Program-made: the position numbers and the translations under genes
In this document: in pieces, positions 1 to 64,000 of the stretch
Layout of the letters: each line of letters opens with the position of its first letter
Position numbering within the stretch: position 1 is the stretch's first letter
Notes under the pieces: model-generated
The model's database searches: none
What the model saw: only the letters and a program-made list of their open reading frames with translations
What the model was told of the DNA's origin: nothing
Origin: Candidatus Fermentithermobacillus carboniphilus
GTDB lineage: Bacteria > Bacillota > Sulfobacillia > Fermentithermobacillales > Fermentithermobacillaceae
Direction: 5' to 3'
Length of the DNA stretch: 64,000 nucleotides
Assembly: GCA_018208355.1 (NCBI GenBank)
Contig: CP062796.1
Span: forward strand, 747,217 to 811,216

Positions 1-531
1 GAGACGAAGAGTCTCGTTGGAATACACGAGTACACCCTCTAGCCCATGGTACTGGGCTATCTCACAGGCCAGGCTCGCTCCAACCACGGCTCTACAACCC
101 TGGTTCTTCAGGGCAGCTATCTTATCCCATAAGTCCTGGTAGGTATCGTATATCACGGGCACAACCTGTGGCTTCAATACGTCGAGAACTTCGGCAAGAC
201 CTTCTATGGGTTCGCGGAAACTTACTACCGCCACAGTACCCCCGCACGAAGAGGCCTTTTTTATGGCCGACATCAGGTCGAAGGCACTCACGTTGATGCT
301 GACAACGGGGGTTTGGAGGTGAGGCTTGATGAAACTGGCGTTGCCGCTGCCGCTCACGAAGACATCGACCGCCTCCTCTTGTTCAAGCCTGGTCGCTATT
401 TCCAAAGCTTTTTCGAAAAGGGCGTCGTAGACTTGAAGCGACACTTTTCCTACCAGATCCGGAGGCAGGGTCATATTCTTGAACAGGTCCGCCATGGTCT
501 TATACCCCATGACGGCTATCCTGATCTGCAC
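1..531 (-). CDS. PrpR N-terminal-domain regulator, partial (3' end outside window)
   Basis: The first 177 codons of a protein whose C-terminal part lies beyond the left edge. The start is a GTG at 531, eight bases after a GGAGG. The translation (starting VQIRIAVMGYKTMADLF) has the alternating strand-helix pattern of the PrpR N-terminal sensor domain (PF06506), including the segment VSINVSAFDLMSAIKKA, which matches the family's conserved 'V.I.VS.FD...A...A' region. In known proteins this domain sits in front of a sigma-54 AAA+ activator module, or of other output domains, and senses a small ligand. The output domain is not visible here, so regulation of transcription is inference. It begins 6 bp after the stop of the metallo-hydrolase gene and is probably co-transcribed with it. 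Confidence 0.7.
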   Translation of the reverse strand, partial: MQIRIAVMGYKTMADLFKNMTLPPDLVGKVSLQVYDALFEKALEIATRLEQEEAVDVFVSGSGNASFIKPHLQTPVVSINVSAFDLMSAIKKASSCGGTVAVVSFREPIEGLAEVLDVLKPQVVPVIYDTYQDLWDKIAALKNQGCRAVVGASLACEIAQYHGLEGVLVYSNETLRL

Positions 532-536
532 AGGCA

Positions 537-1337
537 TCACCTCCGTAAGGTCTTGTCCATTGAAGAAACCTGATACTCGCGACCCTCGACGGCCACCTCA
601 CTATCGCCGAAGACTTCCCGGCACTCCCGGAGGAGCACGTTTTCATCGTAGAGCGGCCATATATGAGTAAGAAGCAGCCTCGAAACACCTGCCTCTCTTG
701 CGACTTCCCCCGCCTGTCTAGCCGTAAGATGTCCGGATTTGGCGAACTCGGCGTCCTCCTCAACAGCTGACGCCTCACACAGGAAAAGGTCCGCACCCTT
801 AGCGGCTTCCAGAAGTCCCCGGCAGGGTCTGGTGTCTCCGGAATACGCCAGGACGGCACCGGTCGAATCCTCGATGCGGATGGCATACGACGGGCAAGAA
901 TGCTCCACCTCGTAAAACGACACTCTGAAACCATTCACTATCAAACTGTTTGAGCTGTTCCCCGGTGCTCCGGGTTCACCGGCTTTACCAGAAGGAATTT
1001 GGCAGGCCTCTACCCCTTCCTTGTAAGAGAGAAGGCTGAACTCCTTTTCCGGACTGGATGGGGCAAATACTCTTATCTTCGGCGGGAGTTCCCGGTACCT
1101 TTTGTCCGGAAACGCAGCGTACCGCAGGGCGAGGAAATCCGAGATGTGGTCGAAATGAAGGTGCGAGAGGATAACAGCTGAAATCCTGGACAAAGGCTCA
1201 AACTGCCCAAAGCGCGATATGACCCCAGGGCCGCATTCCAGGAGTATTCCGTTTTCACCCGACGTGACCCAGTATCCAGGACACGCCCCGTTGGCGGGAG
1301 GAAAAGGCGAGTATTTTCCCAGAACCCGTATTTTCAT
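537..1337 (-). CDS. MBL-fold metallo-hydrolase (RNase Z/YhfI-like)
   Basis: A 266-residue metallo-beta-lactamase-fold hydrolase. The metal-binding HxHxDH motif is seen as HLHFDH at about residues 59-64, with GDTRPC near residue 168 and a further His in LLLTHIW near 226, giving the usual dinuclear zinc ligand set. The short N-terminus (MKIRVLGKYSPFPP) and overall length fit the small RNase Z/ArsC-like branch, such as Bacillus YhfI, rather than beta-lactamases. The substrate cannot be read from sequence; phosphodiester hydrolysis is the family expectation. The ATG follows a GGGGG Shine-Dalgarno. It is the first gene of a two-gene unit with the PrpR_N-domain protein. Confidence 0.85.
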   Translation of the reverse strand: MKIRVLGKYSPFPPANGACPGYWVTSGENGILLECGPGVISRFGQFEPLSRISAVILSHLHFDHISDFLALRYAAFPDKRYRELPPKIRVFAPSSPEKEFSLLSYKEGVEACQIPSGKAGEPGAPGNSSNSLIVNGFRVSFYEVEHSCPSYAIRIEDSTGAVLAYSGDTRPCRGLLEAAKGADLFLCEASAVEEDAEFAKSGHLTARQAGEVAREAGVSRLLLTHIWPLYDENVLLRECREVFGDSEVAVEGREYQVSSMDKTLRR

Positions 1338-1373
1338 ATAAAATAGCCCCCATGCATATAAACGTCTACCTAT

Positions 1374-1421
1374 CTGATTCTCATATTACCTGACTCTGAT
1401 ATTAACTGATTCCGATACTTA
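1374..1421. repeat. Three tandem imperfect 16-bp repeats
   Basis: Three head-to-tail units of exactly 16 bp: CTGATTCTCATATTAC (1374-1389), CTGACTCTGATATTAA (1390-1405) and CTGATTCCGATACTTA (1406-1421). They lie in the intergenic region, 36-84 bp upstream of the minus-strand start of the metallo-hydrolase. The AT-rich spaced repeats could be an iterated operator or simply a degenerate tandem duplication. No function is proven. Confidence 0.7.
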
Positions 1422-1611
1422 CCAATCCTAAACTTTTTGCACTGGCCCGGCCACCTGGCTTCCCCCTACGGCCCACAACTGCCGCCAAGACTGTCTCTCC
1501 GAACTATTGCCCGGGGCTACTGCCTGAGGACCAGGCGGCCCGGCCATCTTCGAAAAGGCCCGTTCTATACAACCTTGTCGGGCAGTCCGGTCTCTTATGC
1601 CACCCCGGAAT

Positions 1612-3393
1612 CTACTTCGCGGTCATCTTCAAGAACTCATCCAGGTCTGAAAGCACAAGGTCTATGGCGCTCTGCCAGAAACCGGGTTTTGTGAGGTCGA
1701 CCCCAAGGTGCTTTTTAGCCAGATCCTCAACCCTCATGCGGCCCGTATCCCGCAAAAGGTCGGCATACCGGTCCTCGAAACCGGTACCCGCTTCCATAGC
1801 CTTGGCATAAACCCCCGCGCTGAACAGAAAACCGAAAGTGTAAGGGAAGTTATAGAACGGGACTCTCGTATTGTAAAAGTGAAGCTTAGACGCCCAGAAG
1901 TGAGGATGGTAAACGTCGAGAGCGCCGCAGAACGCATCTTTCTGGGCCTGGAGCATTATCTCATTGAGTCGTTTGACGCTGACCATCCCTTTCTTGCGTT
2001 CTTCATAAAAACGAGTCTCGAATAAGAACCGTGACTGTATGTTCATTAGCAACGCGACGGCACGTTGCAGTTTGTCGTCAATCAGCAAAAGCCTTTCTTC
2101 CCTGTCTTTTGCATGCTTTACAGCGGCGTCAGCGACAATCATCTCGGCGAAGGTGGATGCTGTCTCGGCCACATTCATGGCATACTGCTGAGTCATGGGA
2201 GGCAGGTCGTTCATGACGCTCTGGTGGAATCCGTGGCCCAGCTCGTGCGCCACAGTTGCCACGTTGCCGAGAGTTCCCGAAAAAGTCACGAATATCCGTG
2301 ACTGTTTCTTTTCAGGAAAGGTAGTGCAGAACCCTCCCATACGTTTCCCCGGACGGTCTTCGGCTTCTATCCACCTGTTGGTGAAGGCGTGGGTCGCAAA
2401 CTGGGCCATCTTGGGGCTGAACTTGCCGAATTGCTCCACGATGAATTCTGCCGCCTCTTCATAGCTCATCTTGCTCTTGGCCCGACCCAGGGGAGCGCTG
2501 ATATCCTGCCAGCCTAGTTTGTCGAGACCAAGATACTCCTTCTTGCGCTTAAGGTAGGTCACGAGCCGTTCTTTGTTCTTGTCTATCGTATCCCACATGG
2601 CATTCAGAGTTTCTTCAGTCATGCGGTTGATCTCCAAGGGCTCTTTCAGGACCGAATCCCAACCTCGTGCTCGGTACAGGTTCAAGCGGTAACCAGCCAG
2701 GTGGTTGAGGGCGAGAGCGCAGAACTCCGCCACATTCGCCCAGGCTTCCTCCCATTTCTCCATGAGATATTCGCGTTTGTGAGCATCCGGGTCAGACATG
2801 CGGTTGGAAAGCTGCCCCGGAGACATCGTGACCGGTTTCCCTTCTTCCTCCACTGTAATCGTCATTTTTCCGGTAGTCAGGTCGTACAGGTTGGACCAGC
2901 CGTGATAACCATCGACCGAAAGCTGGCTGACGAGAGCTTCCTGCTCAGGAGGAAGCATTTCCTTGGCCCTCTGTCTGCGCTCATTTAGGTTGAAAGCCAA
3001 GGGCCGGAGGGTTTCAGACGAGAGGATGGCTTTCCATTCATCGTCGGGTATCTTGAGCATCTCGCTATCGAGATGCGTCAGAGCAGTCGAAAAACTGGCC
3101 TGAATTTGCTGTACCCTGCCCGCCAGGATCCGGGCGTATGTATCAGTCACGTCCTGGGCGTTGAGGCACGAAACAAAACTCGATGCGTGCCTAAGGCGGC
3201 TTGATAACCTCTGTACCTCATCAATAAGCTCTTCGAAGTTCTTTCCCTCTCTGACCGGTTTATTCTTCACCTTTTCAGCGAGGTTATTGACGTCAATTTC
3301 GAGTTCGTCCAGGTATTTCGCGAATTCAGGAGAGTTACTCCCTCCCGGAAAGAACACGTCCAGGTCCCAGGTTTGATTGAGATTCTTGAACAT
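1612..3393 (-). CDS. pepF: Oligoendopeptidase F (M3 family)
   Basis: A 593-residue cytosolic zinc metallopeptidase of family M3, which trims short peptides of roughly 7-17 residues. The HExxH motif is at residues 383-387 (HELGHGFH), with the downstream Glu in NVAETASTFAE supplying the third zinc ligand. The N-terminal helical domain (about residues 30-200) matches the PepF/M3B N-terminal region and the length equals the family norm of about 600. The ATG has an ideal ribosome binding site (GGGAGGAG, 5-base spacer). It stands alone. About 140 bp upstream of its start lies the eroded island of transposase fragments. There is no signal peptide. Confidence 0.95.
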   Translation of the reverse strand: MFKNLNQTWDLDVFFPGGSNSPEFAKYLDELEIDVNNLAEKVKNKPVREGKNFEELIDEVQRLSSRLRHASSFVSCLNAQDVTDTYARILAGRVQQIQASFSTALTHLDSEMLKIPDDEWKAILSSETLRPLAFNLNERRQRAKEMLPPEQEALVSQLSVDGYHGWSNLYDLTTGKMTITVEEEGKPVTMSPGQLSNRMSDPDAHKREYLMEKWEEAWANVAEFCALALNHLAGYRLNLYRARGWDSVLKEPLEINRMTEETLNAMWDTIDKNKERLVTYLKRKKEYLGLDKLGWQDISAPLGRAKSKMSYEEAAEFIVEQFGKFSPKMAQFATHAFTNRWIEAEDRPGKRMGGFCTTFPEKKQSRIFVTFSGTLGNVATVAHELGHGFHQSVMNDLPPMTQQYAMNVAETASTFAEMIVADAAVKHAKDREERLLLIDDKLQRAVALLMNIQSRFLFETRFYEERKKGMVSVKRLNEIMLQAQKDAFCGALDVYHPHFWASKLHFYNTRVPFYNFPYTFGFLFSAGVYAKAMEAGTGFEDRYADLLRDTGRMRVEDLAKKHLGVDLTKPGFWQSAIDLVLSDLDEFLKMTAK

Positions 3394-3535
3394 ACAGACT
3401 CCTCCCTTGCGTTTGGGTTCGAGAAGAACCCCAAAAACCTTTTATGCCTATTATTCTTTAAGCGAAGTCAGATAAGTTTCCTCCTGCAAAGTCCCGGAAA
3501 GATGTAGCTCTCGCACCATAGCGTTTCCAGCTCAA

Positions 3536-3877
3536 TTATATCCAACACTGGGTCGATCTGCCTTTCGGTGGTACCATCAGGGGAAACAGACGCGGCTTCC
3601 TGGGCAGTAGGTTAATCCCGGAGGATCCTGGCAAACACTTCTCAGGTTTCGGTTTGCGTTCCGGCCCCATGTCTGCGGGCAGGGCTTTGTACGCGGGATG
3701 GTCCTTGAACTCCACGCACAGGGCTTCGTAGGAAGGCAAGGGTTCTCCTGTGAAGAACGCCTGCCTGTACTTGTATGTCACAGCGTTCCAGAGGTCAGCC
3801 GAGCGGTCTCCCAGGATTTCCAGGATTTCAGCCTGCTCGTTGGAAAAGAGGAGCCGCACGACGTTGCAGCGCTTCAT
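3536..3877 (-). pseudogene. TnpB-type transposase, N-terminal fragment
   Basis: A 113-codon frame whose first 70 residues (MKRCNVVRLLFSNEQAEILE...LWNAVTYKYRQAF) look like the N-terminal helical domain of TnpB/IS200-IS605 accessory proteins, which normally run to about 370-420 residues and carry a RuvC nuclease. After about residue 72 the similarity collapses into basic, proline-rich sequence and the frame ends, so the RuvC domain and zinc ribbon are gone. It is a decayed remnant, not a working nuclease. A perfect hairpin at 3964-3985, upstream of its start, may be an old IS end. Alternative: a short unrelated ORF; the similarity is judged by eye. Confidence 0.55.
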
Positions 3878-3963
3878 GGCCTCATGATACCACTGGAAGA
3901 AAAAACTTCTGCGCCTTCGTCCCCAGGCTTAAAAGCCGGAACCTCCGATGCGGAAAGGATGGT

Positions 3964-3985
3964 GAGGGGATCTGTGCATCCCCTC
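3964..3985. repeat. Perfect 8-bp inverted repeat, possible IS200/IS605 terminal hairpin
   Basis: GAGGGGAT and ATCCCCTC separated by CTGTGC form a perfect hairpin about 90 bp upstream of the TnpB-like fragment. IS200/IS605 elements carry subterminal hairpins at each end, so this could be a surviving end. A partner end was not identified nearby. Confidence 0.4.
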
Positions 3986-4066
3986 AATAAACTGAGGGGG
4001 GATTACTGCCCTCTCGCGCTTCCCCGATTTTCTAAAAGGTGGAGCCTGCGGTAGCCAGCTTTTTCA

Positions 4067-4510
4067 TCAGCGGTCTTCCGCCTGGCCGCCGTCAAGCCAG
4101 AGGATTTTTACCCTGTCGGCCACGCGCTTGAACTCGGGATCGCCCGTGACAAGCCAAGCACCCTTTTCCTCTGCCAGCGCGGCCGCAAAGCAGTCCGCGT
4201 AGGAAATACCGCCACAGCCCTTCAGCCTTCCGGCCTCCCTGGCCCTTTCCCAAGTAGCGTCGACCACGCTAATTCTCGCTGCCTGGCGGAATTCGGTCAA
4301 CATCAGCTCGGCTGCGTCCTTGCCCCGCTCGCGCAGGACGATGTAATACACCTCGCCCAGGTTCACAGCACTAATGTACACTCTGTTCCCTGAGCTTTCT
4401 AACAGGTCCTTGACTTTTTCGCCACCTTTTTCCGCCTCCAGAAAAGCAAGCAGCGAATGGGCATCTAGGACGTATTTCTCCTCAGCTTTCCTTTTCGATT
4501 TCGCGCGCAT
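4067..4510 (-). CDS. vapC: PIN-domain toxin, VapC family
   Basis: A 147-residue PIN-domain ribonuclease. The first acidic residue is in KYVLDAHSLLAFL (about residue 16), followed by a Glu in SAVNLGEVYYIVL, SYADCFAAALAEE and VTGDPEFKRV near the C-terminus, which together make the acidic Mg2+ site of VapC. VapC toxins cleave specific tRNA or rRNA sites when not bound by antitoxin. The ATG at 4510 (GGAGG, 6-base spacer) is preferred over an upstream in-frame Met, since it matches normal VapC length. It overlaps the end of the AbrB-type antitoxin gene by 29 bp, which suggests coupled translation. Both genes look intact, unlike their surroundings. Confidence 0.85.
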   Translation of the reverse strand: MRAKSKRKAEEKYVLDAHSLLAFLEAEKGGEKVKDLLESSGNRVYISAVNLGEVYYIVLRERGKDAAELMLTEFRQAARISVVDATWERAREAGRLKGCGGISYADCFAAALAEEKGAWLVTGDPEFKRVADRVKILWLDGGQAEDR

Positions 4511-4718
4511 GCTCCGCCTCCAGCGCACGGACCAGGCTGGTGCCACTCTTGAACGCTCCGTACAGGCGTACAAAAGGCTTCTCATCAAGCGGAACCAGCA
4601 CCAGCTTGCCCTCGGAAACCCGGAGCTCGAACCTGTCGCCCTGCCTGATAGAGTGGGCTTTTCGTATTTCCGCTGGGATAACTATTTGCCCCTTCGACGA
4701 CACGGTTACAATCGCCAT
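4482..4718 (-). CDS. vapB: AbrB/SpoVT-family antitoxin, VapB type
   Basis: A 78-residue protein with the swapped-hairpin AbrB DNA-binding fold in its first 45 residues (MAIVTVSSKGQIVIPAEIRK, then GDRFELRVSEGKLVLVPL). It is followed by a short C-terminal tail that would wrap the VapC active site. The likely role is antitoxin and autorepressor of the vapBC unit. The ATG at 4718 follows GGGAGG with a 10-base spacer and begins exactly at the conserved domain, so longer frames upstream are discarded. It lies directly before vapC. Confidence 0.85.
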   Translation of the reverse strand: MAIVTVSSKGQIVIPAEIRKAHSIRQGDRFELRVSEGKLVLVPLDEKPFVRLYGAFKSGTSLVRALEAEHAREIEKES

Positions 4719-4824
4719 CGTCTTACTGCCTCCCTTGCTTACATCATAGGCGTAAGGCAAGCACATGTCAACCCAGCGTTTCTGTCTGTCCGTGTCAACA
4801 GTTAGTAGGTAACCTTTTTCCCTG

Positions 4825-5565
4825 TCAGATATTGGCAGATGAAACATGGACCAGTTTCCGCAAAACATACTTGACAAACGGTGTGCTTTGGTAGGGACCA
4901 CGCAGCGCTGGCACCTTGGCTCGCAGCCACGCACCAATGTCCTCTGCGTGTTTGCCCAGGTCTTCCGAGATATGCTGTTTGGTTCTGTCTATCGAGGCTG
5001 TTAACCTTTTGTTTACCTTCTTCACGGGTTGGCTGGCATAATCGTTTAACTCATTGTTTGCTTTTGCAGCGAGCAGCCGCGCCATCCTATCTGCACCGTC
5101 CGGGCTCCACCTGGCTCCCACTCTCTTCATCCGCCTGGCTATCAGGTGGTATATCTGTCCCTCAATCGTTCCAAGGCTCGCAGCTTCATCGGAGGTCTTT
5201 ATCCCATCCCAATTGTCCAAGACATACTGCCGGAAATCCTTTATGAGTTTGCGCTTTTGTTGGCTCGCCCTCTTTTCAGCATCAGATAAACTTTTCTTGA
5301 GGGCATCCAGGTCTTTTGACACGATAGCGGATGCAACAGCCTGGTAGCCTTCTTCATCGTGACCCAGGGCTTCATGCAGCCTCCTCCTCAAGTGGAACTG
5401 GTCTAACTGGTACTCGGCACCATCAAAGTACTCAACCCCGGCTTGCACCCAGGAAGCCCCGTCACCACCAATCCACACCTTTATCAACTTCGATAGGTCC
5501 CACTGGCTACCTACTTTGGCCACCGTCTCTTCCCAGAAATCCCTCTCAACCTCGCACCCCGCCAC
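4825..5565 (-). pseudogene. UPF0236/ISLre2-family transposase, N-terminally truncated
   Basis: A 246-codon frame resembling the C-terminal half of UPF0236 (ISLre2-type) transposases, which are normally about 450-480 residues. Recognisable parts are WIGGDGASWVQAG, YQLDQFHLRRRL (the conserved D..H..R block), WDGIKTSDEAASLGTIEGQIYHLIARRM and the C-terminal LRGPYQSTPFVKYVLRKLV. The N-terminal zinc-finger and first catalytic part are missing: no in-frame continuation exists upstream of 5565. It is therefore a dead copy. Nothing obvious marks its ends. Together with the TnpB fragment and the damaged toxin pair it shows that this stretch has absorbed mobile DNA. Confidence 0.75.
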
Positions 5566-5879
5566 TACGTATCAGCCGAGGTCATGGGTGCCTCACACCA
5601 TGCACTTCTTGAAGAGACGTGTCGGTCTAAAGTACATATTGTCATGGAAGGTGTTCTCACCGTGGTGATGAATACCAATAGGGTGCACTTATGGCAGACG
5701 AGTGTCGCAGTAGGGTACGGGAAGCGGCGGAGGATGCACCTGTGGGAATCACGTCAGTACGAGGCAACCAGCTGATCCGGCAATACCCGACCATCTCGTC
5801 CAGATTTTACGCCGTTCCTCCGGCGGTGGGGTCGCTTGACTAAGCTGTTATGGATCCTGTGGTGGGCGTGATTACACGG
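5566..5879. other. Gene-free stretch between transposase fragment and HepT remnant
   Basis: No convincing gene. A plus-strand frame of 63 codons (5584-5775) has neither a recognisable domain nor a clear ribosome binding site. This is where the missing 5' part of the truncated transposase would be expected, so a deletion or rearrangement point probably lies near 5566. Confidence 0.5.
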
Positions 5880-6305
5880 TTAGGTAAAGCAGTGCTCAAC
5901 AATAAGGCTGATGAATGTCTCGAAGTCGCCTAAATCATTCTGCAGTATCTCATATACGTGGCTCGGGTCAACGTCTCCATAGAGATGAACGGCCCTGTTT
6001 CGGAGTCTCACCATCGGTTAGACCCTGTCCAGGAACTCAGAGGGGATGATACCCGCGCGTTCCAGGAGTTCGAATACCTCAGTATAGCTTTTAGGCACCC
6101 CGAGACCTTCCCTCGAAATGATGTGGCTCGAAATGTCAATCATGGCTTCAATGGAGATCTGTAGCAGACGGACTGCCGCATGGAACTCCGCTGACCTTTC
6201 CGTGAAGTCCCGGGTTGGAGTCTTTGCCAGTCGGCGAAGAAGCTCCAGATTGCGTCTGAGAAAGCTTATCTTGTCCCTCACCTTGTCTTGGTCTATCACA
6301 TACAA
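5880..6305 (-). pseudogene. HepT-type HEPN toxin with in-frame stop
   Basis: A 142-codon frame of the HepT/DUF86 family, interrupted by an in-frame TAA at 6018-6020. The first part (95 residues, VIDQDKVRDKISFLRRNLELL...FLDRV) is the four-helix HEPN core. The part after the stop (PMVRLRNRAVHLYGDVD...IVEHCFT) carries the HEPN catalytic R-x4-6-H-x-Y motif, read as RNRAVHLY. The nonsense codon thus removes the active site while the rest of the frame stays open and well conserved. Normal HepT length is about 140, which the joined frame matches. The likely start is TTG at 6305 or the GTG at 6299. Either a recent mutation or a sequence error is possible. Confidence 0.8.
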
Positions 6306-6741
6306 AAGCCTCCCTCAGTACCCGGTCATAGTCCCGGCAGAATGCCCGATAGAACGGCTCAAAATCACCGTAAATCACGAAAACACGCTCTCGAAAATCA
6401 GACACAGCGGCGGGTTCTTTCTCCACGAGCACTCTTCCCGTCTCGAGCACTCTGTGCTGTAAGATCACGTCAGCATCGTTGAGCACCAGCACGTTTACAT
6501 CGTCTTCGCCGCAGATGCTGGCAATATCTGCTTCCAGAGACAACAATCTTCTCAGATCGGGCCGTCTCTCGCGATAGAACAATAGGGTAATATCGATATC
6601 GCTAAGAACCGTCTGATGAGCTGTTCCATACGAGCCATACAGATAAGCAGCCAGGATATCGTTTTGCGCCTCCAGATATCGAACCAGCGCCTCTATATTC
6701 GGCTCGATATTCACCTTCTTGGGACGCCTAGCCGCCCTCAT
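6148..6741 (-). CDS. MntA-type minimal nucleotidyltransferase antitoxin (probably frameshifted at its end)
   Basis: A 197-codon frame with a minimal nucleotidyltransferase domain. The GSxG...DxD signature is YGSYGTAHQTVLSDIDITLL and the third acidic strand is DVNVLVLND. MntA antitoxins neutralise HepT by adding AMP groups to its Tyr. Normal MntA proteins end at about 130-145 residues and overlap HepT by a few bases. Here the frame runs 158 bp into hepT, and its last 50 residues (from about CDRPRQGEG) are an out-of-frame reading of HepT. A single-base shift would place a TGA at 6296-6298, giving a normal GTGA junction with a GTG HepT start. I infer a small indel near the 3' end. The N-terminal catalytic part is intact. 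Confidence 0.75.
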   Translation of the reverse strand: MRAARRPKKVNIEPNIEALVRYLEAQNDILAAYLYGSYGTAHQTVLSDIDITLLFYRERRPDLRRLLSLEADIASICGEDDVNVLVLNDADVILQHRVLETGRVLVEKEPAAVSDFRERVFVIYGDFEPFYRAFCRDYDRVLREAFVCDRPRQGEGQDKLSQTQSGASSPTGKDSNPGLHGKVSGVPCGSPSATDLH

Positions 6742-6757
6742 AGGAGCTCACTCCTAT
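6740..6757 (-). promoter_or_regulatory. Palindrome covering the MntA ribosome binding site and start codon
   Basis: ATAGGAG and CTCCTAT, with a 4-base loop, form a perfect 7-bp inverted repeat. On the transcribed strand one arm contains the AGGAG Shine-Dalgarno sequence and the other contains AT of the ATG start. It could act as an mRNA hairpin that hides the ribosome binding site, or as a small operator for autoregulation. The structure is seen; the role is inferred. Confidence 0.5.
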
Positions 6758-6915
6758 TTCCTGAAACTGACATTATGGTACACTTGAGGTCATCAGTAGT
6801 CAACCAGGTGCAACTGACTGGTGGCCGGCGTAAGCAAGCTTGAGGATGAGCCGCCAGCCGCCAGCAGCTGAACCCGCAGCTGCGACTCAGCAACTCGCAT
6901 CCAGAAAGACGCTGT

Positions 6916-7152
6916 TCATTGGCAGAGCAGTTGCTTCACTTTGCACACTGTTTCTTCGTCTACCTTGTCCACCGCAAGAAACCGACGGATTTCCATCCGC
7001 GTGTACTCTCGCAGAAGAGCTCGCTCTTCAGCAGCTGCCCTGCCGCCGCGCAGGAAAACTTCCAACTCCTCGGACGGTATGCGCCATACTCGCCCGACCT
7101 TAACTCCCCTGGGTTTTGGCGAGTAAAGAGTTCCTCGGACACACCCGAGACG
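6916..7152 (-). pseudogene. Excisionase/MerR-like helix-turn-helix protein remnant
   Basis: The minus-strand frame ending at TGA 6916-6918 reads RLGCVRGTLYSPKPRGVKVGR, then VWRIPSEELEVFLRG and an acidic-basic helical tail ending KVKQLLCQ. GVKVGRVWRIPSEELEVFL is the typical wing of excisionase-family (helix-turn-helix 17) proteins. The recognition helix is shortened and an in-frame TAG (7153-7155) sits immediately before it, with no usable start, so this is a broken copy. Such proteins direct excision of integrated elements, or act as regulators next to toxin-antitoxin genes. It fits the eroded-island picture. The frame is open in the preceding 70 codons (to 7362), but that part is not recognised. 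Confidence 0.6.
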
Positions 7153-7443
7153 CTATTGTATCTGTTGCTTCACCAGCCAGAGGGCGTACCGCCTTGGCTC
7201 CTGGCGTTCCCTCTTGGTCTCCGAATCGGGGGATGCAAGCAGTTCTCCGTATGCCTGTTTAAGACAGCCGTGAGGGCCAGAGTACACGTGGATCGACCTC
7301 TGGGGCGCCGCAAATGAGGGTGAAACTAGGACCCCAATGCCGCCGCGGTTATTTCCCTCCACTCCAGGCGGAATCTCTTCGGCTTTCCTGATGATTTCGT
7401 TGACTAGAGCACTCTGTGGTTCCTTCAGCTCACGGTCGCGTAA

Positions 7444-7578
7444 TTAACTCTCCGGCTGCACGCCTATCCGCTCCAGCTGTACGAGAACCGTCCGCAGGAT
7501 GCCATCCGGGTCACGGTAGAACTCGCTACCGCGAATGCGAATGAAACGCCACCCTAGCCGCTCGTTACGGCTTGGCTC
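7444..7578 (-). pseudogene. C-terminal fragment of a large helicase/nuclease protein
   Basis: A short open stretch on the minus strand, ending at TAA 7444-7446, reads NERLGWRFIRIRGSEFYRDP and then DGILRTVLVQLERIGVQPES. The pattern GWR..RI.....FRDP...L..L...L. is what I recognise as the end of the Vsr-like nuclease module at the C-terminus of large superfamily I DNA/RNA helicase proteins (often annotated DUF4011/AAA). An in-frame stop lies just upstream (7579-7581) and no helicase sequence is seen beyond it, so only the last 44 codons survive. Identification is by eye from a short segment. Confidence 0.45.
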
Positions 7579-8248
7579 TCAAGGAGAGCAGCCTACGTTG
7601 TTCCCTCGCCGTTTCGCCTCTTTCGCGAGCTTTGCAGCCAGATGCTCTTGGTCCTATAACGGAAGGCTGGGTGCCAGGGTGGGGCGGTGGCAAACAAGCA
7701 GCTCCGTGCTGCTCGCCGCAAACCGATAGAGTTCCTCAGGCAGACTTGAGCAGGCTTTAATATGGCTGGCAGAGGTTAATATCTTCCCCGGTCTCGATGA
7801 TCGCTAGCTCCCACCGCTCGGCAGCTCAGAGCTGCTGGCCCACTTTCCTTACACGCTCGGCAAATGCTTCGAGATCACGCGCTTTGTGGGCCTGGTGTGC
7901 TTTCGTCCATAAGTCCGGGCGGTGGTTCTCCAAGGGTGTGCTCAGCAGACGCGTCAGTTCTTCGAAGCGCTGCGAAGACGGCAGTTCGGACGGAGCACGA
8001 AGGAATTGAAACAACTCCTGCTCATCGCCCATCGATATCTCATCATTCGCCGGTCTACGGCCAGCCGGTACTTCAACCCCCGAAGGCGACCAAAAGCACG
8101 CAAACCGTGATACTGACTACCGCAGCCTTCGCAGCTCTAAGAAACACCACACGCATCAATCAGAGGAGCGGCTTAAGCGCGCCGACGTCTCGCAGGAAGA
8201 CTTGGACCCTGTGTTCCGTTGTTGCTATTTCCGATTTTGGCATTACGC
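7579..8248. other. Gene-poor decayed stretch beside tRNA-Val
   Basis: No gene could be recognised with confidence. A minus-strand frame of 68 codons (7826-8032, starting MGDEQELFQFLRA) has helical character but no clear ribosome binding site or known motif; it may be a remnant. The region lies directly on the 3' side of the tRNA-Val gene, the usual landing place for integrative elements. Confidence 0.5.
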
Positions 8249-8324
8249 TGGTGGGCAGCAGAGGATTTGAACCTCTGACCTCGTGAATGTGAGTCACGCG
8301 CTCTAACCACTGAGCTAGCCGCCC
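8249..8324 (-). tRNA. tRNA-Val (anticodon CAC)
   Basis: A complete 76-base cloverleaf. The acceptor GGGCGGC pairs with GCTGCCC, the D arm is GCTC...GAGC, the anticodon stem CGTGA/TCACG holds the loop CTCACAT with CAC at positions 34-36, the T arm is AGAGG TTCAAAT CCTCT, and a CCA end is encoded. Its 3' end points toward the eroded island. Confidence 0.95.
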
Positions 8325-8774
8325 ACGCAAACCATAGTATAGCAGACAATCGCGGGCAAAACAACTTCACCGCCCGATCACGTTCTTAAATTGTCAGCCC
8401 GTGTCATGCTCTTCAGGCCATGATGCCGTTCCTCACCGCGAAACAGCGGAGGATATCCGAAGAAAATGACTGGGTCCCGACAACCTCGAAGATCGCCTGC
8501 CCCGATCCCAATGGTATGGTCATCTACCCTGTGGAAATTTCGAACCCGGATCCACAAGAAAGAACTGTGGTGCAGGAAGGCGAAATAGTAAGAGCGCAGG
8601 CAGGCTTAAACATTCAATGGCCTCGTCGCACACCAATGCTGAGAGACCATACAGGTTTTGTCCAACCCTCAACATCAGGGCAGAGCCCCTCCCCGCAGGC
8701 TTTTCTATTCAGTTAAGCGGCCGCGCCTCTGGACCACTTCTCGGCCGCAGAGATTGTACCAGCATGCACAATCT
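8325..8774. other. Intergenic stretch downstream of pdxA
   Basis: No recognised gene. A plus-strand frame of 98 codons (8420-8716) lacks a ribosome binding site and any known motif. A 9-bp perfect hairpin (AGAGATTGT/ACAATCTCT, 8749-8776) overlaps the pdxA stop codon on the minus strand and may end that transcript, although it has no T-run after it. Confidence 0.5.
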
Positions 8775-9833
8775 CTATTCGATTTTACAGCTGTCGTCCT
8801 TCCCGCACAATCTGTTTGGTGCATAGAGTCTGGCATAGAGAGAAGCCACTTTAAGCGCCTCGAGCATGCTGGTCTCGCGGGCAATGCCTTTTCCCGCTAT
8901 GTCGTAGGCCGTCCCGTGATCCACAGATGTGCGGAGAAACGGCAGGCCCAGAGTCACGCTGACGGTCCGGTCGAAATCCAGAGTCTTAGCAGCAATGTGA
9001 CCCTGGTCGTGATATAGAGAAACAACCGCGTCGTACTTGCCCGTCCTTGCCTGGTAAAATACAGAGTCGGCGGGAACTGGACCGGTTACATCATAGCCGG
9101 ACGAACGCAGTTCACAAACAGCCGGCGCTATCTCTTTTTCTTCTTCATCGCCGAAAAGCCCCCCTTCTCCACAATGAGGATTCAAACCCGCAATGGCGAT
9201 CCGGGGAGCCTTCAGACCCAGAGCGACCAGCGCGTCGTTGCACCTGGGAACGAACTCCACGAGCCGTTTCAGAGTCACAGCTTCTACCGCTTTTCTCAAA
9301 GAAACGTGCCGCGTAAGAAAGAAAATCCTGAGATTATCCACGACAAACATGGTGAGAGGTTCCGGGGTGCCCGTAAGCTCGCCCAAAAACTCTGTGTGTC
9401 CCTTGAACCCTGCGTACCCCGCTTTCACTATCGCCTCTTTATTGATTGGCGCCGTACATATTGCATCGATTCTACCTGCCATAGCAAGTCGCGCTGCCGC
9501 CTCTATCCAAATAAGGGCCGCATGCCCAGACTGGGGCGTGCCGGGTTGAAAGCCGGATGAGCCTCTACCTGAGTCCACGTCGTACACCGCTATTTTTCCA
9601 GGAATATAATCGAATGACCCAAGGTCTTCAGTCCGTTCGGTTTCGACTCGTAAGACTTCGACAGAGCCTCCGAGTCCAAGCCACTCCACGGTTTCTTGTA
9701 AGTAATCTGCATCTCCTATCACGAGGGGCCTCGAGATGTCATAGACTTCAGGATGAGACAACGCCTTTACCGTGATTTCCGGACCTATCCCGGCGGGATC
9801 TCCCATGGTGATACCTATGACAGGTTTCGCCAA
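8775..9833 (-). CDS. pdxA: 4-hydroxythreonine-4-phosphate dehydrogenase family protein (PdxA/PdxA2)
   Basis: A 352-residue PdxA-family dehydrogenase, which oxidises and decarboxylates 4-phosphorylated hydroxy acids with NAD(P). Family signatures run the whole length: GITMGDPAGIGPEITVKAL (N-terminus), ICTAPINKEA, the metal-binding His in GHTEFLGELTG, GLNPHCGEGG, and VSLYHDQGHIAAK with further metal ligands. The length matches the family. True PdxA works in vitamin B6 synthesis; the PdxA2 branch acts on D-threonate or erythronate 4-phosphate. No other B6 gene or DUF1537 kinase is adjacent, so the exact substrate is open. It is a single-gene unit on the minus strand. Confidence 0.92.
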   Translation of the reverse strand: MAKPVIGITMGDPAGIGPEITVKALSHPEVYDISRPLVIGDADYLQETVEWLGLGGSVEVLRVETERTEDLGSFDYIPGKIAVYDVDSGRGSSGFQPGTPQSGHAALIWIEAAARLAMAGRIDAICTAPINKEAIVKAGYAGFKGHTEFLGELTGTPEPLTMFVVDNLRIFFLTRHVSLRKAVEAVTLKRLVEFVPRCNDALVALGLKAPRIAIAGLNPHCGEGGLFGDEEEKEIAPAVCELRSSGYDVTGPVPADSVFYQARTGKYDAVVSLYHDQGHIAAKTLDFDRTVSVTLGLPFLRTSVDHGTAYDIAGKGIARETSMLEALKVASLYARLYAPNRLCGKDDSCKIE

Positions 9834-9980
9834 ACTCGTTCACCTCAACCTAAACTCTACTCACGTTTTAGGTACCCTCAGAAAGATGGTACTTGCCTGC
9901 TTCGGGTATCTCACTCTGAAAGCGGGCCAAAAAATTGAGCTTACGCTGGCTCCCCCTGCCAGTAGAAGCGCTGGCCGCCG

Positions 9981-10364
9981 TCATTTACCTGGCTCTTCGT
10001 CTTTTTCTTCTTCGTCCCCCTTCTCGGTTTTTGCCCTCTTCAGCTTTTCGATTAACTCCGGGATTTTCTCGGCGATCACTTCAACCGTGGTCCTGTTCCC
10101 AAGGTTAAAGACTTGTACGTCGCCGTCTTTCACCGCCACTATGGCCATTGGACGGAGCTTCGCACCAGCCCCTGCGCCTCCACCGGTTCCGCTGCCCTTC
10201 TCCGCCTTACCTTCCGAACCTCCCGAACCGAAACCGAAGGAAACCGCCTGAATCGGAACCAGCGTCACGTTGCCCACGCTGATGGGCTCGCCCACGACTG
10301 TCTTGGTCGTCATGAACTTTTCAAGTTGCGACGCGATAGCATCAAGAGCCTCCTTATGCTCCAC
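9981..10364 (-). CDS. gerW: GerW/YtfJ-family sporulation protein
   Basis: A 127-residue protein of the GerW (YtfJ) family: the core segment TTKTVVGEPISVGNVTLVPI, then a Gly/Ser/Ala-rich loop (GSGTGGGAGAGAKLRPMAIVAV) and NLGNRTTVEVIAEKIPELIEKL, followed by a charged tail rich in Glu and Lys. In Bacillus, GerW is made during sporulation and needed for germination with L-alanine. The start is the GTG at 10364 (GGAGG, 9-base spacer), not the longer upstream frame. It follows the DUF2953 gene by about 110 bp in the same direction, the same pairing as ytfI-ytfJ in Bacillus. Its presence supports a spore-forming host. Confidence 0.88.
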   Translation of the reverse strand: MEHKEALDAIASQLEKFMTTKTVVGEPISVGNVTLVPIQAVSFGFGSGGSEGKAEKGSGTGGGAGAGAKLRPMAIVAVKDGDVQVFNLGNRTTVEVIAEKIPELIEKLKRAKTEKGDEEEKDEEPGK

Positions 10365-10473
10365 TATCCACAACCTCCCTCTTCTTCCATCATTCAGTTC
10401 TAAACTACCATTCCCGAAACGTCGTCCCGCACCACCGTTCAAAGAGCATCCTCTTTGAATGACTCAGTCAAAA

Positions 10474-11322
10474 CTACTTACGCCGGTCCGCCGATAAAGT
10501 ACCGGCTCTCCGGCTCTTCTTCATCCCCTCCCTCCACAAAGGTCTTATCTCAGAAGACAGCAAAAACTTCCCAATGATCCACAGGAGCGCCGCCGGGAAA
10601 ACCCAGGTCTCAATCGACCCTCTCACCAAGAGCATCTCTTCCTCGAAGTTCGGCGAAAATCGCAGTCCCGAAAGACCCACGGAACCTGAAAAAGCAGATG
10701 CGACGCCGTATGCCATCCCTGTGCACGCCGGATCTCCAAAGCCGAACACGATATCGGCGTCTGCCGATAGGTGGGCTGCACTCAAAAGAGAACGTGCCGT
10801 CGAGATGACTCGGCCCCTCAGTTCCGGCTCAAACCACCGCTTGAAGTCCCGGAGCAAAAATCGCCCCCAACCCCTCCTGCCTCCCTCTGGTACCCGGCCC
10901 TCCTTTTTTCCGGGGGCCACCGGCTGGGGCTTTTTTCCGGATCTTTTCGCCGTAAGTTTTTTCACCTCAAGTCTTCTCCCCGTGAACTTTTTCACCCTAA
11001 TCCCCAGAACACTTATCTCAGCCGGCCTCCCTATACCGGCGATAACCCGGACGGCCCCACGCAGGATGCTTCCGCAAAATGATAGGCTTCCGTGGAATGA
11101 CACCTGGTCAAGTATTTCGTCCAACTCGCCTCTTATACAGACATACCCAGACAGGCGGATACCAACTGGAAGGAAAAAGACAGCCAGAGAACCCGCGACG
11201 ATGAAAAAGATGACGATGGCCAGTATTCTCCAGACCAAAGTAGAGACGACCGTCAAGATCCCCCCAATACGGAACCTGCCCTCCCTCCATAAGCTTCCGG
11301 CATCATCAAAGGTCTTCTTCAA
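10474..11322 (-). CDS. DUF2953 membrane protein (YtfI-like)
   Basis: A 282-residue protein with one N-terminal membrane segment (about residues 22-52, VVSTLVWRILAIVIFFIVAG), a basic middle (KKFTGRRLEVKKLTAKRSGKKP) and a C-terminal region with the DUF2953 signature DPACTGMAYGVASAF...LRFSPNFEEEMLLVRGSIE. Its function is unknown. In Bacillus the homologous ytfI lies next to ytfJ/gerW and is thought to belong to the sporulation programme; the same neighbour is seen here. A 12-bp identical motif, GACTCAGTCAAA, occurs both 3' (10461) and 5' (11448) of this gene. The true start could be the ATG used here or a nearby downstream codon. Confidence 0.75.
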   Translation of the reverse strand: MKKTFDDAGSLWREGRFRIGGILTVVSTLVWRILAIVIFFIVAGSLAVFFLPVGIRLSGYVCIRGELDEILDQVSFHGSLSFCGSILRGAVRVIAGIGRPAEISVLGIRVKKFTGRRLEVKKLTAKRSGKKPQPVAPGKKEGRVPEGGRRGWGRFLLRDFKRWFEPELRGRVISTARSLLSAAHLSADADIVFGFGDPACTGMAYGVASAFSGSVGLSGLRFSPNFEEEMLLVRGSIETWVFPAALLWIIGKFLLSSEIRPLWREGMKKSRRAGTLSADRRK

Positions 11323-11533
11323 TCAGGTCTTACATTCCTCTATCTGGATACCCTTTGTTTCGCATTCACGGGCAGGAGAATTCGGCCCGCACCGAGAAAC
11401 GGGGTAATGCGGGGAAAGGTGTCTATGGCCAATGCGAGCCAGTCAAAGACTCAGTCAAAGATAAGTTTATTGCAAAGAGTACTTAGAAGACGGCTCGACG
11501 CACAAATTGGGGCAAGGAAAGGACGATAAGCGG

Positions 11534-12232
11534 TTGGCGCAAACGAAGATAGGAGAGCGCCCCGGGTTCGGTGCGGTCTTGTTTGACCTGGATGGCACTT
11601 TGCTCGATACCACAGAGGCAATATTATGCTCGCTCCAATATACCGTAAACCACCTTACGGGCAAAACCCCAGAAAAAGAAGACCTCAGGAAGTACCTGGG
11701 GTGGCCTCTTACAGAGACGTTCTCTGAGCTTTTGCCTCAAAAAGTGGAAGAAGCATGTGAGGTCTATCTTCACCACAACCTCAGCATTCACAAGACTCTC
11801 GTAAGACCTTTCCCCAACGTCAAGAAAACCATCGCGCGCCTACAGGAATGTCGTATCAAACTGGCCGTCGTTACGTCAAAGAGGCGCTGCGCAGTCATGG
11901 AGGGACTCAATCTGGCTGGCCTCACAGAGGCTTTCGACGTTCTCGTATGTTACGGCGAGACGGAACGTCCGAAGCCCTACCCCGATCCGGTCCTTAAAGC
12001 CGTGGAACTCCTGGGTCTCGAGAAAGGAAGGGTCCTCATGGTCGGAGATACCCCCTCCGATATCAGGTCAGCCAAGAACGCCCAGGCCCTCCTGTCCCCG
12101 GCAACCATCACGATCAGTACTGCAGCAGCCACTTACGGGACATCCTCCCGGGAAATTCTCGTGAAAGAAGAACCTGACTACCTAATAGACGATGTATCAG
12201 AAGTTCTAGGGTTGTGCGGGTGCAACCCGTAA
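11534..12232 (+). CDS. HAD-family phosphatase (PpaX/phosphoglycolate phosphatase-like)
   Basis: A 232-residue haloacid dehalogenase-type phosphatase with all motifs: motif I VLFDLDGTLLDTTEA with the nucleophilic Asp, motif II VVTSKR, motif III Lys in RPKPYPDPVLKA, and motif IV MVGDTPSDIRSA. The helical cap between motifs I and II matches the Gph/PpaX subgroup, which hydrolyses phosphoglycolate or pyrophosphate; the substrate is not settled. The start is uncertain. The TTG at 11534 has an AAAGGA ten bases upstream, while the earlier TTG at 11507 has no ribosome binding site. The C-terminus, after the GDTPSD motif, is slightly variable (TISTAAATYG). Confidence 0.85.
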   Translation: MAQTKIGERPGFGAVLFDLDGTLLDTTEAILCSLQYTVNHLTGKTPEKEDLRKYLGWPLTETFSELLPQKVEEACEVYLHHNLSIHKTLVRPFPNVKKTIARLQECRIKLAVVTSKRRCAVMEGLNLAGLTEAFDVLVCYGETERPKPYPDPVLKAVELLGLEKGRVLMVGDTPSDIRSAKNAQALLSPATITISTAAATYGTSSREILVKEEPDYLIDDVSEVLGLCGCNP

Positions 12233-12402
12233 GAAGGTGATCCAAGTCAAACTGAGCAGCCGGACGAGGATAGCCAGGGGAATTGAAACCAGTGAAAGCG
12301 AGCTGATTCAAGGGCATGAAATGGCTACCGGGTTGACTTTTGCCAGTCGCTTTTCTGTCAAAGGATGAGGGAACGAGTATCACGAAGGGAGATGATCGAT
12401 CG

Positions 12403-14514
12403 GTGAATCACAGAAATAGTGCACGCCGGGCCGTAAACATCCCCGAACCTCCGCCGACACCGAAGCGTCCCGTCACCGACAACGTACACGGCACGCTGAT
12501 TGAAGACCCGTATCGCTGGCTGGAGGACGGCAATAGCCCCGAAACCCTGGAGTGGACGCGGGCTCAGAATGAAAGGACTGAAACGGTGCTGAGCCAGCTC
12601 CCCGAGAGGGGATTTCTGCAAAAGCGCCTCCTCGAAATCATTCAAGAGGACACGATTGGTTCGCTCACCTTGCGCGGTGGCAAACTGTTTTATACCGTCC
12701 GGAAAAAAGGGGCCCAGCAGCCAATCCTGTGCGTCAGAGGCATTGACCCCGGAAGCCACGAAAGGGTACTGCTCGACCCCAACGAGGCCAGCGCCAAAGG
12801 CATCGTGGCATTGGACTGGTGGTACCCTTCGCCAGACGGGAAAATGCTTGCCTACGGATATTCGGAACGGGGCGACGAGTGGAGCGTTCTGCGGGTACTC
12901 GATGTGGAAACCCAAACCATTCTCCCCGACCTCATCGAAAGAACAAGGTACTCCCAGGTGGCCTGGAAAAAAGACAATCGCAGTTTCTATTACGGGAGAT
13001 ACCCAAAACCCGGAGAGGTCCCGCCGGGCGAAGAAAACTACCACCGGCACATATTCCATCACACTCTGGGACAAGACCCCGCACAGGATCCAAAGGTTTT
13101 CGGTGAGGGTCTTCCCAAACACGATATGCCCGGAGCCTCTCTGTCGGACGATGGAAATTACCTCCTCATAACCGTAAACCACGGCTGGAACAGCACTGAC
13201 CTTTACGTCAGGGACGAAACCCGGCCCGCGAGTCCGTTCGTAACCATCGTCGAGGGCGAGGACGCCATCTTCCAAGGGACGATAATTGGAGATACCCTAT
13301 ACATGCTCACCAACTACAAAGCCCCAAGATACAGGCTGCTGGCGGTCGACCTGAAACATCCTGAGCGGGAAAACTGGAAAGAGATCATCCCCGAAGATCC
13401 GGACTTTACTCTATCTTCTTTCGAGGTCGTAAAGGGGCACATCGTGGTATCGGCCTTGAAAGACGCCATCTCCCACCTTTTCGTGTATGACCTGAACGGT
13501 GAAAGCAAACGGGAAATTCCACTCCCGTTTCTTGGAACGGTGGGTCACGTAACAGGAGAGCCTTCTTCGTCCCGCTTCTTCTTCACGTTCGAGTCTTTCG
13601 CCGTAGCGCCTGCCATCTATTCGTACGACGTGGAAAAGGATACCGTTCCCCAGGTTTTCCTTTCTAGCGCTCAACCAGTTTCCCCGGACTCTATTGAGAT
13701 CAAGCAGGTATTTTACCCGTCCAAAGACGGGACACGCATCCCCATGTTCATCTTGCACAAAAAAAGCCTCCGGCCCGGATCTCGGGGTCCCGTTCCCACG
13801 GTCCTGTCGGGGTACGGCGGTTTCAACATAAGCCGGACTCCCACGTATTCTCCCATGATAATTCCGTGGCTCGAGAGGGGAGGCGTTTACGCTTCGGCCA
13901 ACTTGAGGGGCGGCAGCGAGTACGGGGAAGCGTGGCACAGGGCAGGGATGCTTGATAAAAAGCAGAACGTGTTCGACGACTTCATCGCCGCAGGTGAGTA
14001 CCTGATATCAAAAGGGTATACCGATGAGGATCATCTCGGCATCTGGGGTAGGAGCAACGGGGGACTTCTGGTCGGCGCAGCGTTAACCCAGCGTCCGGAC
14101 CTCTTCAGGGCGGTTGCCTGCGGGGTTCCGCTCCTTGACATGGTCAGATACCACAAATTCCTCATAGCCTACCTGTGGACTTCGGAATATGGGAACCCAG
14201 ACGACCCCGAGGCCTTCCGGTGGCTTTACGCGTACTCTCCTTACCACAGGGTCAGGGAAGGGGTGTCTTATCCCGCCATATACACGTACACCGCTACCTC
14301 GGATACCCGGGTCGACCCGATGCACGCGAGGAAGATGACGGCAATTCTCCAGGACGTGAGCTCCCGGTGCCCGTCCAAAGGGCCTGTGCTCTTGCTGGTG
14401 GAATCCGATGCCGGGCACGGTGTCGGGAAACCCGTTTACAAGGTCGTGGAGGAACAGGCAAACATCTGGGCGTTCCTGGCCTGGCAACTGGGTCTCAATA
14501 TGGTCGACGACTGA
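12403..14514 (+). CDS. Prolyl oligopeptidase family serine peptidase (S9A)
   Basis: About 703 residues. The N-terminal region (DPYRWLEDGNSPETLEWTRAQNE) and seven-blade propeller precede an alpha/beta-hydrolase domain with the nucleophile in GRSNGG (about residue 551), GGFNISRTPTYSP, ASANLRGGSEYGEAWHRAG, the acid in SDTRVDP and the His in SDAGHGVGKP. This is the full S9A set for cleaving short proline-containing peptides. The GTG at 12403 is chosen because a GGGAG lies 11 bases before it; the earlier in-frame TTG at 12340 lacks a binding site. There is no signal peptide, so it is cytosolic. It lies downstream of the HAD gene on the same strand. Its last codons are partly duplicated downstream (14552-14577). 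Confidence 0.92.
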   Translation: MNHRNSARRAVNIPEPPPTPKRPVTDNVHGTLIEDPYRWLEDGNSPETLEWTRAQNERTETVLSQLPERGFLQKRLLEIIQEDTIGSLTLRGGKLFYTVRKKGAQQPILCVRGIDPGSHERVLLDPNEASAKGIVALDWWYPSPDGKMLAYGYSERGDEWSVLRVLDVETQTILPDLIERTRYSQVAWKKDNRSFYYGRYPKPGEVPPGEENYHRHIFHHTLGQDPAQDPKVFGEGLPKHDMPGASLSDDGNYLLITVNHGWNSTDLYVRDETRPASPFVTIVEGEDAIFQGTIIGDTLYMLTNYKAPRYRLLAVDLKHPERENWKEIIPEDPDFTLSSFEVVKGHIVVSALKDAISHLFVYDLNGESKREIPLPFLGTVGHVTGEPSSSRFFFTFESFAVAPAIYSYDVEKDTVPQVFLSSAQPVSPDSIEIKQVFYPSKDGTRIPMFILHKKSLRPGSRGPVPTVLSGYGGFNISRTPTYSPMIIPWLERGGVYASANLRGGSEYGEAWHRAGMLDKKQNVFDDFIAAGEYLISKGYTDEDHLGIWGRSNGGLLVGAALTQRPDLFRAVACGVPLLDMVRYHKFLIAYLWTSEYGNPDDPEAFRWLYAYSPYHRVREGVSYPAIYTYTATSDTRVDPMHARKMTAILQDVSSRCPSKGPVLLLVESDAGHGVGKPVYKVVEEQANIWAFLAWQLGLNMVDD

Positions 14515-14577
14515 CCGGTCGTCGCCCGGTATGTTACCCGTCAGTAGTGCGAACTGGGTCTGAATACAGTCGACGAG
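14486..14577 (+). repeat. Imperfect direct duplication of the peptidase gene end
   Basis: AACTGGGTCTCAATATGGTC (from 14486, inside the last codons of the S9 gene) recurs as AACTGGGTCTGAATACAGTC (from 14552), each followed by GACGA. The spacing is 66 bp, equal to 22 codons. It looks like an old tandem duplication of the 3' end that has drifted after the stop codon. Confidence 0.6.
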
Positions 14578-14595
14578 TGGCCCGTAACCGCGACC

Positions 14596-14635
14596 GCGGG
14601 CGGTGCAGGTGGGCCCAACCTCACCTCCCGCCCGC
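14596..14635. terminator. Hairpin between convergent genes (probable bidirectional terminator)
   Basis: GCGGGCGG (14596-14603) pairs with CCGCCCGC (14628-14635), with a second inner pairing AGGTG/CACCT. It sits between the convergent S9 peptidase and GNAT genes and overlaps the last codons of the GNAT gene. No long T-run follows on either strand, so the terminator role is inferred from position and stability. Confidence 0.55.
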
Positions 14636-15295
14636 CTGCGCAGTAGTCAGCGCAGAAACCCGGACATGAGCCGGCATACTGGAGGGACGGGCGCCGAGAC
14701 GGTCCCGGGTTATTTCCATCAACATGAGCCTTGCCGGCATGTTTCTATCAGGGCCGAAGCGAACCCGTCCTGTGGGCACGAACCCCACCTTGACGTAGCA
14801 TCTCCTGGCCCTGACGTTATCCTCATCCACCCGCAGGAATACTTTCTCGATGCTGGTAGTTTCGAAAACTGCCTTTAAAAAAGTGTAGACCGCGTCAGTC
14901 CCGAAACCCTTATCCCAGAACTCCTTGTCGCCTATGAACACCCTGAGTTCTCCTGTATGTAGTCTCCACGAGATGTTCAGAAGCTCAATCTCGCCTATGA
15001 GCTTTCCGCCATCCGTCTCTATAGCCAGAGTCTTTCTCTCAAGCTGCCGTGGATTGAGGTACCATTCTTTAGCCTCTTCGCAGCAGAAAAACTTCTTCCC
15101 GGCCCACCTGGATATTTCCTCGTCCTCGTCCCATTCTAGAAGTTTTGCGACGTCATCTTCGGTTACCGGTCTCAGCCTCACCTTTTCTCCTTCGAGAACG
15201 GTTCGCTTCAAAGCGCTCTTACCCAAGACTATCGCGCCACACTCAAAAAGGTGGAGCTCCCTCCTCTCCTGCTCCCTAAGACAAAAAGCCTTCAC
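14621..15295 (-). CDS. GNAT-family N-acetyltransferase (RimJ/RimL-like)
   Basis: A 224-residue acetyltransferase. The domain begins near residue 36 (VRLRPVTEDDVAKLLEWDED) and includes LIGEIELLNISW, the acetyl-CoA loop (DKEFWDKGFGTDAVYTFLKA, equal to the Q/RxxGxG/A motif with G-F-G-T) and VFLRVDEDNVRARRCYVKVGF, the usual RimJ/RimL end. The 35 residues before the domain are atypical and the start may be later. The 25 residues at the C-terminus (from RDRLGARPSS) are translated through the terminator hairpin and are probably not conserved. The acceptor (protein N-terminus, amino acid or other amine) cannot be read. Confidence 0.85.
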   Translation of the reverse strand: MKAFCLREQERRELHLFECGAIVLGKSALKRTVLEGEKVRLRPVTEDDVAKLLEWDEDEEISRWAGKKFFCCEEAKEWYLNPRQLERKTLAIETDGGKLIGEIELLNISWRLHTGELRVFIGDKEFWDKGFGTDAVYTFLKAVFETTSIEKVFLRVDEDNVRARRCYVKVGFVPTGRVRFGPDRNMPARLMLMEITRDRLGARPSSMPAHVRVSALTTAQAGGR

Positions 15296-15682
15296 GGAAA
15301 GACCGCCTCACACAATTCTACGCCCCTTTAACTTTACCTGCTAGCGGCCATAATGTAATTTCGGGAAGCCTTAGAAGGGAGAGGAATGAGAGTCCCGACA
15401 TAGGCCCGAAAAATGCCAGAGTGAGTCTCGAGAGGTACCGGTTGCCGGCGCGCCGGCCCGGAAAACGAACTGCGCCCGGCTCTCCAGGAGCTTGTCAGAA
15501 AGCTCCGCGATGAAGAAACTCCACAACGAACCGGACGCAGCTGAAAGGACTAACGTGATCCTTTTTATCCCTTTATCGTAAGCCTTCGTCTACAGCTCGC
15601 CTGCCCGTCGCCTGCCGCAGGCTCATCACCTAGAGCAGGACCGGCGTTAAAAGCGTGGTCGTAACTGGCACCGCTGTCAGAT
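15296..15682. other. Intergenic stretch between GNAT and Ddl-like genes
   Basis: No gene seen. It holds a perfect 14-bp palindrome GCCGGCGCGCCGGC (15444-15457) and a hairpin GGAGCTT/AAGCTCC (15487-15506), which may end the transcript of the ligase gene. The promoter of the GNAT gene should lie near 15300-15360 but no good match was found. Confidence 0.5.
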
Positions 15683-16714
15683 TCAGGCTATCTGCTTCTT
15701 GACAAACGCCGAAGAAGAGAGGTGCGAAAGCCCGTACCTCCTGAGAGCGCACTCCAGGATACCGTTGACCAGCTCGGTGTAAGTCCACCCGCCCTTTTCA
15801 GCGATCCTCGGGTAGTCGGAGAACCCGGGCGCCATGCCTGGCAAGGGATTGACTTCCATGACGTTGGGGACTCCATTTTTGTCCAGGCGCAAGTCTATCC
15901 TGGCAAGATCCCTGCAATCGAGGACCCTGTACGTGCGGAGGGCGATGTCTTTTAACATCTCTTCCATCTCAGCCGAGATGGGCGCCGGGCAAAGGTAATA
16001 TCTATCTTCGTACCACTCTACCTTGAACTGGCGGGAATAGATGCTACCGTGGTCACGAGGCACGGCACTGAAGTTTATCTCCATGACCGGGAAGATCTCC
16101 GGGTTCTTGTTTCCGAGTATCCCCACGGTGAACTCCCTGCCGGGCAGGTATTCCTCCACAAGCACGGGCTGCTTGTAAAGATGGGCGACCCTCCTGACTT
16201 CCCGGTACAGCTCAAGGGGGTCGCGGCACAAAGAGCTCGGTGATATCCCCATGCTGGAACCCTCGTGAGCGGGTTTGACGAAGAGGGGAAACTCCAGACC
16301 CTGAGTATCGATTTCACTCTCGGACGTAAATACCTTGAACTTGGCGGTTGGTATCCCGTGATACGCCAGAATCTTCTTCGTGAGCGGCTTATCCAGGGTG
16401 ATGGCAAGCGTCAACACGCCCGAACCGGTATACGGTATTCCCAGCATCTCAAGGATAGCGGGGATGTGGCTTTCTCGAGATTCACCTCGAAGACCTTCAC
16501 ACATGTTGAAGACGATATCCAGGTGCCCCGAAAGGAGTTTGAGGTAAGCTGTATCGTTTCCTTCAATCAGACAAACTTCGTGACCGTACGCCCTGAGCGC
16601 TTCGGCGACGGCCAGCACTGTAGACTCGGAGTCAAGTTCTGCCCCTGAGTCGGGAGGCTCTCCGTCATCCGGAGGTTCCCCCTTCAAGTTATACATGACG
16701 CCCACGACGGCCAT
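15683..16714 (-). CDS. ddl: D-alanine--D-alanine ligase family protein (ATP-grasp)
   Basis: A 343-residue ATP-grasp ligase of the Ddl family. Seen are EALRAYGHEVCLIEGN, FNMCEGLRGESRESHIPAIL, the substrate region GIPYTGSGVLTLAITLDK, ATP-binding FPLFVKPAHEGSSMGISP and VEEYLPGREFTVGILG, and the Mg-binding end ARIDLRLDKNGVPNVMEVNP followed by NPLPGM. Ddl joins two D-alanines for peptidoglycan. Proteins with this particular short N-terminus and the FNMCEG motif are often second, non-essential paralogues whose product may differ, so the assignment to cell wall synthesis is family-level. The ATG has GGGGG ten bases upstream. It is a single gene. Confidence 0.85.
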   Translation of the reverse strand: MAVVGVMYNLKGEPPDDGEPPDSGAELDSESTVLAVAEALRAYGHEVCLIEGNDTAYLKLLSGHLDIVFNMCEGLRGESRESHIPAILEMLGIPYTGSGVLTLAITLDKPLTKKILAYHGIPTAKFKVFTSESEIDTQGLEFPLFVKPAHEGSSMGISPSSLCRDPLELYREVRRVAHLYKQPVLVEEYLPGREFTVGILGNKNPEIFPVMEINFSAVPRDHGSIYSRQFKVEWYEDRYYLCPAPISAEMEEMLKDIALRTYRVLDCRDLARIDLRLDKNGVPNVMEVNPLPGMAPGFSDYPRIAEKGGWTYTELVNGILECALRRYGLSHLSSSAFVKKQIA

Positions 16715-16800
16715 GCTCTCTTTTAACCCCCTTTGGGTTTATCTATCGCAAGAGATTATTGCACGGCCTCCGGTGGGCGTCAACGAGATTTTATGACTAC

Positions 16801-19212
16801 TTACTGGCTCATTTGATCCATGGCGACGTCCTGCGCGGCTTTCAGTTGGTCCACGCACGGCAACGTGTTGATTTCGTTTCTATCCTCCGGGTCACAAAGG
16901 GCCGCCGCGAGGACCTGGTCCATGTGGTCCACGAAGGTGACGGTCAGCTCTTCGCGGATATTCGGCGGCACCTCTTCTAGGTCTTTCTTGTTTTCACGCG
17001 GCAGGATTATGTTGAAAATACCCGCGCGGTGGGCCGCCAGGACTTTCTCTTTGACTCCTCCGATGGGAAGGACCCTGCCTCTCAAGGTTATTTCGCCTGT
17101 CATGGCCACATCGTGGCGGACAGGCCGGTTGGTCAGTGCCGAAGCTATGGCGCACGCGATGGTGATCCCGGCCGACGGTCCATCCTTGGGTATGGCTCCT
17201 TCGGGAACATGGACATGGATATCCACGTTCTCGTAGAAATCCTCGGGAAGACCCAGGTCAGCGCTCCTGGATCGGAGATAGCTCATGGCCGCCTGGCCTG
17301 ATTCTTTCATCACGTCACCCAGCTGTCCCGTCATGGTAAGGCGCCCTTTTCCTTTCACCACGCTGACTTCACACGCCATTACATCACCGCCCACGTCGGT
17401 AACGGCCAGCGCCAGGGCCACTCCAACCTGGTTCTCTTTCTCGACCTGCCCGTAGTGGAAGCGCGGGATGCCCAGGTACTTTTCGATGTTCTTGGGAGTG
17501 ATTGTGACTCTCTGACGCTTCCCTGACACGAGATCGCGTGCAGTTTTCCTGCATATCGTGGCGATCTGCCTCTCCAGGTTACGGACTCCGGCCTCCCTGG
17601 TGTAGGCCCTTATGATTTCCCTCAACGCCTCTTTCCTGATTGAAAGGTGCGAGGAATCGAGCCCATGTTCTTTGAGCTCCTTGGGTATGAGGAAATGAGT
17701 ACCTATCTCGATTTTCTCCTCCTCCGTGTAACCAGGTATCGTGATGACCTCCATGCGGTCCAACAGCGGCCGCGGGATCGTGTAAGAGGAGTTCGCGGTA
17801 GTTATGAACATAACCCGCGAAAGATCGAAGGGTACCTCCAGGTAATGGTCGGAAAACGTGTGATTCTGCTCAGGGTCGAGGACCTCAAGGAGAGCGGCGG
17901 CCGGATCCCCTCTGAAATCCGAGGCGAGCTTATCTATCTCATCCATGAGGAACACGGGATTCCGGGAACCTGCTGTCCTTATACCCTGTATGATCCGCCC
18001 GGGAAGTGCACCGATGTACGTGCGCCTGTGTCCCCTGATCTCAGCCTCGTCACGGACTCCGCCCAGAGATATCCTCACGAATTTTCTACCGAGAGCACGC
18101 GCTATGGACTTGGCCAGGGAAGTCTTACCAACTCCGGGAGGACCTACAAAGCAGAGGATCGGACCTCTCGGTTTGTCGACAAGTTTCCTGATAGCCAGGT
18201 ACTCTATGATTCGTTCTTTCACTTCTCTTAACCCGTAGTGATCTTCGTCCAGGATGGCCTGGGCCCTGTTTATGTCGATGTTATCCTCGGTAAGGACATT
18301 CCAGGGCAGGGAAACCAGCCATTCGAGGTAAGTCCTGACAACCACGGCCTCGGCGGCCGCCTGCGGCATCTTCTCAAGCCGGTCCACTTCCCGGAGGGCC
18401 TTTTCCCTCGCCTCGCCGGTAAGACCAGCCTTCTCTATCTTTTGTCTGAACTCCTCAGCCTCGCTGATGCTATCGTCCTTATCGCCCAGCTCTTTCTGGA
18501 TAGCCTTCATCTGCTCCCTCAGCCAGTATTCCCTCTGGCTCTTCTCTATCTGCTTCTTCACTCGCAAGTTGATGCGCTTCTCCAGCCCGGCCAGTTCGAT
18601 TTCCTTTTCGAGGACGTCCAGGAGTTTCTCGGCTCTCTCCCTGACCTCCAGTGTTTCGAGGATCTGTTGTTTTTCGGCTATAGAAACAGGTATGTGAGCC
18701 GCAATCGTATCGCAAAGATGTCCCGGATCCCGAATGGCGGCTATGGATATGAGCGTCTCTGCGGGGACGTTCCTTGTGACCCTTACGTACTCTTCGTACT
18801 GCTCCATGAGCGCTTTGATCAGCATGTCGGCTTCCTGGCGCCCCACACCGACATCCTCCAGCTCTTCCACGGACACCACAAATGCAGGATCGCTGGTTAA
18901 ATATGACGTCACTTTGACACGCCGCAGACCTTCAACAACTATTCTGAGATTACCCGAAACGCTCTTAGCCACTTCCTTGATGAGCCCGAGGGTACCGACC
19001 GTATATATATGTTCTGGCGAAGGCTCCGCGATCTCAGTATCCTTTTGTGAACATAGCACAAGACCCATACCAGAAGCCTGCGCCAGCTCAACCGCCTTAA
19101 CAGACCTTGCTCGGCCTACCTCTAGAGAAATCGTACTTTTCGGGAACACCAGTATGTTTCTAAGAGATAAAAGCGGGTAGGACTTTTGAGTCTCTTCCTT
19201 GGATGACTTCAT
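16801..19212 (-). CDS. lon: ATP-dependent protease Lon (LonA)
   Basis: 803 residues. The LON substrate-binding N-domain begins at [22 protein letters not shown]; then a coiled coil, the AAA+ module with Walker [14 protein letters not shown] and Walker [13 protein letters not shown], and the S16 protease domain with the catalytic Ser in [12 protein letters not shown] and Lys in [10 protein letters not shown]. Lon degrades damaged and regulatory proteins in the cytosol. The ATG at 19212 follows GGGAGG with a 9-base spacer; a longer in-frame start (19254) has none. It lies 3' of lonB, the usual Bacillota order, but with a 280-bp gap holding two inverted repeats, so it probably has its own promoter. 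Confidence 0.97.
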
Positions 19213-19279
19213 GCAATACACCTCCCGCGTTCTCCTCGTCCAGTCATATGACATAGACCTGGCAAAAACCCAAGTGATA

Positions 19280-19349
19280 CGGTCGAAGGGTATCTCTCCT
19301 ATTCTCTATTTCGACCGGGAAGTCCTTCACTGTAGACAGGTAATACCTG
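19280..19349 (-). promoter_or_regulatory. Two inverted repeats upstream of lon
   Basis: CGGTCGAA (19280-19287) and TTCGACCG (19310-19317) form an 8-bp inverted repeat with 22 bp between, and CAGGTA-A-TACCTG (19337-19349) is a 13-bp palindrome. Both are in the 280-bp gap upstream of lon. They match neither the CIRCE element nor the CtsR heptad repeat. They are candidate operators only. Confidence 0.4.
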
Positions 19350-19492
19350 GTTATTTTACATATTATGGCTGCCGGAAAACACTACGCCCGAAATAGGGGT
19401 CTTGCACCGTGCCGTACGTCTGAGATGGGTCTTAACGGAAGGGGACGCTCTGTTCCGCGCATATCACCCCCGGCAAGCACCCTACACATATA

Positions 19493-21136
19493 TTACTGCG
19501 CAGAAGGTGCAGCTGCCAGGAATGATTCTGGGAATACGGCCAGAAGGACATCTTTGAGATTAGCCACGGGGACGACTTCTACGCCAAGTCCCGCAAAACG
19601 TTCCTGCCAGTTGGAGGATGGGATGAAGACTCTTGAAAGCCCCGCGTCTTCCGCCGCCCGGAGTTTCTGGTCAACGCCGCCGACGGCCCTGATCTCTCCC
19701 CTTATAGAGATTTCTCCGGTAAACGCGATGCCAGGCTGGACAGGCTTGGACGTCAGCGCCGAGTACATGCTTACGGCGATGGCGAGCCCCGCCGAAGGAC
19801 CATCTACGGGCGTACCTCCTGGGAAATTCACGTGGATGTCGTAACTATATGGCCTCACCGGCATACAGACCGACAGGGCAGTGCGGACGTTTTCGATTGA
19901 CGAAAGGACCATGCTTTTTCTCCTGAGGGTGTGATTTCCTTTGCCAAGTTCTTCCTCTTCGATTATCCCGGTTATGATTACCTCTCCTCTCCTCTTGCGG
20001 GAAGCCTGGACCACCTGAGTCTCTATGTCGATCACCGTCGCCATTCCCGCACCAAAGACTGCAAGGCCCAGGGCCACTCCGATCGATGGCTTGTCTGGGA
20101 TCTTGAGGTTTGACCTTGGAGCGTGGTGTCCCTGGGAGATTATCCAGTCAACATCCCGGACGGTTATCTCCGCCCTTCCTTCCACCATGACAAGACCGGC
20201 TGCAAGCTCCACGAGGTTCACTGCATCCCTGCCATTGACCGCATATCTCTTCACCATCTCGACTGCCTGCTCTTCAATGCCCACGCTGGCCTTTTTCGCG
20301 GCGGATCTGGCGATAACTCCGATTTCTTCAGGAGAAAGTTCCCGGAAAAATATCTCCAGACACCTGGACCGGAGCGCCGGCGGGATGTCTTCCGGGGACC
20401 TTGTGGTGGCTCCTACCAACCGAAAGTCAGCAGGCAGCCCGTTTTGAAATATGTCATGTATGTATTCGGGAATGTTTGCGTCATCTCTCGAATAATATGC
20501 GCTCTCAAGAAAAACCTTCCGATCCTCGAGGACTTTGAGGAGTTTCTGCATCTGGATGGGATGAAGTTCACCGATCTCGTCGAGAAACAGGATCCCGCCG
20601 TGGGCTTTCGTGACTGCTCCCGGCTTGGGTTGCGGTATACCGGCCACTCCGAGAGGTCCCGCACCCTGATAAATAGGGTCGTGGACCGAACCTATGAGAG
20701 GGTCCGCTATGCCTCTCTCGTCAAAACGGGCTGTGGTTGCATCGACCTCGATGAATTTGGCATCTGATTTGAAGGGAGACAACGGGTTTTTCTTGGCCTC
20801 TTCCAGGACGAGACGGGCGGCCGCTGTCTTCCCCACGCCCGGCGGTCCGTAGATGATCACGTGCTGGGGATTGGGCCCGCACAGGGCGGCACGGAGGGCC
20901 CTGATCCCGTCTTCCTGACCCACGATCTCTTCCATGTTTTGAGGGCGGGTTTTTTCGGTCAAAGGTTCCGTGAGCCGGATGTTCCTCATCTGTTTTAAGC
21001 GCTCGAGTTCCCTCTTGGATTCGCGCCCGACGGAAAGTCTGTGCGACTCCTGGGATTTCAGGAGGTTCCAGAAGTACAAACCCATAACTATAGTGAGAAA
21101 GAACTGCAGGTATACAAGTACGCTGGAGTCTAACAT
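19493..21136 (-). CDS. lonB: Membrane-anchored ATP-dependent protease LonB
   Basis: 547 residues. It has an N-terminal membrane segment (VLVYLQFFLTIVMGLYFWNLL, about residues 6-26) followed by an AAA+ domain (Walker [15 protein letters not shown], Walker B GGILFLDEIGELH, arginine finger in PPALRSRCLEIFF) and a C-terminal S16 domain with PVDGPSAGLAIA (Ser) and GVDQKLRAAEDA (Lys). In Bacillus, LonB is a forespore protease under sigma-F. The substrate-binding N-domain of LonA is absent, as expected. The ATG at 21136 has GAGGGG upstream; the longer frame to 21199 would put extra residues before the membrane anchor. It lies between clpX and lon. Confidence 0.95.
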   Translation of the reverse strand: MLDSSVLVYLQFFLTIVMGLYFWNLLKSQESHRLSVGRESKRELERLKQMRNIRLTEPLTEKTRPQNMEEIVGQEDGIRALRAALCGPNPQHVIIYGPPGVGKTAAARLVLEEAKKNPLSPFKSDAKFIEVDATTARFDERGIADPLIGSVHDPIYQGAGPLGVAGIPQPKPGAVTKAHGGILFLDEIGELHPIQMQKLLKVLEDRKVFLESAYYSRDDANIPEYIHDIFQNGLPADFRLVGATTRSPEDIPPALRSRCLEIFFRELSPEEIGVIARSAAKKASVGIEEQAVEMVKRYAVNGRDAVNLVELAAGLVMVEGRAEITVRDVDWIISQGHHAPRSNLKIPDKPSIGVALGLAVFGAGMATVIDIETQVVQASRKRRGEVIITGIIEEEELGKGNHTLRRKSMVLSSIENVRTALSVCMPVRPYSYDIHVNFPGGTPVDGPSAGLAIAVSMYSALTSKPVQPGIAFTGEISIRGEIRAVGGVDQKLRAAEDAGLSRVFIPSSNWQERFAGLGVEVVPVANLKDVLLAVFPESFLAAAPSAQ

Positions 21137-21266
21137 CTCTGCTTCCCCTCGGTATCGAGGCCTCTGGGTGATCTCTGGCAAGGTTCGGCTCCCGCCCAAA
21201 AACCCCTCTTGCAGACCCCCTCTACTAGTTTAGAGTGGCTTTTTTGGGCGGTATTATGACTCCCTT

Positions 21267-21306
21267 AACTTGAAAGCCCCGGGGTCTTGCCCGGCCATTT
21301 CAAGTT
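21267..21306 (-). promoter_or_regulatory. Inverted repeat upstream of lonB
   Basis: AACTTGAAA (21267-21275) and TTTCAAGTT (21298-21306) are perfect 9-bp inverted arms flanking a GC-rich 22-bp centre. It lies about 130 bp before the lonB start and downstream of the clpX terminator. It could be an operator or a second terminator stem; no T-run follows. Confidence 0.4.
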
Positions 21307-21357
21307 ATCTGACGGAACCCTAAGCCGCAGGGTCAGGCTTTAGAGATGAAATACGAA

Positions 21358-21392
21358 GGGAGAGAACCAGCATGTAAACTGAATTCTCTCCC
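21358..21392 (-). terminator. Rho-independent terminator of the tig-clpP-clpX unit
   Basis: GGGAGAGAA (21358-21366) pairs with TTCTCTCCC (21384-21392), about 30 bp after the clpX stop. On the minus strand it is followed by a T-rich stretch (TTCGTATTTC). Confidence 0.65.
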
Positions 21393-21421
21393 CGGTTTCC
21401 TGCGGCGTTTAGAACGCCAGC

Positions 21422-22681
<1,260 letters not shown>

Positions 22682-22696
22682 CCTTTCACCTCACGT

Positions 22697-23299
22697 TTAT
22701 TTAATCGCCTTGGGCCCGGGAAGAAGGACGTCATCCACCAGTCCGTAAGCCTTGGACTCTTCCGCGGTCATCCAGAAGTCCCTTTCGGTGTCCCTCTCGA
22801 TCTTCTCAAGAGGCTGGCCGGTGTGCTTTGACAAAATCCTGTTGATGAGGTCTTTTGTCCGGATTATCTCTTTGGCCGCGATCTGGACTTCCGTGGCCTG
22901 CCCCTGTACTCCTCCGAGAGGTTGATGAATGAGCGTCTTTGCGTTGGGAAGGCAGAACCTTCTCCCTTTTGTGCCACCCGCAAGGATGACTGCGGCAATA
23001 CTCGCGGCAAGACCCACGCAAATAGTAGATACAGGAGGCTTGATGTGCTGCATGGTGTCATATATGGCCAGTCCCGCAGTGACAGAACCGCCGGGGGAGT
23101 TGATGTACACTGATACCTCTTTATCGGGATCTTCTGCTTGCAGGAAGAGAAGCTGGGCGACAACCAGGTTGGCCATCTGGTCATCTACCGGCGCACCTAC
23201 AAACACGATCCTGTCCTTCAGAAGCCTCGAGTAGATATCATAAGCCCTTTCTCCTCTGCCCGTCTGCTCAATCACCATCGGTACCAGGTAATTCATCAT
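22697..23299 (-). CDS. clpP: ATP-dependent Clp protease proteolytic subunit ClpP
   Basis: A 200-residue serine peptidase. The catalytic triad is present: Ser in [14 protein letters not shown], His in [13 protein letters not shown] and Asp in [14 protein letters not shown]. The Ser motif differs from the common GMAASMGA in having Ile-Ala after the Ser, but the nucleophile is retained. The handle region and the [19 protein letters not shown] strand-turn are canonical. The ATG at 23299, or the next one at 23296, follows GGGGGTG and gives normal ClpP length. The 57 codons open upstream are non-coding. It is placed between tig and clpX. Confidence 0.97.
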
Positions 23300-23396
23300 A
23301 TCGTACACCCCCACGCCCTTAGGTTTTCCCAATGAACCCCTATCTACCAGTTCCACACCCGAATTCTCACTACTATTATAACATCCCGCATGCGCA

Positions 23397-24812
23397 TCAT
23401 CGTGCGGGTTCGTCATTGGGTTCCGGGCTACGAGGTCCCTCATCTTTGGATTCCGTCCCCTCAGCCCCAACCGCCGGGGTGTCTTCCGTGGAAGTCTTCT
23501 TTTCTTCGCCTGCCGGCAACGGCGTCCCCGCCTTTTCGGCGGCCCTCCTTGCGATCAGCTTGAGCGCTTCGAGCCGCCCCAGCTGTCTTTTCATGTCCTC
23601 GAGAGTCCCCCGGAGCTCAAGGGTAGTCTTAACGGCCTTCGAGTCACGTCCGGTACCCTTCGCGATAGCCTCTACCATCTTGTCAATGGTCTCTTCCGCC
23701 ACTTCTACGTTTTCCTTCTGAGCTACTGCGTCAAGGACAAGCTCTCGCTTGACATCCTTTTCGGCTTCTTTTTTGAGTTCAGTCATCAGGTCTTCCATTG
23801 ACTGCCCTGAAGACTCAAGGTACTGCTCCAGCGTGGCATCACTTTCCCGCAACCTGCGCTCGAGTCTCTCCAGAAGCTCTTCAGTCCTCCGGTCGATCAT
23901 CACTTTGGGGATTTCCACCTGGGCTTTCTCCAAAAGGGCGTCTTCCACTTTGTCGAGGTGCTGTTCTATTGCCATCCTCATCCGGACTTCCAGTAGATTC
24001 TTCCTTATCTCGTCCCTGACTTCCTGTGATGAACCCTTTCCCAGGTTCTTGGCCACCTCTTCAGCATCCTTCGGCACGAGTTTTTCGTACACTTCCTTCA
24101 CTTCAACCTGGAAGCGTGCTTCCTTCGGTTCTTCCCCTTCTTTTCCCGGGTATTTCCCAGAGAACTCCTTCACGTCGCCCTTCTTCATGTCGATGAGAGC
24201 CTGTCCCAACCCGGGAATGAAACTGTAATCGCGACCGACTTCCACGTAGCTCAGGTCGTCATCGAATTCTACTTTCACGTCACCGCCTTCAATCCCTTTG
24301 ACGCGGCAAGTCGCGTAATGCCCTTCCTTGAGAGCAGTGCCTTCCTCTAGAGGTCTCAGCTCTGCCATCCTCTCCTTAAGGATTTCAAGCTGCTTATCGA
24401 TGTCTTCCTCGCTGACAGTAGGAGCCTCAAAGGGAACCGCTATATCGCTGTAATCCTGGAGGTGAACCTCCGGACGGACATAAACCACCGCCTTGAAACG
24501 GAAAGGTTCCCCTTCTCTAAAGTACACATCGGTGAACTCAGGGTCATCGACGGGCTCTATGTTCGCCTGCTTCACCGCCTCGACGTATTGCTCGGGCAAT
24601 ACCTGCCTTACGGCTTCATCGTAAAGAATTTCCTTCCCGTAGTAACGTTCGAGGATAGATCTTGGGGCCTTCCCGCGACGGAATCCCGGGACATTCACTT
24701 CGCGGACTACCTTCCTGTAGGCTTTCTGGAGCGCTTGGTCTACTACTTCCTTGGGAGCTTCAACTTCCAGTGACACTCTCGAACCTTCGAGCCTTTCCGT
24801 CGTAACCTTCAC
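23397..24812 (-). CDS. tig: Trigger factor (ribosome-associated chaperone and prolyl isomerase)
   Basis: 471 residues. The ribosome-binding N-domain contains [20 protein letters not shown], which carries the G-F-R-x-G-x-x-P ribosome-docking loop. It is followed by the FKBP-type isomerase domain ([19 protein letters not shown]...[20 protein letters not shown]) and the helical C-domain. The last 35 residues form an unusual acidic, Pro/Ser/Thr-rich tail ([19 protein letters not shown]) not needed for the fold. The GTG at 24812 follows AAGGAGG with a 9-base spacer. First gene of the tig-clpP-clpX unit, 97 bp ahead of clpP. Confidence 0.97.
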
Positions 24813-24966
24813 TGTACAGGTCCTCCTTAACCGCCTTGCGGCACTGCATATCATAGAACTCAGTTTTGCTCATCAACGAAGAGCCTGAGTCCTGATTTCC
24901 CCGAAACCGAACCAGCAAGATTTTTCGAGAAATTGGCTTAAATATTTTACCAGAAGACACACACAT

Positions 24967-24987
24967 AAAAAAAGCGGCATCGCCGCC
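24967..24987 (-). terminator. Rho-independent terminator of the tRNA cluster
   Basis: A 5-bp GC stem (GCGGC/GCCGC, 24974-24986) followed on the minus strand by seven T residues, just 3' of tRNA-Leu. It is well placed to end the seven-tRNA transcript. Confidence 0.8.
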
Positions 24988-24995
24988 TGCTTCCG

Positions 24996-25082
24996 TGGTG
25001 CGAGGGAGGGGATTTGAACCCCTACGCCACCAGGGGCACTGGATCCTAAGTCCAGCTCGTCTGCCAGTTCCGACACCCTCGC
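24996..25082 (-). tRNA. tRNA-Leu (anticodon TAG)
   Basis: 87 bases with the long variable arm typical of tRNA-Leu. The acceptor is GCGAGGG/CCCTCGC, the anticodon loop CTTAGGA gives TAG, and CCA is encoded. It is the last gene of the cluster. Confidence 0.96.
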
Positions 25083-25119
25083 AGGTACATTCACGCACGA
25101 TACAGATATGAAATACTAA

Positions 25120-25194
25120 TGGTGGGCCATGATGGGATCGAACCATCGACTCCCCGCTTAAAAGGCGGGTGCTCTACCACTGAGCTAATGGCCC
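25120..25194 (-). tRNA. tRNA-Lys (anticodon TTT)
   Basis: 75 bases. The acceptor is GGGCCAT/ATGGCCC, the anticodon stem CCCGC/GCGGG has loop CTTTTAA (TTT), the T loop is TTCGATC, and CCA is encoded. Confidence 0.96.
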
Positions 25195-25198
25195 ACGA

Positions 25199-25273
25199 TG
25201 GCTGGGGCGGCAGGATTCGAACCTGCGAATATCAGCTCCAAAGGCTGATGCCTTACCGCTTGGCCACGCCCCA
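25199..25273 (-). tRNA. tRNA-Gln (anticodon TTG)
   Basis: 75 bases. The acceptor is TGGGGCG/CGCCCCA, the anticodon stem TCAGC/GCTGA has loop CTTTGGA (TTG), the discriminator is G, and CCA is encoded. Confidence 0.96.
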
Positions 25274-25275
25274 CC

Positions 25276-25352
25276 TGGCGCGCCCGGCAGGACTCGAACC
25301 TGCAACCTTCAGATCCGAAGTCTGCGGCTCTATCCAATTGAGCTACGGGCGC
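25276..25352 (-). tRNA. tRNA-Arg (anticodon TCG)
   Basis: 77 bases. The acceptor is GCGCCCG/CGGGCGC, the anticodon stem GCAGA/TCTGA (one mismatch) has loop CTTCGGA (TCG), and CCA is encoded. Confidence 0.94.
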
Positions 25353-25380
25353 AGGTCCCGTAACCAGACTCAAAAAAATT

Positions 25381-25458
25381 TGGGGTGAATGACGGGATTC
25401 GAACCCGTGGCCTCCAGGGCCACAACCTGGCGCTCTAACCAGCTGAGCTACATCCACC
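25381..25458 (-). tRNA. tRNA-His (anticodon GTG)
   Basis: The acceptor is GTGGATG/CATTCAC, with discriminator C and a genomically encoded G at -1 (25458), the hallmark of tRNA-His. The anticodon loop TTGTGGC gives GTG, and CCA is encoded. Confidence 0.96.
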
Positions 25459-25480
25459 GCGTGCGCGATTTTAAGTTCAC

Positions 25481-25556
25481 TGGCGCGCCTGGCAGGAATC
25501 GAACCTGCGACTCCCTGCTTAGAAGGCAGGTGCTCTATCCCCTGAGCTACAGGCGC
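25481..25556 (-). tRNA. tRNA-Arg (anticodon TCT)
   Basis: 76 bases. The acceptor is GCGCCTG/CAGGCGC, the anticodon stem CCTGC/GCAGG has loop CTTCTAA (TCT), and CCA is encoded. Confidence 0.96.
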
Positions 25557-25559
25557 GCA

Positions 25560-25633
25560 TGGAGCGGGTGATGGGAATCGAACCCACGCAACCAGCTTGG
25601 AAGGCTGGGGCTCTACCATTGAGCTACACCCGC
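25560..25633 (-). tRNA. tRNA-Gly (anticodon TCC)
   Basis: 74 bases. The acceptor is GCGGGTG/CACCCGC, the anticodon stem CCAGC/GCTGG has loop CTTCCAA (TCC), the discriminator is T, and CCA is encoded. It is the first gene of the cluster. Confidence 0.96.
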
Positions 25634-25767
25634 AACAAAATTGGCTTTCAATCGCATGCCTTATTCTACAAAAAACATCGGTCCGGGTCAAGCGAACCGA
25701 CATCAGCAAACCAAGTTTAGGGAAGCAAGATTAGGACCTGCCAAATGGCCCCGGTACGGCGACCAAG

Positions 25768-26406
25768 TCAAAAATCACGCTTGTCTTTCCACTCCAGCGC
25801 CTTTAGGTGATGCGTATCGTTGAGAGCCGTCAACACGAACTTGCCTTCTGCATGCTCGAACACACTAATGGAAGCGGTGTCCACACGGATATTCCAGAAA
25901 CTTTCAAGACCCGCGCCGATGGCCTTAAGGATCAGGGTTTTGAGGGTGAGCCGGTGAGATACCATGACCACCCCCGACTCATCGAGGAGCGGCGCGTAAC
26001 TCAACACGCTTTCCCAGACCCTCTGCTGGACCTCTTTGAGGCCTTCGCCCCCAGGAAAAGTCCACAAATGGGGTGTATCTGCCCAGACCTGAAACTCCCG
26101 GGGAAACGTGCGACGGACTTCTTCGAGGCTAAGACCACCCCACTCGCCAACATCGATGTCCGTGAGGCGCTCATCTATCCGAACCTCCAAATTCGGAAGA
26201 TAACTCGCGATGATCTCCGCAGTCTCTCTGGCTCTCACCAGTGGACTAGATAATATCAAACTGATATTCTCGCCGCGAAGGGCTTCCCCAGCAAGATGCG
26301 CCTGCTTTCTGCCGACATCATCGAGGGGGATATCCATCTGGCCTCTAAAAATCTCACCTTTGTTCCACGCGGTTCTACCGTGCCTGACAAGATACAATTT
26401 GCCCAA
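25768..26406 (-). CDS. Histidine phosphatase family protein (phosphoglycerate mutase-like)
   Basis: A 212-residue branch-1 histidine phosphatase. The phosphoryl-accepting His lies in LYLVRHGRTAWNKGEIFRG (RHG motif), with the acid in DERLTDIDVGEWGGLSLEEV and the second catalytic His in VVMVSHRLTLKTLI. The group covers cofactor-dependent phosphoglycerate mutases, alpha-ribazole phosphatase (CobC) and broad phosphatases. RHGRTxWN and the WGGL motif suit the broad-specificity/CobC side, and no cobalamin genes are nearby. TTG at 26406 (MGKLYLVRHG) is preferred, since GGGGG lies 8 bases ahead; the GTG at 26421 is possible. It is separated from the tRNA cluster by 130 bp. Confidence 0.85.
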   Translation of the reverse strand: MGKLYLVRHGRTAWNKGEIFRGQMDIPLDDVGRKQAHLAGEALRGENISLILSSPLVRARETAEIIASYLPNLEVRIDERLTDIDVGEWGGLSLEEVRRTFPREFQVWADTPHLWTFPGGEGLKEVQQRVWESVLSYAPLLDESGVVMVSHRLTLKTLILKAIGAGLESFWNIRVDTASISVFEHAEGKFVLTALNDTHHLKALEWKDKRDF

Positions 26407-26605
26407 TGCGCGTACCCCCACCCTGACATGCCCGTATTTGCAGGGAATAAGTCCACCCTTTTCAGACTTTACCTGGTATTATTATCCATGAAAAAATATT
26501 AAACAACAAGGAGGATTCTTCAAATTCTCGTCGAATGTAATTGTGCTCAAAGTAACTATCGGGGATTTCGGCATGGGGACCAGTCCTATTTGCCGGAGAT
26601 GATTT

Positions 26606-27187
26606 TTGGTGGTCAGGGTTTGTGCGGTTTCACCTTATCCCATGTCGCAACGCCTTCTCGAAAGGTATGTCGGGGGCGTTCTCAAGGGAATGGCCACAGT
26701 GAAAGCCTGCGGCCGTGATGAATTCGACCCCAGCGAATGCGATGTGGCGGTGGTGTACGCCGAAAGCCCTACCCAGAAAATATTCGCTAGGAAGTACCGG
26801 GAGCTCAAGGTCATCGGGATCCGGTTCACCATCCAGGCAGCGGGTGTCAGAGCCCTGGCTCATCTCCCTCCTGGTTCGAGGGTCGGAGTGGTGGCCGATC
26901 ATCACGAGTGCGCCAACATGCTCCTCCGGGAAATCCTGGACAGCGGCGTGTTTGAGCCGAGATTCGTGTCCGGCGCTTTTTCGGACATGGACTCCATGCA
27001 GGTAGATGCCTTTGCAGTGGCCGAAGAAATGGATTCCATACTATGGACGAAATACTCAGGACCGCGGGAAAAAGTTATCGTACTGCCCAGAAGCCTTTTC
27101 CCCTCTTCTGTGGCGGAAATCATAAGCGCGGTCATGCACATAGAGTCGCAGGTCAACCTTGACCTCGCTCTGAAGAAATCGTCCTGA
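26606..27187 (+). CDS. Unrecognised protein, first gene of the FAD/NIF3/GATE operon
   Basis: A 193-residue soluble protein that I do not recognise. The alternating strands and helices (VVRVCAVSPYPMSQRLLERY, DVAVVYAESPTQKIFARKY, KVIGIRFTIQAAG, GSRVGVVADHHECANMLLREIL) suggest a Rossmann-like two-lobed fold of the type seen in ligand-sensing or racemase-like domains. There is no membrane segment and no helix-turn-helix. The TTG at 26606 (GGAG, 8-base spacer), or the GTG next to it, starts the frame. A terminator-like hairpin at 27243-27284 separates it from the FAD gene, so expression of the following genes may be uncoupled from it. Confidence 0.6.
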   Translation: MVVRVCAVSPYPMSQRLLERYVGGVLKGMATVKACGRDEFDPSECDVAVVYAESPTQKIFARKYRELKVIGIRFTIQAAGVRALAHLPPGSRVGVVADHHECANMLLREILDSGVFEPRFVSGAFSDMDSMQVDAFAVAEEMDSILWTKYSGPREKVIVLPRSLFPSSVAEIISAVMHIESQVNLDLALKKSS

Positions 27188-27242
27188 TAAATCTTCGGGG
27201 CACCACCGCGGGCAAAGATAAATAGGGCAAGGATAAGGTTAG

Positions 27243-27284
27243 AACGGGACCTGGTTTTACTTGCGCCGGGTTCCGTTTTGTTTT
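27243..27284 (+). terminator. Terminator or attenuator between genes 1 and 2 of the FAD operon
   Basis: AACGGGACC (27243-27251) pairs with GGTTCCGTT (27269-27277), including one G-T pair, and is followed by TTGTTTT. It has the form of a rho-independent terminator inside an apparent operon, about 45 bp before the FAD gene. It could partly end the first transcript or act as an attenuator. Confidence 0.6.
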
Positions 27285-27330
27285 GGGCCCGGCCAAAGAA
27301 AATCAAAGTTCCAGGAGGTAGTACAGGATA

Positions 27331-28650
27331 ATGGGAAAAGTCGTAGTAGTCGGCGGAGGCTGGGCTGGTAGCGCAGCGGCGATAGCAGCAAGAAAGGCCG
27401 GGGCTCAGGTCGCCTTACTGGAGCGCACCGATTCACTTCTGGGCACCGGGCTTGTGGGAGGAATTATGAGGAATAACGGTCGTTTTACTGCAGCCGAAGA
27501 GCTCATCGCCATGGGCTGCGGCGACCTCTTTCTCATAGCCGACAGGACCGCAAGACACAGAAACATAGAGTTCCCCGGTCACTCCCACGCGACCCTTTAC
27601 GACGTAGGCCGCATCGAACCGGTGGTTCGCAAGCACCTGCTTGATATGGGAATCGAGATCCTTTTTGAGGCACGGGTCACCAAAGCCGTACGAGAAGGCG
27701 GAAAACTGTCAGCTTGCGTCACAGATAAAGGTACCTGCATTGAAGGAGATGTATTCGTAGACTGCACCGGCTCCGCGGGTCCCCAGGTCAACTGCACCAA
27801 GTTTGGAAACGGATGCTGCATGTGCATACTCCGCTGCCCTTCTTACGGAGGCAGAGTCAGCCTCACGGGTCTTTGCGGCATACCTGAAATGATGGGTCGG
27901 TCGGCATCCGGAAAACCGGGCTCCATGAGTGGGAGTTGCAAGATCCTCAAAGAATCGCTGGCGCCCAAAATCGTAGAACGGTTGGATTCTGAAGGAGTGT
28001 GCGTCATCCCTATCCCTGAAGACCTGGGCAAAAAGGACGTCTCCTTCAAGGCCTGCCAGCAATACGCACTAGAAGAGTACCGAGAAAACATAGTCCTTCT
28101 CGATACCGGGCACGCAAAACTGATGGCGTCCTACTTCCCGCTCCAGGCCCTCCGGAGGATCCCTGGGATGGAGTACGCAAGGTTTGAAGACCCTTATGCG
28201 GGCGGGCGAGGAAACTCCATAAGGTACATGGCTATATCCCCTCGTGACAATACCCTCAAGGTTAAGGGAATGGATAACCTGTTCTGCGCAGGGGAAAAGG
28301 CCGGGACTTTTGTGGGACATACGGAAGCTATCGTCACCGGTTCTCTCGCCGGCTTCAACGCTGCGCTGTGGGCGATGGGAGAAAAGCCGGTAGAACTTCC
28401 AAGGGATCTTGCCATAGGCGACATCATCGCGAAGTGTAACGAAGATATCGAATCAGGCGAAGGGCTTTGCCGCAAGTACACTTTCTCGGGTTCAATCTAC
28501 TTCCAGAGGATGAAAGAACTGGGGCTCTACTCAGCAGTTCCGTCCCAGATTCACGAAAGGGTTAAAAAGCTCGGCCTTGAGAACCTATTCGGGTCAAGTA
28601 ACTATCTCAAGGAATGCGCATCCACCAGTGAGATTACCGAAAGGAGGTGA
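27331..28650 (+). CDS. FAD-dependent oxidoreductase with Cys-rich centre
   Basis: 439 residues. The N-terminal FAD-binding GxGxxG motif is in VVVVGGGWAGSAAAIAARKAG, the second strand ends in an acid (LLERTDSL), and the distal FAD motif is DNLFCAGEKAGTFVGHTEAIVTGSLAGFNAAL, resembling MnmG/TrmFO-type flavoproteins. In the middle is a cysteine cluster NGCCMCILRCPSYGG (five Cys), which could be redox-active or bind a metal cluster. The substrate is unknown. The ATG has GGAGG 12 bases upstream. Its stop overlaps the ribosome binding site of the NIF3-type gene, so the two are tightly coupled. Function in tRNA modification is unlikely, as the full MnmG architecture is absent. Confidence 0.75.
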   Translation: MGKVVVVGGGWAGSAAAIAARKAGAQVALLERTDSLLGTGLVGGIMRNNGRFTAAEELIAMGCGDLFLIADRTARHRNIEFPGHSHATLYDVGRIEPVVRKHLLDMGIEILFEARVTKAVREGGKLSACVTDKGTCIEGDVFVDCTGSAGPQVNCTKFGNGCCMCILRCPSYGGRVSLTGLCGIPEMMGRSASGKPGSMSGSCKILKESLAPKIVERLDSEGVCVIPIPEDLGKKDVSFKACQQYALEEYRENIVLLDTGHAKLMASYFPLQALRRIPGMEYARFEDPYAGGRGNSIRYMAISPRDNTLKVKGMDNLFCAGEKAGTFVGHTEAIVTGSLAGFNAALWAMGEKPVELPRDLAIGDIIAKCNEDIESGEGLCRKYTFSGSIYFQRMKELGLYSAVPSQIHERVKKLGLENLFGSSNYLKECASTSEITERR

Positions 28651-28655
28651 GCAAG

Positions 28656-29735
28656 GTGTCACAGAAGAACGTCTCTCTCGTTGCGCCCGACAAGGACAAG
28701 CAGGTTGACGACTTGGAGATCAAGGAAACCCGAGTGATAGATGTCCTTGAAGCGCTGGACCGAATAACCGGAGGGCGGGTCATAAAAGGTACAGGCTATG
28801 TGGCAAGGTGCAGTTCACCTTTCGTCGTCACCAAATCGTCTAACATCCCCGGCAAGGCCGTCACCGAAACACCCGGGCTTGTTTTCGGAAACCCGGAAGC
28901 ACCCGTCAAGCGACTCGGCGTATCTATGACCCTTACCGAATCCCAGCTGGAGCTGGCCTGCGCCCTCAGAATTGACGCAGTAGTCTGCCATCATCCGATA
29001 GCCGATGCGGCCAACTCCGGAGGAGTTCCGTTGAAAACCTACCTTTCTCTCTACGGTATCTCCGTATTCGAACTCCACGAAGCATTCCACGGTCTTCACC
29101 CAGGCCTCGCATTCATCCACGGACACAAGGTCTTCCGGGTAGACATCGCCTACGGCGGGGTTCCCGGAAACATTATGAACGTGGGCCGAGCGCTGCCCGA
29201 AGTTAAAACGGCGGGAGACATAATCCGCAGGTTATACGAATTTTCAGGCATACAGGACGAGATGTCTATTCTCGACGCCGAGAGGAAAGTACGGGGAATT
29301 GACTGTATCGAGGAAACCAACGTGTGCACCCGCCCGCAAATCCTGAACGGTTCCGAATCAAGTCCGGTCAACACCATACTTCACATCTATCCGCACACCG
29401 GGTTCACCGTAGCCCACCTCGAGCAGGCTCTCCGGGAACATCCTGACATCGACACCGTCATAGCCTCTATCAGTAGAGTCAAGCCAGACCACCCACTGGT
29501 CGCCGCCGCCAAAGAAAAGGGCCTCACCTTCATATGCGGTAATACCCACGCAATGGAGATCTTTGAGAACGGAATGCCTCTGGCCTTCGCCCTGCAAGCG
29601 CTCCTTCCCAGAGTAGACGTTTTCTTGCTGAGGGAGCGCGTGACCGCTACCCCCGTGATGGAAGCCGGCAACCCCCGGATTAGAGAGTATGCCAGGACGA
29701 TAGCGGAAAACTACCTCATCCCTGAGCGGAGATAG
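28656..29735 (+). CDS. NIF3-family protein (dinuclear metal site)
   Basis: A 359-residue protein with the NIF3/YbgI motif region VSMTLTESQLELACALRIDA, VVCHHPIADA (the HH metal ligands) and the C-terminal TFICGNTHAMEIF (His ligand), typical of the widely conserved but poorly understood NIF3 proteins, some of which act as GTP cyclohydrolase-like or nucleotide hydrolases. About 60 residues before the NIF3 core are extra. The true start is GTG 28656, eight bases after AAGGAGG, not the overlapping GTG at 28647. It is the third gene in a four-gene rightward unit. Its co-occurrence with a flavoprotein and a GATE transporter suggests a shared small-molecule pathway; that is inference. Confidence 0.75.
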   Translation: MSQKNVSLVAPDKDKQVDDLEIKETRVIDVLEALDRITGGRVIKGTGYVARCSSPFVVTKSSNIPGKAVTETPGLVFGNPEAPVKRLGVSMTLTESQLELACALRIDAVVCHHPIADAANSGGVPLKTYLSLYGISVFELHEAFHGLHPGLAFIHGHKVFRVDIAYGGVPGNIMNVGRALPEVKTAGDIIRRLYEFSGIQDEMSILDAERKVRGIDCIEETNVCTRPQILNGSESSPVNTILHIYPHTGFTVAHLEQALREHPDIDTVIASISRVKPDHPLVAAAKEKGLTFICGNTHAMEIFENGMPLAFALQALLPRVDVFLLRERVTATPVMEAGNPRIREYARTIAENYLIPERR

Positions 29736-29771
29736 GCTTTTGGAGAGACTTAAAAACAAGGAGGAAAGATT

Positions 29772-30854
29772 GTGAGCGCTCAAACCAATACTTCTCCTGA
29801 ACCCAAGAGAGCTCTGTCTAAAATCGAGATAGTCGGTCTCGTAGTCCTAACCCTTTCTCTCGTAGGCTTGTTCGTCAACCCCGGGTTCATCGGCGGTATC
29901 TTCGACGCGATGGTAAACAGGGCCAAGAGCATCGTCTCCAATGTATACCTTATGGGAACTCTCGGCACCGCCATCATCTGTTCAGTCATGACCGGACGGA
30001 TCCTGGAAAGGCTTGGTCTAACCGACGCGCTCCTTCGCGTGTTCATGCCCCTGGCCAAAATCATCGGTGTCAACCCCGCTGTGGTAGTGCCGGGCGTCTA
30101 CAACATCCTCGGCGACATTAACGCCGCGGGCCGGATATCAGGTCCTGTCCTCAAGAAGGCCAAGGCCACCAAAGACGAACAGAAGATAGCCGTAGCGACT
30201 ATGGTCCAGTCCCAGCAGTCTTTCTCCACATTTATGTTGGGCCTCATCGCCCTTACCAGGGCAGGCGTTTGGGCATTCCCAGTGATAATCATGGGGCTTT
30301 TCCTGCCTCTCGTCCTCTGGCCCTGGTTGCTATCCAAGACCATCTGGAGGAACACCAGGGCGACAGATTTCAAGGATATTCCCAGGATGACACCAAATAC
30401 CAAAATAATGGACACCATCTTTGGAGGTGCCAGGGAAGGAGCGGAGCTCATGTTCCTGCTCCTAATCCCGGCAGCGGCGGTTATCTTCGCGATAATCGGT
30501 GCACTCGATTATATAGGAATCTGGAAAGGGATAGAAACGGCTATAGGGTCATTCCTCCAGACCGTAAACATCGAACCCCAGACGGGTCTCCTCTCGGTCC
30601 TGGCCAGTCCAACCCTGGCCATGAACCAGCTAAAAGACATGGCCGGAGTGGACCCCAGGTTTGTGGTAGGTTCATTTATACTGGCAGCTTCGGGCCTTCC
30701 CCTGCAGGTCATATTCGGGCAAATCCCTGCGGTCTGGAGCCAGGCATCTGACCTTTCGGGAACTGAGGCCATGGGGGCCGCTGTCCTCGGGCTCGTCTTG
30801 AGGGTCCTCACGGCGACATTCATGGCCACGGTCATAACCCCGCTTCTAATCTAG
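29772..30854 (+). CDS. Nucleoside-recognition (GATE) domain membrane protein
   Basis: A 360-residue polytopic membrane protein with about eight hydrophobic segments (for example IVGLVVLTLSLVGLFV, GLIALTRAGVWAFPVIIMGL, LLIPAAAVIFAIIGALDYIG, VLGLVLRVLTATFMATVITP). It has two GATE-like repeats, with GVYNILGDINAAGRISGPVL in the first and SPTLAMNQLKDMAG in the second. GATE proteins include spore maturation proteins SpmA/SpmB and nucleoside transporters; this single chain probably moves a small solute. The GTG at 29772 has AAGGAGG nine bases upstream. It is the last gene of the unit, followed by a strong terminator. Confidence 0.8.
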   Translation: MSAQTNTSPEPKRALSKIEIVGLVVLTLSLVGLFVNPGFIGGIFDAMVNRAKSIVSNVYLMGTLGTAIICSVMTGRILERLGLTDALLRVFMPLAKIIGVNPAVVVPGVYNILGDINAAGRISGPVLKKAKATKDEQKIAVATMVQSQQSFSTFMLGLIALTRAGVWAFPVIIMGLFLPLVLWPWLLSKTIWRNTRATDFKDIPRMTPNTKIMDTIFGGAREGAELMFLLLIPAAAVIFAIIGALDYIGIWKGIETAIGSFLQTVNIEPQTGLLSVLASPTLAMNQLKDMAGVDPRFVVGSFILAASGLPLQVIFGQIPAVWSQASDLSGTEAMGAAVLGLVLRVLTATFMATVITPLLI

Positions 30855-30878
30855 CCAACCCAACACCTGTTTCAGAAA

Positions 30879-30901
30879 GGGGCGGGCCAAAAGCCCGCCC
30901 C
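30879..30901 (+). terminator. Strong hairpin terminator after the GATE gene
   Basis: A 9-bp perfect GC stem, GGGGCGGGC/GCCCGCCCC, with loop CAAAA, 24 bp after the stop codon. Only a weak T-run (ATTCTGATTT) follows. Confidence 0.75.
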
Positions 30902-31095
30902 ATTCTGATTTCCTTCCTTGCTCCTGAGTTATCCCGGGCTACGCCGATGCGTAGTAATTGAGCCAGGCCAGCATCCTCTCAAACCGGTCGAACTAAGCAA
31001 AACATTTCAACGCTGACTTTCGTTTTCTCTGGCACCGGGTCTTTTTCCTCTGAATCACGCGGTTAAGCGGTCCACGCAATGACAGTCCCCCGCGC

Positions 31096-32214
31096 TTAGG
31101 CTCTGAACACCTCTTCCCTGACCAGCCACTTTCTAAGACGGTCTTCGCGAACCTTGTACCCTATACCTGGGCTTCTACCGGTCGCGGTGGTAAGGTCGAT
31201 GTACCCATCTTCAACGACGACTTCGGGCTCGATAATGTCCTCTTTGAAGTAACGGGAAGAGGCCGAGGTATCCCCGGGGATCGTGAACCCCTCCAGGGAA
31301 GCTATGGCCAGGTTGTGCGCCCTTCCTATCCCGGTTTCGAGCATCCCTCCGCACCACACAGGAACCCCACGAACCTTGCACAAGTCGTGGATGGCCTTGG
31401 CTTCGCTCATCCCACCCACTCTGGCAATCTTGATGTTGATGACTCGGGCGCTTCCCAAGTCGAGAGCGTTTTTAGCATCCTTGGCGTGCAAGATGCTCTC
31501 ATCCAGGCATATGGGCGTCCTGAGTTCTCTCTGGAGGTAGGAATGCTCGACTATGTCATCGTGCTCAAGGGGCTGTTCTATCATGATGAGGCCGAACTCG
31601 TCCATCCGCTTGAAAAGAGGGATATCATTGAGGGTGAAAGCGGAGTTGGCATCGACCATAAGCGGGATGTCCCCAAACTCATGGCGGATTTGCTCTACCA
31701 CATCCACGTCCCAGCCGGGCTTGATCTTGACCTTGATCTTGCGGTACCCGTCTGACAGGTATCTTTCGATCTTTTGGAGAAGAACGGAAACGGATGGTTC
31801 GATTCCAAGACTCACCCCAACCGCGATCTTCTCCCGGGTCCCGCCCACAGCCCGCCACAGAGGAATCCCTCGGGCTTTGGCATAAAGGTCCCAGAAAGCA
31901 CCCTCGATGCCTGACTTGGCGATATTATTGCCGCGGATGGCTTTGTACGCCTTTGGGAGTTCTGAGGGATGATTGAATTCTTTCCCCAGAACCAAGGGTA
32001 TCAGGAAGTCCTTCATAACATGCCACGCAGTCTCTGTCGTCTCTTCGTTGTAGAGGGGTGAACTCAGCGTAGGAGACTCAGCCCAGCCTGTCAGCCCTTC
32101 AGAGGAAATGGCCACGATCAGAGTGTTTCGATCCGTTTCCTTTCCGAAACTGGTCTCAAACGGGCTTACCAAAGGCATCCTGATATTCATTAACCGTATC
32201 CTCTCGACCTTCAC
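31096..32214 (-). CDS. menC: o-Succinylbenzoate synthase / N-succinylamino acid racemase family enzyme
   Basis: A 372-residue enolase-superfamily enzyme. The capping domain starts MPLVSPFETSFGKETDRNT. Catalytic features are the KxK motif (RKIKVKIKPGWD), the metal ligands in LMVDANSAF, MIEQPLEHDD and CLDESI, and the second base Lys in RVINIKIARVGG. This family is promiscuous between o-succinylbenzoate synthesis for menaquinone and racemisation of N-succinyl or N-acyl amino acids. No men genes are nearby, while a COG3375-type acetyltransferase is, which favours the racemase role in converting D- to L-amino acids. The GTG at 32214 follows GGAGGGGG; the frame extends further upstream but without a binding site. 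Confidence 0.88.
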   Translation of the reverse strand: MKVERIRLMNIRMPLVSPFETSFGKETDRNTLIVAISSEGLTGWAESPTLSSPLYNEETTETAWHVMKDFLIPLVLGKEFNHPSELPKAYKAIRGNNIAKSGIEGAFWDLYAKARGIPLWRAVGGTREKIAVGVSLGIEPSVSVLLQKIERYLSDGYRKIKVKIKPGWDVDVVEQIRHEFGDIPLMVDANSAFTLNDIPLFKRMDEFGLIMIEQPLEHDDIVEHSYLQRELRTPICLDESILHAKDAKNALDLGSARVINIKIARVGGMSEAKAIHDLCKVRGVPVWCGGMLETGIGRAHNLAIASLEGFTIPGDTSASSRYFKEDIIEPEVVVEDGYIDLTTATGRSPGIGYKVREDRLRKWLVREEVFRA

Positions 32215-32284
32215 TCGGCATCCCCCTCCATCTACATCCCTGATACCAGCCGTCCATATTCGACGGCGTAGATTTGCACCTATG

Positions 32285-33217
32285 TCAAATGCTAAAATCC
32301 CGGTCCAACAAGTAATAGCAAACCTGGTCACATTGGAAAACGTCGCAGACGACGTAGCCGCGTCCCAGGTAATGGAGGAAAACTTGCCTGGTGGCCAAAC
32401 GCCATTGCCGGGCAAGCAAGAGGTCCTGACGCTTGATGCCGGCGAAATCTACGGGAAACGGTACGGTCACTTTGTCATCTTCAAGACCGAGGTCTAGGTC
32501 CCCGGGAACCACCCGGTTTCCACGGTACTGAAACTGGATAGTCCTGGGGATGCCCATCTGGTCCGAAGTTCCGTCCGCGCACCCGGAGAGTGCCCGGGAC
32601 ACCCAACTGGAAGCGATGTGCCACTCGAGTATAAACCTATCGCTGGGGATGCCGCTATTGAAAGAGTCCGTAAGTTCTCCATAGTAGTCAACTTCGTACT
32701 TTCTGACTATTCCGCCGAGTTTTCTCACGTTGAGGTGAGCGTTAGGATAGTAGAGCGGGTCGAATGTCCATTTGATAACTCTGAATCCTTTTTGAAGCGC
32801 GATCTCCCTCTGCAAGAGTTTCATACGGGACCCGATACCCTGACCCCTGAACTCTTCGAGTATGCCGGTCATGTGGGAGTACAGCCAGACCTCTCTCCCG
32901 TCAGTTCCGGGGAAAGAGTGAGACAGGCCAACCAGTCTCTCGGACTCACCGTCTCGAACGAAGGCGCCCAGGACAATGCCACCATTTCTGGCTTCGGCGA
33001 TAACCTGGTGCGAAGGTACTGTTTCGGCCCGCCCCCAGATGCGGGATTGCACTTCTTCGACTTCCTTCATCTCCCGGGCCGTTTTAAGCTCTCTCAAAGT
33101 CACTTCCACCGTCTCAAGTCCCCCAGTACTACCGGTGACCGGTACTGACATTATACGGATTCGGACCGGCTCACCCAGGATTCCCGTATCACCGTGTTTT
33201 ATCAATGAATACCACAC
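32285..33217 (-). CDS. GNAT-superfamily acyltransferase, COG3375 type
   Basis: A 310-residue protein with a GNAT core: VIAEARNGGIVLGAF, VWLYSHMTGILEEFRGQGIG (acyl-CoA motif R-G-Q-G-I-G) and VIKWTFDPLYYPNAHLNVRKLGGIV. The C-terminal half (DRFILEWHIASSWV...LGRGYVVCDVF) is specific to the COG3375 group. In Geobacillus and Deinococcus-Thermus these genes sit beside N-succinylamino acid racemase and are thought to acylate D-amino acids before racemisation. Here it lies 70 bp upstream of that gene on the same strand. The deacylase that would complete the pathway is not in the window. Start uncertain; an internal Met (MSVPVTGS) is possible. Confidence 0.82.
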   Translation of the reverse strand: MWYSLIKHGDTGILGEPVRIRIMSVPVTGSTGGLETVEVTLRELKTAREMKEVEEVQSRIWGRAETVPSHQVIAEARNGGIVLGAFVRDGESERLVGLSHSFPGTDGREVWLYSHMTGILEEFRGQGIGSRMKLLQREIALQKGFRVIKWTFDPLYYPNAHLNVRKLGGIVRKYEVDYYGELTDSFNSGIPSDRFILEWHIASSWVSRALSGCADGTSDQMGIPRTIQFQYRGNRVVPGDLDLGLEDDKVTVPFPVDFAGIKRQDLLLARQWRLATRQVFLHYLGRGYVVCDVFQCDQVCYYLLDRDFSI

Positions 33218-33280
33218 ATGAGGCGTCTTCTGCTACTGGAGTTTCATCAAGAGCGAATGTGAGCCAGATCCGAAAATTAC

Positions 33281-33314
33281 AGAAGGGTTCCCGCGAACAC
33301 CCGGGAACCCTTCT
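33281..33314 (-). terminator. Long hairpin terminator
   Basis: AGAAGGGTTCCCG (33281-33293) pairs perfectly over 13 bp with CGGGAACCCTTCT (33302-33314). On the minus strand it is followed by TGTAATTTTC. It lies downstream of the hypothetical gene at 33470-33952 and upstream of the GNAT gene. Confidence 0.75.
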
Positions 33315-33413
33315 GCTCGCCTTGGGGCCACCGTGTACCCCAGATCATCTTCTACAGACTATCTTCTACAACAGACTCTCTTCCAACACCCTTCGACTCA
33401 ATAGACCGCCGGT

Positions 33414-33466
33414 CTGCTCTATTCGCGTTCCGCAGCCGCTTCACCACTGAAACTCTACACTGCCCC
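33414..33466 (-). repeat. Dispersed repeat, copy A
   Basis: About 52 bp sharing CTGCTCTATTCGCGTTCC and, after one change, CAGCC.CTTCACC...CTGAAACT.TACA with copy B at 44393-44443. On the minus strand both copies lie immediately 3' of a protein gene: this one ends 3 bp from the stop codon of the gene at 33470. It may be a short repetitive element or a conserved 3' untranslated sequence. Confidence 0.7.
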
Positions 33467-33469
33467 ACG

Positions 33470-33952
33470 TCATACCAGAACTCTGGTAAGTGCCTGCACC
33501 ACGAAGGGCTCGAGAGAGACTACGTACTCACCCCGACCCGCCCACTCGATCTCAACGTTGGGCTGATTCAGGGGGATATCAAATACCGTGTTGTCAAGCT
33601 GTAACCGCACAGAAAACAGCTTGGTAAATACTCCCACGTCCAGAGTCAGATTGGTCTTGACGCGAAGACGCAGGTCGTCTCCTGAATCCAGAGATAAAAA
33701 CGCAGGTCGCCCGCCGGGTATATCAAGGATCCCAAGACCCATTCCTGCACTGCAGTCGCTCACGTTGTGTCGACAAGCCCTCCCCGTCGCTGATATTCGT
33801 TTACCAGGCAAAACAGCGCCGTTAAACAGGAACCGGTCGTAACCGACAGTATCTTCCAAAGGGATGCCGTTCCTTTCAAGGATGACTTCGATATATGAAG
33901 TATCGTCGTAGAAAACGGCACCCTCGCAGAATATCTCTACCATGCAAAGCAT
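33470..33952 (-). CDS. Hypothetical beta-rich protein
   Basis: A 160-residue protein that I do not recognise. It is rich in short predicted strands (MVEIFCEGAVFYDDTSYIEVI, LRLRVKTNLTLDVGVFTKLF, SVRLQLDNTVFDIPLNQPNV, EIEWAGRGEYVVSLEPFVVQ), with no signal peptide or membrane segment. The ATG at 33952 follows GGGGTGAG with a 6-base spacer, which supports it being a real gene. It is transcribed away from the winged-helix gene, with a 166-bp divergent gap between, and ends at a dispersed repeat followed by a terminator. Confidence 0.55.
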   Translation of the reverse strand: MLCMVEIFCEGAVFYDDTSYIEVILERNGIPLEDTVGYDRFLFNGAVLPGKRISATGRACRHNVSDCSAGMGLGILDIPGGRPAFLSLDSGDDLRLRVKTNLTLDVGVFTKLFSVRLQLDNTVFDIPLNQPNVEIEWAGRGEYVVSLEPFVVQALTRVLV

Positions 33953-34053
33953 GAGAAGCTCACCCCACAGTACTATTTCCTCGTCTCACATAGAGGTCAT
34001 GTCAACCCATCTTATGGGAGTAAAACGTAAAGGGTGTCAGACCTCCGGTGTAC

Positions 34054-34082
34054 TTGACAGGGGCAGAGAGTAACAGTACTAT
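34054..34082 (+). promoter_or_regulatory. Sigma-A type promoter of the winged-helix/radical SAM unit
   Basis: A perfect -35 box TTGACA (34054-34059), a 17-bp spacer and a -10 box TACTAT (34077-34082), about 37 bp before the GTG start of the regulator. It is the best promoter match seen in the window. Confidence 0.8.
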
Positions 34083-34118
34083 ACGAGTTGGAATTTTGGT
34101 TTTTTGGGGGCATTCCAC

Positions 34119-34802
34119 GTGACAGTAAGCCAAAGAAGATTTGAATTCCTGAAAGTCCTTGGACATCTGGCGAAAGAGTCCGGAGCCCCCGTCCATTATG
34201 CAGACGTCGCATCGCGATTATCTGTTTCCAAGTGGACGGCCTACGATATGCTCAGGGAACTCGTCAAGGATGGACTGGTAAAAGTCTCATATTCAACTGC
34301 CTCTACAGGATTGAGAGGTAGATCACAAGTCCTCTTTGAACCCACCAGAAAAGGACTGGACCTCCTGGGGTCTTCCGAAACTGGGATGTCAAAGTGGGAT
34401 AACTGGCACGAAGTCTCGAACCATATCATCTCTAGAGTGAGTAGGGCGCTGGCAGATGGAACTGAAGGACATTCCATTCTCGAAGAATTGCAGGACATGT
34501 CCCCTCTTGCCTATTGCGCCGGGCTTCTGGCCATCCTGATCGTTGAATTCAAGAAGAGGCAGCTCGATCTCAGCATTCTGCAAGGCATCCTTTACGCCAG
34601 CACCGAAAGCAGCGTGGCCCTGTCTGTCCTGATAGGGCTCCTTGCAGGAGGCCTTCTCGTAAAAGGGGCATTCAAGATCATCCCGGGCCTCGATACCCTG
34701 GTCGAGAAACTTTCCAGAGAAGTATCTCAGTTGGAAGATGGTAACAGGATAAGACTCTTGGATTTTGCCAAGAGAGTCCTATGGGATGCCAAGTCAGCAT
34801 AA
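34119..34802 (+). CDS. Winged-helix regulator with hydrophobic C-terminal half
   Basis: 227 residues. The first 75 form a winged helix-turn-helix (RFEFLKVLGHLAKESGAPVH, YADVASRLSVSKWTAYDMLR, ELVKDGLVKVSYS). The C-terminal part contains two hydrophobic stretches (PLAYCAGLLAILIVEF and SSVALSVLIGLLAGGLLVKGAFKI) that could be membrane-associated or a helical dimer core. GTG at 34119 follows GGGGG with an 8-base spacer. It lies 150 bp ahead of the radical SAM gene on the same strand, and I have the impression that such regulators accompany this radical SAM group in other Firmicutes. The likely role is control of its own unit; the signal is unknown. Confidence 0.7.
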   Translation: MTVSQRRFEFLKVLGHLAKESGAPVHYADVASRLSVSKWTAYDMLRELVKDGLVKVSYSTASTGLRGRSQVLFEPTRKGLDLLGSSETGMSKWDNWHEVSNHIISRVSRALADGTEGHSILEELQDMSPLAYCAGLLAILIVEFKKRQLDLSILQGILYASTESSVALSVLIGLLAGGLLVKGAFKIIPGLDTLVEKLSREVSQLEDGNRIRLLDFAKRVLWDAKSA

Positions 34803-34953
34803 TGTGGTTTGGAGGTGGTTATAACACTCTTTTTTTCAGGATTTTTTGGGTATTTTGGGACTGGAGGTCGTGTTTCTAAGGACAAAAACTTGAGGGCATA
34901 AACTAAGGCTGTGGTCCAGTGTCATCGTGAGAACTTCTGAAGGGGGACTAAAG

Positions 34954-36342
34954 ATGGCATTTGAAAGTGCTAAGGCTATGTTGGGCGAAGCAGTGCTCAA
35001 ACAGGGACTCAGGTACCTGGCGAGCAATCCCGAGAAGAACCTCGTAAACCTCGTCAAGTGGGGGGAAGCCGTAGCGAGAGAAGAGTCTCACAAGAAGTAT
35101 GCCAGGACATGGGCCGAGATGTTCTCTGACGAGAAGAACAACTGGCGAAACTTTGCGATAAGGCTGATCCGTCAAACCTCCCCTAAGGTAAGAGAAAAAC
35201 TCGGGGTCAACTTCTTCGTAAACGCCGGCATCTTGTACCCGGCAAGGCAAAGAGAAGCAGAGAAAAAGTACGGAATCCACGTGCCGTGGGCGTTACTCAT
35301 CGACCCAACTGGTAAATGCAACCTCAGGTGTAAGGGATGCTGGGCAGCAGAGTATGATAGAACTCAGGACATGGACTACGCGACCCTAGACAGAGTCTTG
35401 ACTGAGGCTGAAGACCTCGGTATCCACTTCATCGTGGTATCCGGAGGAGAACCCACTGTCCGCATGGATGATCTCATTTCGCTGGCCTCGAAGCACAACG
35501 AATCGGTATTTCACGTCTTCACCAACGGCACTCTTCTGACCAAGGAAGCCGCGAAAAAGTTCGCTGAACTCGGTAACGTGACGTTCGCCATCAGCCTCGA
35601 AGGATTCGAAGAATCCACCGATGCAAGGCGGGGAAAAGGCGTATTCCAAAAAATCATGGCCGCCATGGATAACCTACGGGAAGCAGGCATTGTGTTTGGT
35701 TTTTCGGCCACCTATACCCGGGCCAACACCGAGGAAATCGCGAGCGACCGGTTCATCGATCTAATGATCGAAAAAGGCTGCGTCCTGGGGTGGCTCTTCA
35801 CATATGTACCGGTGGGCGGCGGTGCCGACCTGGAGTACATGGCCACGCCTGAACAGAGGGCCTACATGTACCGGCAGGTCCAGAGATGGCGCAAGGAAAA
35901 ACCCATCTTCGTGGCAGACTTCTGGAACGACGGTCCCGCAGTAGGCGGCTGCATCGCTGGCGGCAGGAATTACTTCCACATAAACGCCATGGGCGACGTG
36001 GAACCCTGCGCCTTTGTGCACTACGCCAACGTGAACATAAAGAATACGACACTGGTCGAGGCATTGAAGTGCCCGCTTTTCAAAGCGTACCAGGCAAATC
36101 AGCCCTTCAACGAGAACCTGATGAGGCCATGTCCTATCATTGACAATCCGGAAAAACTCGAGAAGATCGTCAATGAAACGGGGGCTTACCCGACCCAGAA
36201 AAACGGCGTCACCGCGACCGAACTCTGCAGGCCGCTTTACGGATACGCCGAAGCGTGGGGCAAAGTGGCCGACAAGATATGGGCTGAGATGAAAGAATCC
36301 TCCCTTGCGTCAAGCGTGGCAGGAGACATGGGTGAAAGGTAA
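34954..36342 (+). CDS. Radical SAM protein with SPASM-like C-terminal cysteines
   Basis: 462 residues. The radical SAM cluster motif CxxxCxxC is at residues 122-129 (CNLRCKGC), preceded by about 120 residues of helical N-terminal sequence. SAM-binding features follow: FIVVSGGEPTVR (GGE motif) and VTFAISLEGFEESTDARRG. C-terminal Cys in VGGCIAGG, DVEPCAFVHY, MRPCPIID and ATELCRPLYG would hold one or more auxiliary iron-sulfur clusters. Such enzymes modify peptides, proteins or small molecules; no precursor peptide is evident beside it, and the long N-terminal extension is unlike classic RiPP maturases. The ATG at 34954 has GGGGGA six bases before it. A terminator follows at 36361. Confidence 0.9.
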   Translation: MAFESAKAMLGEAVLKQGLRYLASNPEKNLVNLVKWGEAVAREESHKKYARTWAEMFSDEKNNWRNFAIRLIRQTSPKVREKLGVNFFVNAGILYPARQREAEKKYGIHVPWALLIDPTGKCNLRCKGCWAAEYDRTQDMDYATLDRVLTEAEDLGIHFIVVSGGEPTVRMDDLISLASKHNESVFHVFTNGTLLTKEAAKKFAELGNVTFAISLEGFEESTDARRGKGVFQKIMAAMDNLREAGIVFGFSATYTRANTEEIASDRFIDLMIEKGCVLGWLFTYVPVGGGADLEYMATPEQRAYMYRQVQRWRKEKPIFVADFWNDGPAVGGCIAGGRNYFHINAMGDVEPCAFVHYANVNIKNTTLVEALKCPLFKAYQANQPFNENLMRPCPIIDNPEKLEKIVNETGAYPTQKNGVTATELCRPLYGYAEAWGKVADKIWAEMKESSLASSVAGDMGER

Positions 36343-36360
36343 CATCAGCGTTCTCAGGGC

Positions 36361-36397
36361 GGGGGACCTCGGTCGGCTCCCAAATGCCAGGTCCCCC
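36361..36397 (+). terminator. Terminator after the radical SAM gene
   Basis: GGGGGACCT (36361-36369) pairs with AGGTCCCCC (36389-36397), followed by AATTCTTT, 18 bp after the stop codon. Confidence 0.75.
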
Positions 36398-36765
36398 AAT
36401 TCTTTGAGCTGGGGCCGCAATCGACCTTCGCGAGTTTCTTTTCGGGACCCAGGTGCGTGCATAGTTTTTCCTCAAAAACCTCTTGCATCGACTCACCCCG
36501 CGTTTTCTCCTGATGCAGGCCTTCTTAGTAGATGAACGAAGCACCGAATGAGGTTCGAGACCGTAGACTCTCGAACGTAAACGCTACAGGACACGGCTTG
36601 AAGTCCTGCAAGAATTCTCCTCCAAAAAGGAGGTGGGAGCCTAATTCATGTAGAATGAATAAGCGATCAACTACGTGTTCGGAAAACCGGACGTGAGGCA
36701 CTTCGAGAACATCTAGGCAAAGTTGTATTATATTTTTTGTTCTCTGGCAGTGCTGGAGGAGGAAG
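36398..36765. other. Intergenic stretch before cheX with possible IS end
   Basis: No gene seen. A hairpin CCTCC-AAAAA-GGAGG (36619-36633), followed by TGGGAGCC and an AT-rich run, resembles the right end of IS200/IS605-type elements, but no transposase is beside it. An AT-rich TATTAT near 36728 could be the -10 of the cheX promoter without a clear -35. Confidence 0.4.
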
Positions 36766-37269
36766 TTGTCTGTGTTTCACGCTGACCTCGTCAACCCGTT
36801 TCTCCAAGGTGCCGTTGAATTCTTCAAAAGCGAGCTCAATACCTGCATCGATAGAGGGAAATTGAGACTGGAAGCTTCACGGGCTACTCCGCAACAGGTG
36901 AATATCATCGTAGCCGTGACGGGAGATGCGGAAGGGCTGGTTCTTTACTCAATGACCGAACGCACGGCGAAAAACATCGCGTCAACCATGACGGGTTCTC
37001 CTGTTCCGGTGTTCGATGAGCTCGCCGAGTCCGCCCTCGCCGAAATGGGGAACATCATCACGGGTCAGGCCGCCGCCGGGCTTGAGAAAATGGGCTTTAC
37101 CTGTAGAATATCACCTCCAGCGCTCGTATACGGGGAAGGAACTATCATATCCACCGTCGATATCAAAAGACTCGTAGTCCCCATAAGGATCGAATCCCTT
37201 GGGGACCTCGATATATCGATAGCGCTGCGGAAAAGCGACTGCGCTCTGACTGCCAAGGCCAGCGGCTAA
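36766..37269 (+). CDS. cheX: Chemotaxis protein CheX (CheY-P phosphatase family)
   Basis: A 167-residue protein with the CheX/CheC phosphatase signature E-x-x-N in SALAEMGNIITGQAAAGLEKMG, flanked by the strand pairs typical of the fold (PQQVNIIVAVTGDAEGLVLY and LVVPIRIESLGDLDISIALR). CheX dephosphorylates CheY-P, or acts on other receiver domains. There are no other chemotaxis genes in the window, so it may serve receiver proteins such as those at 43.6-44.9 kb; that is speculation. Start TTG at 36766 (GGAGG, 6-base spacer) or GTG at 36772. It converges on leuS, 60 bp away. Confidence 0.85.
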   Translation: MSVFHADLVNPFLQGAVEFFKSELNTCIDRGKLRLEASRATPQQVNIIVAVTGDAEGLVLYSMTERTAKNIASTMTGSPVPVFDELAESALAEMGNIITGQAAAGLEKMGFTCRISPPALVYGEGTIISTVDIKRLVVPIRIESLGDLDISIALRKSDCALTAKASG

Positions 37270-37329
37270 GCTGGGGGGAAGGCCCGGAATCGGGCGGCCG
37301 AGTCCATAGGCTGGGAGCAGGCTTTCCCC

Positions 37330-39759
37330 TCATTTTACGACGATGCTGTATATCCTGCCGGGAACGTACACTTCTTTTACCACTTGCTTTCCATCGAGAT
37401 ACCGCCGGACCGATTCCTGTTCAAGGACCGCTTCTTTTACCTCGTCCTGCGGGGCGTTTCGCGGTACGGTGACAAGACCTCTCAGTTTCCCGTTGACCTG
37501 AACCGCTATTTCGACCACGTCTTCCACGGTCTTGCTTTCGTCCCACGTGGGCCACGACTGCTGGTAGATGTGGCCCTCAAACCCCACGCGTTCCCACATT
37601 TCTTCGGTAATGTGGGGCGCAACCGGGTTTAGGATTAGGAGGAGGGTTCTGAGTTCTCCCCTGGTGATGCGCCCCGCGTCGTGGAAATCGTTTACCAGGC
37701 TCATCATTGCCGCGACCGCCGTGTTGAACTTCATCCTCTCATAATCCAGGCTTACCTTCTTCACCGTCCGGTGCATGGCGGTCTCAAACTCGGGAGAATA
37801 CCCTTCCGGAGACGGACCGTCACCCACCAAGATGTCCTGGAGTTTCCACACTTTCTCCAAAAACCTCCGGCACCCTTTCACTCCCTGCTGGGACCATGGG
37901 ATCGCCTGGTCGAAGGCACCGATGAACATTTCATACACACGGAACGTGTCGGCCCCGAACTCCCTGACGATGTCGTCGGGGTTAATCACGTTCCCCCGGG
38001 ACTTGGACATCTTCTCGCCGTTCTCTCCCAAAATCATGCCGTGAGACGTTCTCTTCTTATACGGCTCAGGCGTAGGAACATAGCCCAAATCATAAAGGAA
38101 TTTGTGCCAGAAGCGGGAGTACAGAAGGTGAAGCGTCGTGTGCTCCATTCCGCCGTTGTACCAGTCAACCGGGAGCCAGTACTTGAGTTCCTCCATGCTG
38201 GCAAATTCCCTATCATTGTGCGGGTCCGTGTACCTCAGGAAATACCATGACGAACCCGCCCACTGGGGCATCGTATCGGTTTCCCTCCTGGCGGGCCCGC
38301 CACACCTGGGGCAGGTCGTATTGACCCAGTCGGTGACTTTCGCCAGAGGAGATTCGCCTGTCTCTGTGGGGACGTAGTCCTCAAGGGGCGGCAGGATAAC
38401 CGGAAGCTCTTCTTCAGGCACAGGGACCCAGCCGCACTTCTCGCAGTGGACTAGGGGGATCGGCTCTCCCCAGTAGCGCTGCCTTGAGAATACCCAGTCC
38501 CGGAGTTTGTAGTTGACCGTCCTCTTCCCGATGCCTTTCTCTTCGAGCCACAGGATCATCTTCTCTATCGCTTCTTTCACCGTGAGGCCGTTGAGAAAGC
38601 CTGAGTTCACAAGGATCCCGGATTCGGTGTCGGTGTACGCCTCCTTTTCGATGTCGCCGCCCTTGACAACTTCTACAATGGGTAGGTTGAACTTTTTAGC
38701 AAACTCCCAGTCCCTCGCATCGTGCCCCGGTACGCCCATGATGGCGCCGGTGCCGTACGACATGAGGACGTAATCGGATATCCATACAGGGATCTCTTTC
38801 CCTGTGGCCGGATTAATGGCCGTGAACCCTTTCAAGGGCACCCCGGTCTTTTCCCTGGCTATCTCAGTTCTCTCGAAATCTGATTTCTTCATGGCCTCGG
38901 CCCGGTACGCCTCGACTTCATCCCAGTTGGCGATCCTGTCTTTGAACTCGTCAACGAATGGGTGTTCCGGAGAAAGGACCATGTAAGTCGCACCAAACAG
39001 AGTATCAGGCCGGGTGGAGAAAACCCTTATTTTCTTATCGGAATTCGGGATGGAAAAGTCGATTTCAGCACCTTCCGAACGACCTATCCAGTTCCTTTGC
39101 TGTATTTTCACTTTCTCGATGTAATCCACAAGTTCGAGATCGTCGAGGAGCTTTTGGGCGTATTCGGTGATCCTGAGCATCCACTGGCTCTTGACTTTCC
39201 TTATGACCTCTCCTCCGCAACGCTCGCAACGCCCGTTGACCACTTCTTCGTTGGCAAGACCCACCTTGCATTGCGTGCAGAAGTTTATGGGCATCTCGGC
39301 TTTGTAAGCAAGTCCCTTTTCGAAAAACTTGAGGAAAATCCACTGAGTCCAGCGGTAATAGTTGGGGTCGGTTGTGTTTATCTCCCTTGACCAGTCGAAG
39401 GAAAATCCCAGAGACTTGAGCTGCTGCTTGAAGCGAGCGATGTTTTTTTCCGTGACTATCCTGGGATGAATCTTGTGTTTCATGGCATAATTTTCAGTCG
39501 GAAGTCCGAACGCATCCCAGCCGATGGGGAAAAGCACGTTGTAACCCTGCATTCGCCTCTTGCGGGCAATGATGTCCATGGCCGTATTGCTCCGGGGGTG
39601 GCCGACGTGAAGCCCTTCACCCGATGGGTACGGGAATTCTATGAGGACGTAGTATTTGGGCTTTGAATGGTCTCGACTCGCCCTGAATACTCCCTCTTTT
39701 TCCCATATATCCTGCCACTTCTTTTCTATTTCGGCCGGGTTGTAGTCACTAACTGCCAT
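37330..39759 (-). CDS. leuS: Leucyl-tRNA synthetase
   Basis: An 809-residue class I synthetase. HIGH is present as HVGHP in [22 protein letters not shown] in [16 protein letters not shown]. The editing domain between them contains the conserved threonine-rich [14 protein letters not shown] and [13 protein letters not shown]. Zinc-type Cys pairs occur in [19 protein letters not shown] and [15 protein letters not shown]. The C-terminal anticodon-binding domain ends [18 protein letters not shown]. The ATG at 39759 is preceded by GGAGGAG and begins at the domain ([16 protein letters not shown]). No T-box leader was found upstream, where many Bacillota leuS genes have one. Confidence 0.98.
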
Positions 39760-39891
39760 CTCAGCTCCTCCTCGCGCGCACTTCGCTAACGTGTAATCTA
39801 CTACAGGAGTAGGCACCTTACGCGCTCTGAGTCGCGCATGGGATGCGCTTTTCATGTAATGCTACCACGAAACTCGCCAGAATGCGAGGGA

Positions 39892-39919
39892 TCGGGGAAA
39901 CGGGGTCGGGGAAACGGGG
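39892..39919. repeat. Perfect 14-bp tandem duplication upstream of leuS
   Basis: TCGGGGAAACGGGG occurs twice in direct succession (39892-39905 and 39906-39919), about 130 bp upstream of leuS. It lies in the possible leader region; no function is evident. Confidence 0.7.
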
Positions 39920-39972
39920 AATGTGCCGAAGCAATTTTAAAGACCCGTAGCACGGCATATTGAAGCGATTTC

Positions 39973-40530
39973 CTAGGCTAACTTCTTGGCTTTCCACGCC
40001 CAATAGCCCAGGTAACCCGCGGCCATCGCGAGCACCACAGAGAGGATAACTCTCTCCCTGGAGATGGGATGAAGGATGGTCTTGCCGGATTCCAGAACGG
40101 TAAGACTTTCCGCGTGGACGTCCGGGTCGCCATTGTGAAGAGGACACGAAATAGAAAATACCCCTATAACTTCTACGGTATCCCCCTTGTGAGAGTAGTC
40201 TCCTAGATGTTGGATCTTCTGAGCAAACTCGCGCGGCATGAAAACCCCGATGGCTCCCGTGGAATCAAGCACGTTAACCCACGCGTGCTGGCCGCGGTAC
40301 ATGATGTCCCCGATAGCTTCCCCCGAAAAAACCACTTTCCTCCCGTTGTACTCTGAAGACCGACCCGCAAGGTCCTGTATTTTAACTCTCACCGCTTCTC
40401 CCGACAGGGCGTTGCCGGATGGTGAGGCATCAGCCCTTGACAGAGCGCCTGCCACCAAGAAGACGAAGACGACCGGCAAGACAGCGGTGACCGTGAGAAT
40501 AAACTTCGCCAGTTTCCAACGCACCCTCAT
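39973..40530 (-). CDS. Membrane-anchored OB-fold-like protein of the trk locus
   Basis: 185 residues. A membrane segment or uncleaved signal near the N-terminus (FILTVTAVLPVVFVFLVAGAL) is followed by an extracytoplasmic domain of alternating strands (RKVVFSGEAIGDIMYRGQHA, WVNVLDSTGAIGVFMPREFA, GDTVEVIGVFSISCPLHNG) resembling an OB-fold, then a C-terminal membrane helix (RVILSVVLAMAAGYLGYWAW) ending in Lys-rich residues. Its function is unknown. The ATG overlaps the trkH stop as ATGA, so it is translated with trkH and may be an accessory part of the potassium transporter. No catalytic motif is seen. Confidence 0.7.
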   Translation of the reverse strand: MRVRWKLAKFILTVTAVLPVVFVFLVAGALSRADASPSGNALSGEAVRVKIQDLAGRSSEYNGRKVVFSGEAIGDIMYRGQHAWVNVLDSTGAIGVFMPREFAQKIQHLGDYSHKGDTVEVIGVFSISCPLHNGDPDVHAESLTVLESGKTILHPISRERVILSVVLAMAAGYLGYWAWKAKKLA

Positions 40531-42038
40531 CTTCTTCCAAACCTCCACAAGATCGCGAAGAAAACGAAGACTGACATGAACTCCAGGCGTGCCATCCACA
40601 TCATAAGGATGTAAAGGATCTTGAGGGGCCAGGGCATGAGAGGCGAAGTGAGTCCGCTGGAAAGGCCCACGTTTCCGGTCACGGAGCCGGCCTCGAATAT
40701 GGCCATAGGAAGAGGGTATCCGTAGGCCACCCCGGCCACGGTCCCTATGGTGAAGATGACGATGTACAGGAGAATTATCAGCGCAGCGACTTTTACGTTG
40801 CGGTCTTCCAGGGGAGAATCCTGGCCCATGTGAACCTTCTCGACGATGACGGCAGATTCCGGGGCCATCAGTTTCCTTACCTCCATCCGGATCGCCTTGG
40901 CCACCACCCCGACGCGCACACCTTTGAACCCTCCTGCCGTGGAACTGGCACTCCCTCCAAAGAGCATGGCCAGAGTCATGGCTAGTAGCACAACCGTGGG
41001 CCAGTGATAAACGAACTGTTGTGGGAAGATATTGGAAAAACCGGTCGTCGTCTGCGCAGATATGAACTGATATACGATACGCCTTGCAAGGGATAATGCG
41101 TCGCTGTAAACTCCCGCAGTTACGGTCGACAAGAAGCCTACCAGCGTGAACAGACTAAGTGTGACGAAGAAAACTCTAGTCTCTAGGTTTCTATAAATCT
41201 CGCTCCTTTTTCCCGTCCAAATAGCGAAGTGAAGCCCGAAGTTGAAAGAACCCGCTATCATGATGGGTACCGTGACAGCCTCGAGCAGGAAACTATGGTA
41301 GTACATGATGTTCTGTGACTGGGGCGCAAACCCTCCAGTACTCCAGGCACCCATGAAAATCCAAAGACCGTGCAAAAATGCCCTGACCGGCTTCAGGCCA
41401 ATGGCCAATCCGGACAGCCATAACGCAACCGTACCAACAATCAACCAGACAACACTGATGAACCAGATCGCCCGGGCGGTCTGGCCGACACTGGGCATGA
41501 GCCTCTCATCCTTCGCTTCCCCAACGTACAGTTTGAAGGCGCCCGGCAGTCCCTTGGAAAGGACGGTGAGCGCCAGGACAACCATCCCTTGTCCTCCCAG
41601 GTACGTCAGGATATGCCGCCACATGTTGATCGAGTTGGGGATGTGGTCTAGATCCTGCACCAGTACGACACCGGTAGTCGTGAATCCGCTCATCACATCG
41701 AAAAGCGCGTCCACAAAGGCACCCCAGTGACCGCTCAGGTAGTACGGCACGGCGGCGAGAAACATCAACACCAGCCACGAAAACGCTGCCACTGTGAAAC
41801 CTAGCATCCAGGTAAGGCCTCGCTGAGAAGGCCGGCCTATGAGGAGAAAGATAAACCCGACGCAAAAGCTGAGAGAAGACCCTATCAAGAAATCAAATAG
41901 GGAGGGCCATTCGCCGAAGACCAGGGCTGTAACCGCCGGGATGAGCATGAGCCCCCCCATCCACAACACAACTTTGCCGGTATAGAAAAAAATGCCAAGA
42001 ACGTCGGAACGGGTTAGTCGGTACGTCACTTTGATCAC
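40527..42038 (-). CDS. trkH: Trk-type potassium uptake membrane subunit TrkH
   Basis: A 503-residue membrane protein of the TrkH/KtrB superfamily, with four pore repeats. Selectivity-filter glycines are visible in FDVMSGFTTTGVVLVQDLDH, MGAWSTGGFAPQSQN, SAQTTTGFSNIFPQQ and GSVTGNVGLSSGLTSP. About ten hydrophobic segments span the chain. It conducts potassium across the cytoplasmic membrane together with TrkA gating rings, two of which are encoded just upstream. The GTG at 42038 follows GAGGT. The order is trkA-trkA-small membrane protein-trkH-OB-like protein, all on the minus strand. Confidence 0.95.
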   Translation of the reverse strand: MIKVTYRLTRSDVLGIFFYTGKVVLWMGGLMLIPAVTALVFGEWPSLFDFLIGSSLSFCVGFIFLLIGRPSQRGLTWMLGFTVAAFSWLVLMFLAAVPYYLSGHWGAFVDALFDVMSGFTTTGVVLVQDLDHIPNSINMWRHILTYLGGQGMVVLALTVLSKGLPGAFKLYVGEAKDERLMPSVGQTARAIWFISVVWLIVGTVALWLSGLAIGLKPVRAFLHGLWIFMGAWSTGGFAPQSQNIMYYHSFLLEAVTVPIMIAGSFNFGLHFAIWTGKRSEIYRNLETRVFFVTLSLFTLVGFLSTVTAGVYSDALSLARRIVYQFISAQTTTGFSNIFPQQFVYHWPTVVLLAMTLAMLFGGSASSTAGGFKGVRVGVVAKAIRMEVRKLMAPESAVIVEKVHMGQDSPLEDRNVKVAALIILLYIVIFTIGTVAGVAYGYPLPMAIFEAGSVTGNVGLSSGLTSPLMPWPLKILYILMMWMARLEFMSVFVFFAILWRFGRR

Positions 42039-42088
42039 CTTGAATCGAACCTCAGAAACACATTCTCATCTTGGCCCATTTTCATGGA

Positions 42089-42247
42089 TTAACGGAAGAT
42101 CTTCAGAACTACAAGCCCTAGTAAAGATAGGAAAATGGCAAAAGCTGCACCGCTTCCGGCCTCGGTGGCGATACCCAAAAGGATGTCTTTCAAACTCACC
42201 GAGGTTTTCCGGTTCGCTTGAGACCCAGGAGCCCACGGAGATCCCAT
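42089..42247 (-). CDS. 52-residue single-span membrane protein between trkA and trkH
   Basis: A small protein starting at ATG 42247 with an excellent ribosome binding site (AGGAGG, 9-base spacer), 13 bp after the upstream trkA gene and 50 bp before trkH. The sequence has a polar N-terminus (MGSPWAPGSQANRKTSVSLK) and a C-terminal membrane helix (GSGAAFAIFLSLLGLVVLKI). I do not recognise a family. Position and the strong translation signal argue for a real accessory subunit of the potassium transporter, comparable in size to small regulatory peptides of other ion transporters. It could be missed by standard gene calling. Confidence 0.7.
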   Translation of the reverse strand: MGSPWAPGSQANRKTSVSLKDILLGIATEAGSGAAFAIFLSLLGLVVLKIFR

Positions 42248-42260
42248 GAACTCACCCCTC

Positions 42261-42932
42261 CTACTTCCTTCTCCCCACGAGAACCTCCCGAAGTTCATCT
42301 TCCTGATCGGCCAACGTTATCGCGAGAACTATATCTCCCGGCTTCAGTACGGTATCCCCCCTTGGAAATATAGCCCGATCTTTCCTCAGGACCGTAACCA
42401 GGACGCAATCCACCGGGAGTTTTTGTCCGAGTTCTCTCACGGATTTTTCACAGGCCAATGAAGACTCATCGAGATCGACTTCAACCAGAGATATGTCGCC
42501 CCGATCAAAGCGGAGAAGCGTCTTGACCTTGTCCAAGATAACCTCGCGTTCGATCATCTTCGCGATCATCGAGGTACTTGAGACGGTGACGTCGATGCCC
42601 AGCGTGGAGAAGATTCTTTCGTTCTTGGGATTGTTGATCCTCGCTACCACTCTCTTGAGGTTAAAGTACTTTTTTGCGACCTGGCAAACTATGAGGTTCT
42701 CTTCGTCCTTGCCAGTGACTGCCGCCAACACGTCTGCCTCGTCGCATCCTGCATCAGCCAGGTCGTACTGGTTCGTGCCGTCACCGTTGATCACAAGTAT
42801 CCCCAGCTCCTCCGCCAGGCGTCTGGCGACATTTTCGTCTTTTTCAACCAACGAAACGGTATGTCTTGATTCCAGCAACGTCTTGACGAGGTAGTAACCT
42901 ACTTTTCCCCCACCGACAACGACGACCCTCAT
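42261..42932 (-). CDS. trkA: TrkA-family potassium channel gating protein (second copy)
   Basis: A 223-residue RCK protein: the N-terminal NAD-binding TrkA_N domain (MRVVVVGGGKVGYYLVKTLL, acid in VSLVEKDENVARRL, VINGDGTNQYDLADAG) and a C-terminal TrkA_C domain (ILDKVKTLLRFDRGDISLVE ... ILKPGDIVLAITLADQEDEL-like end, seen as VLKPGDIVLAITL). It forms gating rings under TrkH that respond to nucleotides. Its start overlaps the end of the other trkA by 4 bp (ATGA). The two TrkA halves as separate genes mimic the duplicated TrkA of proteobacteria. Confidence 0.95.
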   Translation of the reverse strand: MRVVVVGGGKVGYYLVKTLLESRHTVSLVEKDENVARRLAEELGILVINGDGTNQYDLADAGCDEADVLAAVTGKDEENLIVCQVAKKYFNLKRVVARINNPKNERIFSTLGIDVTVSSTSMIAKMIEREVILDKVKTLLRFDRGDISLVEVDLDESSLACEKSVRELGQKLPVDCVLVTVLRKDRAIFPRGDTVLKPGDIVLAITLADQEDELREVLVGRRK

Positions 42933-43621
42933 GATTTCAACGTCCCCCCGTTCTTCTTGCGATCTGGACGCGCAAGTCCCAAAAGCTCTAGCACCACATC
43001 TTCAGCGTCGATACGAATGATAGCTGTGAGGACGTCTCCCGGGGATATAATGTCGTCGTTTTCCGCCATAACCACGTGCCCTTCACGGTTTATGGATATC
43101 ACCCTAAACTTGCGGGGAATTGAGATCTCTCCGCAAGATTTACCGGCTATCGCTTCGGTGGCAGTAAAAGAGACGACATCAAGCAAACCCGCACCCAGAC
43201 TCATTTTCTTGTTGAAAAGACCCTCCAGGCGTAGGGCGTCCATTATCTCATGGACGCCTGTGTGTGTGATGCATATCGCCTCAATGCCGAGATCCCGGTA
43301 AATCTCCTCTTTTTGGGGCTCGAAGATCCTGGCCACCACTTTTTGCACATTGAAAATCTTCCTGGCAACCTGAGCGACCATCAGGTTGACGGTATCGGAA
43401 GACGTGACGGCGCAGACGAAATCGGCTTTCTCAATTCCCGCCTGTCTTAAGACCTCCTCGTCAATGCCGGTGCCGACCACGGTACTCCCGTTGAACCCAG
43501 AACCGAGCCGATCAAAGGCCTTTCGGTCCCTGTCTATCACCACTACATCGTGGCCTTCCTGAGAAAAGGCTGTCGCGAGAGCTGACCCCAGCCTGCCACA
43601 GCCAACTATTATCCCGTACAT
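42929..43621 (-). CDS. trkA: TrkA-family potassium channel gating protein (first copy)
   Basis: A 230-residue RCK protein with TrkA_N (MYGIIVGCGRLGSALATAFS, VVVIDRDRKAFDRL, STVVGTGIDEEVLRQAG) and TrkA_C (FTATEAIAGKSCGEISIPRK, RVISINREGHVVMAENDDII, SPGDVLTAIIRIDAEDVVLE) domains. It differs from the second copy in having Cys in the nucleotide loop (GCGRLG). The start overlaps the 3' end of the TPR response regulator by 13 bp, which ties potassium transport to the two-component genes upstream. Confidence 0.93.
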   Translation of the reverse strand: MYGIIVGCGRLGSALATAFSQEGHDVVVIDRDRKAFDRLGSGFNGSTVVGTGIDEEVLRQAGIEKADFVCAVTSSDTVNLMVAQVARKIFNVQKVVARIFEPQKEEIYRDLGIEAICITHTGVHEIMDALRLEGLFNKKMSLGAGLLDVVSFTATEAIAGKSCGEISIPRKFRVISINREGHVVMAENDDIISPGDVLTAIIRIDAEDVVLELLGLARPDRKKNGGTLKS

Positions 43622-44331
43622 TGCTTCTCCTGCTCCTTGATGAGTTCATCAACTTTGACAGATTCTCTCCTCCGGCTGAACATGACGGTTCTATCCAGGT
43701 TCTCAAGAGCCGGAGCGTATGATGGGTCGAGGGCCAGAGCTGCCCTGTACATACGCTGCGCATCAGACATATTGCCTCTAACTTCCATTATAATTCCCAT
43801 GAGGTTAAAGGGCTCCGGAACCGTGGGGTCGATTTTCACGGCATTTTTCAAGTACTCGTACGCCCTATCCAGGTCTCGTTCAACGATGGCTTTTTTCGCA
43901 TACTCGATGAACTGGCTCGCAGATGCAATATTCTTCTCGTCAAGGTTCTTCCGTTCCAAAACCCTTTTGACGATAGCCCTTATCTCTTCGGGAGTAAAAG
44001 GCTTTTGGATGTAATCCACCGCCCCCAGCTTCATTGCCTCGACGGCAGTCTCAACCGTGCCGAATCCGGTAATCATGATCACGGGCTGAGTAGGTTCTAT
44101 GGTCTTAATCCTTTTCAGAACCTCCATGCCGTCCGTACCCGGCATCTTCATGTCCAGCAACACCAGGTCGAAAGTATCTTCCGAGAACTTTTCCAGGCCG
44201 TGCTCACCGTCCACCGCAGTTACCACAGTGTGTCCGGCGCTCTCAAGGGCCTCTGAAATAGTCACGCGGATGGACTTATCATCGTCGACAAGGAGAATCT
44301 TACCGGTGATATCCTCGCTCACCACTTTCAT
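43609..44331 (-). CDS. Response regulator with receiver and TPR-like output
   Basis: 240 residues. The receiver domain (about 10-125) has ILLVDDDKSIRVTISEAL, the phospho-acceptor Asp in FDLVLLDMKMPGTDG, Thr-type switch in PVIMITGFGTVETAV and the Lys in VDYIQKPFTPEEI. The C-terminal part (SQFIEYAKKAIVERDLDRAY, EYLKNAVKIDPTVPEPFNLM, DAQRMYRAALALDPSYAPAL) is a run of TPR repeats rather than a DNA-binding domain, so output is by protein contact. It is followed with a 13-bp overlap by trkA, suggesting control of potassium uptake or a related process by phosphorylation. Confidence 0.9.
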   Translation of the reverse strand: MKVVSEDITGKILLVDDDKSIRVTISEALESAGHTVVTAVDGEHGLEKFSEDTFDLVLLDMKMPGTDGMEVLKRIKTIEPTQPVIMITGFGTVETAVEAMKLGAVDYIQKPFTPEEIRAIVKRVLERKNLDEKNIASASQFIEYAKKAIVERDLDRAYEYLKNAVKIDPTVPEPFNLMGIIMEVRGNMSDAQRMYRAALALDPSYAPALENLDRTVMFSRRRESVKVDELIKEQEKQCTG

Positions 44332-44392
44332 CTCCCTTCCTGTTCAATTGATTCTCTCACAACCGGCCAGGGCGATCAACAGCCCGCAAAAT

Positions 44393-44443
44393 CTGCTCTA
44401 TTCGCGTTCCCCAGCCACTTCACCTACTGAAACTTTACAGCCC
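44393..44443 (-). repeat. Dispersed repeat, copy B
   Basis: Second copy of the element at 33414-33466, sharing CTGCTCTATTCGCGTTCC followed by CAGCCACTTCACC and CTGAAACTTTACA with few changes. On the minus strand it lies 36 bp after the stop of the response regulator gene at 44479 and about 60 bp before the next gene. Confidence 0.7.
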
Positions 44444-44478
44444 AATAAGCCCTTCCGGGCCCAAAGTCCAATCCATTC

Positions 44479-44871
44479 TCATTCAGGCAAATACCGCTTT
44501 ACTACCGTCAAGAGATCCTTCGGGGTGAAGGGCTTGATCAAGTATTCGCGCGCACCCTCAAGAAGCGCCTTTTCCTTTTCGTCGACATCCGAGAGGGCGG
44601 TCAATACCACGACCGGTATATCCTTAGTTCTCTCGTCTTCTCGAAGAGTTTCCAGCACCAGATGGCCGCTCATCTTTGGCATGCGAAGATCCAAAAGGAT
44701 CAGCGAAGGTCGTAGGGAAAACGCTTTTTCGAGACCCTCCAGGCCGTCCAGCGCCGTTTCTACCCGATACCCTTCTCCTTCAAGACAGAGCCTGATCGCG
44801 AGGGCAATGTGATCTTCATCTTCGATGAGCAGGATTCGAGGTACCTCAAGATCCTCTCGCTCTTCATCCAT
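44479..44871 (-). CDS. Single-domain response regulator
   Basis: A 130-residue stand-alone receiver: RILLIEDEDHIALAIRLCLE, acceptor Asp in PSLILLDLRMPKMSGH, VVVLTALSDVDEKEKALLEG and the Lys in REYLIKPFTPKDLLTVV. There is no output domain, so it works as a phospho-relay or binds a partner. The ATG at 44871 gives a standard receiver N-terminus, with GGGGGG upstream; the frame is also open back to GTG 44934, which would overlap the kinase gene by 22 bp. It follows the sensor kinase directly and is its likely partner. Confidence 0.9.
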   Translation of the reverse strand: MDEEREDLEVPRILLIEDEDHIALAIRLCLEGEGYRVETALDGLEGLEKAFSLRPSLILLDLRMPKMSGHLVLETLREDERTKDIPVVVLTALSDVDEKEKALLEGAREYLIKPFTPKDLLTVVKRYLPE

Positions 44872-44912
44872 CTTACCGTAGCGCCCCCCAACTTGTTTAA
44901 CCCGAGTCTCAT

Positions 44913-46847
44913 TCACTTCTGATCTGTCGGACACGTGGCCCCGGAATCCTTGATGCCCCCAGAGTCGGCTTTTCTTGAATCCGCGACTCTGGATAGAGTG
45001 AAAATGAAACTGCTTCCCTTACCCGGCTCACTTTCAACCCAGATCTTGCCCCCATGAGCTTCCACTATCTCCCTGGATATGGCAAGACCCAGCCCAGCCC
45101 CGCCCCGGAGCTCTCCCATCTTACCGTTTTTCACCTGGACGAATCTTTCGAATATTTTCTTCTGGTACGCCTTCGGAATCCCCGCTCCCGTGTCGGACAC
45201 AAAAACTTGCACCTCGTCATCGCTTTTTCGGGCACCTACGGTAACGGTACCGCTGCGAGGTGTATATCTCAAGGCGTTTCCCACCAGATTCGATATAACC
45301 CAAACGATTTTGTCCGGATCGGCGCTGACCTTGATATTCTCCTCGACATCCACCACTAGGTTAACTTCTTGTGTCTTGAACTGCTGATAGAACGGTCTCA
45401 GCGCTTCATCGATAAGTTCTCTGAGCAATATCGGAACTCGTCTGACTTCTATCTTGCCGGCCTGGATCCGCGATAGATCCAAAAGTTCATTGACCATCCT
45501 GGTGAGCCTTTCAGCATCGTCCTTCATGATCTCGAGAAGCTGCCTGACTTTCGGGTCTTTCTTCAGCTCGTCGAGCTCCATGAGCAGTCCAACGCTCATC
45601 ATTATAGACGTCAACGGCGTCCGAAACTCGTGTGATACCGTGGAGACGAACTGTGATTTGAGTTCGTCAACCTCCTTGTAGTGAGTGATATCGCTGAAAA
45701 CGACCACCGCACCTTTGAGGGAGCCGTCCTTGGCCCTTATCGGCGACGAGTGGACAGAGTAGTACCTGCGTTGTTCCTGGTCCCGGGTTTTCCTTCTGAG
45801 TTCGAACACTGCCACTTCGCCCCGGACTTGACCATCCTCCCGGGGTCTCTTCCCTAGCACCGCGGATTTAATCGCAGAGAATACGTCAGGGTCGTCCAAG
45901 ACCTCCAAGAAATGTTTCCCCTTTGCTTCGTCGTCGCGCATTCCGATGATGTCTTCGGCGACGGGATTGACCATATCCACCCGGAAATCTGCGTCCACTA
46001 CGAGCACAGCATCGTTCATGCTGTTGACTATCGCTTCCAATTTGGCCCTCTGACTCTTGAAACGTTCTACGGTTTCCTCATCACGTTCTTTCAAGGATCT
46101 CACCATACGGGAGAACTCCTCAGCTAATTGGCCTATCTCGTCCCCAGACTCGACTATGATGGTATCGTCAAGCCTCCCCTGAGTGATGCCGCGGATGTTC
46201 TCCTTAAGATGCAATATGGGACGGAGCACCGAGGAAACTACATGGGCACCGGACACCACAGCCGCCACAACCGCGAGAAATGTAAAAACGGAAACGGAGA
46301 TTATAGCTCTTGTGGCCTCTTGCCCTGAGATATTATTAGCTCTTATCATGTTATCCTGGTTAAGGCTCTGAAGTTTGCCGCATAGCTCTCTAATGGTTGT
46401 AAATACCGGCAGCATATTCTCGAGGTAGAACCTTCTTGCCTGGTCACGGTCTGAAGATACAACCATATCGCGGAGAAGTAAATACCCGTCAGAGTACTTC
46501 TTGTACTCGGCGTTGATTGAAGCCAGAACATCTTTTTCCCCCGGGACAGTTATATTGTCTATCGCCCTACCGTACCAAGCGAGGAAATCAGCTTGGCTTT
46601 CCCCGATTATCCTGGAACCGAGATCTCTTTCGCCCAGAAGATAAAGGAGAACGCCGCTATCCTGCCGCTCCAGCGCGGCTACCATGCTCTCGGCAGCAAC
46701 GACGCTCCTGTAATTCTCCACAAGAACCGTATTGAAGACTGAACGAAGTCTCCAGAAGTTGAGGATACTCCAAACCGCGACCAGGACTAGGACGACCACA
46801 AGTATTCCGTATCCCGAGATGATTTTCGACTTTATGCTCTTACGCAT
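44913..46847 (-). CDS. Membrane sensor histidine kinase (HAMP-PAS-HisKA-HATPase)
   Basis: About 644 residues. Membrane helix 1 (SKIISGYGILVVVLVLVAVW) is followed by an extracytoplasmic helical sensor domain of about 140 residues (4HB_MCP-like), membrane helix 2 (RAIISVSVFTFLAVVAAVVS), HAMP (VLRPILHLKENIRGITQGRL), a PAS domain (LEAIVNSMNDAVLVVDADFR), HisKA with the phospho-His in FVSTVSHEFRTPLTS, and HATPase with N box IVWVISNLVGNALRYTP, G1 VSDTGAGIP and G2 GGAGLGLAISREIVEAHGG. It is a complete kinase. The ATG at 46847 has AAGGTG upstream, and a Met nine codons earlier is possible. First gene of the kinase-regulator-trk series. Confidence 0.93.
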   Translation of the reverse strand: MRKSIKSKIISGYGILVVVLVLVAVWSILNFWRLRSVFNTVLVENYRSVVAAESMVAALERQDSGVLLYLLGERDLGSRIIGESQADFLAWYGRAIDNITVPGEKDVLASINAEYKKYSDGYLLLRDMVVSSDRDQARRFYLENMLPVFTTIRELCGKLQSLNQDNMIRANNISGQEATRAIISVSVFTFLAVVAAVVSGAHVVSSVLRPILHLKENIRGITQGRLDDTIIVESGDEIGQLAEEFSRMVRSLKERDEETVERFKSQRAKLEAIVNSMNDAVLVVDADFRVDMVNPVAEDIIGMRDDEAKGKHFLEVLDDPDVFSAIKSAVLGKRPREDGQVRGEVAVFELRRKTRDQEQRRYYSVHSSPIRAKDGSLKGAVVVFSDITHYKEVDELKSQFVSTVSHEFRTPLTSIMMSVGLLMELDELKKDPKVRQLLEIMKDDAERLTRMVNELLDLSRIQAGKIEVRRVPILLRELIDEALRPFYQQFKTQEVNLVVDVEENIKVSADPDKIVWVISNLVGNALRYTPRSGTVTVGARKSDDEVQVFVSDTGAGIPKAYQKKIFERFVQVKNGKMGELRGGAGLGLAISREIVEAHGGKIWVESEPGKGSSFIFTLSRVADSRKADSGGIKDSGATCPTDQK

Positions 46848-47000
46848 GTTCAGCACCTTCTTAAACCTGAGCAATGAAAAAAGCCGTCAGAAGGTTGATC
46901 ACCAGTATTTTCTCACGTCCTCCGGAACTTTGACTATGCCAGTAAACTATATCCCGATCCCGGCAAAATGCACCAGGTAAAAATATGCCAGGTAAACAAT

Positions 47001-47033
47001 GCCCTTGGCTCGCCTATGGGCGTAACCAAGGGC
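47001..47033 (-). terminator. Hairpin terminator after the membrane-protein operon
   Basis: GCCCTTGG (47001-47008) pairs with CCAAGGGC (47026-47033), with an inner CGCC/GGCG pairing. On the minus strand it is followed by ATTGTTTACC. It lies 50 bp after the creatininase-family stop codon. Confidence 0.7.
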
Positions 47034-47083
47034 ATGAGTTTCCTAACTCCCACTCGATTGGTACGCGAAATCCTTGCTGTTTC

Positions 47084-47854
47084 CTAACTGTTCATGAAAT
47101 TCACAAGAAACGCCGTCAGTCTGTCCAGCGCGGTCTCTATTGCCACCTGACCAAGTTCAACGTTAGCCTGACTCGCGTCACCTAGAGCACCGTTAGCCGT
47201 TATTTCCTCCCAGAACCTTCCCTCTTCCACGGGGACCGCCGAGAGGTGTTTTGCCAGAGCTTCATCGTAAATTTCACCCTTGGTGAGATACTCGGTCCTC
47301 ACCGTCTCATGGCACAGGTAGAGACACTGGGACATCTCGCTTTCGCATGCGTGACCTATCATTGGCGACTTTACCCTCTGCTTGATCACATCGTCCGCAA
47401 CCGAAGTTGGAGATGCCCACGCCGCCTTGGCGTCCATTTCTTGCCTGATGCGATTAACTACAATGGTCAACGCGGGCTTATTTCCCCCGTGACCGTTGAT
47501 AAAGAAAAACCTCCTGATCCCGTGCTGGTAAAGGGACCATACGATATCCATGAGCACCTGTATGAAAGTCTCAGCGCGCAGACTTATGGTTCCCGGAAAG
47601 TGCATGTGATGCCCGGAGATCCCGAAGGTCACGCATGGCGTTACCAGAGCGTGAGGGTAAACGCGTTGGGCCAGCCGTTTGGCGAACTCCCGTGCTCTTG
47701 CCGAATCGACCTCGAACGTTCCGTGCGGCCCGTGCTGCTCAGTCGAACCGGTCGGAATAATGGCGACCTTGATATCAGGGAGAGCCGCCTTGACTTCTGG
47801 CCACGTCATGTCATACAGGTAGAGACTCTTGGGATGTGCTACATTTTGGTCCAT
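47084..47854 (-). CDS. Creatininase-family amidohydrolase
   Basis: A 256-residue metal-dependent hydrolase of the creatininase family. Ligands appear in the expected order: Glu and His in IPTGSTEQHGPHGTFEVDSA (with the Asp), His in FFINGHGGNKPAL and Glu in SPMIGHACESEMSQ. Family members open cyclic amides (creatinine, formamide intermediates, mycofactocin precursor peptide), so the substrate is open. The ATG has GGAGG 8 bases ahead. It is the last gene of an operon whose other members are four membrane proteins of unknown function, so it may process a product related to their cargo; that is inference. Confidence 0.88.
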   Translation of the reverse strand: MDQNVAHPKSLYLYDMTWPEVKAALPDIKVAIIPTGSTEQHGPHGTFEVDSARAREFAKRLAQRVYPHALVTPCVTFGISGHHMHFPGTISLRAETFIQVLMDIVWSLYQHGIRRFFFINGHGGNKPALTIVVNRIRQEMDAKAAWASPTSVADDVIKQRVKSPMIGHACESEMSQCLYLCHETVRTEYLTKGEIYDEALAKHLSAVPVEEGRFWEEITANGALGDASQANVELGQVAIETALDRLTAFLVNFMNS

Positions 47855-47871
47855 AGATCATGCCTCCAACA

Positions 47872-48480
47872 TCACCGGGGTTTGATGAGGGGTATCCAGT
47901 CCTGGAACAGTAGGAACAGGCGGCCGATCAGAAGCGAAATTCGCCCCATGATGCCTGCTCCAAACGCAGCACCTAGAGTCACCATGATTACCCATTTTCC
48001 GGCTTCGGCCCCTGCCCGAAGGACCGGATTGGGACGCACGGTGAAGATGAAATACGATAGTGTTGCCAAGGTACCCAAGGCGATTATGACGTTATCCAGT
48101 GTCGTCAGGCTTATCATAGAAGCACGGAGTTGCTGAACGAACTGCTCGGTCACTGCGGTGCGGGCGCTGAGGGCAGCTCCAATCGCCGCGATAACTGCCA
48201 CCGGGATACGCCTGAGCCATGCGTACCTAGCACCGATGTACGGGGCAAACAGGCACAGTCCGATAACTGCCGGGATGAGCACCCACCATGATCCTTTCTT
48301 TGTCAGCGGTTCCCACACTTTAGAGACCACGTTGGTATATCCCATCACCACCGTGTACCCAGCGGCTACTCCGACATAAAGGTGCTCCATGGCCTTGTAG
48401 AACTCGTTTTCCTTGAAAAGATACGAATATGCCATGATGGTGAGGATAGAAGCTACCCAAACCTTCGGATCAGAGCTCAT
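47872..48480 (-). CDS. Polytopic membrane protein of the DUF6754-type operon
   Basis: 202 residues with about five or six hydrophobic segments (VWVASILTIMAYSYLF, HLYVGVAAGYTVVMGYTNVV, SWWVLIPAVIGLCLFAPYIG, IPVAVIAAIGAALSA, NVIIALGTLATLSYFIFTV, GKWVIMVTLGAAFGAGIMG). I do not recognise a family by name. Start ATG 48480 overlaps the stop of the preceding gene (ATGA) and has GGGGG ahead. It probably forms a membrane complex with its neighbours. Codon use and spacing are like the rest of the operon. Confidence 0.75.
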   Translation of the reverse strand: MSSDPKVWVASILTIMAYSYLFKENEFYKAMEHLYVGVAAGYTVVMGYTNVVSKVWEPLTKKGSWWVLIPAVIGLCLFAPYIGARYAWLRRIPVAVIAAIGAALSARTAVTEQFVQQLRASMISLTTLDNVIIALGTLATLSYFIFTVRPNPVLRAGAEAGKWVIMVTLGAAFGAGIMGRISLLIGRLFLLFQDWIPLIKPR

Positions 48481-49310
48481 TTTACAGCCCCCTTCTTAAC
48501 TGGCTTCGCCGAGCGCGTCAAGAAATATGATAGGTTGCCCAGGACTACGGACATGATGATCAAAAGATGTCCCATGCTCTGGGCGTCCATACTCGCCACA
48601 CCCATGCCGGGGGATTTCATGAGGATCTCATATTCCGCCCCACCGCGAAGTCCGACCAGGATTCCGGCCAGCTGACCCGCGTTGACGTAGGGCTCAGCCT
48701 GGGGTGCAATGGTGTTGATGAGCCCCCCGATGATCGGGATCTTGTACTGCGTCACCTGCCGGACGTACATGTCTGAGTTCTGCGTCGAGAAGAAGATATA
48801 CATCTTCACGTCGCCGGCGCTATGGATACCTTCGAGGACCGGCAATTCGGAAGTGGCATTGCCCCGGTAGTCTGTGGGATAGGCCTTCTTGATATCGCGA
48901 CAATACATTGCGATGGCATTTTCTCCGCCTGCCAGGAACCCGAGATTGCAGAAATCTACCCCGTATCGCTTGCCTGCCTGTTCCCACGGCTTAACCAGAG
49001 ATTCGATGATCATCGGGCCTTCGGTCACGGTAGTCACGAATATGGCTTTGGCCCCCTTGTCGAATAAGTGCTTGAGGATGGCCACAGCCTGGGGTTGCAC
49101 GTCCGCCGCACCCGAAACCGAGTAGGAGATATCAACGATCACTCTGTCGCCGGCCTGCAATTTGTCGATTACCGAGAATGACCTTCTGGTGTGTGCTCCT
49201 ACCGATATGGGGAGCCCGAGCGGCTTCATGAGCGGTATGAGCAGCGATAATATAAGGAGAATGTAGATTACACGATTATCGATCTCGCCAAGTCTTTTGA
49301 AAAACTCCAC
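48477..49310 (-). CDS. Two-span membrane protein with large soluble domain
   Basis: A 277-residue protein with an N-terminal membrane helix (VIYILLILSLLIPLM), a soluble domain of about 200 residues with Rossmann-like alternation (GDRVIVDISYSVSGAADVQP, GAKAIFVTTVTEGPMIIESL, YGVDFCNLGFLAGGENAIAM, VKMYIFFSTQNSDMYVRQV) and a C-terminal helix (GHLLIIMSVVLGNLSYFLTR). The layout matches the DUF6754 protein upstream in the same operon, so the two could be a divergent pair. The start is GTG (GGGGGA, 6-base spacer). Function unknown. Confidence 0.75.
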   Translation of the reverse strand: MEFFKRLGEIDNRVIYILLILSLLIPLMKPLGLPISVGAHTRRSFSVIDKLQAGDRVIVDISYSVSGAADVQPQAVAILKHLFDKGAKAIFVTTVTEGPMIIESLVKPWEQAGKRYGVDFCNLGFLAGGENAIAMYCRDIKKAYPTDYRGNATSELPVLEGIHSAGDVKMYIFFSTQNSDMYVRQVTQYKIPIIGGLINTIAPQAEPYVNAGQLAGILVGLRGGAEYEILMKSPGMGVASMDAQSMGHLLIIMSVVLGNLSYFLTRSAKPVKKGAVK

Positions 49311-49322
49311 TATTCTTCCCCC

Positions 49323-49946
49323 TTATTCGGCTCCACCGCCGAGATGAGACCGGTCGATTCCAGTCAAAACCCGCAAGCTTACGCCGACCATACCTACCGC
49401 GGTGCTTATGAGAATGCCTCTGGAGCCTGCAAGATTGACTACACCCATTATCCAATCTGCGATTTTCGGAAAGCGCGACCACATGGCTTCACCGATGGGT
49501 GCCCGTCCCAGCATGAGTAACACGCCTGCGATGAGAAGCGCGGCTGCCTGAGCATTCTTTGCCCTAAACGCACGGTATGATGCAGAAGCCAAGTGAAATG
49601 CTGTCATAGCGTAGAATGCCGATGCAAGCGGGTTGAAAATGGCCTGGAAGATAAAGTCAAATGGCTTGGACTGCCTGCCCAAGACAATTCCTGAGAACAC
49701 GGTGATAAGCATCGCAGCGACGAGTATGAAACTGTGGATACTGTTTCGGTTCCATTTGCCGATGCGGCTGACGTGGATCCTTAAGAGGTTCACAGCCGCC
49801 AGCGCAAGAGCAAATGCAGCTATAATCAGGCCCCAGTCCTGGATCTCAGTAGCCATGGTCCTGATAGAAGGGATTTTGAAGAAGTAATCTATCAGGAGCA
49901 CCAGGCCAACCAGGGCTGAAATCGCAACCGGAACTTCGCGTTTCAA
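49323..49946 (-). CDS. Polytopic membrane protein of the DUF6754-type operon
   Basis: 207 residues with about six hydrophobic segments (PVAISALVGLVLLIDYFF, WGLIIAAFALALAAVNLL, SFILVAAMLITVFSGIVLG, IFNPLASAFYAMTAFHLA, AAALLIAGVLLMLGRA, GILISTAVGMVGVSLRVL). The TTG at 49946 follows GGAGGGAG with a proper spacer; the earlier in-frame TTG overlaps that binding site and is rejected. No family recognised. It lies 12 bp before the two-span protein and 58 bp after the DUF6754-type gene. Confidence 0.75.
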   Translation of the reverse strand: MKREVPVAISALVGLVLLIDYFFKIPSIRTMATEIQDWGLIIAAFALALAAVNLLRIHVSRIGKWNRNSIHSFILVAAMLITVFSGIVLGRQSKPFDFIFQAIFNPLASAFYAMTAFHLASASYRAFRAKNAQAAALLIAGVLLMLGRAPIGEAMWSRFPKIADWIMGVVNLAGSRGILISTAVGMVGVSLRVLTGIDRSHLGGGAE

Positions 49947-50004
49947 ACGTTCTCCCTCCAATCTGTTAGCGCTTCAATTCGATGATCTGTACTTCCCGCA
50001 TCCA

Positions 50005-50778
50005 TCAACGTTTAAGGAGCGTGACAAGCCAATCGTTCTTGAAGGTCCTCATCACGATACCCACAAGCACAAGCATTAGTGACAGCATTTTTACGTAGTC
50101 CTGACCTGCGATGCTGCCGATCCTCATCGGATCTTTCGAGATGAATGCGCCGGCAGCCAGGAATTCCTCGCCTATCATGGTGTAGTCGCATGCCGCAACG
50201 AAGAAGGGTATCTGGAAATAGTTGGTCGTGCCGGCGATGGAAATTGAATTCACTGCCGCAGCCGCCTCTGCAAGGATTATGGCCTCGGCAGCGAAGTAGC
50301 CCGTGTAGAAGGTGGCGGCAGGCTTTTCTCGCTGTACAAGTCCTAAAGTGGCAGCGGTAAACGCAAACTGCACATCCGAAGTGAAGTAAACCGATTCGGG
50401 GTCGTAGGCGTCTGGCTTGCCCTCAGTCAGGTATGCGTTCCTCAGGACTTCGAGGGTAAGGGCGTAAGTATTAGCATGGCCTACCGTCACGACTATTGTG
50501 GTATCATAGCGGGCAGCCAGCCGCCCCACGTGAGACAGAAGGTCGAGACCTGCAATGGTAGGGGGAGCAGTAGTTCCTGCGACATCAGCGTATCCCGGGC
50601 TGTAAAGAACAGGCTTGCCCATTTCCGTAGCTCTACCTATGGCTTCTTCCACTGCATCCAGACCTGCTATAGGCCTGAAATAAAACCCCTTTCTTCTCGC
50701 CCTGATAAGGCCATACTGGATGCACGCAAAAATGATTATCAGGGCCATGAGACCAGAAAGTCTTCCCTGGATTAGCAA
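50005..50778 (-). CDS. DUF6754-type membrane protein
   Basis: 257 residues: an N-terminal helix (GLMALIIIFACIQYGLI), a soluble domain of about 190 residues and a C-terminal helix (VKMLSLMLVLVGIVMRTF). The soluble domain (GKPVLYSPGYADVAGTTAPP, TIVVTVGHANTYALTLEVLR, ATFYTGYFAAEAIILAEAAA, SISIAGTTNYFQIPFFVAAC, DYTMIGEEFLAAGAFIS) is what I recall as the DUF6754 domain; no biochemical role is known to me. The start is TTG 50778 (GGAGG, 9-base spacer), since the longer frame would hide this site. First structural gene of the operon, 100 bp after the RpiR-type regulator. Confidence 0.75.
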   Translation of the reverse strand: MLIQGRLSGLMALIIIFACIQYGLIRARRKGFYFRPIAGLDAVEEAIGRATEMGKPVLYSPGYADVAGTTAPPTIAGLDLLSHVGRLAARYDTTIVVTVGHANTYALTLEVLRNAYLTEGKPDAYDPESVYFTSDVQFAFTAATLGLVQREKPAATFYTGYFAAEAIILAEAAAAVNSISIAGTTNYFQIPFFVAACDYTMIGEEFLAAGAFISKDPMRIGSIAGQDYVKMLSLMLVLVGIVMRTFKNDWLVTLLKR

Positions 50779-50877
50779 CCTCGGACACCTCCTGATTTTC
50801 TTTCGCGGGAACTTCAATTTCAGCAGTCAGACCTCATCAGCATTTATGAGAGAAACGACACCCCCTTTCCGAGGACT

Positions 50878-51765
50878 TCACAGTTGGAATTTACCGGCAT
50901 TGATACCGGGGTGGTACGTGTTCAACATTTCCTCCATATCTTCGAGGGACTTGCGCACCCGGTTCCTATCGAGGTGGACGATGATTTCGAGGATCGCATT
51001 TATGAGGGCGAGCGTACCTGTGTGTGAAAGGCCGAACGATGGACCACTGGTCTTTGCAAGAAGCACCTTATCGGCAAGGCGAGCGACCGGAGCCAAGACA
51101 TCGTCGGTAATGGCAAGCACCTTCACTCCTCGTGCCTTAGCCATCCTCACGGCCTGGAACGTGAAGACGCTGTAGCGCGAGAACGTAATGGCTATGACAA
51201 GATCCTGAGGCTTTACGTGCCTCATTTGGTCGAACAGGCTGTCATCCGCCAGGCTGAGGCAATGAGCATTGCCCAGCATTTGACTAAGATTGTGTGCTAG
51301 GAACTGGGCCGGAGCACTGCTGGCACGCAGGCCGACGATATATATCTGAGCAGCAGCGAGAATCATAGATGCTGCCGAAACGAGCGAGTCCTGGGAATTT
51401 AGCCTGAAAACGCAGTCTACCGCGTCGCGGTCACGCTGCCTGGATTGCTCGATCACGGCTGATTCATCGGAAGGGTCCGGCGTGGAATCGAGCCTCCTCA
51501 CCATAATGGCATCTAGTTTGCGCCTGACTTTCTCCTGGAGTTCCGATTGCATCTCGGAGAAGCCCTCATAACCCAGGGCTTCAGCCAACCTGATGACGAC
51601 AGTCTCGCTCACTCCGACTATCTCGCCTACCTTTGCGGCTGACATGAACGCTACTTCATCCCAGTGATCCACGATGAACCTGGCGACTCTAGCGCGCGCG
51701 TCGCTGAGCTCAGGGTAGGCCTTCTTAATGCGTTCAAATATCGAGTGCTTGGTAGAAGTATCCAT
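50878..51765 (-). CDS. MurR/RpiR-family transcriptional regulator
   Basis: 295 residues. The N-terminal HTH_6 domain (KKAYPELSDARARVARFIVD, FMSAAKVGEIVGVSETVVIR, LAEALGYEGFSEMQSELQEK) is followed by a SIS sugar-phosphate-binding domain (AAQIYIVGLRASSAPAQFLA, DLVIAITFSRYSVFTFQAV, AKARGVKVLAITDDVLAPVA). Such regulators respond to phosphosugars or related metabolites and usually control adjacent transport and catabolic genes; here that would be the DUF6754-type membrane operon directly downstream. The ribosome binding site is weak. The gene starts a leftward unit after a 255-bp gap. Confidence 0.92.
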   Translation of the reverse strand: MDTSTKHSIFERIKKAYPELSDARARVARFIVDHWDEVAFMSAAKVGEIVGVSETVVIRLAEALGYEGFSEMQSELQEKVRRKLDAIMVRRLDSTPDPSDESAVIEQSRQRDRDAVDCVFRLNSQDSLVSAASMILAAAQIYIVGLRASSAPAQFLAHNLSQMLGNAHCLSLADDSLFDQMRHVKPQDLVIAITFSRYSVFTFQAVRMAKARGVKVLAITDDVLAPVARLADKVLLAKTSGPSFGLSHTGTLALINAILEIIVHLDRNRVRKSLEDMEEMLNTYHPGINAGKFQL

Positions 51766-52019
51766 AATAAGCTTGGCAGGGTTTTATGCCGCTAACCTCC
51801 GTCTGTGGCAGGTTTTGATGCTAATTCGACCGAAAGTATGATTATTCCTTCAATTGCAGCTGGAAATTTGAGATTTTATTAGTGGGACCACCCGGCGTCC
51901 TCTTCTTCTGCAACTCTGGGGATCTCGGTTACACAATCGGTCTTGGCTTGGGTGTACGCTTTCCGGCCAACCACGAACTCGAGGTGTTTCATCCGTAGGA
52001 TAAACGAGAGCCTGTGATG

Positions 52020-54233
52020 CTAGCCTTGACTGTCGCCGACCGTCGATTCTATACCGTTTACATAACTCGGAACTAGCTCCTTCAATACCTTCAGAATCTC
52101 TTCGCGATTGTAGACAAGGGGCGATTCACCTTCGGCGCCAGTCACAGGCACCTCAAAACGCCCGTTAAGCACGTCATACCCGGGTTCAATCGAAGGCAGA
52201 GTACTTTTCCCCGACGAAGTAGTGGCTCGGCCTTCTTCTGAGATCGAAGTCGCAGCTTCGTGTTCGCCTGACAGGATCTCTTCCATTACTTGGTTACACG
52301 ATTCAACTGGCTGCGTCGCAGAAATCAGTCTATGTCCAGCAGGAACAGCTTCAGTCTCGGAGGCGGGGGTACTGCACAGTGCCTTTACTTCGGCAGCCGG
52401 CTGCCGCGCGTGACCGTTTGCAGCCTCTCCCGTCGACCCGAACACCCGGAACGGGTAGTTTGCAGGAAACACCAACGACTCCAGTTTCTCGAGTTTCCTC
52501 TGGAACTCCTCCACGGAAAAAGGCTTCTGCTTGGCTATGTATATCTGAGAATGGTGCGTGGCGGCGGTCCCTTCTTCCGCCGTGAGAATTTCCTCGAATA
52601 GTTTTTCTCCCGGCCGGATCCCCGTGAACACGATGGGGATATCCTTATAGGGCACTCGGCCCGATAGCCTTATCATCTGCTCCGCGAGGTCCACTATTTT
52701 CACTGGCTCTCCCATGTCCAGCACAAATACCTCTCCGCCTTTGCCCATGGTCGCGGCCTGAAGCACCAGCTGAACCGCCTCACTGATGGTCATGAAATAC
52801 CTTCTCATCTCAGGATGAGTCACAGTTACCGGGCCGCCATTTTCTATTTGCTGTTTGAAAACCGGCACCACACTTCCCCTGGACCCAAGTACATTGCCGA
52901 ACCTGACAGATACGAAAGCCGTCCTGTCCGTCAACGTATCGAGCAACCGGACAACCATCTCTGCTACCCGCTTTGTCGCCCCCATGACGCTCGTAGGGTT
53001 GACTGCTTTATCCGTGGAAATAAGGACAAACTTCTCGGCCCCATAGGCCAGTGCTGACCGGGCAACATTCAGCGTCCCGAACACGTTGGTTTTAATGGCC
53101 TCGATGGAGTTATCCTCCATAAGAGGAACGTGTTTGTGAGCCGCAGCATGGAAAACTATGTGGGGTCTATAAAGGGCGAAAATATCGTTGATCCTGGCTG
53201 AATCTCTTACGTCTGCAATGACCGTCTCCTTCCGAACCGCCGGGAATTCTCTGTCCAAAGCCATCTTCGCCTCAAATATTGAGTTTTCCCCGTGACCCAG
53301 CATGATAATGGATCCCGGCGAGAATCTGGCCACTTGCCTGCATATTTCGGAACCTATGGACCCCCCGGCTCCGGTAACCAGTACCCTCTTTCCATTTATG
53401 AAAGCGCTGATGTTGCCGGTATCCAGTTTCACTTCGGGCCTGCCCAGGAGGTCTTCCAGTTCGATGTCCTTGATCATATTCATTTCAAAGGGCTTTCCGG
53501 CCATATCCAGGAGTCTCGGGAGAGTCCTTATGGTTACGCCGGTCTCCTGGCAGAGTGAAACCACTTCGCGTATCACTTCTCGGGGAGCAGAGGGCATCGC
53601 GATTATGACCTCTCCAATACCGAGATCTTTTATAACCGAGGGAATCAGTTCCCTACCCCCTAGCACCTTGACACCACACAGCGTGGAGCCCTTTTTCGAA
53701 GGATCATCGTCTATGTAACCGGCAAGTTGCCTGGAGGGATCGGCTCGCTTCGAAAGTTCGCGCCCCAGGAAGGCACCTGCATCCCCGGCCCCGACCACGA
53801 GAACACGGGTAGTCTTATGGTTATCGAGCATAGAGGACAAACGGTGAAGAACCCGGATGCCCAACCGGACCGAGAGGCGCAACCCGCCGGCGAAGATGAA
53901 CTCCAGAACGCCCGTGATTATTATGGCAGATCTCGAATACCCGGCTCGTAACCACACTCGCGTCAGAACCCAGAGGATGCCGGCACTGACGGCACTGGCA
54001 GAAGCGCATGCCAGGAGCTCATCGATGCTGGCGTATCGAAGTATGAACGAATAAAGCCCAATTGCGGCGTAAGCTAACAGAGAACCGACAGTTAACCACG
54101 GCGCGGCCTTCTGTAACGTGGCAAGCTGCACATGAGGAATCTTGCCTTCAAACCGAAGGATCAACGCGAGAAAAGCCGCCAGGTTGAGGAGAAGTGCATC
54201 GAGGATCACCAGGTAAAACCGTCTGGAGCGCAA
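52020..54233 (-). CDS. CapD/FlaA1-type nucleotide-sugar 4,6-dehydratase with internal low-complexity insertion
   Basis: 737 residues. Four N-terminal membrane helices precede a CoA-binding-like Rossmann domain (VLVVGAGDAGAFLGRELSKR). The short-chain dehydratase domain has VTGAGGSIGSEICRQVARFS (NAD site), HAAAHKHVPLMED and the long-form catalytic motif STDKAVNPTSVMGATKR, in which Met replaces Tyr. It acts in the membrane on UDP-GlcNAc-type sugars for polysaccharide or glycan synthesis. About 100 residues rich in Ala, Glu, Ser and Thr (roughly 620-715) separate the domain from the usual C-terminal piece REEILKVLKELVPSY, so this is an insertion, not an extension. The start is TTG with AGGAGG ten bases ahead. 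Confidence 0.92.
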   Translation of the reverse strand: MRSRRFYLVILDALLLNLAAFLALILRFEGKIPHVQLATLQKAAPWLTVGSLLAYAAIGLYSFILRYASIDELLACASASAVSAGILWVLTRVWLRAGYSRSAIIITGVLEFIFAGGLRLSVRLGIRVLHRLSSMLDNHKTTRVLVVGAGDAGAFLGRELSKRADPSRQLAGYIDDDPSKKGSTLCGVKVLGGRELIPSVIKDLGIGEVIIAMPSAPREVIREVVSLCQETGVTIRTLPRLLDMAGKPFEMNMIKDIELEDLLGRPEVKLDTGNISAFINGKRVLVTGAGGSIGSEICRQVARFSPGSIIMLGHGENSIFEAKMALDREFPAVRKETVIADVRDSARINDIFALYRPHIVFHAAAHKHVPLMEDNSIEAIKTNVFGTLNVARSALAYGAEKFVLISTDKAVNPTSVMGATKRVAEMVVRLLDTLTDRTAFVSVRFGNVLGSRGSVVPVFKQQIENGGPVTVTHPEMRRYFMTISEAVQLVLQAATMGKGGEVFVLDMGEPVKIVDLAEQMIRLSGRVPYKDIPIVFTGIRPGEKLFEEILTAEEGTAATHHSQIYIAKQKPFSVEEFQRKLEKLESLVFPANYPFRVFGSTGEAANGHARQPAAEVKALCSTPASETEAVPAGHRLISATQPVESCNQVMEEILSGEHEAATSISEEGRATTSSGKSTLPSIEPGYDVLNGRFEVPVTGAEGESPLVYNREEILKVLKELVPSYVNGIESTVGDSQG

Positions 54234-54649
54234 TTCACTCTATCCTCCTGCCACAAACACATATGCAAAAAAGAGCTCCCTAGACTATTCTTTCGGGGAA
54301 CCGGTAAGAACGTAAAGAGGAATTCTCCGGAACTAGAAAATCCCCTTCCATGAACGGCCGGCCTTCTGCAAAGGGCCGGGGTCGCCGGGCGCTCCCTTGA
54401 CAGCCCGGACCGATCTCAATCCCCCGCGCGCCTCGATGTGGACCCGTTACTATCGAGCTCGCGATGTGCCGCGCAGCCCCGTTCAGCAAGCGTGTGGTCG
54501 CGCCGGTAAATCTTGCAAGGTTCCGATAAGCCAAGACCCCGTCCCTTCTGGGGGACGGGGTCTTGGCCGCGGTGCACCCTATTTGGGCGGAAGATCGCTC
54601 TAGAGGCGCAGAAATCAGCACAGCAATCGGTACGGCAATCTGAGGGACT
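54234..54649. other. Intergenic stretch between capD-like and dgaF-like genes
   Basis: No gene is supported; long frames here are GC-rich shadows over the hairpin at 54531-54566. The promoter of the CapD-like gene should be in 54240-54500, but no clear boxes are seen. Confidence 0.5.
54531..54566 (-). terminator. Very strong 15-bp hairpin after the dgaF-like gene
   Basis: CCAAGACCCCGTCCC (54531-54545) pairs perfectly with GGGACGGGGTCTTGG (54552-54566), loop of six bases. It lies about 85 bp after the last gene of the nine-gene operon. No T-run follows on either strand, so it may act as an mRNA 3' stabiliser as much as a terminator. Confidence 0.65.
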
Positions 54650-55420
54650 TCAGACTCCAAGCACTTCCTTTGCAGCAACGTAAAGCTCGCGTACCTTACC
54701 AGGCATCGTCTTGCCGCTTGACTTGTCAATTATGGACGAGTAGACATGCGGTATAACGTACGTCGCACCCGCAGAAAACGCCGTCTCCAGGACCCTGCGC
54801 AAGTTCTCGACTGTTATGCCCCCGGTGGGCTCGAATACCGGTATGCCTTCGGCGGAACACGCCGAGACCAGCGCTTTCATCTCTTCATAGCGCTCGTTCA
54901 GCGGGAAAAACTTCACCGACAAAAGCCCCTGCTCTTTAAGAATAGCCACGGCAGCCTCGCACGGTATTTCGGCGGGACCTCTTTTTGAGCTCAGGGGACC
55001 CGTGGCAATGTTCACGAAACCCGGTTTTCCGGTGGGAGACACGAGGCTGTTTATGAGGGGTATGTCCTCTCCGTATCTTCCTTTGAGGACCGCAGCTGTA
55101 TAAGAAGAAAGCGGGAAAACCTGGTTGATGTGGGCCGGCCGCGCTAAAAGCGCAACCTGGATTACCGCCTCCCACTGGGCCGGGTCTCCCCCTCCGAGAC
55201 CCAGTGATACCGACGCCCCCGCGCGCGAAAACCTCAATACCGCCTCAGCACCGCTCTTCGCATCCGGGTAGTCTCTGGTCAGCACTCCTATGAGAGCGTG
55301 TCCCTCGCAGGCGTCCATGACTTCCACCAGGTTCTCCTCGTCGCGGGCAAGGAAGTTAAACATGACTTTCCCGCCGAGCCAGTTCCAAGCGCTAAAATCA
55401 CCATGTTTTGGCTGAATCAT
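54650..55420 (-). CDS. DgaF-like KDGP aldolase family protein
   Basis: A 256-residue TIM-barrel aldolase of the family (PF07071) containing Salmonella DgaF, which splits 2-keto-3-deoxy-6-phosphogluconate into pyruvate and glyceraldehyde 3-phosphate. Visible are LIGVLTRDYPDAKSGAEAVL, AGASVSLGLGGGDPAQWEAV, PLINSLVSPTGKPGFVNIAT, the Lys-containing QGLLSVKFFPLNERYEEM (Schiff-base candidate) and GIPVFEPTGGITVENLRRVL. The ATG at 55420 has GGAGG 7 bases ahead and lies just after the DgaE-like stop. It is the last gene of the operon and gives the presumed end step of the pathway. Confidence 0.88.
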   Translation of the reverse strand: MIQPKHGDFSAWNWLGGKVMFNFLARDEENLVEVMDACEGHALIGVLTRDYPDAKSGAEAVLRFSRAGASVSLGLGGGDPAQWEAVIQVALLARPAHINQVFPLSSYTAAVLKGRYGEDIPLINSLVSPTGKPGFVNIATGPLSSKRGPAEIPCEAAVAILKEQGLLSVKFFPLNERYEEMKALVSACSAEGIPVFEPTGGITVENLRRVLETAFSAGATYVIPHVYSSIIDKSSGKTMPGKVRELYVAAKEVLGV

Positions 55421-55422
55421 AT

Positions 55423-56523
55423 CTAACCCTCCAATAGCTCACGTATGCGTTTTATGATGATCTCCGAATCTTGCGGCCGTAGAGGTCTTGGGTCGATGGC
55501 GACACAATTAAGGTTCAGGTAGTGGTCGCGAGTGAATATGGCCACGGAGCCCTGGCGTAATTGTGACACAAACTCGCGGGCGCTTATCCTGGCATCTTCC
55601 GTGAATTCCATCCACACTCTCGGAATAGGCCGTCCTGCCTCATCGTATTTCTTACTTACCTTGATACCGCGTATGCCGCTTATGCCCCTCATGATGGTCT
55701 CAACCACAGCTTCTCTCTCAGAGAGAGCATCTACGTTCCCTGCCACATACTTTTCGAGGGCACATAAAAGACCCGCTATGGCTTCCTTTCCGACCTTCAT
55801 CGAGCGACCGATGCCACGGTACTGGAGCCTCACACCATCGATGAGCCCTTTCTTGCCGCACACAAATCCCGATGTAGGCCCACCAACGGCCTTTGCGCCT
55901 GAGTACACTACAAGATCCGCTCCGAGGTCAATGTACTTATGGAGATCCTCTTCGGCTGCAGCATCCACTATCACCGGAAGACCGTGCGCGTGAGCTATTT
56001 CAACGTACTCTTCTACAGATAGCATACCCTTCTGGACACAGTGGTGAGACTTTACATATATAAGGGCTGCCGTGTCCTCATCGATGGCCTCTTCCACATC
56101 GGCACGCGTCACCATGTTGGCACACCCGACTTCGACCGGGATACCCCCAGGTATCCGTATCATCTGAGTGACCGGGGCGCCAAAATCCACTGCATGTCCT
56201 TTCTGGATAATGACCCTGTTCCTGAGCCCTTCCGTCACCGGCAGTTTCTTGATAAGCGCCTCCTCGGTCCCCGTCATGCACGAGGCGACAGAAAGGGCGA
56301 TCCCAGCTGCGGCACCCACCGTGGGACATGCTGCTTCCGCCCCTACTAGAGCGGCAATCTTCTTTCCCGATTCAACGATGAGTTCCTCCATGTCGAAGTA
56401 ATCTTGCGCCGCCTCCGCCATGGAACCTGCTACGTCGGCTGTAACGGCAGTACCTCCAAGATGTGTCATCTTTCCACTGGCATTTATTACCCGGGTGAGC
56501 TCCAATCCATCTCTCCAGCTCAT
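55423..56523 (-). CDS. DgaE-like PLP-dependent ammonia-lyase (SelA-like fold)
   Basis: A 366-residue fold-type I PLP enzyme. The cofactor Lys is in ADLVVYSGAKAVGGPTSGF, the Asp in PVIVDAAAEEDLHKYIDLG and the start is TRVINASGKMTHLGGTAV, all typical of DgaE and SelA-like proteins. DgaE removes ammonia from D-glucosaminate 6-phosphate to give 2-keto-3-deoxy-6-phosphogluconate, the substrate of the next enzyme. Family members act on related 2-amino sugar acids, so the exact compound is not certain. The ATG has GGAGG 7 bases ahead. It is separated by 184 bp from the DUF4310 gene upstream and abuts the aldolase gene. Confidence 0.88.
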   Translation of the reverse strand: MSWRDGLELTRVINASGKMTHLGGTAVTADVAGSMAEAAQDYFDMEELIVESGKKIAALVGAEAACPTVGAAAGIALSVASCMTGTEEALIKKLPVTEGLRNRVIIQKGHAVDFGAPVTQMIRIPGGIPVEVGCANMVTRADVEEAIDEDTAALIYVKSHHCVQKGMLSVEEYVEIAHAHGLPVIVDAAAEEDLHKYIDLGADLVVYSGAKAVGGPTSGFVCGKKGLIDGVRLQYRGIGRSMKVGKEAIAGLLCALEKYVAGNVDALSEREAVVETIMRGISGIRGIKVSKKYDEAGRPIPRVWMEFTEDARISAREFVSQLRQGSVAIFTRDHYLNLNCVAIDPRPLRPQDSEIIIKRIRELLEG

Positions 56524-56707
56524 ACAAGCACCTCCGAACCAGAAGCGCAGGAAAGGGACTGGTGGCTGAGGCTACCCTTGCCCGGTCTCCTGCATCTTTT
56601 GGTTTTGCTCCGAACTCCCTTTTCGAACGACGAGAGGCCCGGCTCGTCCCCAAAAGTCAAGACCACCGGACAGACCACCGGACCTCCTTCTTTTTCTCAC
56701 TTTTTTC

Positions 56708-57337
56708 TCACTTTACCGGGAAAATCGTCCCCAAGATCATTGCCCCGAGGATCGCTCCCCCGGGTATAGGCTTCTTGAGATAGTAGAACAACGCCGCCCC
56801 AAGAAAAGCACCGATTCCCGCCGGAATGCTGTAGCTGATGGCCGAAATGATGATGAGGGGACCCAGGTACCGACCCATCGCGTTCCCTGCACCCATCATG
56901 ACGTCGGTTCCCGCCGCCGAGAGGCCTTGCGGCATGGATTTCCTGACAAGCAGTATGACCAGCCCTACAACAAGACCGGCAAGGGCGCCGAAGAGCACAG
57001 CCGTGGTGAAATTCTCGATGAGACCTTTATAGCCCGAGGCAATGAGTAAGGCGGGAATCCCGATCCCGACGCCCGTCATAAGGGAGCCACCAATGTCCAG
57101 GACACCGACAAGGGGGCCTTCCAGCACCCGCGCGATAAGAAACCCTGCGGCAAAACTCGCTGCAGCGGCGTAGTCCCCTGTTTGAAGCCCATTTGACAGC
57201 ATCTGAACCACGAATATCTCGTTAAACGCGCCAACCCTGTTTGTCAGGAAGAGGCTTGTCCCACCCATAATTCCCGCACAAGCAACCGCAACTATCAAAG
57301 GGAAGGCGAGATCCGTCATCAAGAAACTTTTATGCAT
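56708..57337 (-). CDS. DUF4310 membrane protein
   Basis: A 209-residue integral membrane protein with about six Gly/Ala-rich helices (AFPLIVAVACAGIMGGTSLF, YAAAASFAAGFLIARVLEG, VGVLDIGGSLMTGVGIGIPA, AVLFGALAGLVVGLVILLV, MGAGNAMGRYLGPLIIISA, AGIGAFLGAALFYYLKKPIP). It belongs to DUF4310, a family known to me from one conserved cluster (named after Enterococcus faecalis EF_0829-EF_0839). The ATG has GGGGG 8 bases ahead. It probably forms the membrane part of a transporter with DUF4311. No transport motif is assigned. Confidence 0.88.
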   Translation of the reverse strand: MHKSFLMTDLAFPLIVAVACAGIMGGTSLFLTNRVGAFNEIFVVQMLSNGLQTGDYAAAASFAAGFLIARVLEGPLVGVLDIGGSLMTGVGIGIPALLIASGYKGLIENFTTAVLFGALAGLVVGLVILLVRKSMPQGLSAAGTDVMMGAGNAMGRYLGPLIIISAISYSIPAGIGAFLGAALFYYLKKPIPGGAILGAMILGTIFPVK

Positions 57338-57364
57338 GAGTTCATCCCCCTAGATTGAACCTCG

Positions 57365-58090
57365 TCATAGCGCGAAAGCCTTGAAGAACTTAACGTGGAA
57401 CCCGCGGAAGTACGCTATGCTTGCGAAGAGTATCACGACTATCGTCAAAAGGATCTTGACCGACTTATTCCAGCCATTCTCCTCGACGTTCTTACCGATT
57501 ATGATGCCGAGAACGCATCCAGGTACCGCGTTGCCCATGATCATTTGAGCTAGCCCGCCCAGCAGTGTGGCTGCAACACCAGACTGAACGCCAGCATCAA
57601 GAGCCGCAAGCCAGAAGATAATGGGCATTATGGGGTTAATAAGCCAGTTGGACGCCTGGCCCAGCACTTTTGAAGCAACCACTGCCATGCTGGAGGGCAC
57701 GGCAGACGAGATGGTGTTGAGCAAGGTTACGACGACCGCACCGACTATAGCTCCCGCCATACCCATGAGTCTTGTGTTGTTCAAGGGTTCAGAGGTGTCT
57801 TTGGTCTTCAGAAGCACCAGGGCGCTCGCCCAGTTCGGGACTATTCGGTGCAACACGTCCTGGGTCAGGGCGCCCGCACCCACGACAGACGCCGCAGAGT
57901 TAAAAAGGAATCCGAGCCCGAACATGAAATGGGAAACGGGGTCCCCTTTGCACGCGTTGAGCTCTCCGAGGGTCCGGAAGGCGCCCATAGACTGGATCTC
58001 CGGGGCGTGGAACATTCTCACGGCCCCGACTGTCACTGCCCAGCCAGCCAGCGCACCCACTATCACGCTTTTCACTACCAGCGATAACAT
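57365..58090 (-). CDS. DUF4311 membrane protein
   Basis: A 241-residue protein with about six membrane helices (VVKSVIVGALAGWAVTVGA, MFGLGFLFNSAASVVGAGAL, LMGMAGAIVGAVVVTLLNT, LINPIMPIIFWLAALDAGV, VAATLLGGLAQMIMGNAVPG, ILLTIVVILFASIAYFRGF). The DUF4311 features are the FHAPEIQSMGAFRTLGELNA loop and NGW before the last helix. Start ATG 58090 with GGAGG ahead, 4 bp after the DUF4312 stop. Always found, as far as I recall, with DUF4310 and DUF4312, consistent with a heteromeric uptake system. Function unproven. Confidence 0.88.
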   Translation of the reverse strand: MLSLVVKSVIVGALAGWAVTVGAVRMFHAPEIQSMGAFRTLGELNACKGDPVSHFMFGLGFLFNSAASVVGAGALTQDVLHRIVPNWASALVLLKTKDTSEPLNNTRLMGMAGAIVGAVVVTLLNTISSAVPSSMAVVASKVLGQASNWLINPIMPIIFWLAALDAGVQSGVAATLLGGLAQMIMGNAVPGCVLGIIIGKNVEENGWNKSVKILLTIVVILFASIAYFRGFHVKFFKAFAL

Positions 58091-58094
58091 TTAT

Positions 58095-58400
58095 CTATTC
58101 CTCCTCTAGCCTCTCTGGCAACTTCACGTATTTGGCAAGGACTTCTATGATTGCCGTAATCACGTACCTTTCACGCACCCTGGGAAACAGGATCTCCAGG
58201 AATCTTTCGGTGTAAGTCTGCCTTTCGAGTTTCTCAACCTTGAATGCAACCGGCTCTAGATATACGAGAGGGTGCCGCTCTTCGGCGTAGATCTTTCGCC
58301 TGAGTTCTCCGAAGCACTTCTGCACAGCCTGGGCAAACGTTTCGCCGCTGCCTTTCACGTGAATCTCACGAGTTTCAGTCCGCAGCAGGTCTTCAGCCAT
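58095..58400 (-). CDS. DUF4312 small soluble protein
   Basis: 101 residues, soluble, mixed alpha/beta: TREIHVKGSGETFAQAVQKC, FGELRRKIYAEERHPLVYLE, PVAFKVEKLERQTYTERFL, FPRVRERYVITAIIEVLAKY. One Cys (about residue 29) is present, but no His or Cys motif comparable to PTS carriers stands out. DUF4312 is a companion of the DUF4310/DUF4311 membrane proteins. It may be a cytosolic subunit of the transporter. The ATG has AGGAGGAG 4 bases ahead. Confidence 0.85.
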   Translation of the reverse strand: MAEDLLRTETREIHVKGSGETFAQAVQKCFGELRRKIYAEERHPLVYLEPVAFKVEKLERQTYTERFLEILFPRVRERYVITAIIEVLAKYVKLPERLEEE

Positions 58401-58410
58401 TTAGCTCCTC

Positions 58411-58815
58411 CTACGAGTTTGAGCCTGACCCCGGCTTTTCCGCCGCTTCCTGTTCCTCAAGGATTTTCCTGTACTCCTCCACCACCCGTCGCCCAAGTTC
58501 CTCGCTGTCCAGGAACCCGAAGCCCAGGACTCTCGCGCCATTCCTCAGGGCCGTGATCCCGGATTCAATTGAACGCAGATGGTGTTCAGCCTTGTATCCG
58601 TACTTTGTCTGCGCCACGATGGCCCCGGCACCACCGCTTCCGCAAAACGAAAGCCCGAGGTCGGCATCGTTTTCTTTCATATAGTCTCCGACTTTCATGT
58701 CTGCAGCCATACCAGGGATGTGGATGGCAATACCGCCAGCTTCTTCCACGCCTTTGACGACTTTGCGGGCCCTGCCCAGCCGGTCGCCTATGACAACCTT
58801 AATTTTCCTGTCCAT
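58411..58815 (-). CDS. Glycine-rich SFCGS family protein (looks RpiB-like)
   Basis: A 134-residue soluble protein named for its SFCGS motif (PF14272). Start ATG 58815 (MDRKIKVVIGDRLGRARKVV) has GGGGG ahead and overlaps the PRD gene. Its arrangement matches ribose-5-phosphate isomerase B/LacAB proteins: an N-terminal strand followed by G-D, then a central D-L-G-L-S-F-C-G-S-G-G-A-G-A segment that parallels the RpiB catalytic CGTGIG loop, then GARVLGFGFLDSEELGRRVV paralleling GARVIG...A..IV. This suggests a sugar-phosphate isomerase-like fold with a retained active-site Cys. That is a by-eye comparison. Its established family has no known function. Confidence 0.82.
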   Translation of the reverse strand: MDRKIKVVIGDRLGRARKVVKGVEEAGGIAIHIPGMAADMKVGDYMKENDADLGLSFCGSGGAGAIVAQTKYGYKAEHHLRSIESGITALRNGARVLGFGFLDSEELGRRVVEEYRKILEEQEAAEKPGSGSNS

Positions 58816-59242
58816 CTTGTTTACCCCCGTTTCTGCTAGCTGCAATGTGTGTCGCAACCAGCACCGCTTCAGGTCTCGTGAGAATGGCGCCCATCCGCCT
58901 GTACAGAGGCTCAAGCCCACTGAACACGGCGTTTATTAGGCTTTCGCCCACCTCCTTTTCTATCGCACTCCCGACATCGGAAACGGACTCACCTCTGCGC
59001 GCTCTAACCACGCAACCCACCATGTGAGAGAGAAACGCTTTCAGGGCCGGATATTCAAACCGCACCCCTTGTTGTCGGGCCACTTCTATGGCGCTTTCTG
59101 AAAGGTTCCAGGCATCTTCGGCTACATCGTCCGGCACCGCCTGTTCCGCGCAGATTTCCAAGAACGCTTTCCGCGCCAATTCCTCATATGCACTAAGCTC
59201 TAAATTGCGTTGCTGTGGCACTTTCACCGACGATTCCAACAT
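58799..59242 (-). CDS. Stand-alone PRD domain protein
   Basis: A 147-residue all-helical protein with a single PTS regulation domain. The two conserved His are in YPALKAFLSHMVGCVVRARR and RPEAVLVATHIAASRNGG. There is no DNA-binding or PTS module. In related clusters this protein (EF_0829 type) accompanies DUF4312 and the SFCGS protein, so it may be a phospho-sensing regulatory subunit of the transporter. The start follows AGGAGG directly after the amidohydrolase stop, and its 3' end overlaps the SFCGS start by 17 bp. Confidence 0.85.
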   Translation of the reverse strand: MLESSVKVPQQRNLELSAYEELARKAFLEICAEQAVPDDVAEDAWNLSESAIEVARQQGVRFEYPALKAFLSHMVGCVVRARRGESVSDVGSAIEKEVGESLINAVFSGLEPLYRRMGAILTRPEAVLVATHIAASRNGGKQDGQEN

Positions 59243-60370
59243 CTAGACCTCCTGAGCACTCAGCAAAATCTCGCCGCCCTTCATGACCATGACCGGGGCC
59301 AGCCTTAAGGTTGACTTCAACTCATTCCCATCTGAGTCGAAAAGCAAGGATTCCCCTTCCACGAGACGCCAAAGTACCAGGTCGGCGACGTAACCCGGTG
59401 CTATCGCGCCCAAGCTGTTCAGCCCGAGATTCTTCGCCACGCGCGTGCTAGCAAGTTCTAGAACCTCTACCGGGTCCATCCCCAGTGCCAGAAATTTAGA
59501 CAATGTGAGGGGCAGGTCGCCTACCTTGGAGATACTCTGCAGGTGGAGGTCCGAGGATATTGAGTCGGGACCGAATCCTTTATCCAAGCATTTCCTCATC
59601 ACGTTTACGTTGAAACTGGCGTTGCCATGACCAACGTCAAAGAGTACCCCTCTTTCCCGGGCTTCCATGGCCTCCGGGATGACGTCACCGGATTCGGTCA
59701 GGATTCCCCCAGGTTTGCCGTGGAAAGCATGGGTAACTATATCACCCGCTCCTAGAAGGCTTAAAACATCCGGAAGATGAGGAGGGGCGTTTCCGACATG
59801 TACCATAACCCTCATACCTAACCTTCTCGCCATGGCGACTCCCTGGCGTATCGGTTCTATCCCCATCTTGCCAACCACCGAAGAACTGGCCCTGAGTTTC
59901 ATCCCCACAACAAGCTCGTTCCTTGCAAAAGGCTCCAATTCGTCATAAGTGGCGAGTTTTTCCGGTGCGTCCAGTTCGCTCAACGAACCCGCAAGCCCGT
60001 AGCGGGCAAAGTTAATCCACGAAAGCACCCGCGTTTTCTGAGTCAAAATAGCCCTATCCACAAATTCTTGAAAGTTCAGAGGACCCGCCGATCCTGCATC
60101 GATGACCGTAGTCACCCCTGTGCGGTACCCTACTTCGTCGGCCATAAGCCCCAGCACAGCGCCGGGGTAAACGTGGACGTGAAGGTCCACCAACCCGGGA
60201 CTCAGAAGATTTCCCCGTGCATCTATTGCGGTTTCACCCTCCGAGAGTTCAAGATTCGTCCCGACCTCCGCTATCACGCCATCGCGCACTCTCACGTCGG
60301 CAAGACCACGGAAAGACGGGATACTTCCCGCAAGACGCGCGTTCTTGAACAGAATTCCTTGCGTCATCAC
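59243..60370 (-). CDS. Amidohydrolase/deacetylase family metallohydrolase (EF_0837 type)
   Basis: A 375-residue TIM-barrel amidohydrolase. The metal ligands are HVH in LSPGLVDLHVHVYPG, Lys in VVGMKLRASSSVVG (carbamylated Lys candidate), His in MRVMVHVGNAPPHLPDV and DIVTHAFHGKPGG, and Asp in DSISSDLHLQSI. It belongs to the group annotated as EF_0837/AHA_3915 type, often named deacetylase. In this operon it could remove an acyl group from an amino-sugar acid before the DgaE-like step. The start overlaps the regulator stop (ATGA). Its specificity is not shown. Confidence 0.87.
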   Translation of the reverse strand: MMTQGILFKNARLAGSIPSFRGLADVRVRDGVIAEVGTNLELSEGETAIDARGNLLSPGLVDLHVHVYPGAVLGLMADEVGYRTGVTTVIDAGSAGPLNFQEFVDRAILTQKTRVLSWINFARYGLAGSLSELDAPEKLATYDELEPFARNELVVGMKLRASSSVVGKMGIEPIRQGVAMARRLGMRVMVHVGNAPPHLPDVLSLLGAGDIVTHAFHGKPGGILTESGDVIPEAMEARERGVLFDVGHGNASFNVNVMRKCLDKGFGPDSISSDLHLQSISKVGDLPLTLSKFLALGMDPVEVLELASTRVAKNLGLNSLGAIAPGYVADLVLWRLVEGESLLFDSDGNELKSTLRLAPVMVMKGGEILLSAQEV

Positions 60371-62280
60371 CAGTCACTTCCTTTGTACCTGAGCATGCAG
60401 ATGTATTCTTGGGGAGGTAGGTCTGTACGTAAGAGGGCCTCCACTCGCTCGAAACATTTTTTCAAGACAGCCATGAGCGCGGCATCGTAGTCACATTCCG
60501 GTTCGGGGGGCGCGAACTCTCCGTTTCGCCACCGCGGGCAAGCGAGGAGAGCATGGATTAGAAGTCCGGTTTGCTCATCGGCCGTAAGCCCCGCTTCTTT
60601 GCCAAACTCGGTGCAAGCGCGAATGACCTCGACCTGAATCTCATCATCTGTAAGCGGAATCAAATCCGTTGGAATGCCGGGTGGTTGACTCATCTGTGAC
60701 GCAGGAGACAAACCCGGTACGTTTGAAAGAGAAGTCCCCTTGGCCCGGAAAGTGCTCGAGGCATCCTTGCGGGCATTACAGCCTAAAGCAGGTCTTTCCA
60801 GAGACTCGAGCGGGTCAGCCGGTACCGGAGACCTCTTAACCTTTGCACAGGCATCTTTTATCCTCTTCAAATCCCCCTCACCGAGAAGCGGGGACACGTG
60901 GACCCATGGTATCCCCGGTTCCTTTCCCGGGGGAAATCCGACCGTACTGATTATCAGCTGAGGTCGCTTTGCTTCGACCTCGCGTTCAAGTTCCGAAAGC
61001 GACGTTACTCCATCCAGCTGAACTTCGGGGCACATCGACTCGAGCCGCGCTGAAAGAAACCTGGCAGTTCCAAGTCCGGTGGTACACACTACCAGGGCCC
61101 TGATCTTCCGGGGGGCAATAAGGCGTTGCATCGACGCCCCGATATGCATCGCCACGTACGCGACTTCATCGTCGGAAATGAGCCCGGAAAGAGAAGGGCA
61201 CGACTCACACGCCCTTTTGGCTACGTTAAAGAGGCCAGGATATTTCTTCATGATCTCTTTCTTAAATGGGTTATTGATGATAACGCCTGCTTCGGAAGCA
61301 CTGAGGGTCCAAGCAAGGTGAAACTTCAGGGATAAGAGTAGACCGTGGTCCTCTTCTACGTGTATACCGGTCTCAGCCGAGACCCTTTCTATGATCTCTT
61401 TGGCAGCGTCATGCGCTCGTCGCAACAATTGTTTATTGTGCGCCGAAAACGATTTGTCACCTTCTGCCACCCGGGCTAGCGATTCCTGCCTCACTTTATC
61501 TGCTTCAAGATAGATGGCGACATAGAGTTTCTCATGCTCGGGCAAGGAAAGCCCCACAACCGACCCTACAGAGGCCACGATCTTTCCGGCGCGGTCAAGC
61601 ATCTCCGGGTCCGATGGCTCCGGGAGCGTGCCCGGTAATATCTCCGTCCCCGGTGAGTTTCGCATCTTCTGAATTGATGCCCAGAGGTGCATCGCTATAG
61701 CAGTTTTCGTGCCGTCGAGGAGCCCGTACGAACCGGTCGAGTCCACTTCTTCTATAGCTTTGCGGATTACCTTAAAATACATCGCACCAAGCCCGGACTC
61801 GGGGTTTTCGACAAGGGCCGCAAGAGCCCTCCGGAAAGAAGTCTCGCTCCCCTCGACCTTGACGAGCCCTCTCCCGGCAGACTTCAGTTCCACGCCGAAT
61901 GTCCTAAGTTTACTCCCGCAGCGCCTGAGGGATTGCCGGACCGTATTCCTTGAGACCGCGAGCTCCGCCGAAAGCTCCTTTATCGAGAGGGGATGTGGAT
62001 CGGTGAGCAATCTGTACAGGATGAGATGCTCTCTGGAGACGACATCATCGGGGCACGAGCTCAACAACCTGGATAGTGCCTGGAGAAGCTTCTGGATAGC
62101 CTCATCCGGTCCGCTCAGCCAGAGACCTACGCCCGGTTTCGACTCCAGGACGACATCAGTCGCGGTGTCCCGGATCCAGTCCCGGACTTTTCCGAGGTCG
62201 CTCCGCACCGTGCGAACGGTCACTCCGAGCTCCCTCGCGATTTCAGAAGCTGTTACAGGCGCGTTTGAACCTGCTATCAT
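60367..62280 (-). CDS. BglG/LicR-type PRD transcriptional regulator
   Basis: 637 residues: HTH (PVTASEIARELGVTVRTVRSD), second HTH (LSIKELSAELAVSRNTVRQS), PRD1 (about 175-290; LLDGTKTAIAMHLWASIQK, LPEHEKLYVAIYLEADK), PRD2 (about 300-395; DHGLLLSLKFHLAWTL, SDDEVAYVAMHIGASM) and an EIIB-like domain (IRALVVCTTGLGTARFLSAR, with the phospho-Cys). The C-terminus, after a low-complexity linker, is a further short helical PRD-like piece (ADEQTGLLIHALLACPRW) rather than an EIIA domain. It likely activates the nine-gene operon it heads. The start is uncertain: ATG 62280 has a weak binding site and the conserved N-terminus continues about 15 codons upstream. Confidence 0.88.
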   Translation of the reverse strand: MIAGSNAPVTASEIARELGVTVRTVRSDLGKVRDWIRDTATDVVLESKPGVGLWLSGPDEAIQKLLQALSRLLSSCPDDVVSREHLILYRLLTDPHPLSIKELSAELAVSRNTVRQSLRRCGSKLRTFGVELKSAGRGLVKVEGSETSFRRALAALVENPESGLGAMYFKVIRKAIEEVDSTGSYGLLDGTKTAIAMHLWASIQKMRNSPGTEILPGTLPEPSDPEMLDRAGKIVASVGSVVGLSLPEHEKLYVAIYLEADKVRQESLARVAEGDKSFSAHNKQLLRRAHDAAKEIIERVSAETGIHVEEDHGLLLSLKFHLAWTLSASEAGVIINNPFKKEIMKKYPGLFNVAKRACESCPSLSGLISDDEVAYVAMHIGASMQRLIAPRKIRALVVCTTGLGTARFLSARLESMCPEVQLDGVTSLSELEREVEAKRPQLIISTVGFPPGKEPGIPWVHVSPLLGEGDLKRIKDACAKVKRSPVPADPLESLERPALGCNARKDASSTFRAKGTSLSNVPGLSPASQMSQPPGIPTDLIPLTDDEIQVEVIRACTEFGKEAGLTADEQTGLLIHALLACPRWRNGEFAPPEPECDYDAALMAVLKKCFERVEALLRTDLPPQEYICMLRYKGSDW

Positions 62281-62581
62281 ACTCAGTATTGATGCAGGCC
62301 TTCTGGCAAGATACGCGATTTTGCTCGCCCCCAGTCAAAGCTGACAGTCCGTCTTGCCACCAAACACGTAGCACCTTTTCGCTCTTAATGATAGACTTAT
62401 AAAAACAGCGCTTCAACTGGGCTATTTCCGGATGTTTGTACATTTATTTTCACCATTTTAGATGGTGAAAGAAAATGTATCATCTTCAATACACCATGTT
62501 GTCTTCGATCGGGGTTTCAATCAGACAACGCCTGCGGAAATCAAAGTGATGCCGAAGAGGGGAAATGATCTTTCACTATGC
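62281..62581. other. Intergenic region ahead of the PRD-regulated operon
   Basis: Contains no gene. It should hold the operon promoter and operators and the end of the upstream ATPase gene; the main visible structure is the palindrome at 62440-62478. The 15 codons before 62280 stay open in the regulator frame and resemble the normal start of this family. Confidence 0.6.
62440..62478. promoter_or_regulatory. Long imperfect palindrome, candidate operator of the nine-gene operon
   Basis: Left arm ACATTTATTTTCACCAT (62440-62456) and right arm ATGGTGAAAGAAAATGT (62462-62478) are 17-bp inverted repeats with two mismatches around a 5-base centre. It lies 160 bp upstream of the regulator start. It is AT-rich, unlike the surrounding DNA, and suits an operator for the PRD regulator or a transcript hairpin. 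There is no direct evidence for binding. Confidence 0.6.
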
Positions 62582-63237
62582 TCATAAACTCACGAATTCC
62601 TTGACCTTTTCCCAGAGTCTACGTACTTCCCGAGTTGCGGGACAATCGAGTTTTACCACGGGCATTCCCTGGACCATGGCTTTCGGTACGTTCTCGTCAT
62701 AAGGGATCTTGCCCACAACAGGTATATCCCGTTCCCGGCACTTTGCCTCGATCTCCCCAGAGTGTTCCGGGCTGATATCGTATTTGTTTATACACACAGC
62801 GGCGGGAACCCCAAAATGCCTGCACACTTCGAGCACCCGATCGAGGTCGTGAAAACCCAAAACCAATGTCCTGATAATACCGGATACATCTCAACCGCGC
62901 CAGCCGGACAAAGCCGCGAACAAACCCCGCAACCTTCGCATGACCACGGGTCCACCTGAAAATCATGGATGGCCTCAAACCTGCAGCGCTCTCCACACTG
63001 GCCACACTCAATGCACTTATCTTTGTGGATCCTGGCCTTCTTTGAAGCCTGGAATTCGCGGGTTTCCAGGTGCTCCGCGTTCAAGATGAGTTCGAGGTTG
63101 GCAGCGTCAACGTCACAGTCACAGAGCACAGCGTCTCCAGAAAGCATGGCAAACCCGCCGGCGATAGAAGTCTTGCCAGTGCCACCTTTTCCGCTGATCA
63201 GTACTATCTCCTTTACGCCTTGTCGCACCCTGGACAC
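62582..63237 (-). pseudogene. MinD-type ATPase with ferredoxin insert, internal deletion and frameshift
   Basis: The N-terminal piece (about 118 residues) has the P-loop VLISGKGGTGKTSIAGGFAM and two 4Fe-4S motifs (CIECGQCGERC and CEGCGVCSRLC). It then loses similarity after CPAGAVEM. The matching C-terminal piece (HDLDRVLEVCRHFGVPAAVC, INKYDI, IPYDENVPKAMVQGMPVVKL) continues in a different frame from about 62860. In intact relatives about 80 residues, including the Walker B D-x-P-P-G region, lie between these parts, and they are missing here. The neighbouring paralogue retains them. The gene is thus non-functional as a whole, unless the assembly is wrong. Confidence 0.8.
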
Positions 63238-63309
63238 TCCCCATTTCTTCCCGTGGAGGACACATTCAAGTAAAAACTTGCTGGACGTAGCTTTCGTGAC
63301 TGAAGATCC

Positions 63310-64000
63310 TCAGTTTGGCCGACCCTGCGCATGCCCAGTTTTCAGGTTGCCCCTGGAAATCTCCAGGATACGATGTCTGAGTTCCCTGAACATCTCCGCG
63401 TATTCCGGATAACGCTCTGTCAGAGTTTCCCCCCTGGCGTAAGACCTCGCGATCATCCTGTCGAAAGGGATCTTCAGTAATACCGGGATTCCACTTTGCT
63501 GGCAAAATCGTTCAATCCTGTCATCGCCGATATCGCTGCGGTTAATCACCACACCCGAGGGCACCATCAGTTTTCGGGTGACTTCGTAAGCGATCTGAAG
63601 GTCGTGAAACCCGAAAGGTGTCGGCTCGGTGACAAGGATACAAAAATCACTTCCCTTGACAGATCCGACCATGCCGCATGATGTTCCGGGAGGAGAGTCG
63701 ATTATTACGATACCATCTCCGAGGGCCGTGTTCCGCACGGCGGATATCAGCGGAGCCGCAACCGCCTCACCGGGGTTCAGTATGCCGTGACTGAATATAC
63801 CCTTCTTAGCAAGCCCGGTTTCCAGGACACCTATCTTTCTTCCCTTTTCGCTGATGGCGCCCTTTGGACAAAATACGCTACAGGCACCGCACCCGTGACA
63901 GAGTTCTTCAAACACCATAATTCTTCTGTTCGTAGCCAAAATAGCGTTAAACGCACAGACTTCCGCGCAAACACCGCAATGGGAGCACTTATTTTCGTCC
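63310..64000 (-). CDS. MinD-type ATPase with ferredoxin insert, partial (5' end outside window)
   Basis: The visible 230 codons start within the ferredoxin insert: DENKCSHCGVCAEVC, then LCHGCGACSVFCPKGAI, each a 4Fe-4S motif. They continue with Walker-B-type GIVIIDSPPGTSCG, VTEPTPFGFHDLQIA, VVINRSDIGDDRIERFC and PVLLKIPFDRMIARSYA. The P-loop lies beyond the right edge. Proteins of this type occur as tandem pairs in anaerobic Bacillota and are related to Mrp/ApbC cluster carriers; their role is not settled. The Cys sets are intact, unlike the deleted copy 73 bp downstream. Confidence 0.88.
   Translation of the reverse strand, partial: DENKCSHCGVCAEVCAFNAILATNRRIMVFEELCHGCGACSVFCPKGAISEKGRKIGVLETGLAKKGIFSHGILNPGEAVAAPLISAVRNTALGDGIVIIDSPPGTSCGMVGSVKGSDFCILVTEPTPFGFHDLQIAYEVTRKLMVPSGVVINRSDIGDDRIERFCQQSGIPVLLKIPFDRMIARSYARGETLTERYPEYAEMFRELRHRILEISRGNLKTGHAQGRPN

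Follow-up and report, generated by a model that had tools for sequence, protein, structure and literature searches.

The question raised by positions 47084-51765 of the window, i.e., the whole 64,000-nucleotide stretch of the Candidatus Fermentithermobacillus carboniphilus genome analyzed here, is what kind of membrane system is encoded by four closely spaced genes for membrane proteins that lie between a regulator and a metal-dependent hydrolase. A preliminary description had interpreted the locus as an operon of five genes controlled by an RpiR-type regulator, coding for a symmetric membrane complex with an amide-linked substrate. Its observation was confirmed and its interpretation is partly supported, as described below.

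Genes of the locus and search for known families

All six genes are located on the minus strand of this span with the spacing reported previously. The upstream gene R (50878-51765) encodes the RpiR-family regulator (Pfam HTH_6 and SIS) and is separated by 60 bp from gene A (50005-50817), whose product is predicted to contain two membrane helices flanking a Rossmann-like domain and belongs to DUF6754 (PF20539, E value of 4.9e-85). The assignment to DUF6754 proved solid, with 285.2 bits against a gathering cut-off of 27 and coverage of profile positions 9-255 of 257. After 43 bp in the direction of transcription follows B (49323-49961), a polytopic membrane protein with about six hydrophobic segments according to hydropathy, and after a further 12 bp C (48477-49310), modeled by AlphaFold2 as two helices around a Rossmann-like domain. 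The start of D (47872-48480), polytopic according to hydropathy, overlaps the stop of C by 4 bp (ATGA), and a 17-bp gap separates D from E (47084-47854), a creatininase-family metal-dependent amide hydrolase of the NGHGGN subtype (PF02633, E value of 1.6e-68).

No family above the cut-off was found for B, C, and D in Pfam and NCBIfam, nor any match among PDB sequences, and curated transporter families (ABC, ECF, and others) gave no match above the cut-off for A to D. As had been suggested, the four membrane proteins form one unit, and none of the transporter and secretion families tested was matched. Within the alignments of B, C, and D, individual members exhibited weak scattered family matches only; those to TMD0_ABC and Nucleos_tra2_N in a few B homologues (best E values of 2e-4 to 8e-4) were attributed to composition and were absent in the window protein. 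PADLOC anti-phage models matched neither the creatininase and A to D nor the partner proteins MutL, BSH, and S introduced below. A literature keyword search for DUF6754 retrieved no paper, and other keywords gave nothing relevant. PF20539 in Pfam covers A alone and includes no description of B, C, D, the gene set, or its partner module.

Conservation, copy number, and distribution of the ABCD cassette

The neighborhood of 208 A genes was surveyed. The membrane genes were not scattered: in 191 of the 208, A was followed by B, C, and D in this order, and most of the 17 exceptions were ends of sequence stretches or broken copies. The order is retained far beyond chance. The four membrane genes A-B-C-D form one inseparable cassette that multiplies as a whole, and the proposed five-gene operon has to be reduced to four genes with varying passengers.

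The genome of this small thermophile itself, 2,316,832 bases in one contig, contains 14 DUF6754 places and 14 places of C. Read locus by locus, they amount to 12 intact cassettes plus L053, in which A is truncated, and to remnants around 391-392 kb and 1,199-1,200 kb. Of 101 relatives, 45 have A and 46 have C, and the two agree closely in copy number per genome, which ranges from 5 to 16 within the same family to 23 to 25 in genome G028 and often a single copy elsewhere. A single-contig genome of 3.8 Mb (G400) carries seven consecutive cassettes arranged head to tail, between which only cassette genes were called.

A scan of species genomes gave at least 570 confirmed A places. The phylum spread was read from the 80 places kept among these matches, which included Bacillota, WOR-3/Stahlbacteria, Neomarinimicrobiota, Zixibacteria, Cloacimonadota, Latescibacterota, Poribacteria, Planctomycetota, Gemmatimonadota, Armatimonadota, Riflebacteria, Bdellovibrionales, Eisenbacteria, Coatesbacteria, Muiribacteriota, and others. 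The only archaeal occurrence among the places kept is a single contig of a Methanomethylicota metagenome-assembled genome (L192), possibly misbinned. No A gene was detected in 14 well-known control genomes.

The distances of A, B, C, and D correlate with each other across all loci (r of 0.64 to 0.77) and among the paralogues of the organism's own genome alone (r of 0.42 to 0.67, Mantel P ≤ 0.005), a pattern that joint transfer and divergence of whole cassettes would produce. Over 138 cassettes, C was the least conserved subunit, with a mean identity of 34.6%, and A the most conserved, with 47.6%.

Predicted structure and topology of the subunits

The structures of A and C were modeled by AlphaFold2 on 28-sequence alignments. 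A (mean pLDDT of 90.8) consists of a six-strand α/β core with helices at residues 19 to 42 and 230 to 258, and C (mean pLDDT of 93.9) of a single Rossmann-like domain with six strands, preceded by a membrane helix and followed by another, long helix, which bears out the earlier view of a pair of two-span proteins with a large domain between the helices.

Membrane topology was derived from charge, hydropathy, and signal-peptide evidence. Most members carry R-A-R-A-G after the first helix of A, and in other phyla a signal-peptide-like start and an outer FN3-like domain, recognized by eye with a weak Pfam match in L160, precede this helix; such an N terminus would lie outside, so the Rossmann-like domain of A should be cytoplasmic. 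The N terminus of C is positively charged and its tail strongly so, which would keep both ends inside and should turn the domain of C outward. Opposite topologies are predicted in this way from the sequences, with the domain of A inside the cell and that of C outside. The common fold class and the opposite topology of A and C suggest a putative pseudo-symmetry of the complex. The symmetric-complex proposal was not supported by sequence: similarity between A and C or between B and D was not significant in profile comparison, even with more than 170 sequences.

H63, R130, R181, R197, and R204 are invariant in B, and no invariant cysteines were found in A, B, C, or D. With Foldseek, the best matches of A (E value of 7e-3) and C (E value of 5e-4 with a TM score below 0.4) did not qualify as confident relatives. 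VIA-align Z scores of 8 to 12 were obtained with assorted Rossmann-like proteins, namely, Sir2, the RCK domain of MthK, the CODH epsilon subunit, and domain III of transhydrogenase. Assignment of a ligand or function from the folds of A and C was rejected, as the fold is generic and these assorted structures identify no function.

A MutL/BSH/S module is coupled to the cassette

In genomes with a single cassette, A-B-C-D is often directly flanked by genes for a MutL family protein, a barrel-sandwich protein (BSH), and S, a small protein with a length of about 95 to 130 residues. The MutL partner, which we take to be of the ASKHA class, matches PF13941 (GlmL/MutL family) at 3.7e-123 and shows a weak similarity to Hydantoinase_A. 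Although this match is shared with the GlmL/MutL family, the partner remains at 215.5 bits, under the equivalog cut-off of 475 bits for GlmL (NF040745), and also under that for Or-4, and, in contrast to systems of that family, no mutase subunit was identified beside the cassettes. Separately, the GlmL-type MutL copy of the organism's own genome adjoins likely ornithine aminomutase genes. BSH is about 375 to 450 residues long, with a weakly KOW-like C-terminal part. In locus L068 it matches RnfC_N at 7.7e-6 (26.3 bits against a cut-off of 25.6), while L205 falls below the cut-off, and no Fer4 or 51K domain is listed in BSH.

The presence of BSH follows that of the cassette closely. It was found in all 46 cassette-bearing relatives compared to 5 of the 55 others, and in 398 Bacillota genomes it occurred in 30 of 32 DUF6754-positive but only 1 of 366 DUF6754-negative genomes (Fisher P of 1e-41); both comparisons ignore shared ancestry, in a sample spanning many families. 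Of the two DUF6754-positive Bacillota genomes without BSH, G192 has a strongly diverged A with no adjoining MutL or BSH, and G118 is only 78% complete. The cassette is therefore genetically coupled to a separate MutL/BSH/S module, which is predicted to be cytoplasmic.

The module lies at a distance from the cassettes in the organism's own genome, where a MutL-BSH-S-MutL-BSH set stands alone at 1,617-1,625 kb, and in G400. While cassettes multiply, the full-length BSH partner with the closest match remains in single copy, which would fit membrane parts that are specific for different substrates and rely on one common partner. The own genome also contains several further, more diverged MutL-BSH pairs, so a shared partner is not the sole reading.

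Passenger genes of the cassettes

The assignment of E to the creatininase family is clear (PF02633, 231.1 bits against a cut-off of 31.3), and the metal-site residues of the family, E39, H41, D50, H122, and E173, are kept in five homologues. The window enzyme shares the metal-site motifs and NGHGGN with creatininase, MftE, and ArfB but remains under every NCBIfam equivalog cut-off; MftE is the nearest type (TIGR03964, 117.7 bits against 172), and creatininase proper gave 103.6 bits against 235 (TIGR04448). The linkage of the enzyme to the cassette, claimed previously, is genuine: at the orthologous cassette nearest to this one (L139, with 65% identity in A) an orthologue with 60% identity is located at the opposite end, 25 bp upstream of A. 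Upstream of L082, a distant cassette, lie creatininase homologues together with a gene of the AstE/AspA family. L139 and L082 were the only other cassettes with creatininase homologues among the loci fetched.

RpiR control fared worse. The evidence for it is adjacency, no RpiR homologue occurs at the orthologous cassette or at any other fetched cassette locus, and RpiR is a locus-specific gene. Pattern scans for promoters and terminators remained at or below the level of shuffled sequences, with no same-strand promoter signal before RpiR, and inverted repeats were limited to short palindromes upstream of RpiR, with none in the gap between RpiR and A.

Other cassettes have as neighbors D-aminoacylase-type amidohydrolases, M20, DUF885, and S58 family genes, asparaginase II, beta-lactamase-like genes, and DUF1028 with IclR. 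Genes of M20, Amidohydro_1, or creatininase families were located within 5 kb of 7 of the 13 cassettes in the own genome compared to 2.7 expected (P of 0.01, with several distances tried). In the multi-copy clade, hydrolase density within 1.5 kb exceeded the value for the outer flanks roughly threefold (11 in 203 kb versus 11 in 648 kb, P of 0.007), with counts from related genomes that are not independent. This enrichment is modest, and none was observed beside the cassettes of distant phyla, so the ancestral role of the cassette may differ from that in the peptide-fermenting clade.

A putative importer with exchangeable membrane cassettes

The reading that we favor, at a probability of roughly 0.4, is a putative multi-subunit importer in which exchangeable ABCD cassettes work with a shared cytoplasmic MutL/BSH module to take up amide-linked amino acid compounds. 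We infer the importer role from the fixed gene order, the co-inheritance and correlated distances of the subunits, the co-occurrence with BSH, the multiplication of cassettes, and the variability of C, and the substrate class from the amide hydrolases recurring as neighbors; MutL as energizer is likewise a conjecture. The outward Rossmann-like domain of C would recognize or gate the substrate, B and D would form the membrane path, and the cytoplasmic domain of A would dock to the shared MutL/BSH module, where ATP on the ASKHA protein may energize or reset the complex. In the peptide-fermenting clade, cassettes may have diversified for peptides and for N-acyl or cyclic amino acids. The imported compound would then be cut by the local hydrolase, which at this locus is of the creatininase family. 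The lifestyle of the organism agrees with this importer, as strain Bu02 has been described as a predicted fermenter of peptides and amino acids (PMC10215811). For the uptake of both, the consulted passages of the genome survey list ABC transporters, with no mention of the A-B-C-D cassettes (PMC10215811).

An arrangement of this kind would work like known importers in which exchangeable membrane specificity parts depend on one common cytoplasmic partner. Group II ECF transporters and MsiK-dependent ABC importers share an ATPase in this manner. In contrast to them, there was no match to an ABC ATPase, to the T or S component of ECF transporters, or to a binding protein, and the partner of the cassette is an ASKHA-type protein. 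ASKHA proteins elsewhere are known as chaperones or reactivases rather than as transport ATPases. A further step, which we consider doubtful, is that the system might constitute a putative new transport class, set apart from ABC, ECF, TRAP, TTT, and PTS systems, with interchangeable ABCD sets that one shared ASKHA-type ATPase of the Hsp70/actin fold would energize by way of a barrel-sandwich adaptor, spread over many bacterial phyla and possibly archaea.

The presence of a single soluble domain on either membrane face would suit a ligand sensor, in which C senses a ligand outside, B and D relay, and A passes the state to MutL/BSH, many copies then meaning many ligands. Numerous paralogues with variable C would agree with it, as would the large outer domains, FN3-like or other, that A has in other phyla and the gene pair of a two-component system that immediately follows in L234/L235. 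Sensing appears unlikely nonetheless, as two polytopic subunits per complex are unusual, no output domain was recognized, and the local hydrolases fit catabolism better.

The same outer domains, together with the MutL protein and its Hydantoinase_A similarity beside single-copy cassettes, could point to a membrane machine for protein processing, chaperoning, or envelope assembly, with the ASKHA protein as an Hsp70-like motor and the hydrolases incidental. The many phyla carrying the module without evident peptide specialization would be in line with such a machine, but the diverged, amplified paralogues and local hydrolases are better explained by substrate diversity, and we regard it as rather improbable.

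The RnfC_N match, just above the cut-off in L068 and below it in L205, may recall an energy-converting or ion-pumping complex like Rnf/Nqr, whose general make-up is similar in combining a soluble protein of the barrel-sandwich kind with two polytopic subunits, each about 200 residues long, and anchored domains on both faces. That relationship is quite improbable: A to D, including B and D as membrane subunits, match no Rnf/Nqr family, no flavin or Fe-S motif was seen, the lack of invariant cysteines in A to D leaves no sign of a conserved Fe-S site, and copy-number amplification and hydrolase neighbors are atypical. A decarboxylase-type sodium pump, considered for an OadA/PYC-type neighbor in L192, was rejected, being confined to a single locus with no recognized membrane decarboxylase subunit.

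Least probable is an RpiR-controlled five-gene operon with membrane genes dedicated to one amide substrate, since, despite the tight spacing with both passengers and the creatininase gene at the orthologous cassette, the four-gene unit recurs hundreds of times, with creatininase at two other fetched loci and RpiR at none.

Implications

The system appears new in its make-up, as three of the four subunits, the cassette, and the link to MutL and BSH match nothing known in this analysis. It comprises a strictly conserved four-subunit cassette present in many phyla and in up to about 25 copies per genome, and its near-perfect co-occurrence with MutL and the barrel-sandwich protein joins several uncharacterized genes into one testable system. 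If the cassette is an importer, a whole route of nutrient uptake would be missing from transporter inventories, and if transport holds true, it would represent a new family of transporters and perhaps even a new class. Should the cassette serve another purpose, a conserved membrane function awaits discovery.

Results

Seven A-B-C-D cassettes, the fixed-order array of four membrane-protein genes in which A is the DUF6754 protein, lie head-to-tail in the single-contig genome G400 (L225 12365-18543 and L226 1-15929, C1 about 2,074-2,097 kb). The genome G441 carries three cassettes and a further inverted one (L232). In two related genomes, genes resembling a response regulator and a histidine kinase lie downstream of the cassette and in its orientation (L234 4483-8130 and L235 4035-8093).

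In other phyla, A proteins bear large additional domains (L162 5345-7768, L202 4940-7753, L189 5888-7804, and L206 3546-4913), namely, a weak PQQ/BamB-like match, outer regions that are long and lack annotation, or an extension at the C-terminus. A cassette was also found in a Methanomethylicota archaeal MAG, possibly misbinned (L192 2911-11111), where it adjoins an OadA/PYC-type carboxylase gene, KipI/PxpBC-type genes, and an S-Me-THD-like gene.

Beyond the pair bearing the small protein S, the window's genome holds several further pairs of the partner module, a MutL-like ASKHA protein and a barrel-sandwich-hybrid protein (L237 6572-13460, L238 5738-9001, L239 8826-12276, and L240 6714-10041); the neighbours of these extra pairs differ from those of the S-bearing one. 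A GlmL-type gene and its adjoining genes (L241 9059-15895) form what we take, from sequence reading, to be an amino-acid fermentation locus, the neighbours presumably encoding ornithine aminomutase (OraE, OraS, and OrtA/B).

Close to the window cassette, a further minus-strand cluster (54650-58920 and 59243-62280) may be another uncharacterised uptake system. From sequence reading, an aldolase and a lyase encoded there are likely a DgaF/DgaE-like pair; the cluster also has genes for several small proteins, either membrane-bound or of no known type, that by eye resemble DUF4310/4311/4312, as well as for an amidohydrolase and a PRD-type regulator.

Decaying cassettes were observed in the window's own genome at L053 8178-10589, L056 8901-10231, and L048 11233-12325, the damage across them comprising truncated or broken A or C and fragments of A and D. 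They are a sign that cassette copies in this genome undergo birth and death.

Follow-up and report, generated by a model that had tools for sequence, protein, structure and literature searches.

A nine-gene operon for putative amino-aldonate catabolism with a candidate PTS-coupled permease formed by DUF4310, DUF4311 and their neighbours

A single leftward block of nine minus-strand genes occupied positions 54650-62280 of the window (the whole stretch of DNA analysed, 64,000 nucleotides of the Candidatus Fermentithermobacillus carboniphilus contig CP062796.1), and we lean towards reading it as an operon for the PTS-coupled uptake and catabolism of an N-acylated (or free) 2-amino-2-deoxy-aldonate, with the DUF module (DUF4310 and DUF4311 with DUF4312 and SFCGS) as the permease. 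The observations behind this reading are the gene content, its conservation, gene fusions, linkage to HPr and EI genes, and conserved catalytic and phosphate-binding residues. The nine genes, from the regulator to dgaF, and two flanking DNA elements were as follows.

60367..62280, minus strand: PRD-containing transcription regulator, 637 aa (HTH_11, Mga HTH and PRDs)
59243..60370, minus strand: EF_0837/COG3964-type amidohydrolase, presumed N-deacylase, 375 aa (Amidohydro_1 and PRK09237, 2.9e-105)
58799..59242, minus strand: stand-alone PRD-like protein, 147 aa, candidate His phosphocarrier (His73, His132, Arg80 and Glu125 conserved)
58411..58815, minus strand: SFCGS protein (PF14272/EF_0830), RpiB/LacAB-like, candidate EIIB-like phosphocarrier (Gly_rich_SFCGS, 1.1e-56)
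58095..58400, minus strand: DUF4312 (EF_0831), soluble protein, 101 aa (DUF4312, 1.2e-15)
57365..58090, minus strand: DUF4311 (EF_0832), integral membrane protein, 241 aa, candidate permease subunit (1.5e-103)
56708..57337, minus strand: DUF4310 (EF_0833), integral membrane protein, 209 aa, candidate second permease subunit (5e-91)
55423..56523, minus strand: DgaE-family PLP ammonia lyase, 366 aa (TIGR01437; 2.6e-90 to the Salmonella DGL structure 7LC0)
54650..55420, minus strand: DgaF/EF_0839-type KDGP aldolase, 256 aa (KDGP_aldolase PF07071, 1.3e-72)
62439..62479, no strand assigned: inverted repeat of 18 nt with a 5-nt spacer, ahead of the regulator gene
54530..54567, minus strand: GC-rich hairpin beyond dgaF, 16 bp and perfectly paired, without a long T run

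All nine genes named in an earlier, sequence-only reading of this DNA were found at these positions, with Pfam and NCBIfam support for their families. Its description of one tight block was apt for most of the length, where genes overlapped or were separated by short gaps (-4, 0, -17, +10, +4, +27, +184 and +2 nt from the regulator to dgaF), but the 184-nt gap between DUF4310 and dgaE loosens the block at that point. A purine-rich ribosome-binding site was recognizable ahead of most of the nine genes, and the start of the SFCGS gene was corrected to 58815 from the GTG at 58920 given by the longest ORF. The core of the inverted repeat occurred only once in the genome, and the repeat is a candidate operator; the hairpin is a probable transcript end. 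No Rfam element was detected in the region, and promoter and terminator consensus scans there gave results at chance level.

In NCBIfam the block corresponded to the EF_0830-0839/AHA_3911-3917 set, which is classed as conserved hypothetical, in agreement with the sequence-only reading, where these families were said to be named after E. faecalis EF_0829-EF_0839 without a function being assigned. In the literature library searched, no functional paper turned up for the DUF proteins, the EF locus tags or the yhf genes. Orthologous loci numbered 79 and were spread across Firmicutes and gammaproteobacteria. In three Paenibacillus loci (L004, L005 and L050) an HPr gene came first, followed by the regulator, PRD, SFCGS, DUF4312, DUF4311 and DUF4310 genes, and the catabolic enzymes were absent.

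The predicted families of the three enzymes bore out the proposed series of deacylation, ammonia elimination and aldol cleavage, with the exact substrate a candidate only. In the amidohydrolase the metal-ligand motifs HVH, GMK, VHVG, THAFHG and SSDLH were present by inspection; it scored below the cut-offs of both PRK09237 (352 versus 371) and TIGR03583 (282 versus 432), its relatives among known structures were 2ics and 2ogj, and in one locus (L041) it was fused to a PRD. The lyase scored 434.6 bits against TIGR01437 (the DgaE family), above the cut-off of 385.3, and 393.2 bits against the NCBIfam equivalog for D-glucosaminate-6-phosphate lyase, short of the 600 bits set for it. Its catalytic Lys211, HH160-161 and the equivalents of Arg302, Arg332 and Arg346 of the phosphate pocket were conserved, and since the three pocket arginines of Salmonella DGL were kept in the window lyase and in 74 of 74 aligned lyases, the substrate would have to be phosphorylated. 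The aldolase passed PF07071 (244.6 bits) and TIGR03581 and fell below the equivalog NF047796 (259.7 versus 300); DgaF-type aldolases use KDG-6-P. The window operon held no kinase gene, and most of the orthologous operons held none either. A PfkB kinase gene adjoined dgaF in two Paenibacillus loci (L006 and L007), where it could be the source of the phosphate.

Between the regulator and the membrane proteins lie the two candidate phosphocarriers. The stand-alone PRD protein gave no Pfam PRD match by itself, but it aligned with 85 orthologues, several of its relatives matched PF00874, and its pattern of His, Arg, Glu and His was that of PRDs. Among the proteins aligned, His73 was invariant (86/86) and His132 nearly so (85/86), and profile comparison linked the protein to the E. 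coli YhfY family (hhalign 96 %, P 1.3e-9). PRD domains are well known as regulatory domains under PTS control, and the sequence-only reading had taken their presence as a sign of phosphorylation-coupled control. The involvement of the PTS was supported, and the idea can be extended: the stand-alone PRD is likely to be a phosphocarrier and not just a regulator. In two genomes of the set (Erysipelotrichaceae L067/L068 and L071) it was fused to SFCGS. The regulator itself carried an EIIB-like segment with the motif CTTGLGT and a weak PRD-like stretch towards the C-terminus, a part that alternated among orthologues between PTS_EIIA_2 (L032, gammaproteobacterial) and a third PRD (Firmicute loci; L041 and L073).

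Cys58 of SFCGS, in a CGSGG-GA loop, was invariant in all 87 SFCGS/YhfU proteins, and profile comparison showed SFCGS to be homologous to YhfU/DUF2620. Its fold appeared RpiB/LacAB-like, unlike any known EIIB fold: NCBIfam RPI_actino matched at 6.9e-5, LacAB_rpiB matched a relative at 0.0099, the top PDB match was LacB 4lfk, alignments between SFCGS and RpiB scored above all shuffles, and a CGSG/CGTG motif was common to both. These same matches would suit a sugar-phosphate isomerase or epimerase of the RpiB/LacAB type with the cysteine as proton-transfer base, which we consider improbable: when the catalytic residues of RpiB were sought in SFCGS, Cys58 was kept but the His of the E. coli RpiB QHND motif was not conserved; the aldonate pathway through DgaE and DgaF needs no isomerase; and the relatives of the YhfU type are found with very different enzymes, yet always beside a PRD and a membrane protein.

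The block holds no known transporter gene, which is why DUF4310/DUF4311, DUF4312 and SFCGS had been proposed for uptake, and they are the uptake candidates here too. Invariant residues were R25, R39, E43, D50, H54, H81, R82 and N187 in DUF4311 and R70, E73, D81, N152 and R156 in DUF4310. No PTS family appeared among the Pfam matches of 35 DUF4311 and 35 DUF4310 proteins, and no EIIA or EIIB domain was recognizable in the operon proteins, which matched only PF14272, PF14189 and PRD models. In the structure-library comparison that had been suggested for the DUF proteins, SFCGS found LacB as above, DUF4312 gave a marginal profile match to the Alba fold 2h9u (E=0.0036), and Foldseek gave no significant PDB match for DUF4310 or DUF4311 (models of moderate confidence, pTM 0.63). 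A weak hmmsearch match between DUF4311 and AgaC (E=0.008, in a very small set) was discarded, as a shuffled control did nearly as well. The N-terminus of YhfT looked suggestive by eye of a relationship between the halves of YhfT and DUF4310/DUF4311; hhalign and hmmsearch scores lay within those of shuffled and reversed controls, and homology is therefore not claimed.

The earlier statement that there is no PTS permease was right for the operon but not for the genome, which encoded EI, two HPr-family proteins and three mannose-type EII loci, and no PF02378 EIIC. Substrate entry through one of these permeases or another transporter, with the DUF module as a membrane sensor or membrane enzyme complex, nevertheless seems very improbable. 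The mannose-type loci adjoin galactosamine/aldolase-type genes and the genome has only one full DgaE copy, the DUF module was linked to dgaE/dgaF in 73-74 of the 79 loci, and a permease would fit well with two polytopic proteins in which many charged residues are invariant.

An HPr gene lay within or adjoining the orthologous operon in 25 of the 79 loci, 12 of which also had an EI gene, a tally that includes the E. ratti HPr and EI (L072), which resemble housekeeping ptsHI, and omits the NPr beside the operon in Rahnella-type loci because by its sequence it looks like the ordinary ptsO gene. In Paenibacillus and Acidaminobacter the HPr gene preceded the regulator gene, and in Brevibacillus, UBA5286 and Caproiciproducens it followed dgaF, in most loci with a short gap or none. 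The operons with HPr or EI contained no recognized Enzyme II gene and no room for one; this combination is what points to a PTS-type system. EI was present in 12 of 12 module genomes compared with 73 of 199 in a sample of the phylum (Fisher p ~7e-6; ~1e-4 when counted by family/genus) and in all 48 further module genomes elsewhere, a co-occurrence that the PTS dependence of the PRD proteins alone would also yield. The linked HPr and EI could likewise serve the PRD regulator alone. DUF4310/DUF4311, with or without DUF4312 and SFCGS, would then transport the free acid, driven by ions or by facilitation, PTS phosphorylation of the PRD regulator and of the stand-alone PRD would serve only to switch activity, and a kinase encoded elsewhere, or a promiscuous one, would make the 6-phosphate. 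The membrane proteins' lack of EII similarity, the PfkB gene in the L006/L007 catabolic clusters and the regulatory role of PRD domains all fit this account, yet we judge it unlikely, if worth serious attention: operons as a rule bring no kinase, the stand-alone PRD is fused to SFCGS and not to the regulator, control alone would seldom call for dedicated EI copies, and the yhf operon keeps a stand-alone PRD though its YhfZ-type regulator is not a PRD regulator. Because the lyase appears to need a phosphorylated substrate and relatives carry their own HPr and EI, the module looks rather like a phosphorylating permease.

From these observations we infer a scheme for transport and the order of the relay, for the substrate, and for what DUF4312 and each membrane subunit do. 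The membrane permease would consist of DUF4311 and DUF4310, the places of EIIA and EIIB would be filled by the stand-alone PRD and SFCGS, and DUF4312 would be accessory. Phosphate would pass from PEP through EI and HPr to His73 (or His132) of the PRD, on to Cys58 of SFCGS and then to the substrate at the permease, and the regulator may sense the same phosphorelay. The amidohydrolase would remove the N-acyl group, the DgaE-type lyase would convert the 6-phospho-amino-aldonate to ammonia and 2-keto-3-deoxy-aldonate-6-phosphate, and the DgaF-type aldolase would cleave the latter to pyruvate and glyceraldehyde-3-phosphate.

More tentatively, and with somewhat less confidence than in the operon's function, the yhf operon of E. 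coli, an orphan, may share with EF_083x-type operons a previously unrecognized kind of PTS permease. In it a stand-alone PRD would stand for EIIA, SFCGS or DUF2620 as the RpiB-like Cys protein for EIIB, and a membrane module with a new fold (DUF4311 with DUF4310, or YhfT) for EIIC/EIID. If the relay is true, the PTS gains a transporter class with unrelated phosphocarriers, PRD domains have a direct energy-coupling role, and functions follow for five or more families (DUF4310, DUF4311, DUF4312, SFCGS, DUF2620 and YhfT), the E. coli yhf operon included; these families occur in many gut and soil bacteria.

Among known systems, Salmonella dgaABCDEF shares with the window operon the DgaE-type lyase, the DgaF-type aldolase and the phosphate-pocket arginines, and in both uptake is expected to phosphorylate at C6. 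In Salmonella the lyase step is fed by the PTS permease DgaABCD (PMC9529869), whereas the candidate transporter of the window operon is not a mannose-family EIIABCD, the operon has an additional amidohydrolase and PRD regulator, and its enzymes do not reach the NCBIfam DgaE/DgaF equivalog cut-offs. E. faecalis EF_0829-EF_0839 and Aeromonas AHA_3911-3917 (NCBIfam TIGR03577-03583) have the same gene set; the EF_0830, EF_0832, EF_0833 and EF_0839 models passed their cut-offs in the window and EF_0831 and EF_0837 fell below, the models assign no function, and the amidohydrolase gene follows the regulator in the window but DUF4310 in enterococci.

E. coli yhfY-yhfU-yhfT (PRD, DUF2620 and YhfT) has a common plan of a stand-alone PRD, a Cys/Gly-rich RpiB-like protein and a polytopic membrane protein, beside a PLP enzyme and an amidohydrolase-fold enzyme as in the window operon, and profile comparison supported the homology of the PRD and SFCGS with their yhf counterparts. 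It differs in having a single 430-aa membrane protein in place of two, no DUF4312, and other enzymes and another regulator; the same yhf plan also occurred in a second operon of the window genome. None of the four DUF proteins belongs to a known EII family or fold, whereas a dependence on EI and HPr would be shared with known PTS permeases, as are candidate His and Cys phosphocarriers, and the two-subunit membrane part resembles the mannose EIIC/EIID arrangement.

Nine genes on the minus strand make up the operon at 54650-62280, as the sequence-only reading had proposed; this content was borne out by the ORF listing, Pfam and NCBIfam, and the E. faecalis EF_083x family names given there were correct for NCBIfam. 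The genes encode a PRD regulator, an EF_0837-like amidohydrolase, a 147-aa PRD-like protein, SFCGS (EF_0830), DUF4312 (EF_0831), DUF4311 (EF_0832), DUF4310 (EF_0833), a DgaE-family lyase and a DgaF/EF_0839 aldolase, with intergenic gaps, in order, of -4, 0, -17, 10, 4, 27, 184 and 2 nt.

Repeats bordering the operon
62439-62479, upstream of the regulator: inverted repeat with 18-nt arms (89% complementary), a 41-nt near-palindrome
54530-54567, after dgaF: perfect 16-bp hairpin

The core of the near-palindrome occurs once in the 2.3-Mb genome, and it is likely to be the operator. Upstream on the same strand (62582-63939) lie genes for Fe-S cluster ATPases of the MinD/Mrp type, in which ferredoxin motifs (CxxCxxC) occur. 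One of these genes is apparently split across two ORFs (62582-62866 and 62788-63237); by content they are outside the operon.

One scan of a genome collection with DUF4311 as query yielded 79 orthologous loci, all with the regulator, SFCGS, DUF4311 and DUF4310, and 73-74 with the amidohydrolase, lyase and aldolase. The stand-alone PRD was not visible to BLAST, but was present as a separate or SFCGS-fused ORF in 78 loci; in the 79th (Acidaminobacter sp. JC074 L041, 7782-9266) it was fused to the amidohydrolase C-terminus. The 248-aa PRD-SFCGS fusions were found in Erysipelotrichaceae (L067:8912-9658, L068:8912-9658 and L071:8919-9665, the first two being near-identical copies from one MAG). Four loci (L004, L005, L039 and L050) carried the regulator-to-DUF4310 module without enzymes, whilst L060 and L077 are short contigs or miss some enzymes. 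Brevibacillus daliensis L002 had two tandem SFCGS-DUF4312-DUF4311-DUF4310 copies (3324-5519 and 9248-11435).

HPr lay within or adjoining the operon in 25 of the 79 loci and EI in 12, and Pfam confirmed these as HPr and full-length EI. HPr was immediately upstream of the module in the enzyme-free Paenibacillus loci (n=3), before the regulator in Fusibacter L076, and 14-33 nt after dgaF in Brevibacillus L018 and L025 (the latter with EI) and Caproiciproducens L080. In Paenibacillus L009 and Acidaminobacter L041 an HPr-EI pair preceded the regulator, and in UBA5286 L073 one came after dgaF and a HAD phosphatase; the pair adjoining E. ratti L072 resembled housekeeping ptsHI. Such varied positions between lineages argue for repeated recruitment. 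Every ORF of the HPr/EI-linked operons was accounted for, and none encoded EIIA, EIIB, EIIC or EIID. In about 18 loci (L032-L058 and related Rahnella/Ewingella/Rouxiella loci) an NPr-like gene, by sequence presumably ptsO, faced the regulator at a common chromosomal position.

The main reading that competes with PTS-type uptake is a transporter that does not phosphorylate its substrate, the PTS serving regulation. Within the phylum, EI was present in 12 of 12 tested genomes that carry the module, compared with 73 of 199 sampled (Fisher p about 7e-6, or about 1e-4 by families/genera; module-positive genomes were removed from the background by hand), a co-occurrence that the PRD regulator alone would predict. 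EI was also found in 48 of 48 further module genomes, although most of those clades have it regardless; UBA5286 was counted in both sets.

The lyase bears on the substrate. Salmonella DGL relies on DgaABCD, a PTS of the mannose family, to make its substrate, and modelling placed the phosphate of that substrate beside Arg301, Arg332 and Arg346 (PMC9529869). Along with the HH pair and the PLP lysine, these arginines were invariant in 74 of 74 aligned lyases, including the window's, which argues for a phosphorylated substrate. No kinase was encoded in the operon, an exception among the loci being Paenibacillus L006/L007, where a PfkB kinase adjoins dgaF; there (L006:1577-5551 and L007) amidohydrolase-DgaE-DgaF is followed by PfkB and a GntR regulator, and the HPr-headed DUF module lies separately downstream. 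DgaE is present in the window genome as a single full copy, and the three mannose-type EII loci there sit with galactosamine/aldolase-type genes; thus no dedicated known permease for the pathway was found. As equivalog cut-offs were not reached, we can only infer from the enzyme families that the substrate is a glucosaminate-like N-acyl-2-amino-2-deoxy-aldonate.

Both soluble carrier candidates keep invariant residues. His73, Arg80 and Glu125 were invariant in 86 of 86 stand-alone PRDs, yhf type included (His132 in 85), and Cys58, Gly61, Ala65, Asp39 and Gly98 in 87 of 87 SFCGS/YhfU proteins. SFCGS was RpiB/LacAB-like, albeit without the RpiB QHND His, and the profile of DUF4312 (58095-58400) marginally matched the Alba fold (2h9u, E 0.0036). 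DUF4311 and DUF4310 had no significant match among PDB folds and no other convincing Pfam family. Both were predicted to be all-helical (pLDDT 82 and 81, pTM 0.63) and contain many invariant charged residues. Firmicutes regulators have a third PRD where the gammaproteobacterial regulator has EIIA_2, which would fit, purely by analogy, a PRD in an EIIA-like place.

Gene content, linked HPr/EI without EII, a phosphate-binding lyase without a kinase, the fusion of PRD to SFCGS and the invariant His and Cys residues together lead us to favour a new-class PTS-type permease, and we lean slightly towards PTS coupling of the transporter. The specific relay, in which phosphate would pass from PRD to SFCGS to substrate, is put forward more tentatively, at somewhat below even chances.

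The E. coli yhf operon, carried without an assigned function, has the same plan: YhfY (PRD), YhfU (DUF2620) and the membrane protein YhfT adjoin PLP and phosphotriesterase-like enzymes. The window's genome also has a complete yhf-type operon (L095, at about 1016254-1025139 on its contig), encoding a YhfZ-like regulator, a stand-alone PRD, DUF2620, YhfT, a degenerate amidase, a phosphotriesterase-like protein and YhfS, YhfX and YhfW homologues. Whilst homology of YhfT to DUF4310/4311 was not supported, it was for PRD with YhfY (P 1e-9) and for SFCGS with YhfU (P 1e-5; score 36.4, with shuffled controls reaching at most 22.2).
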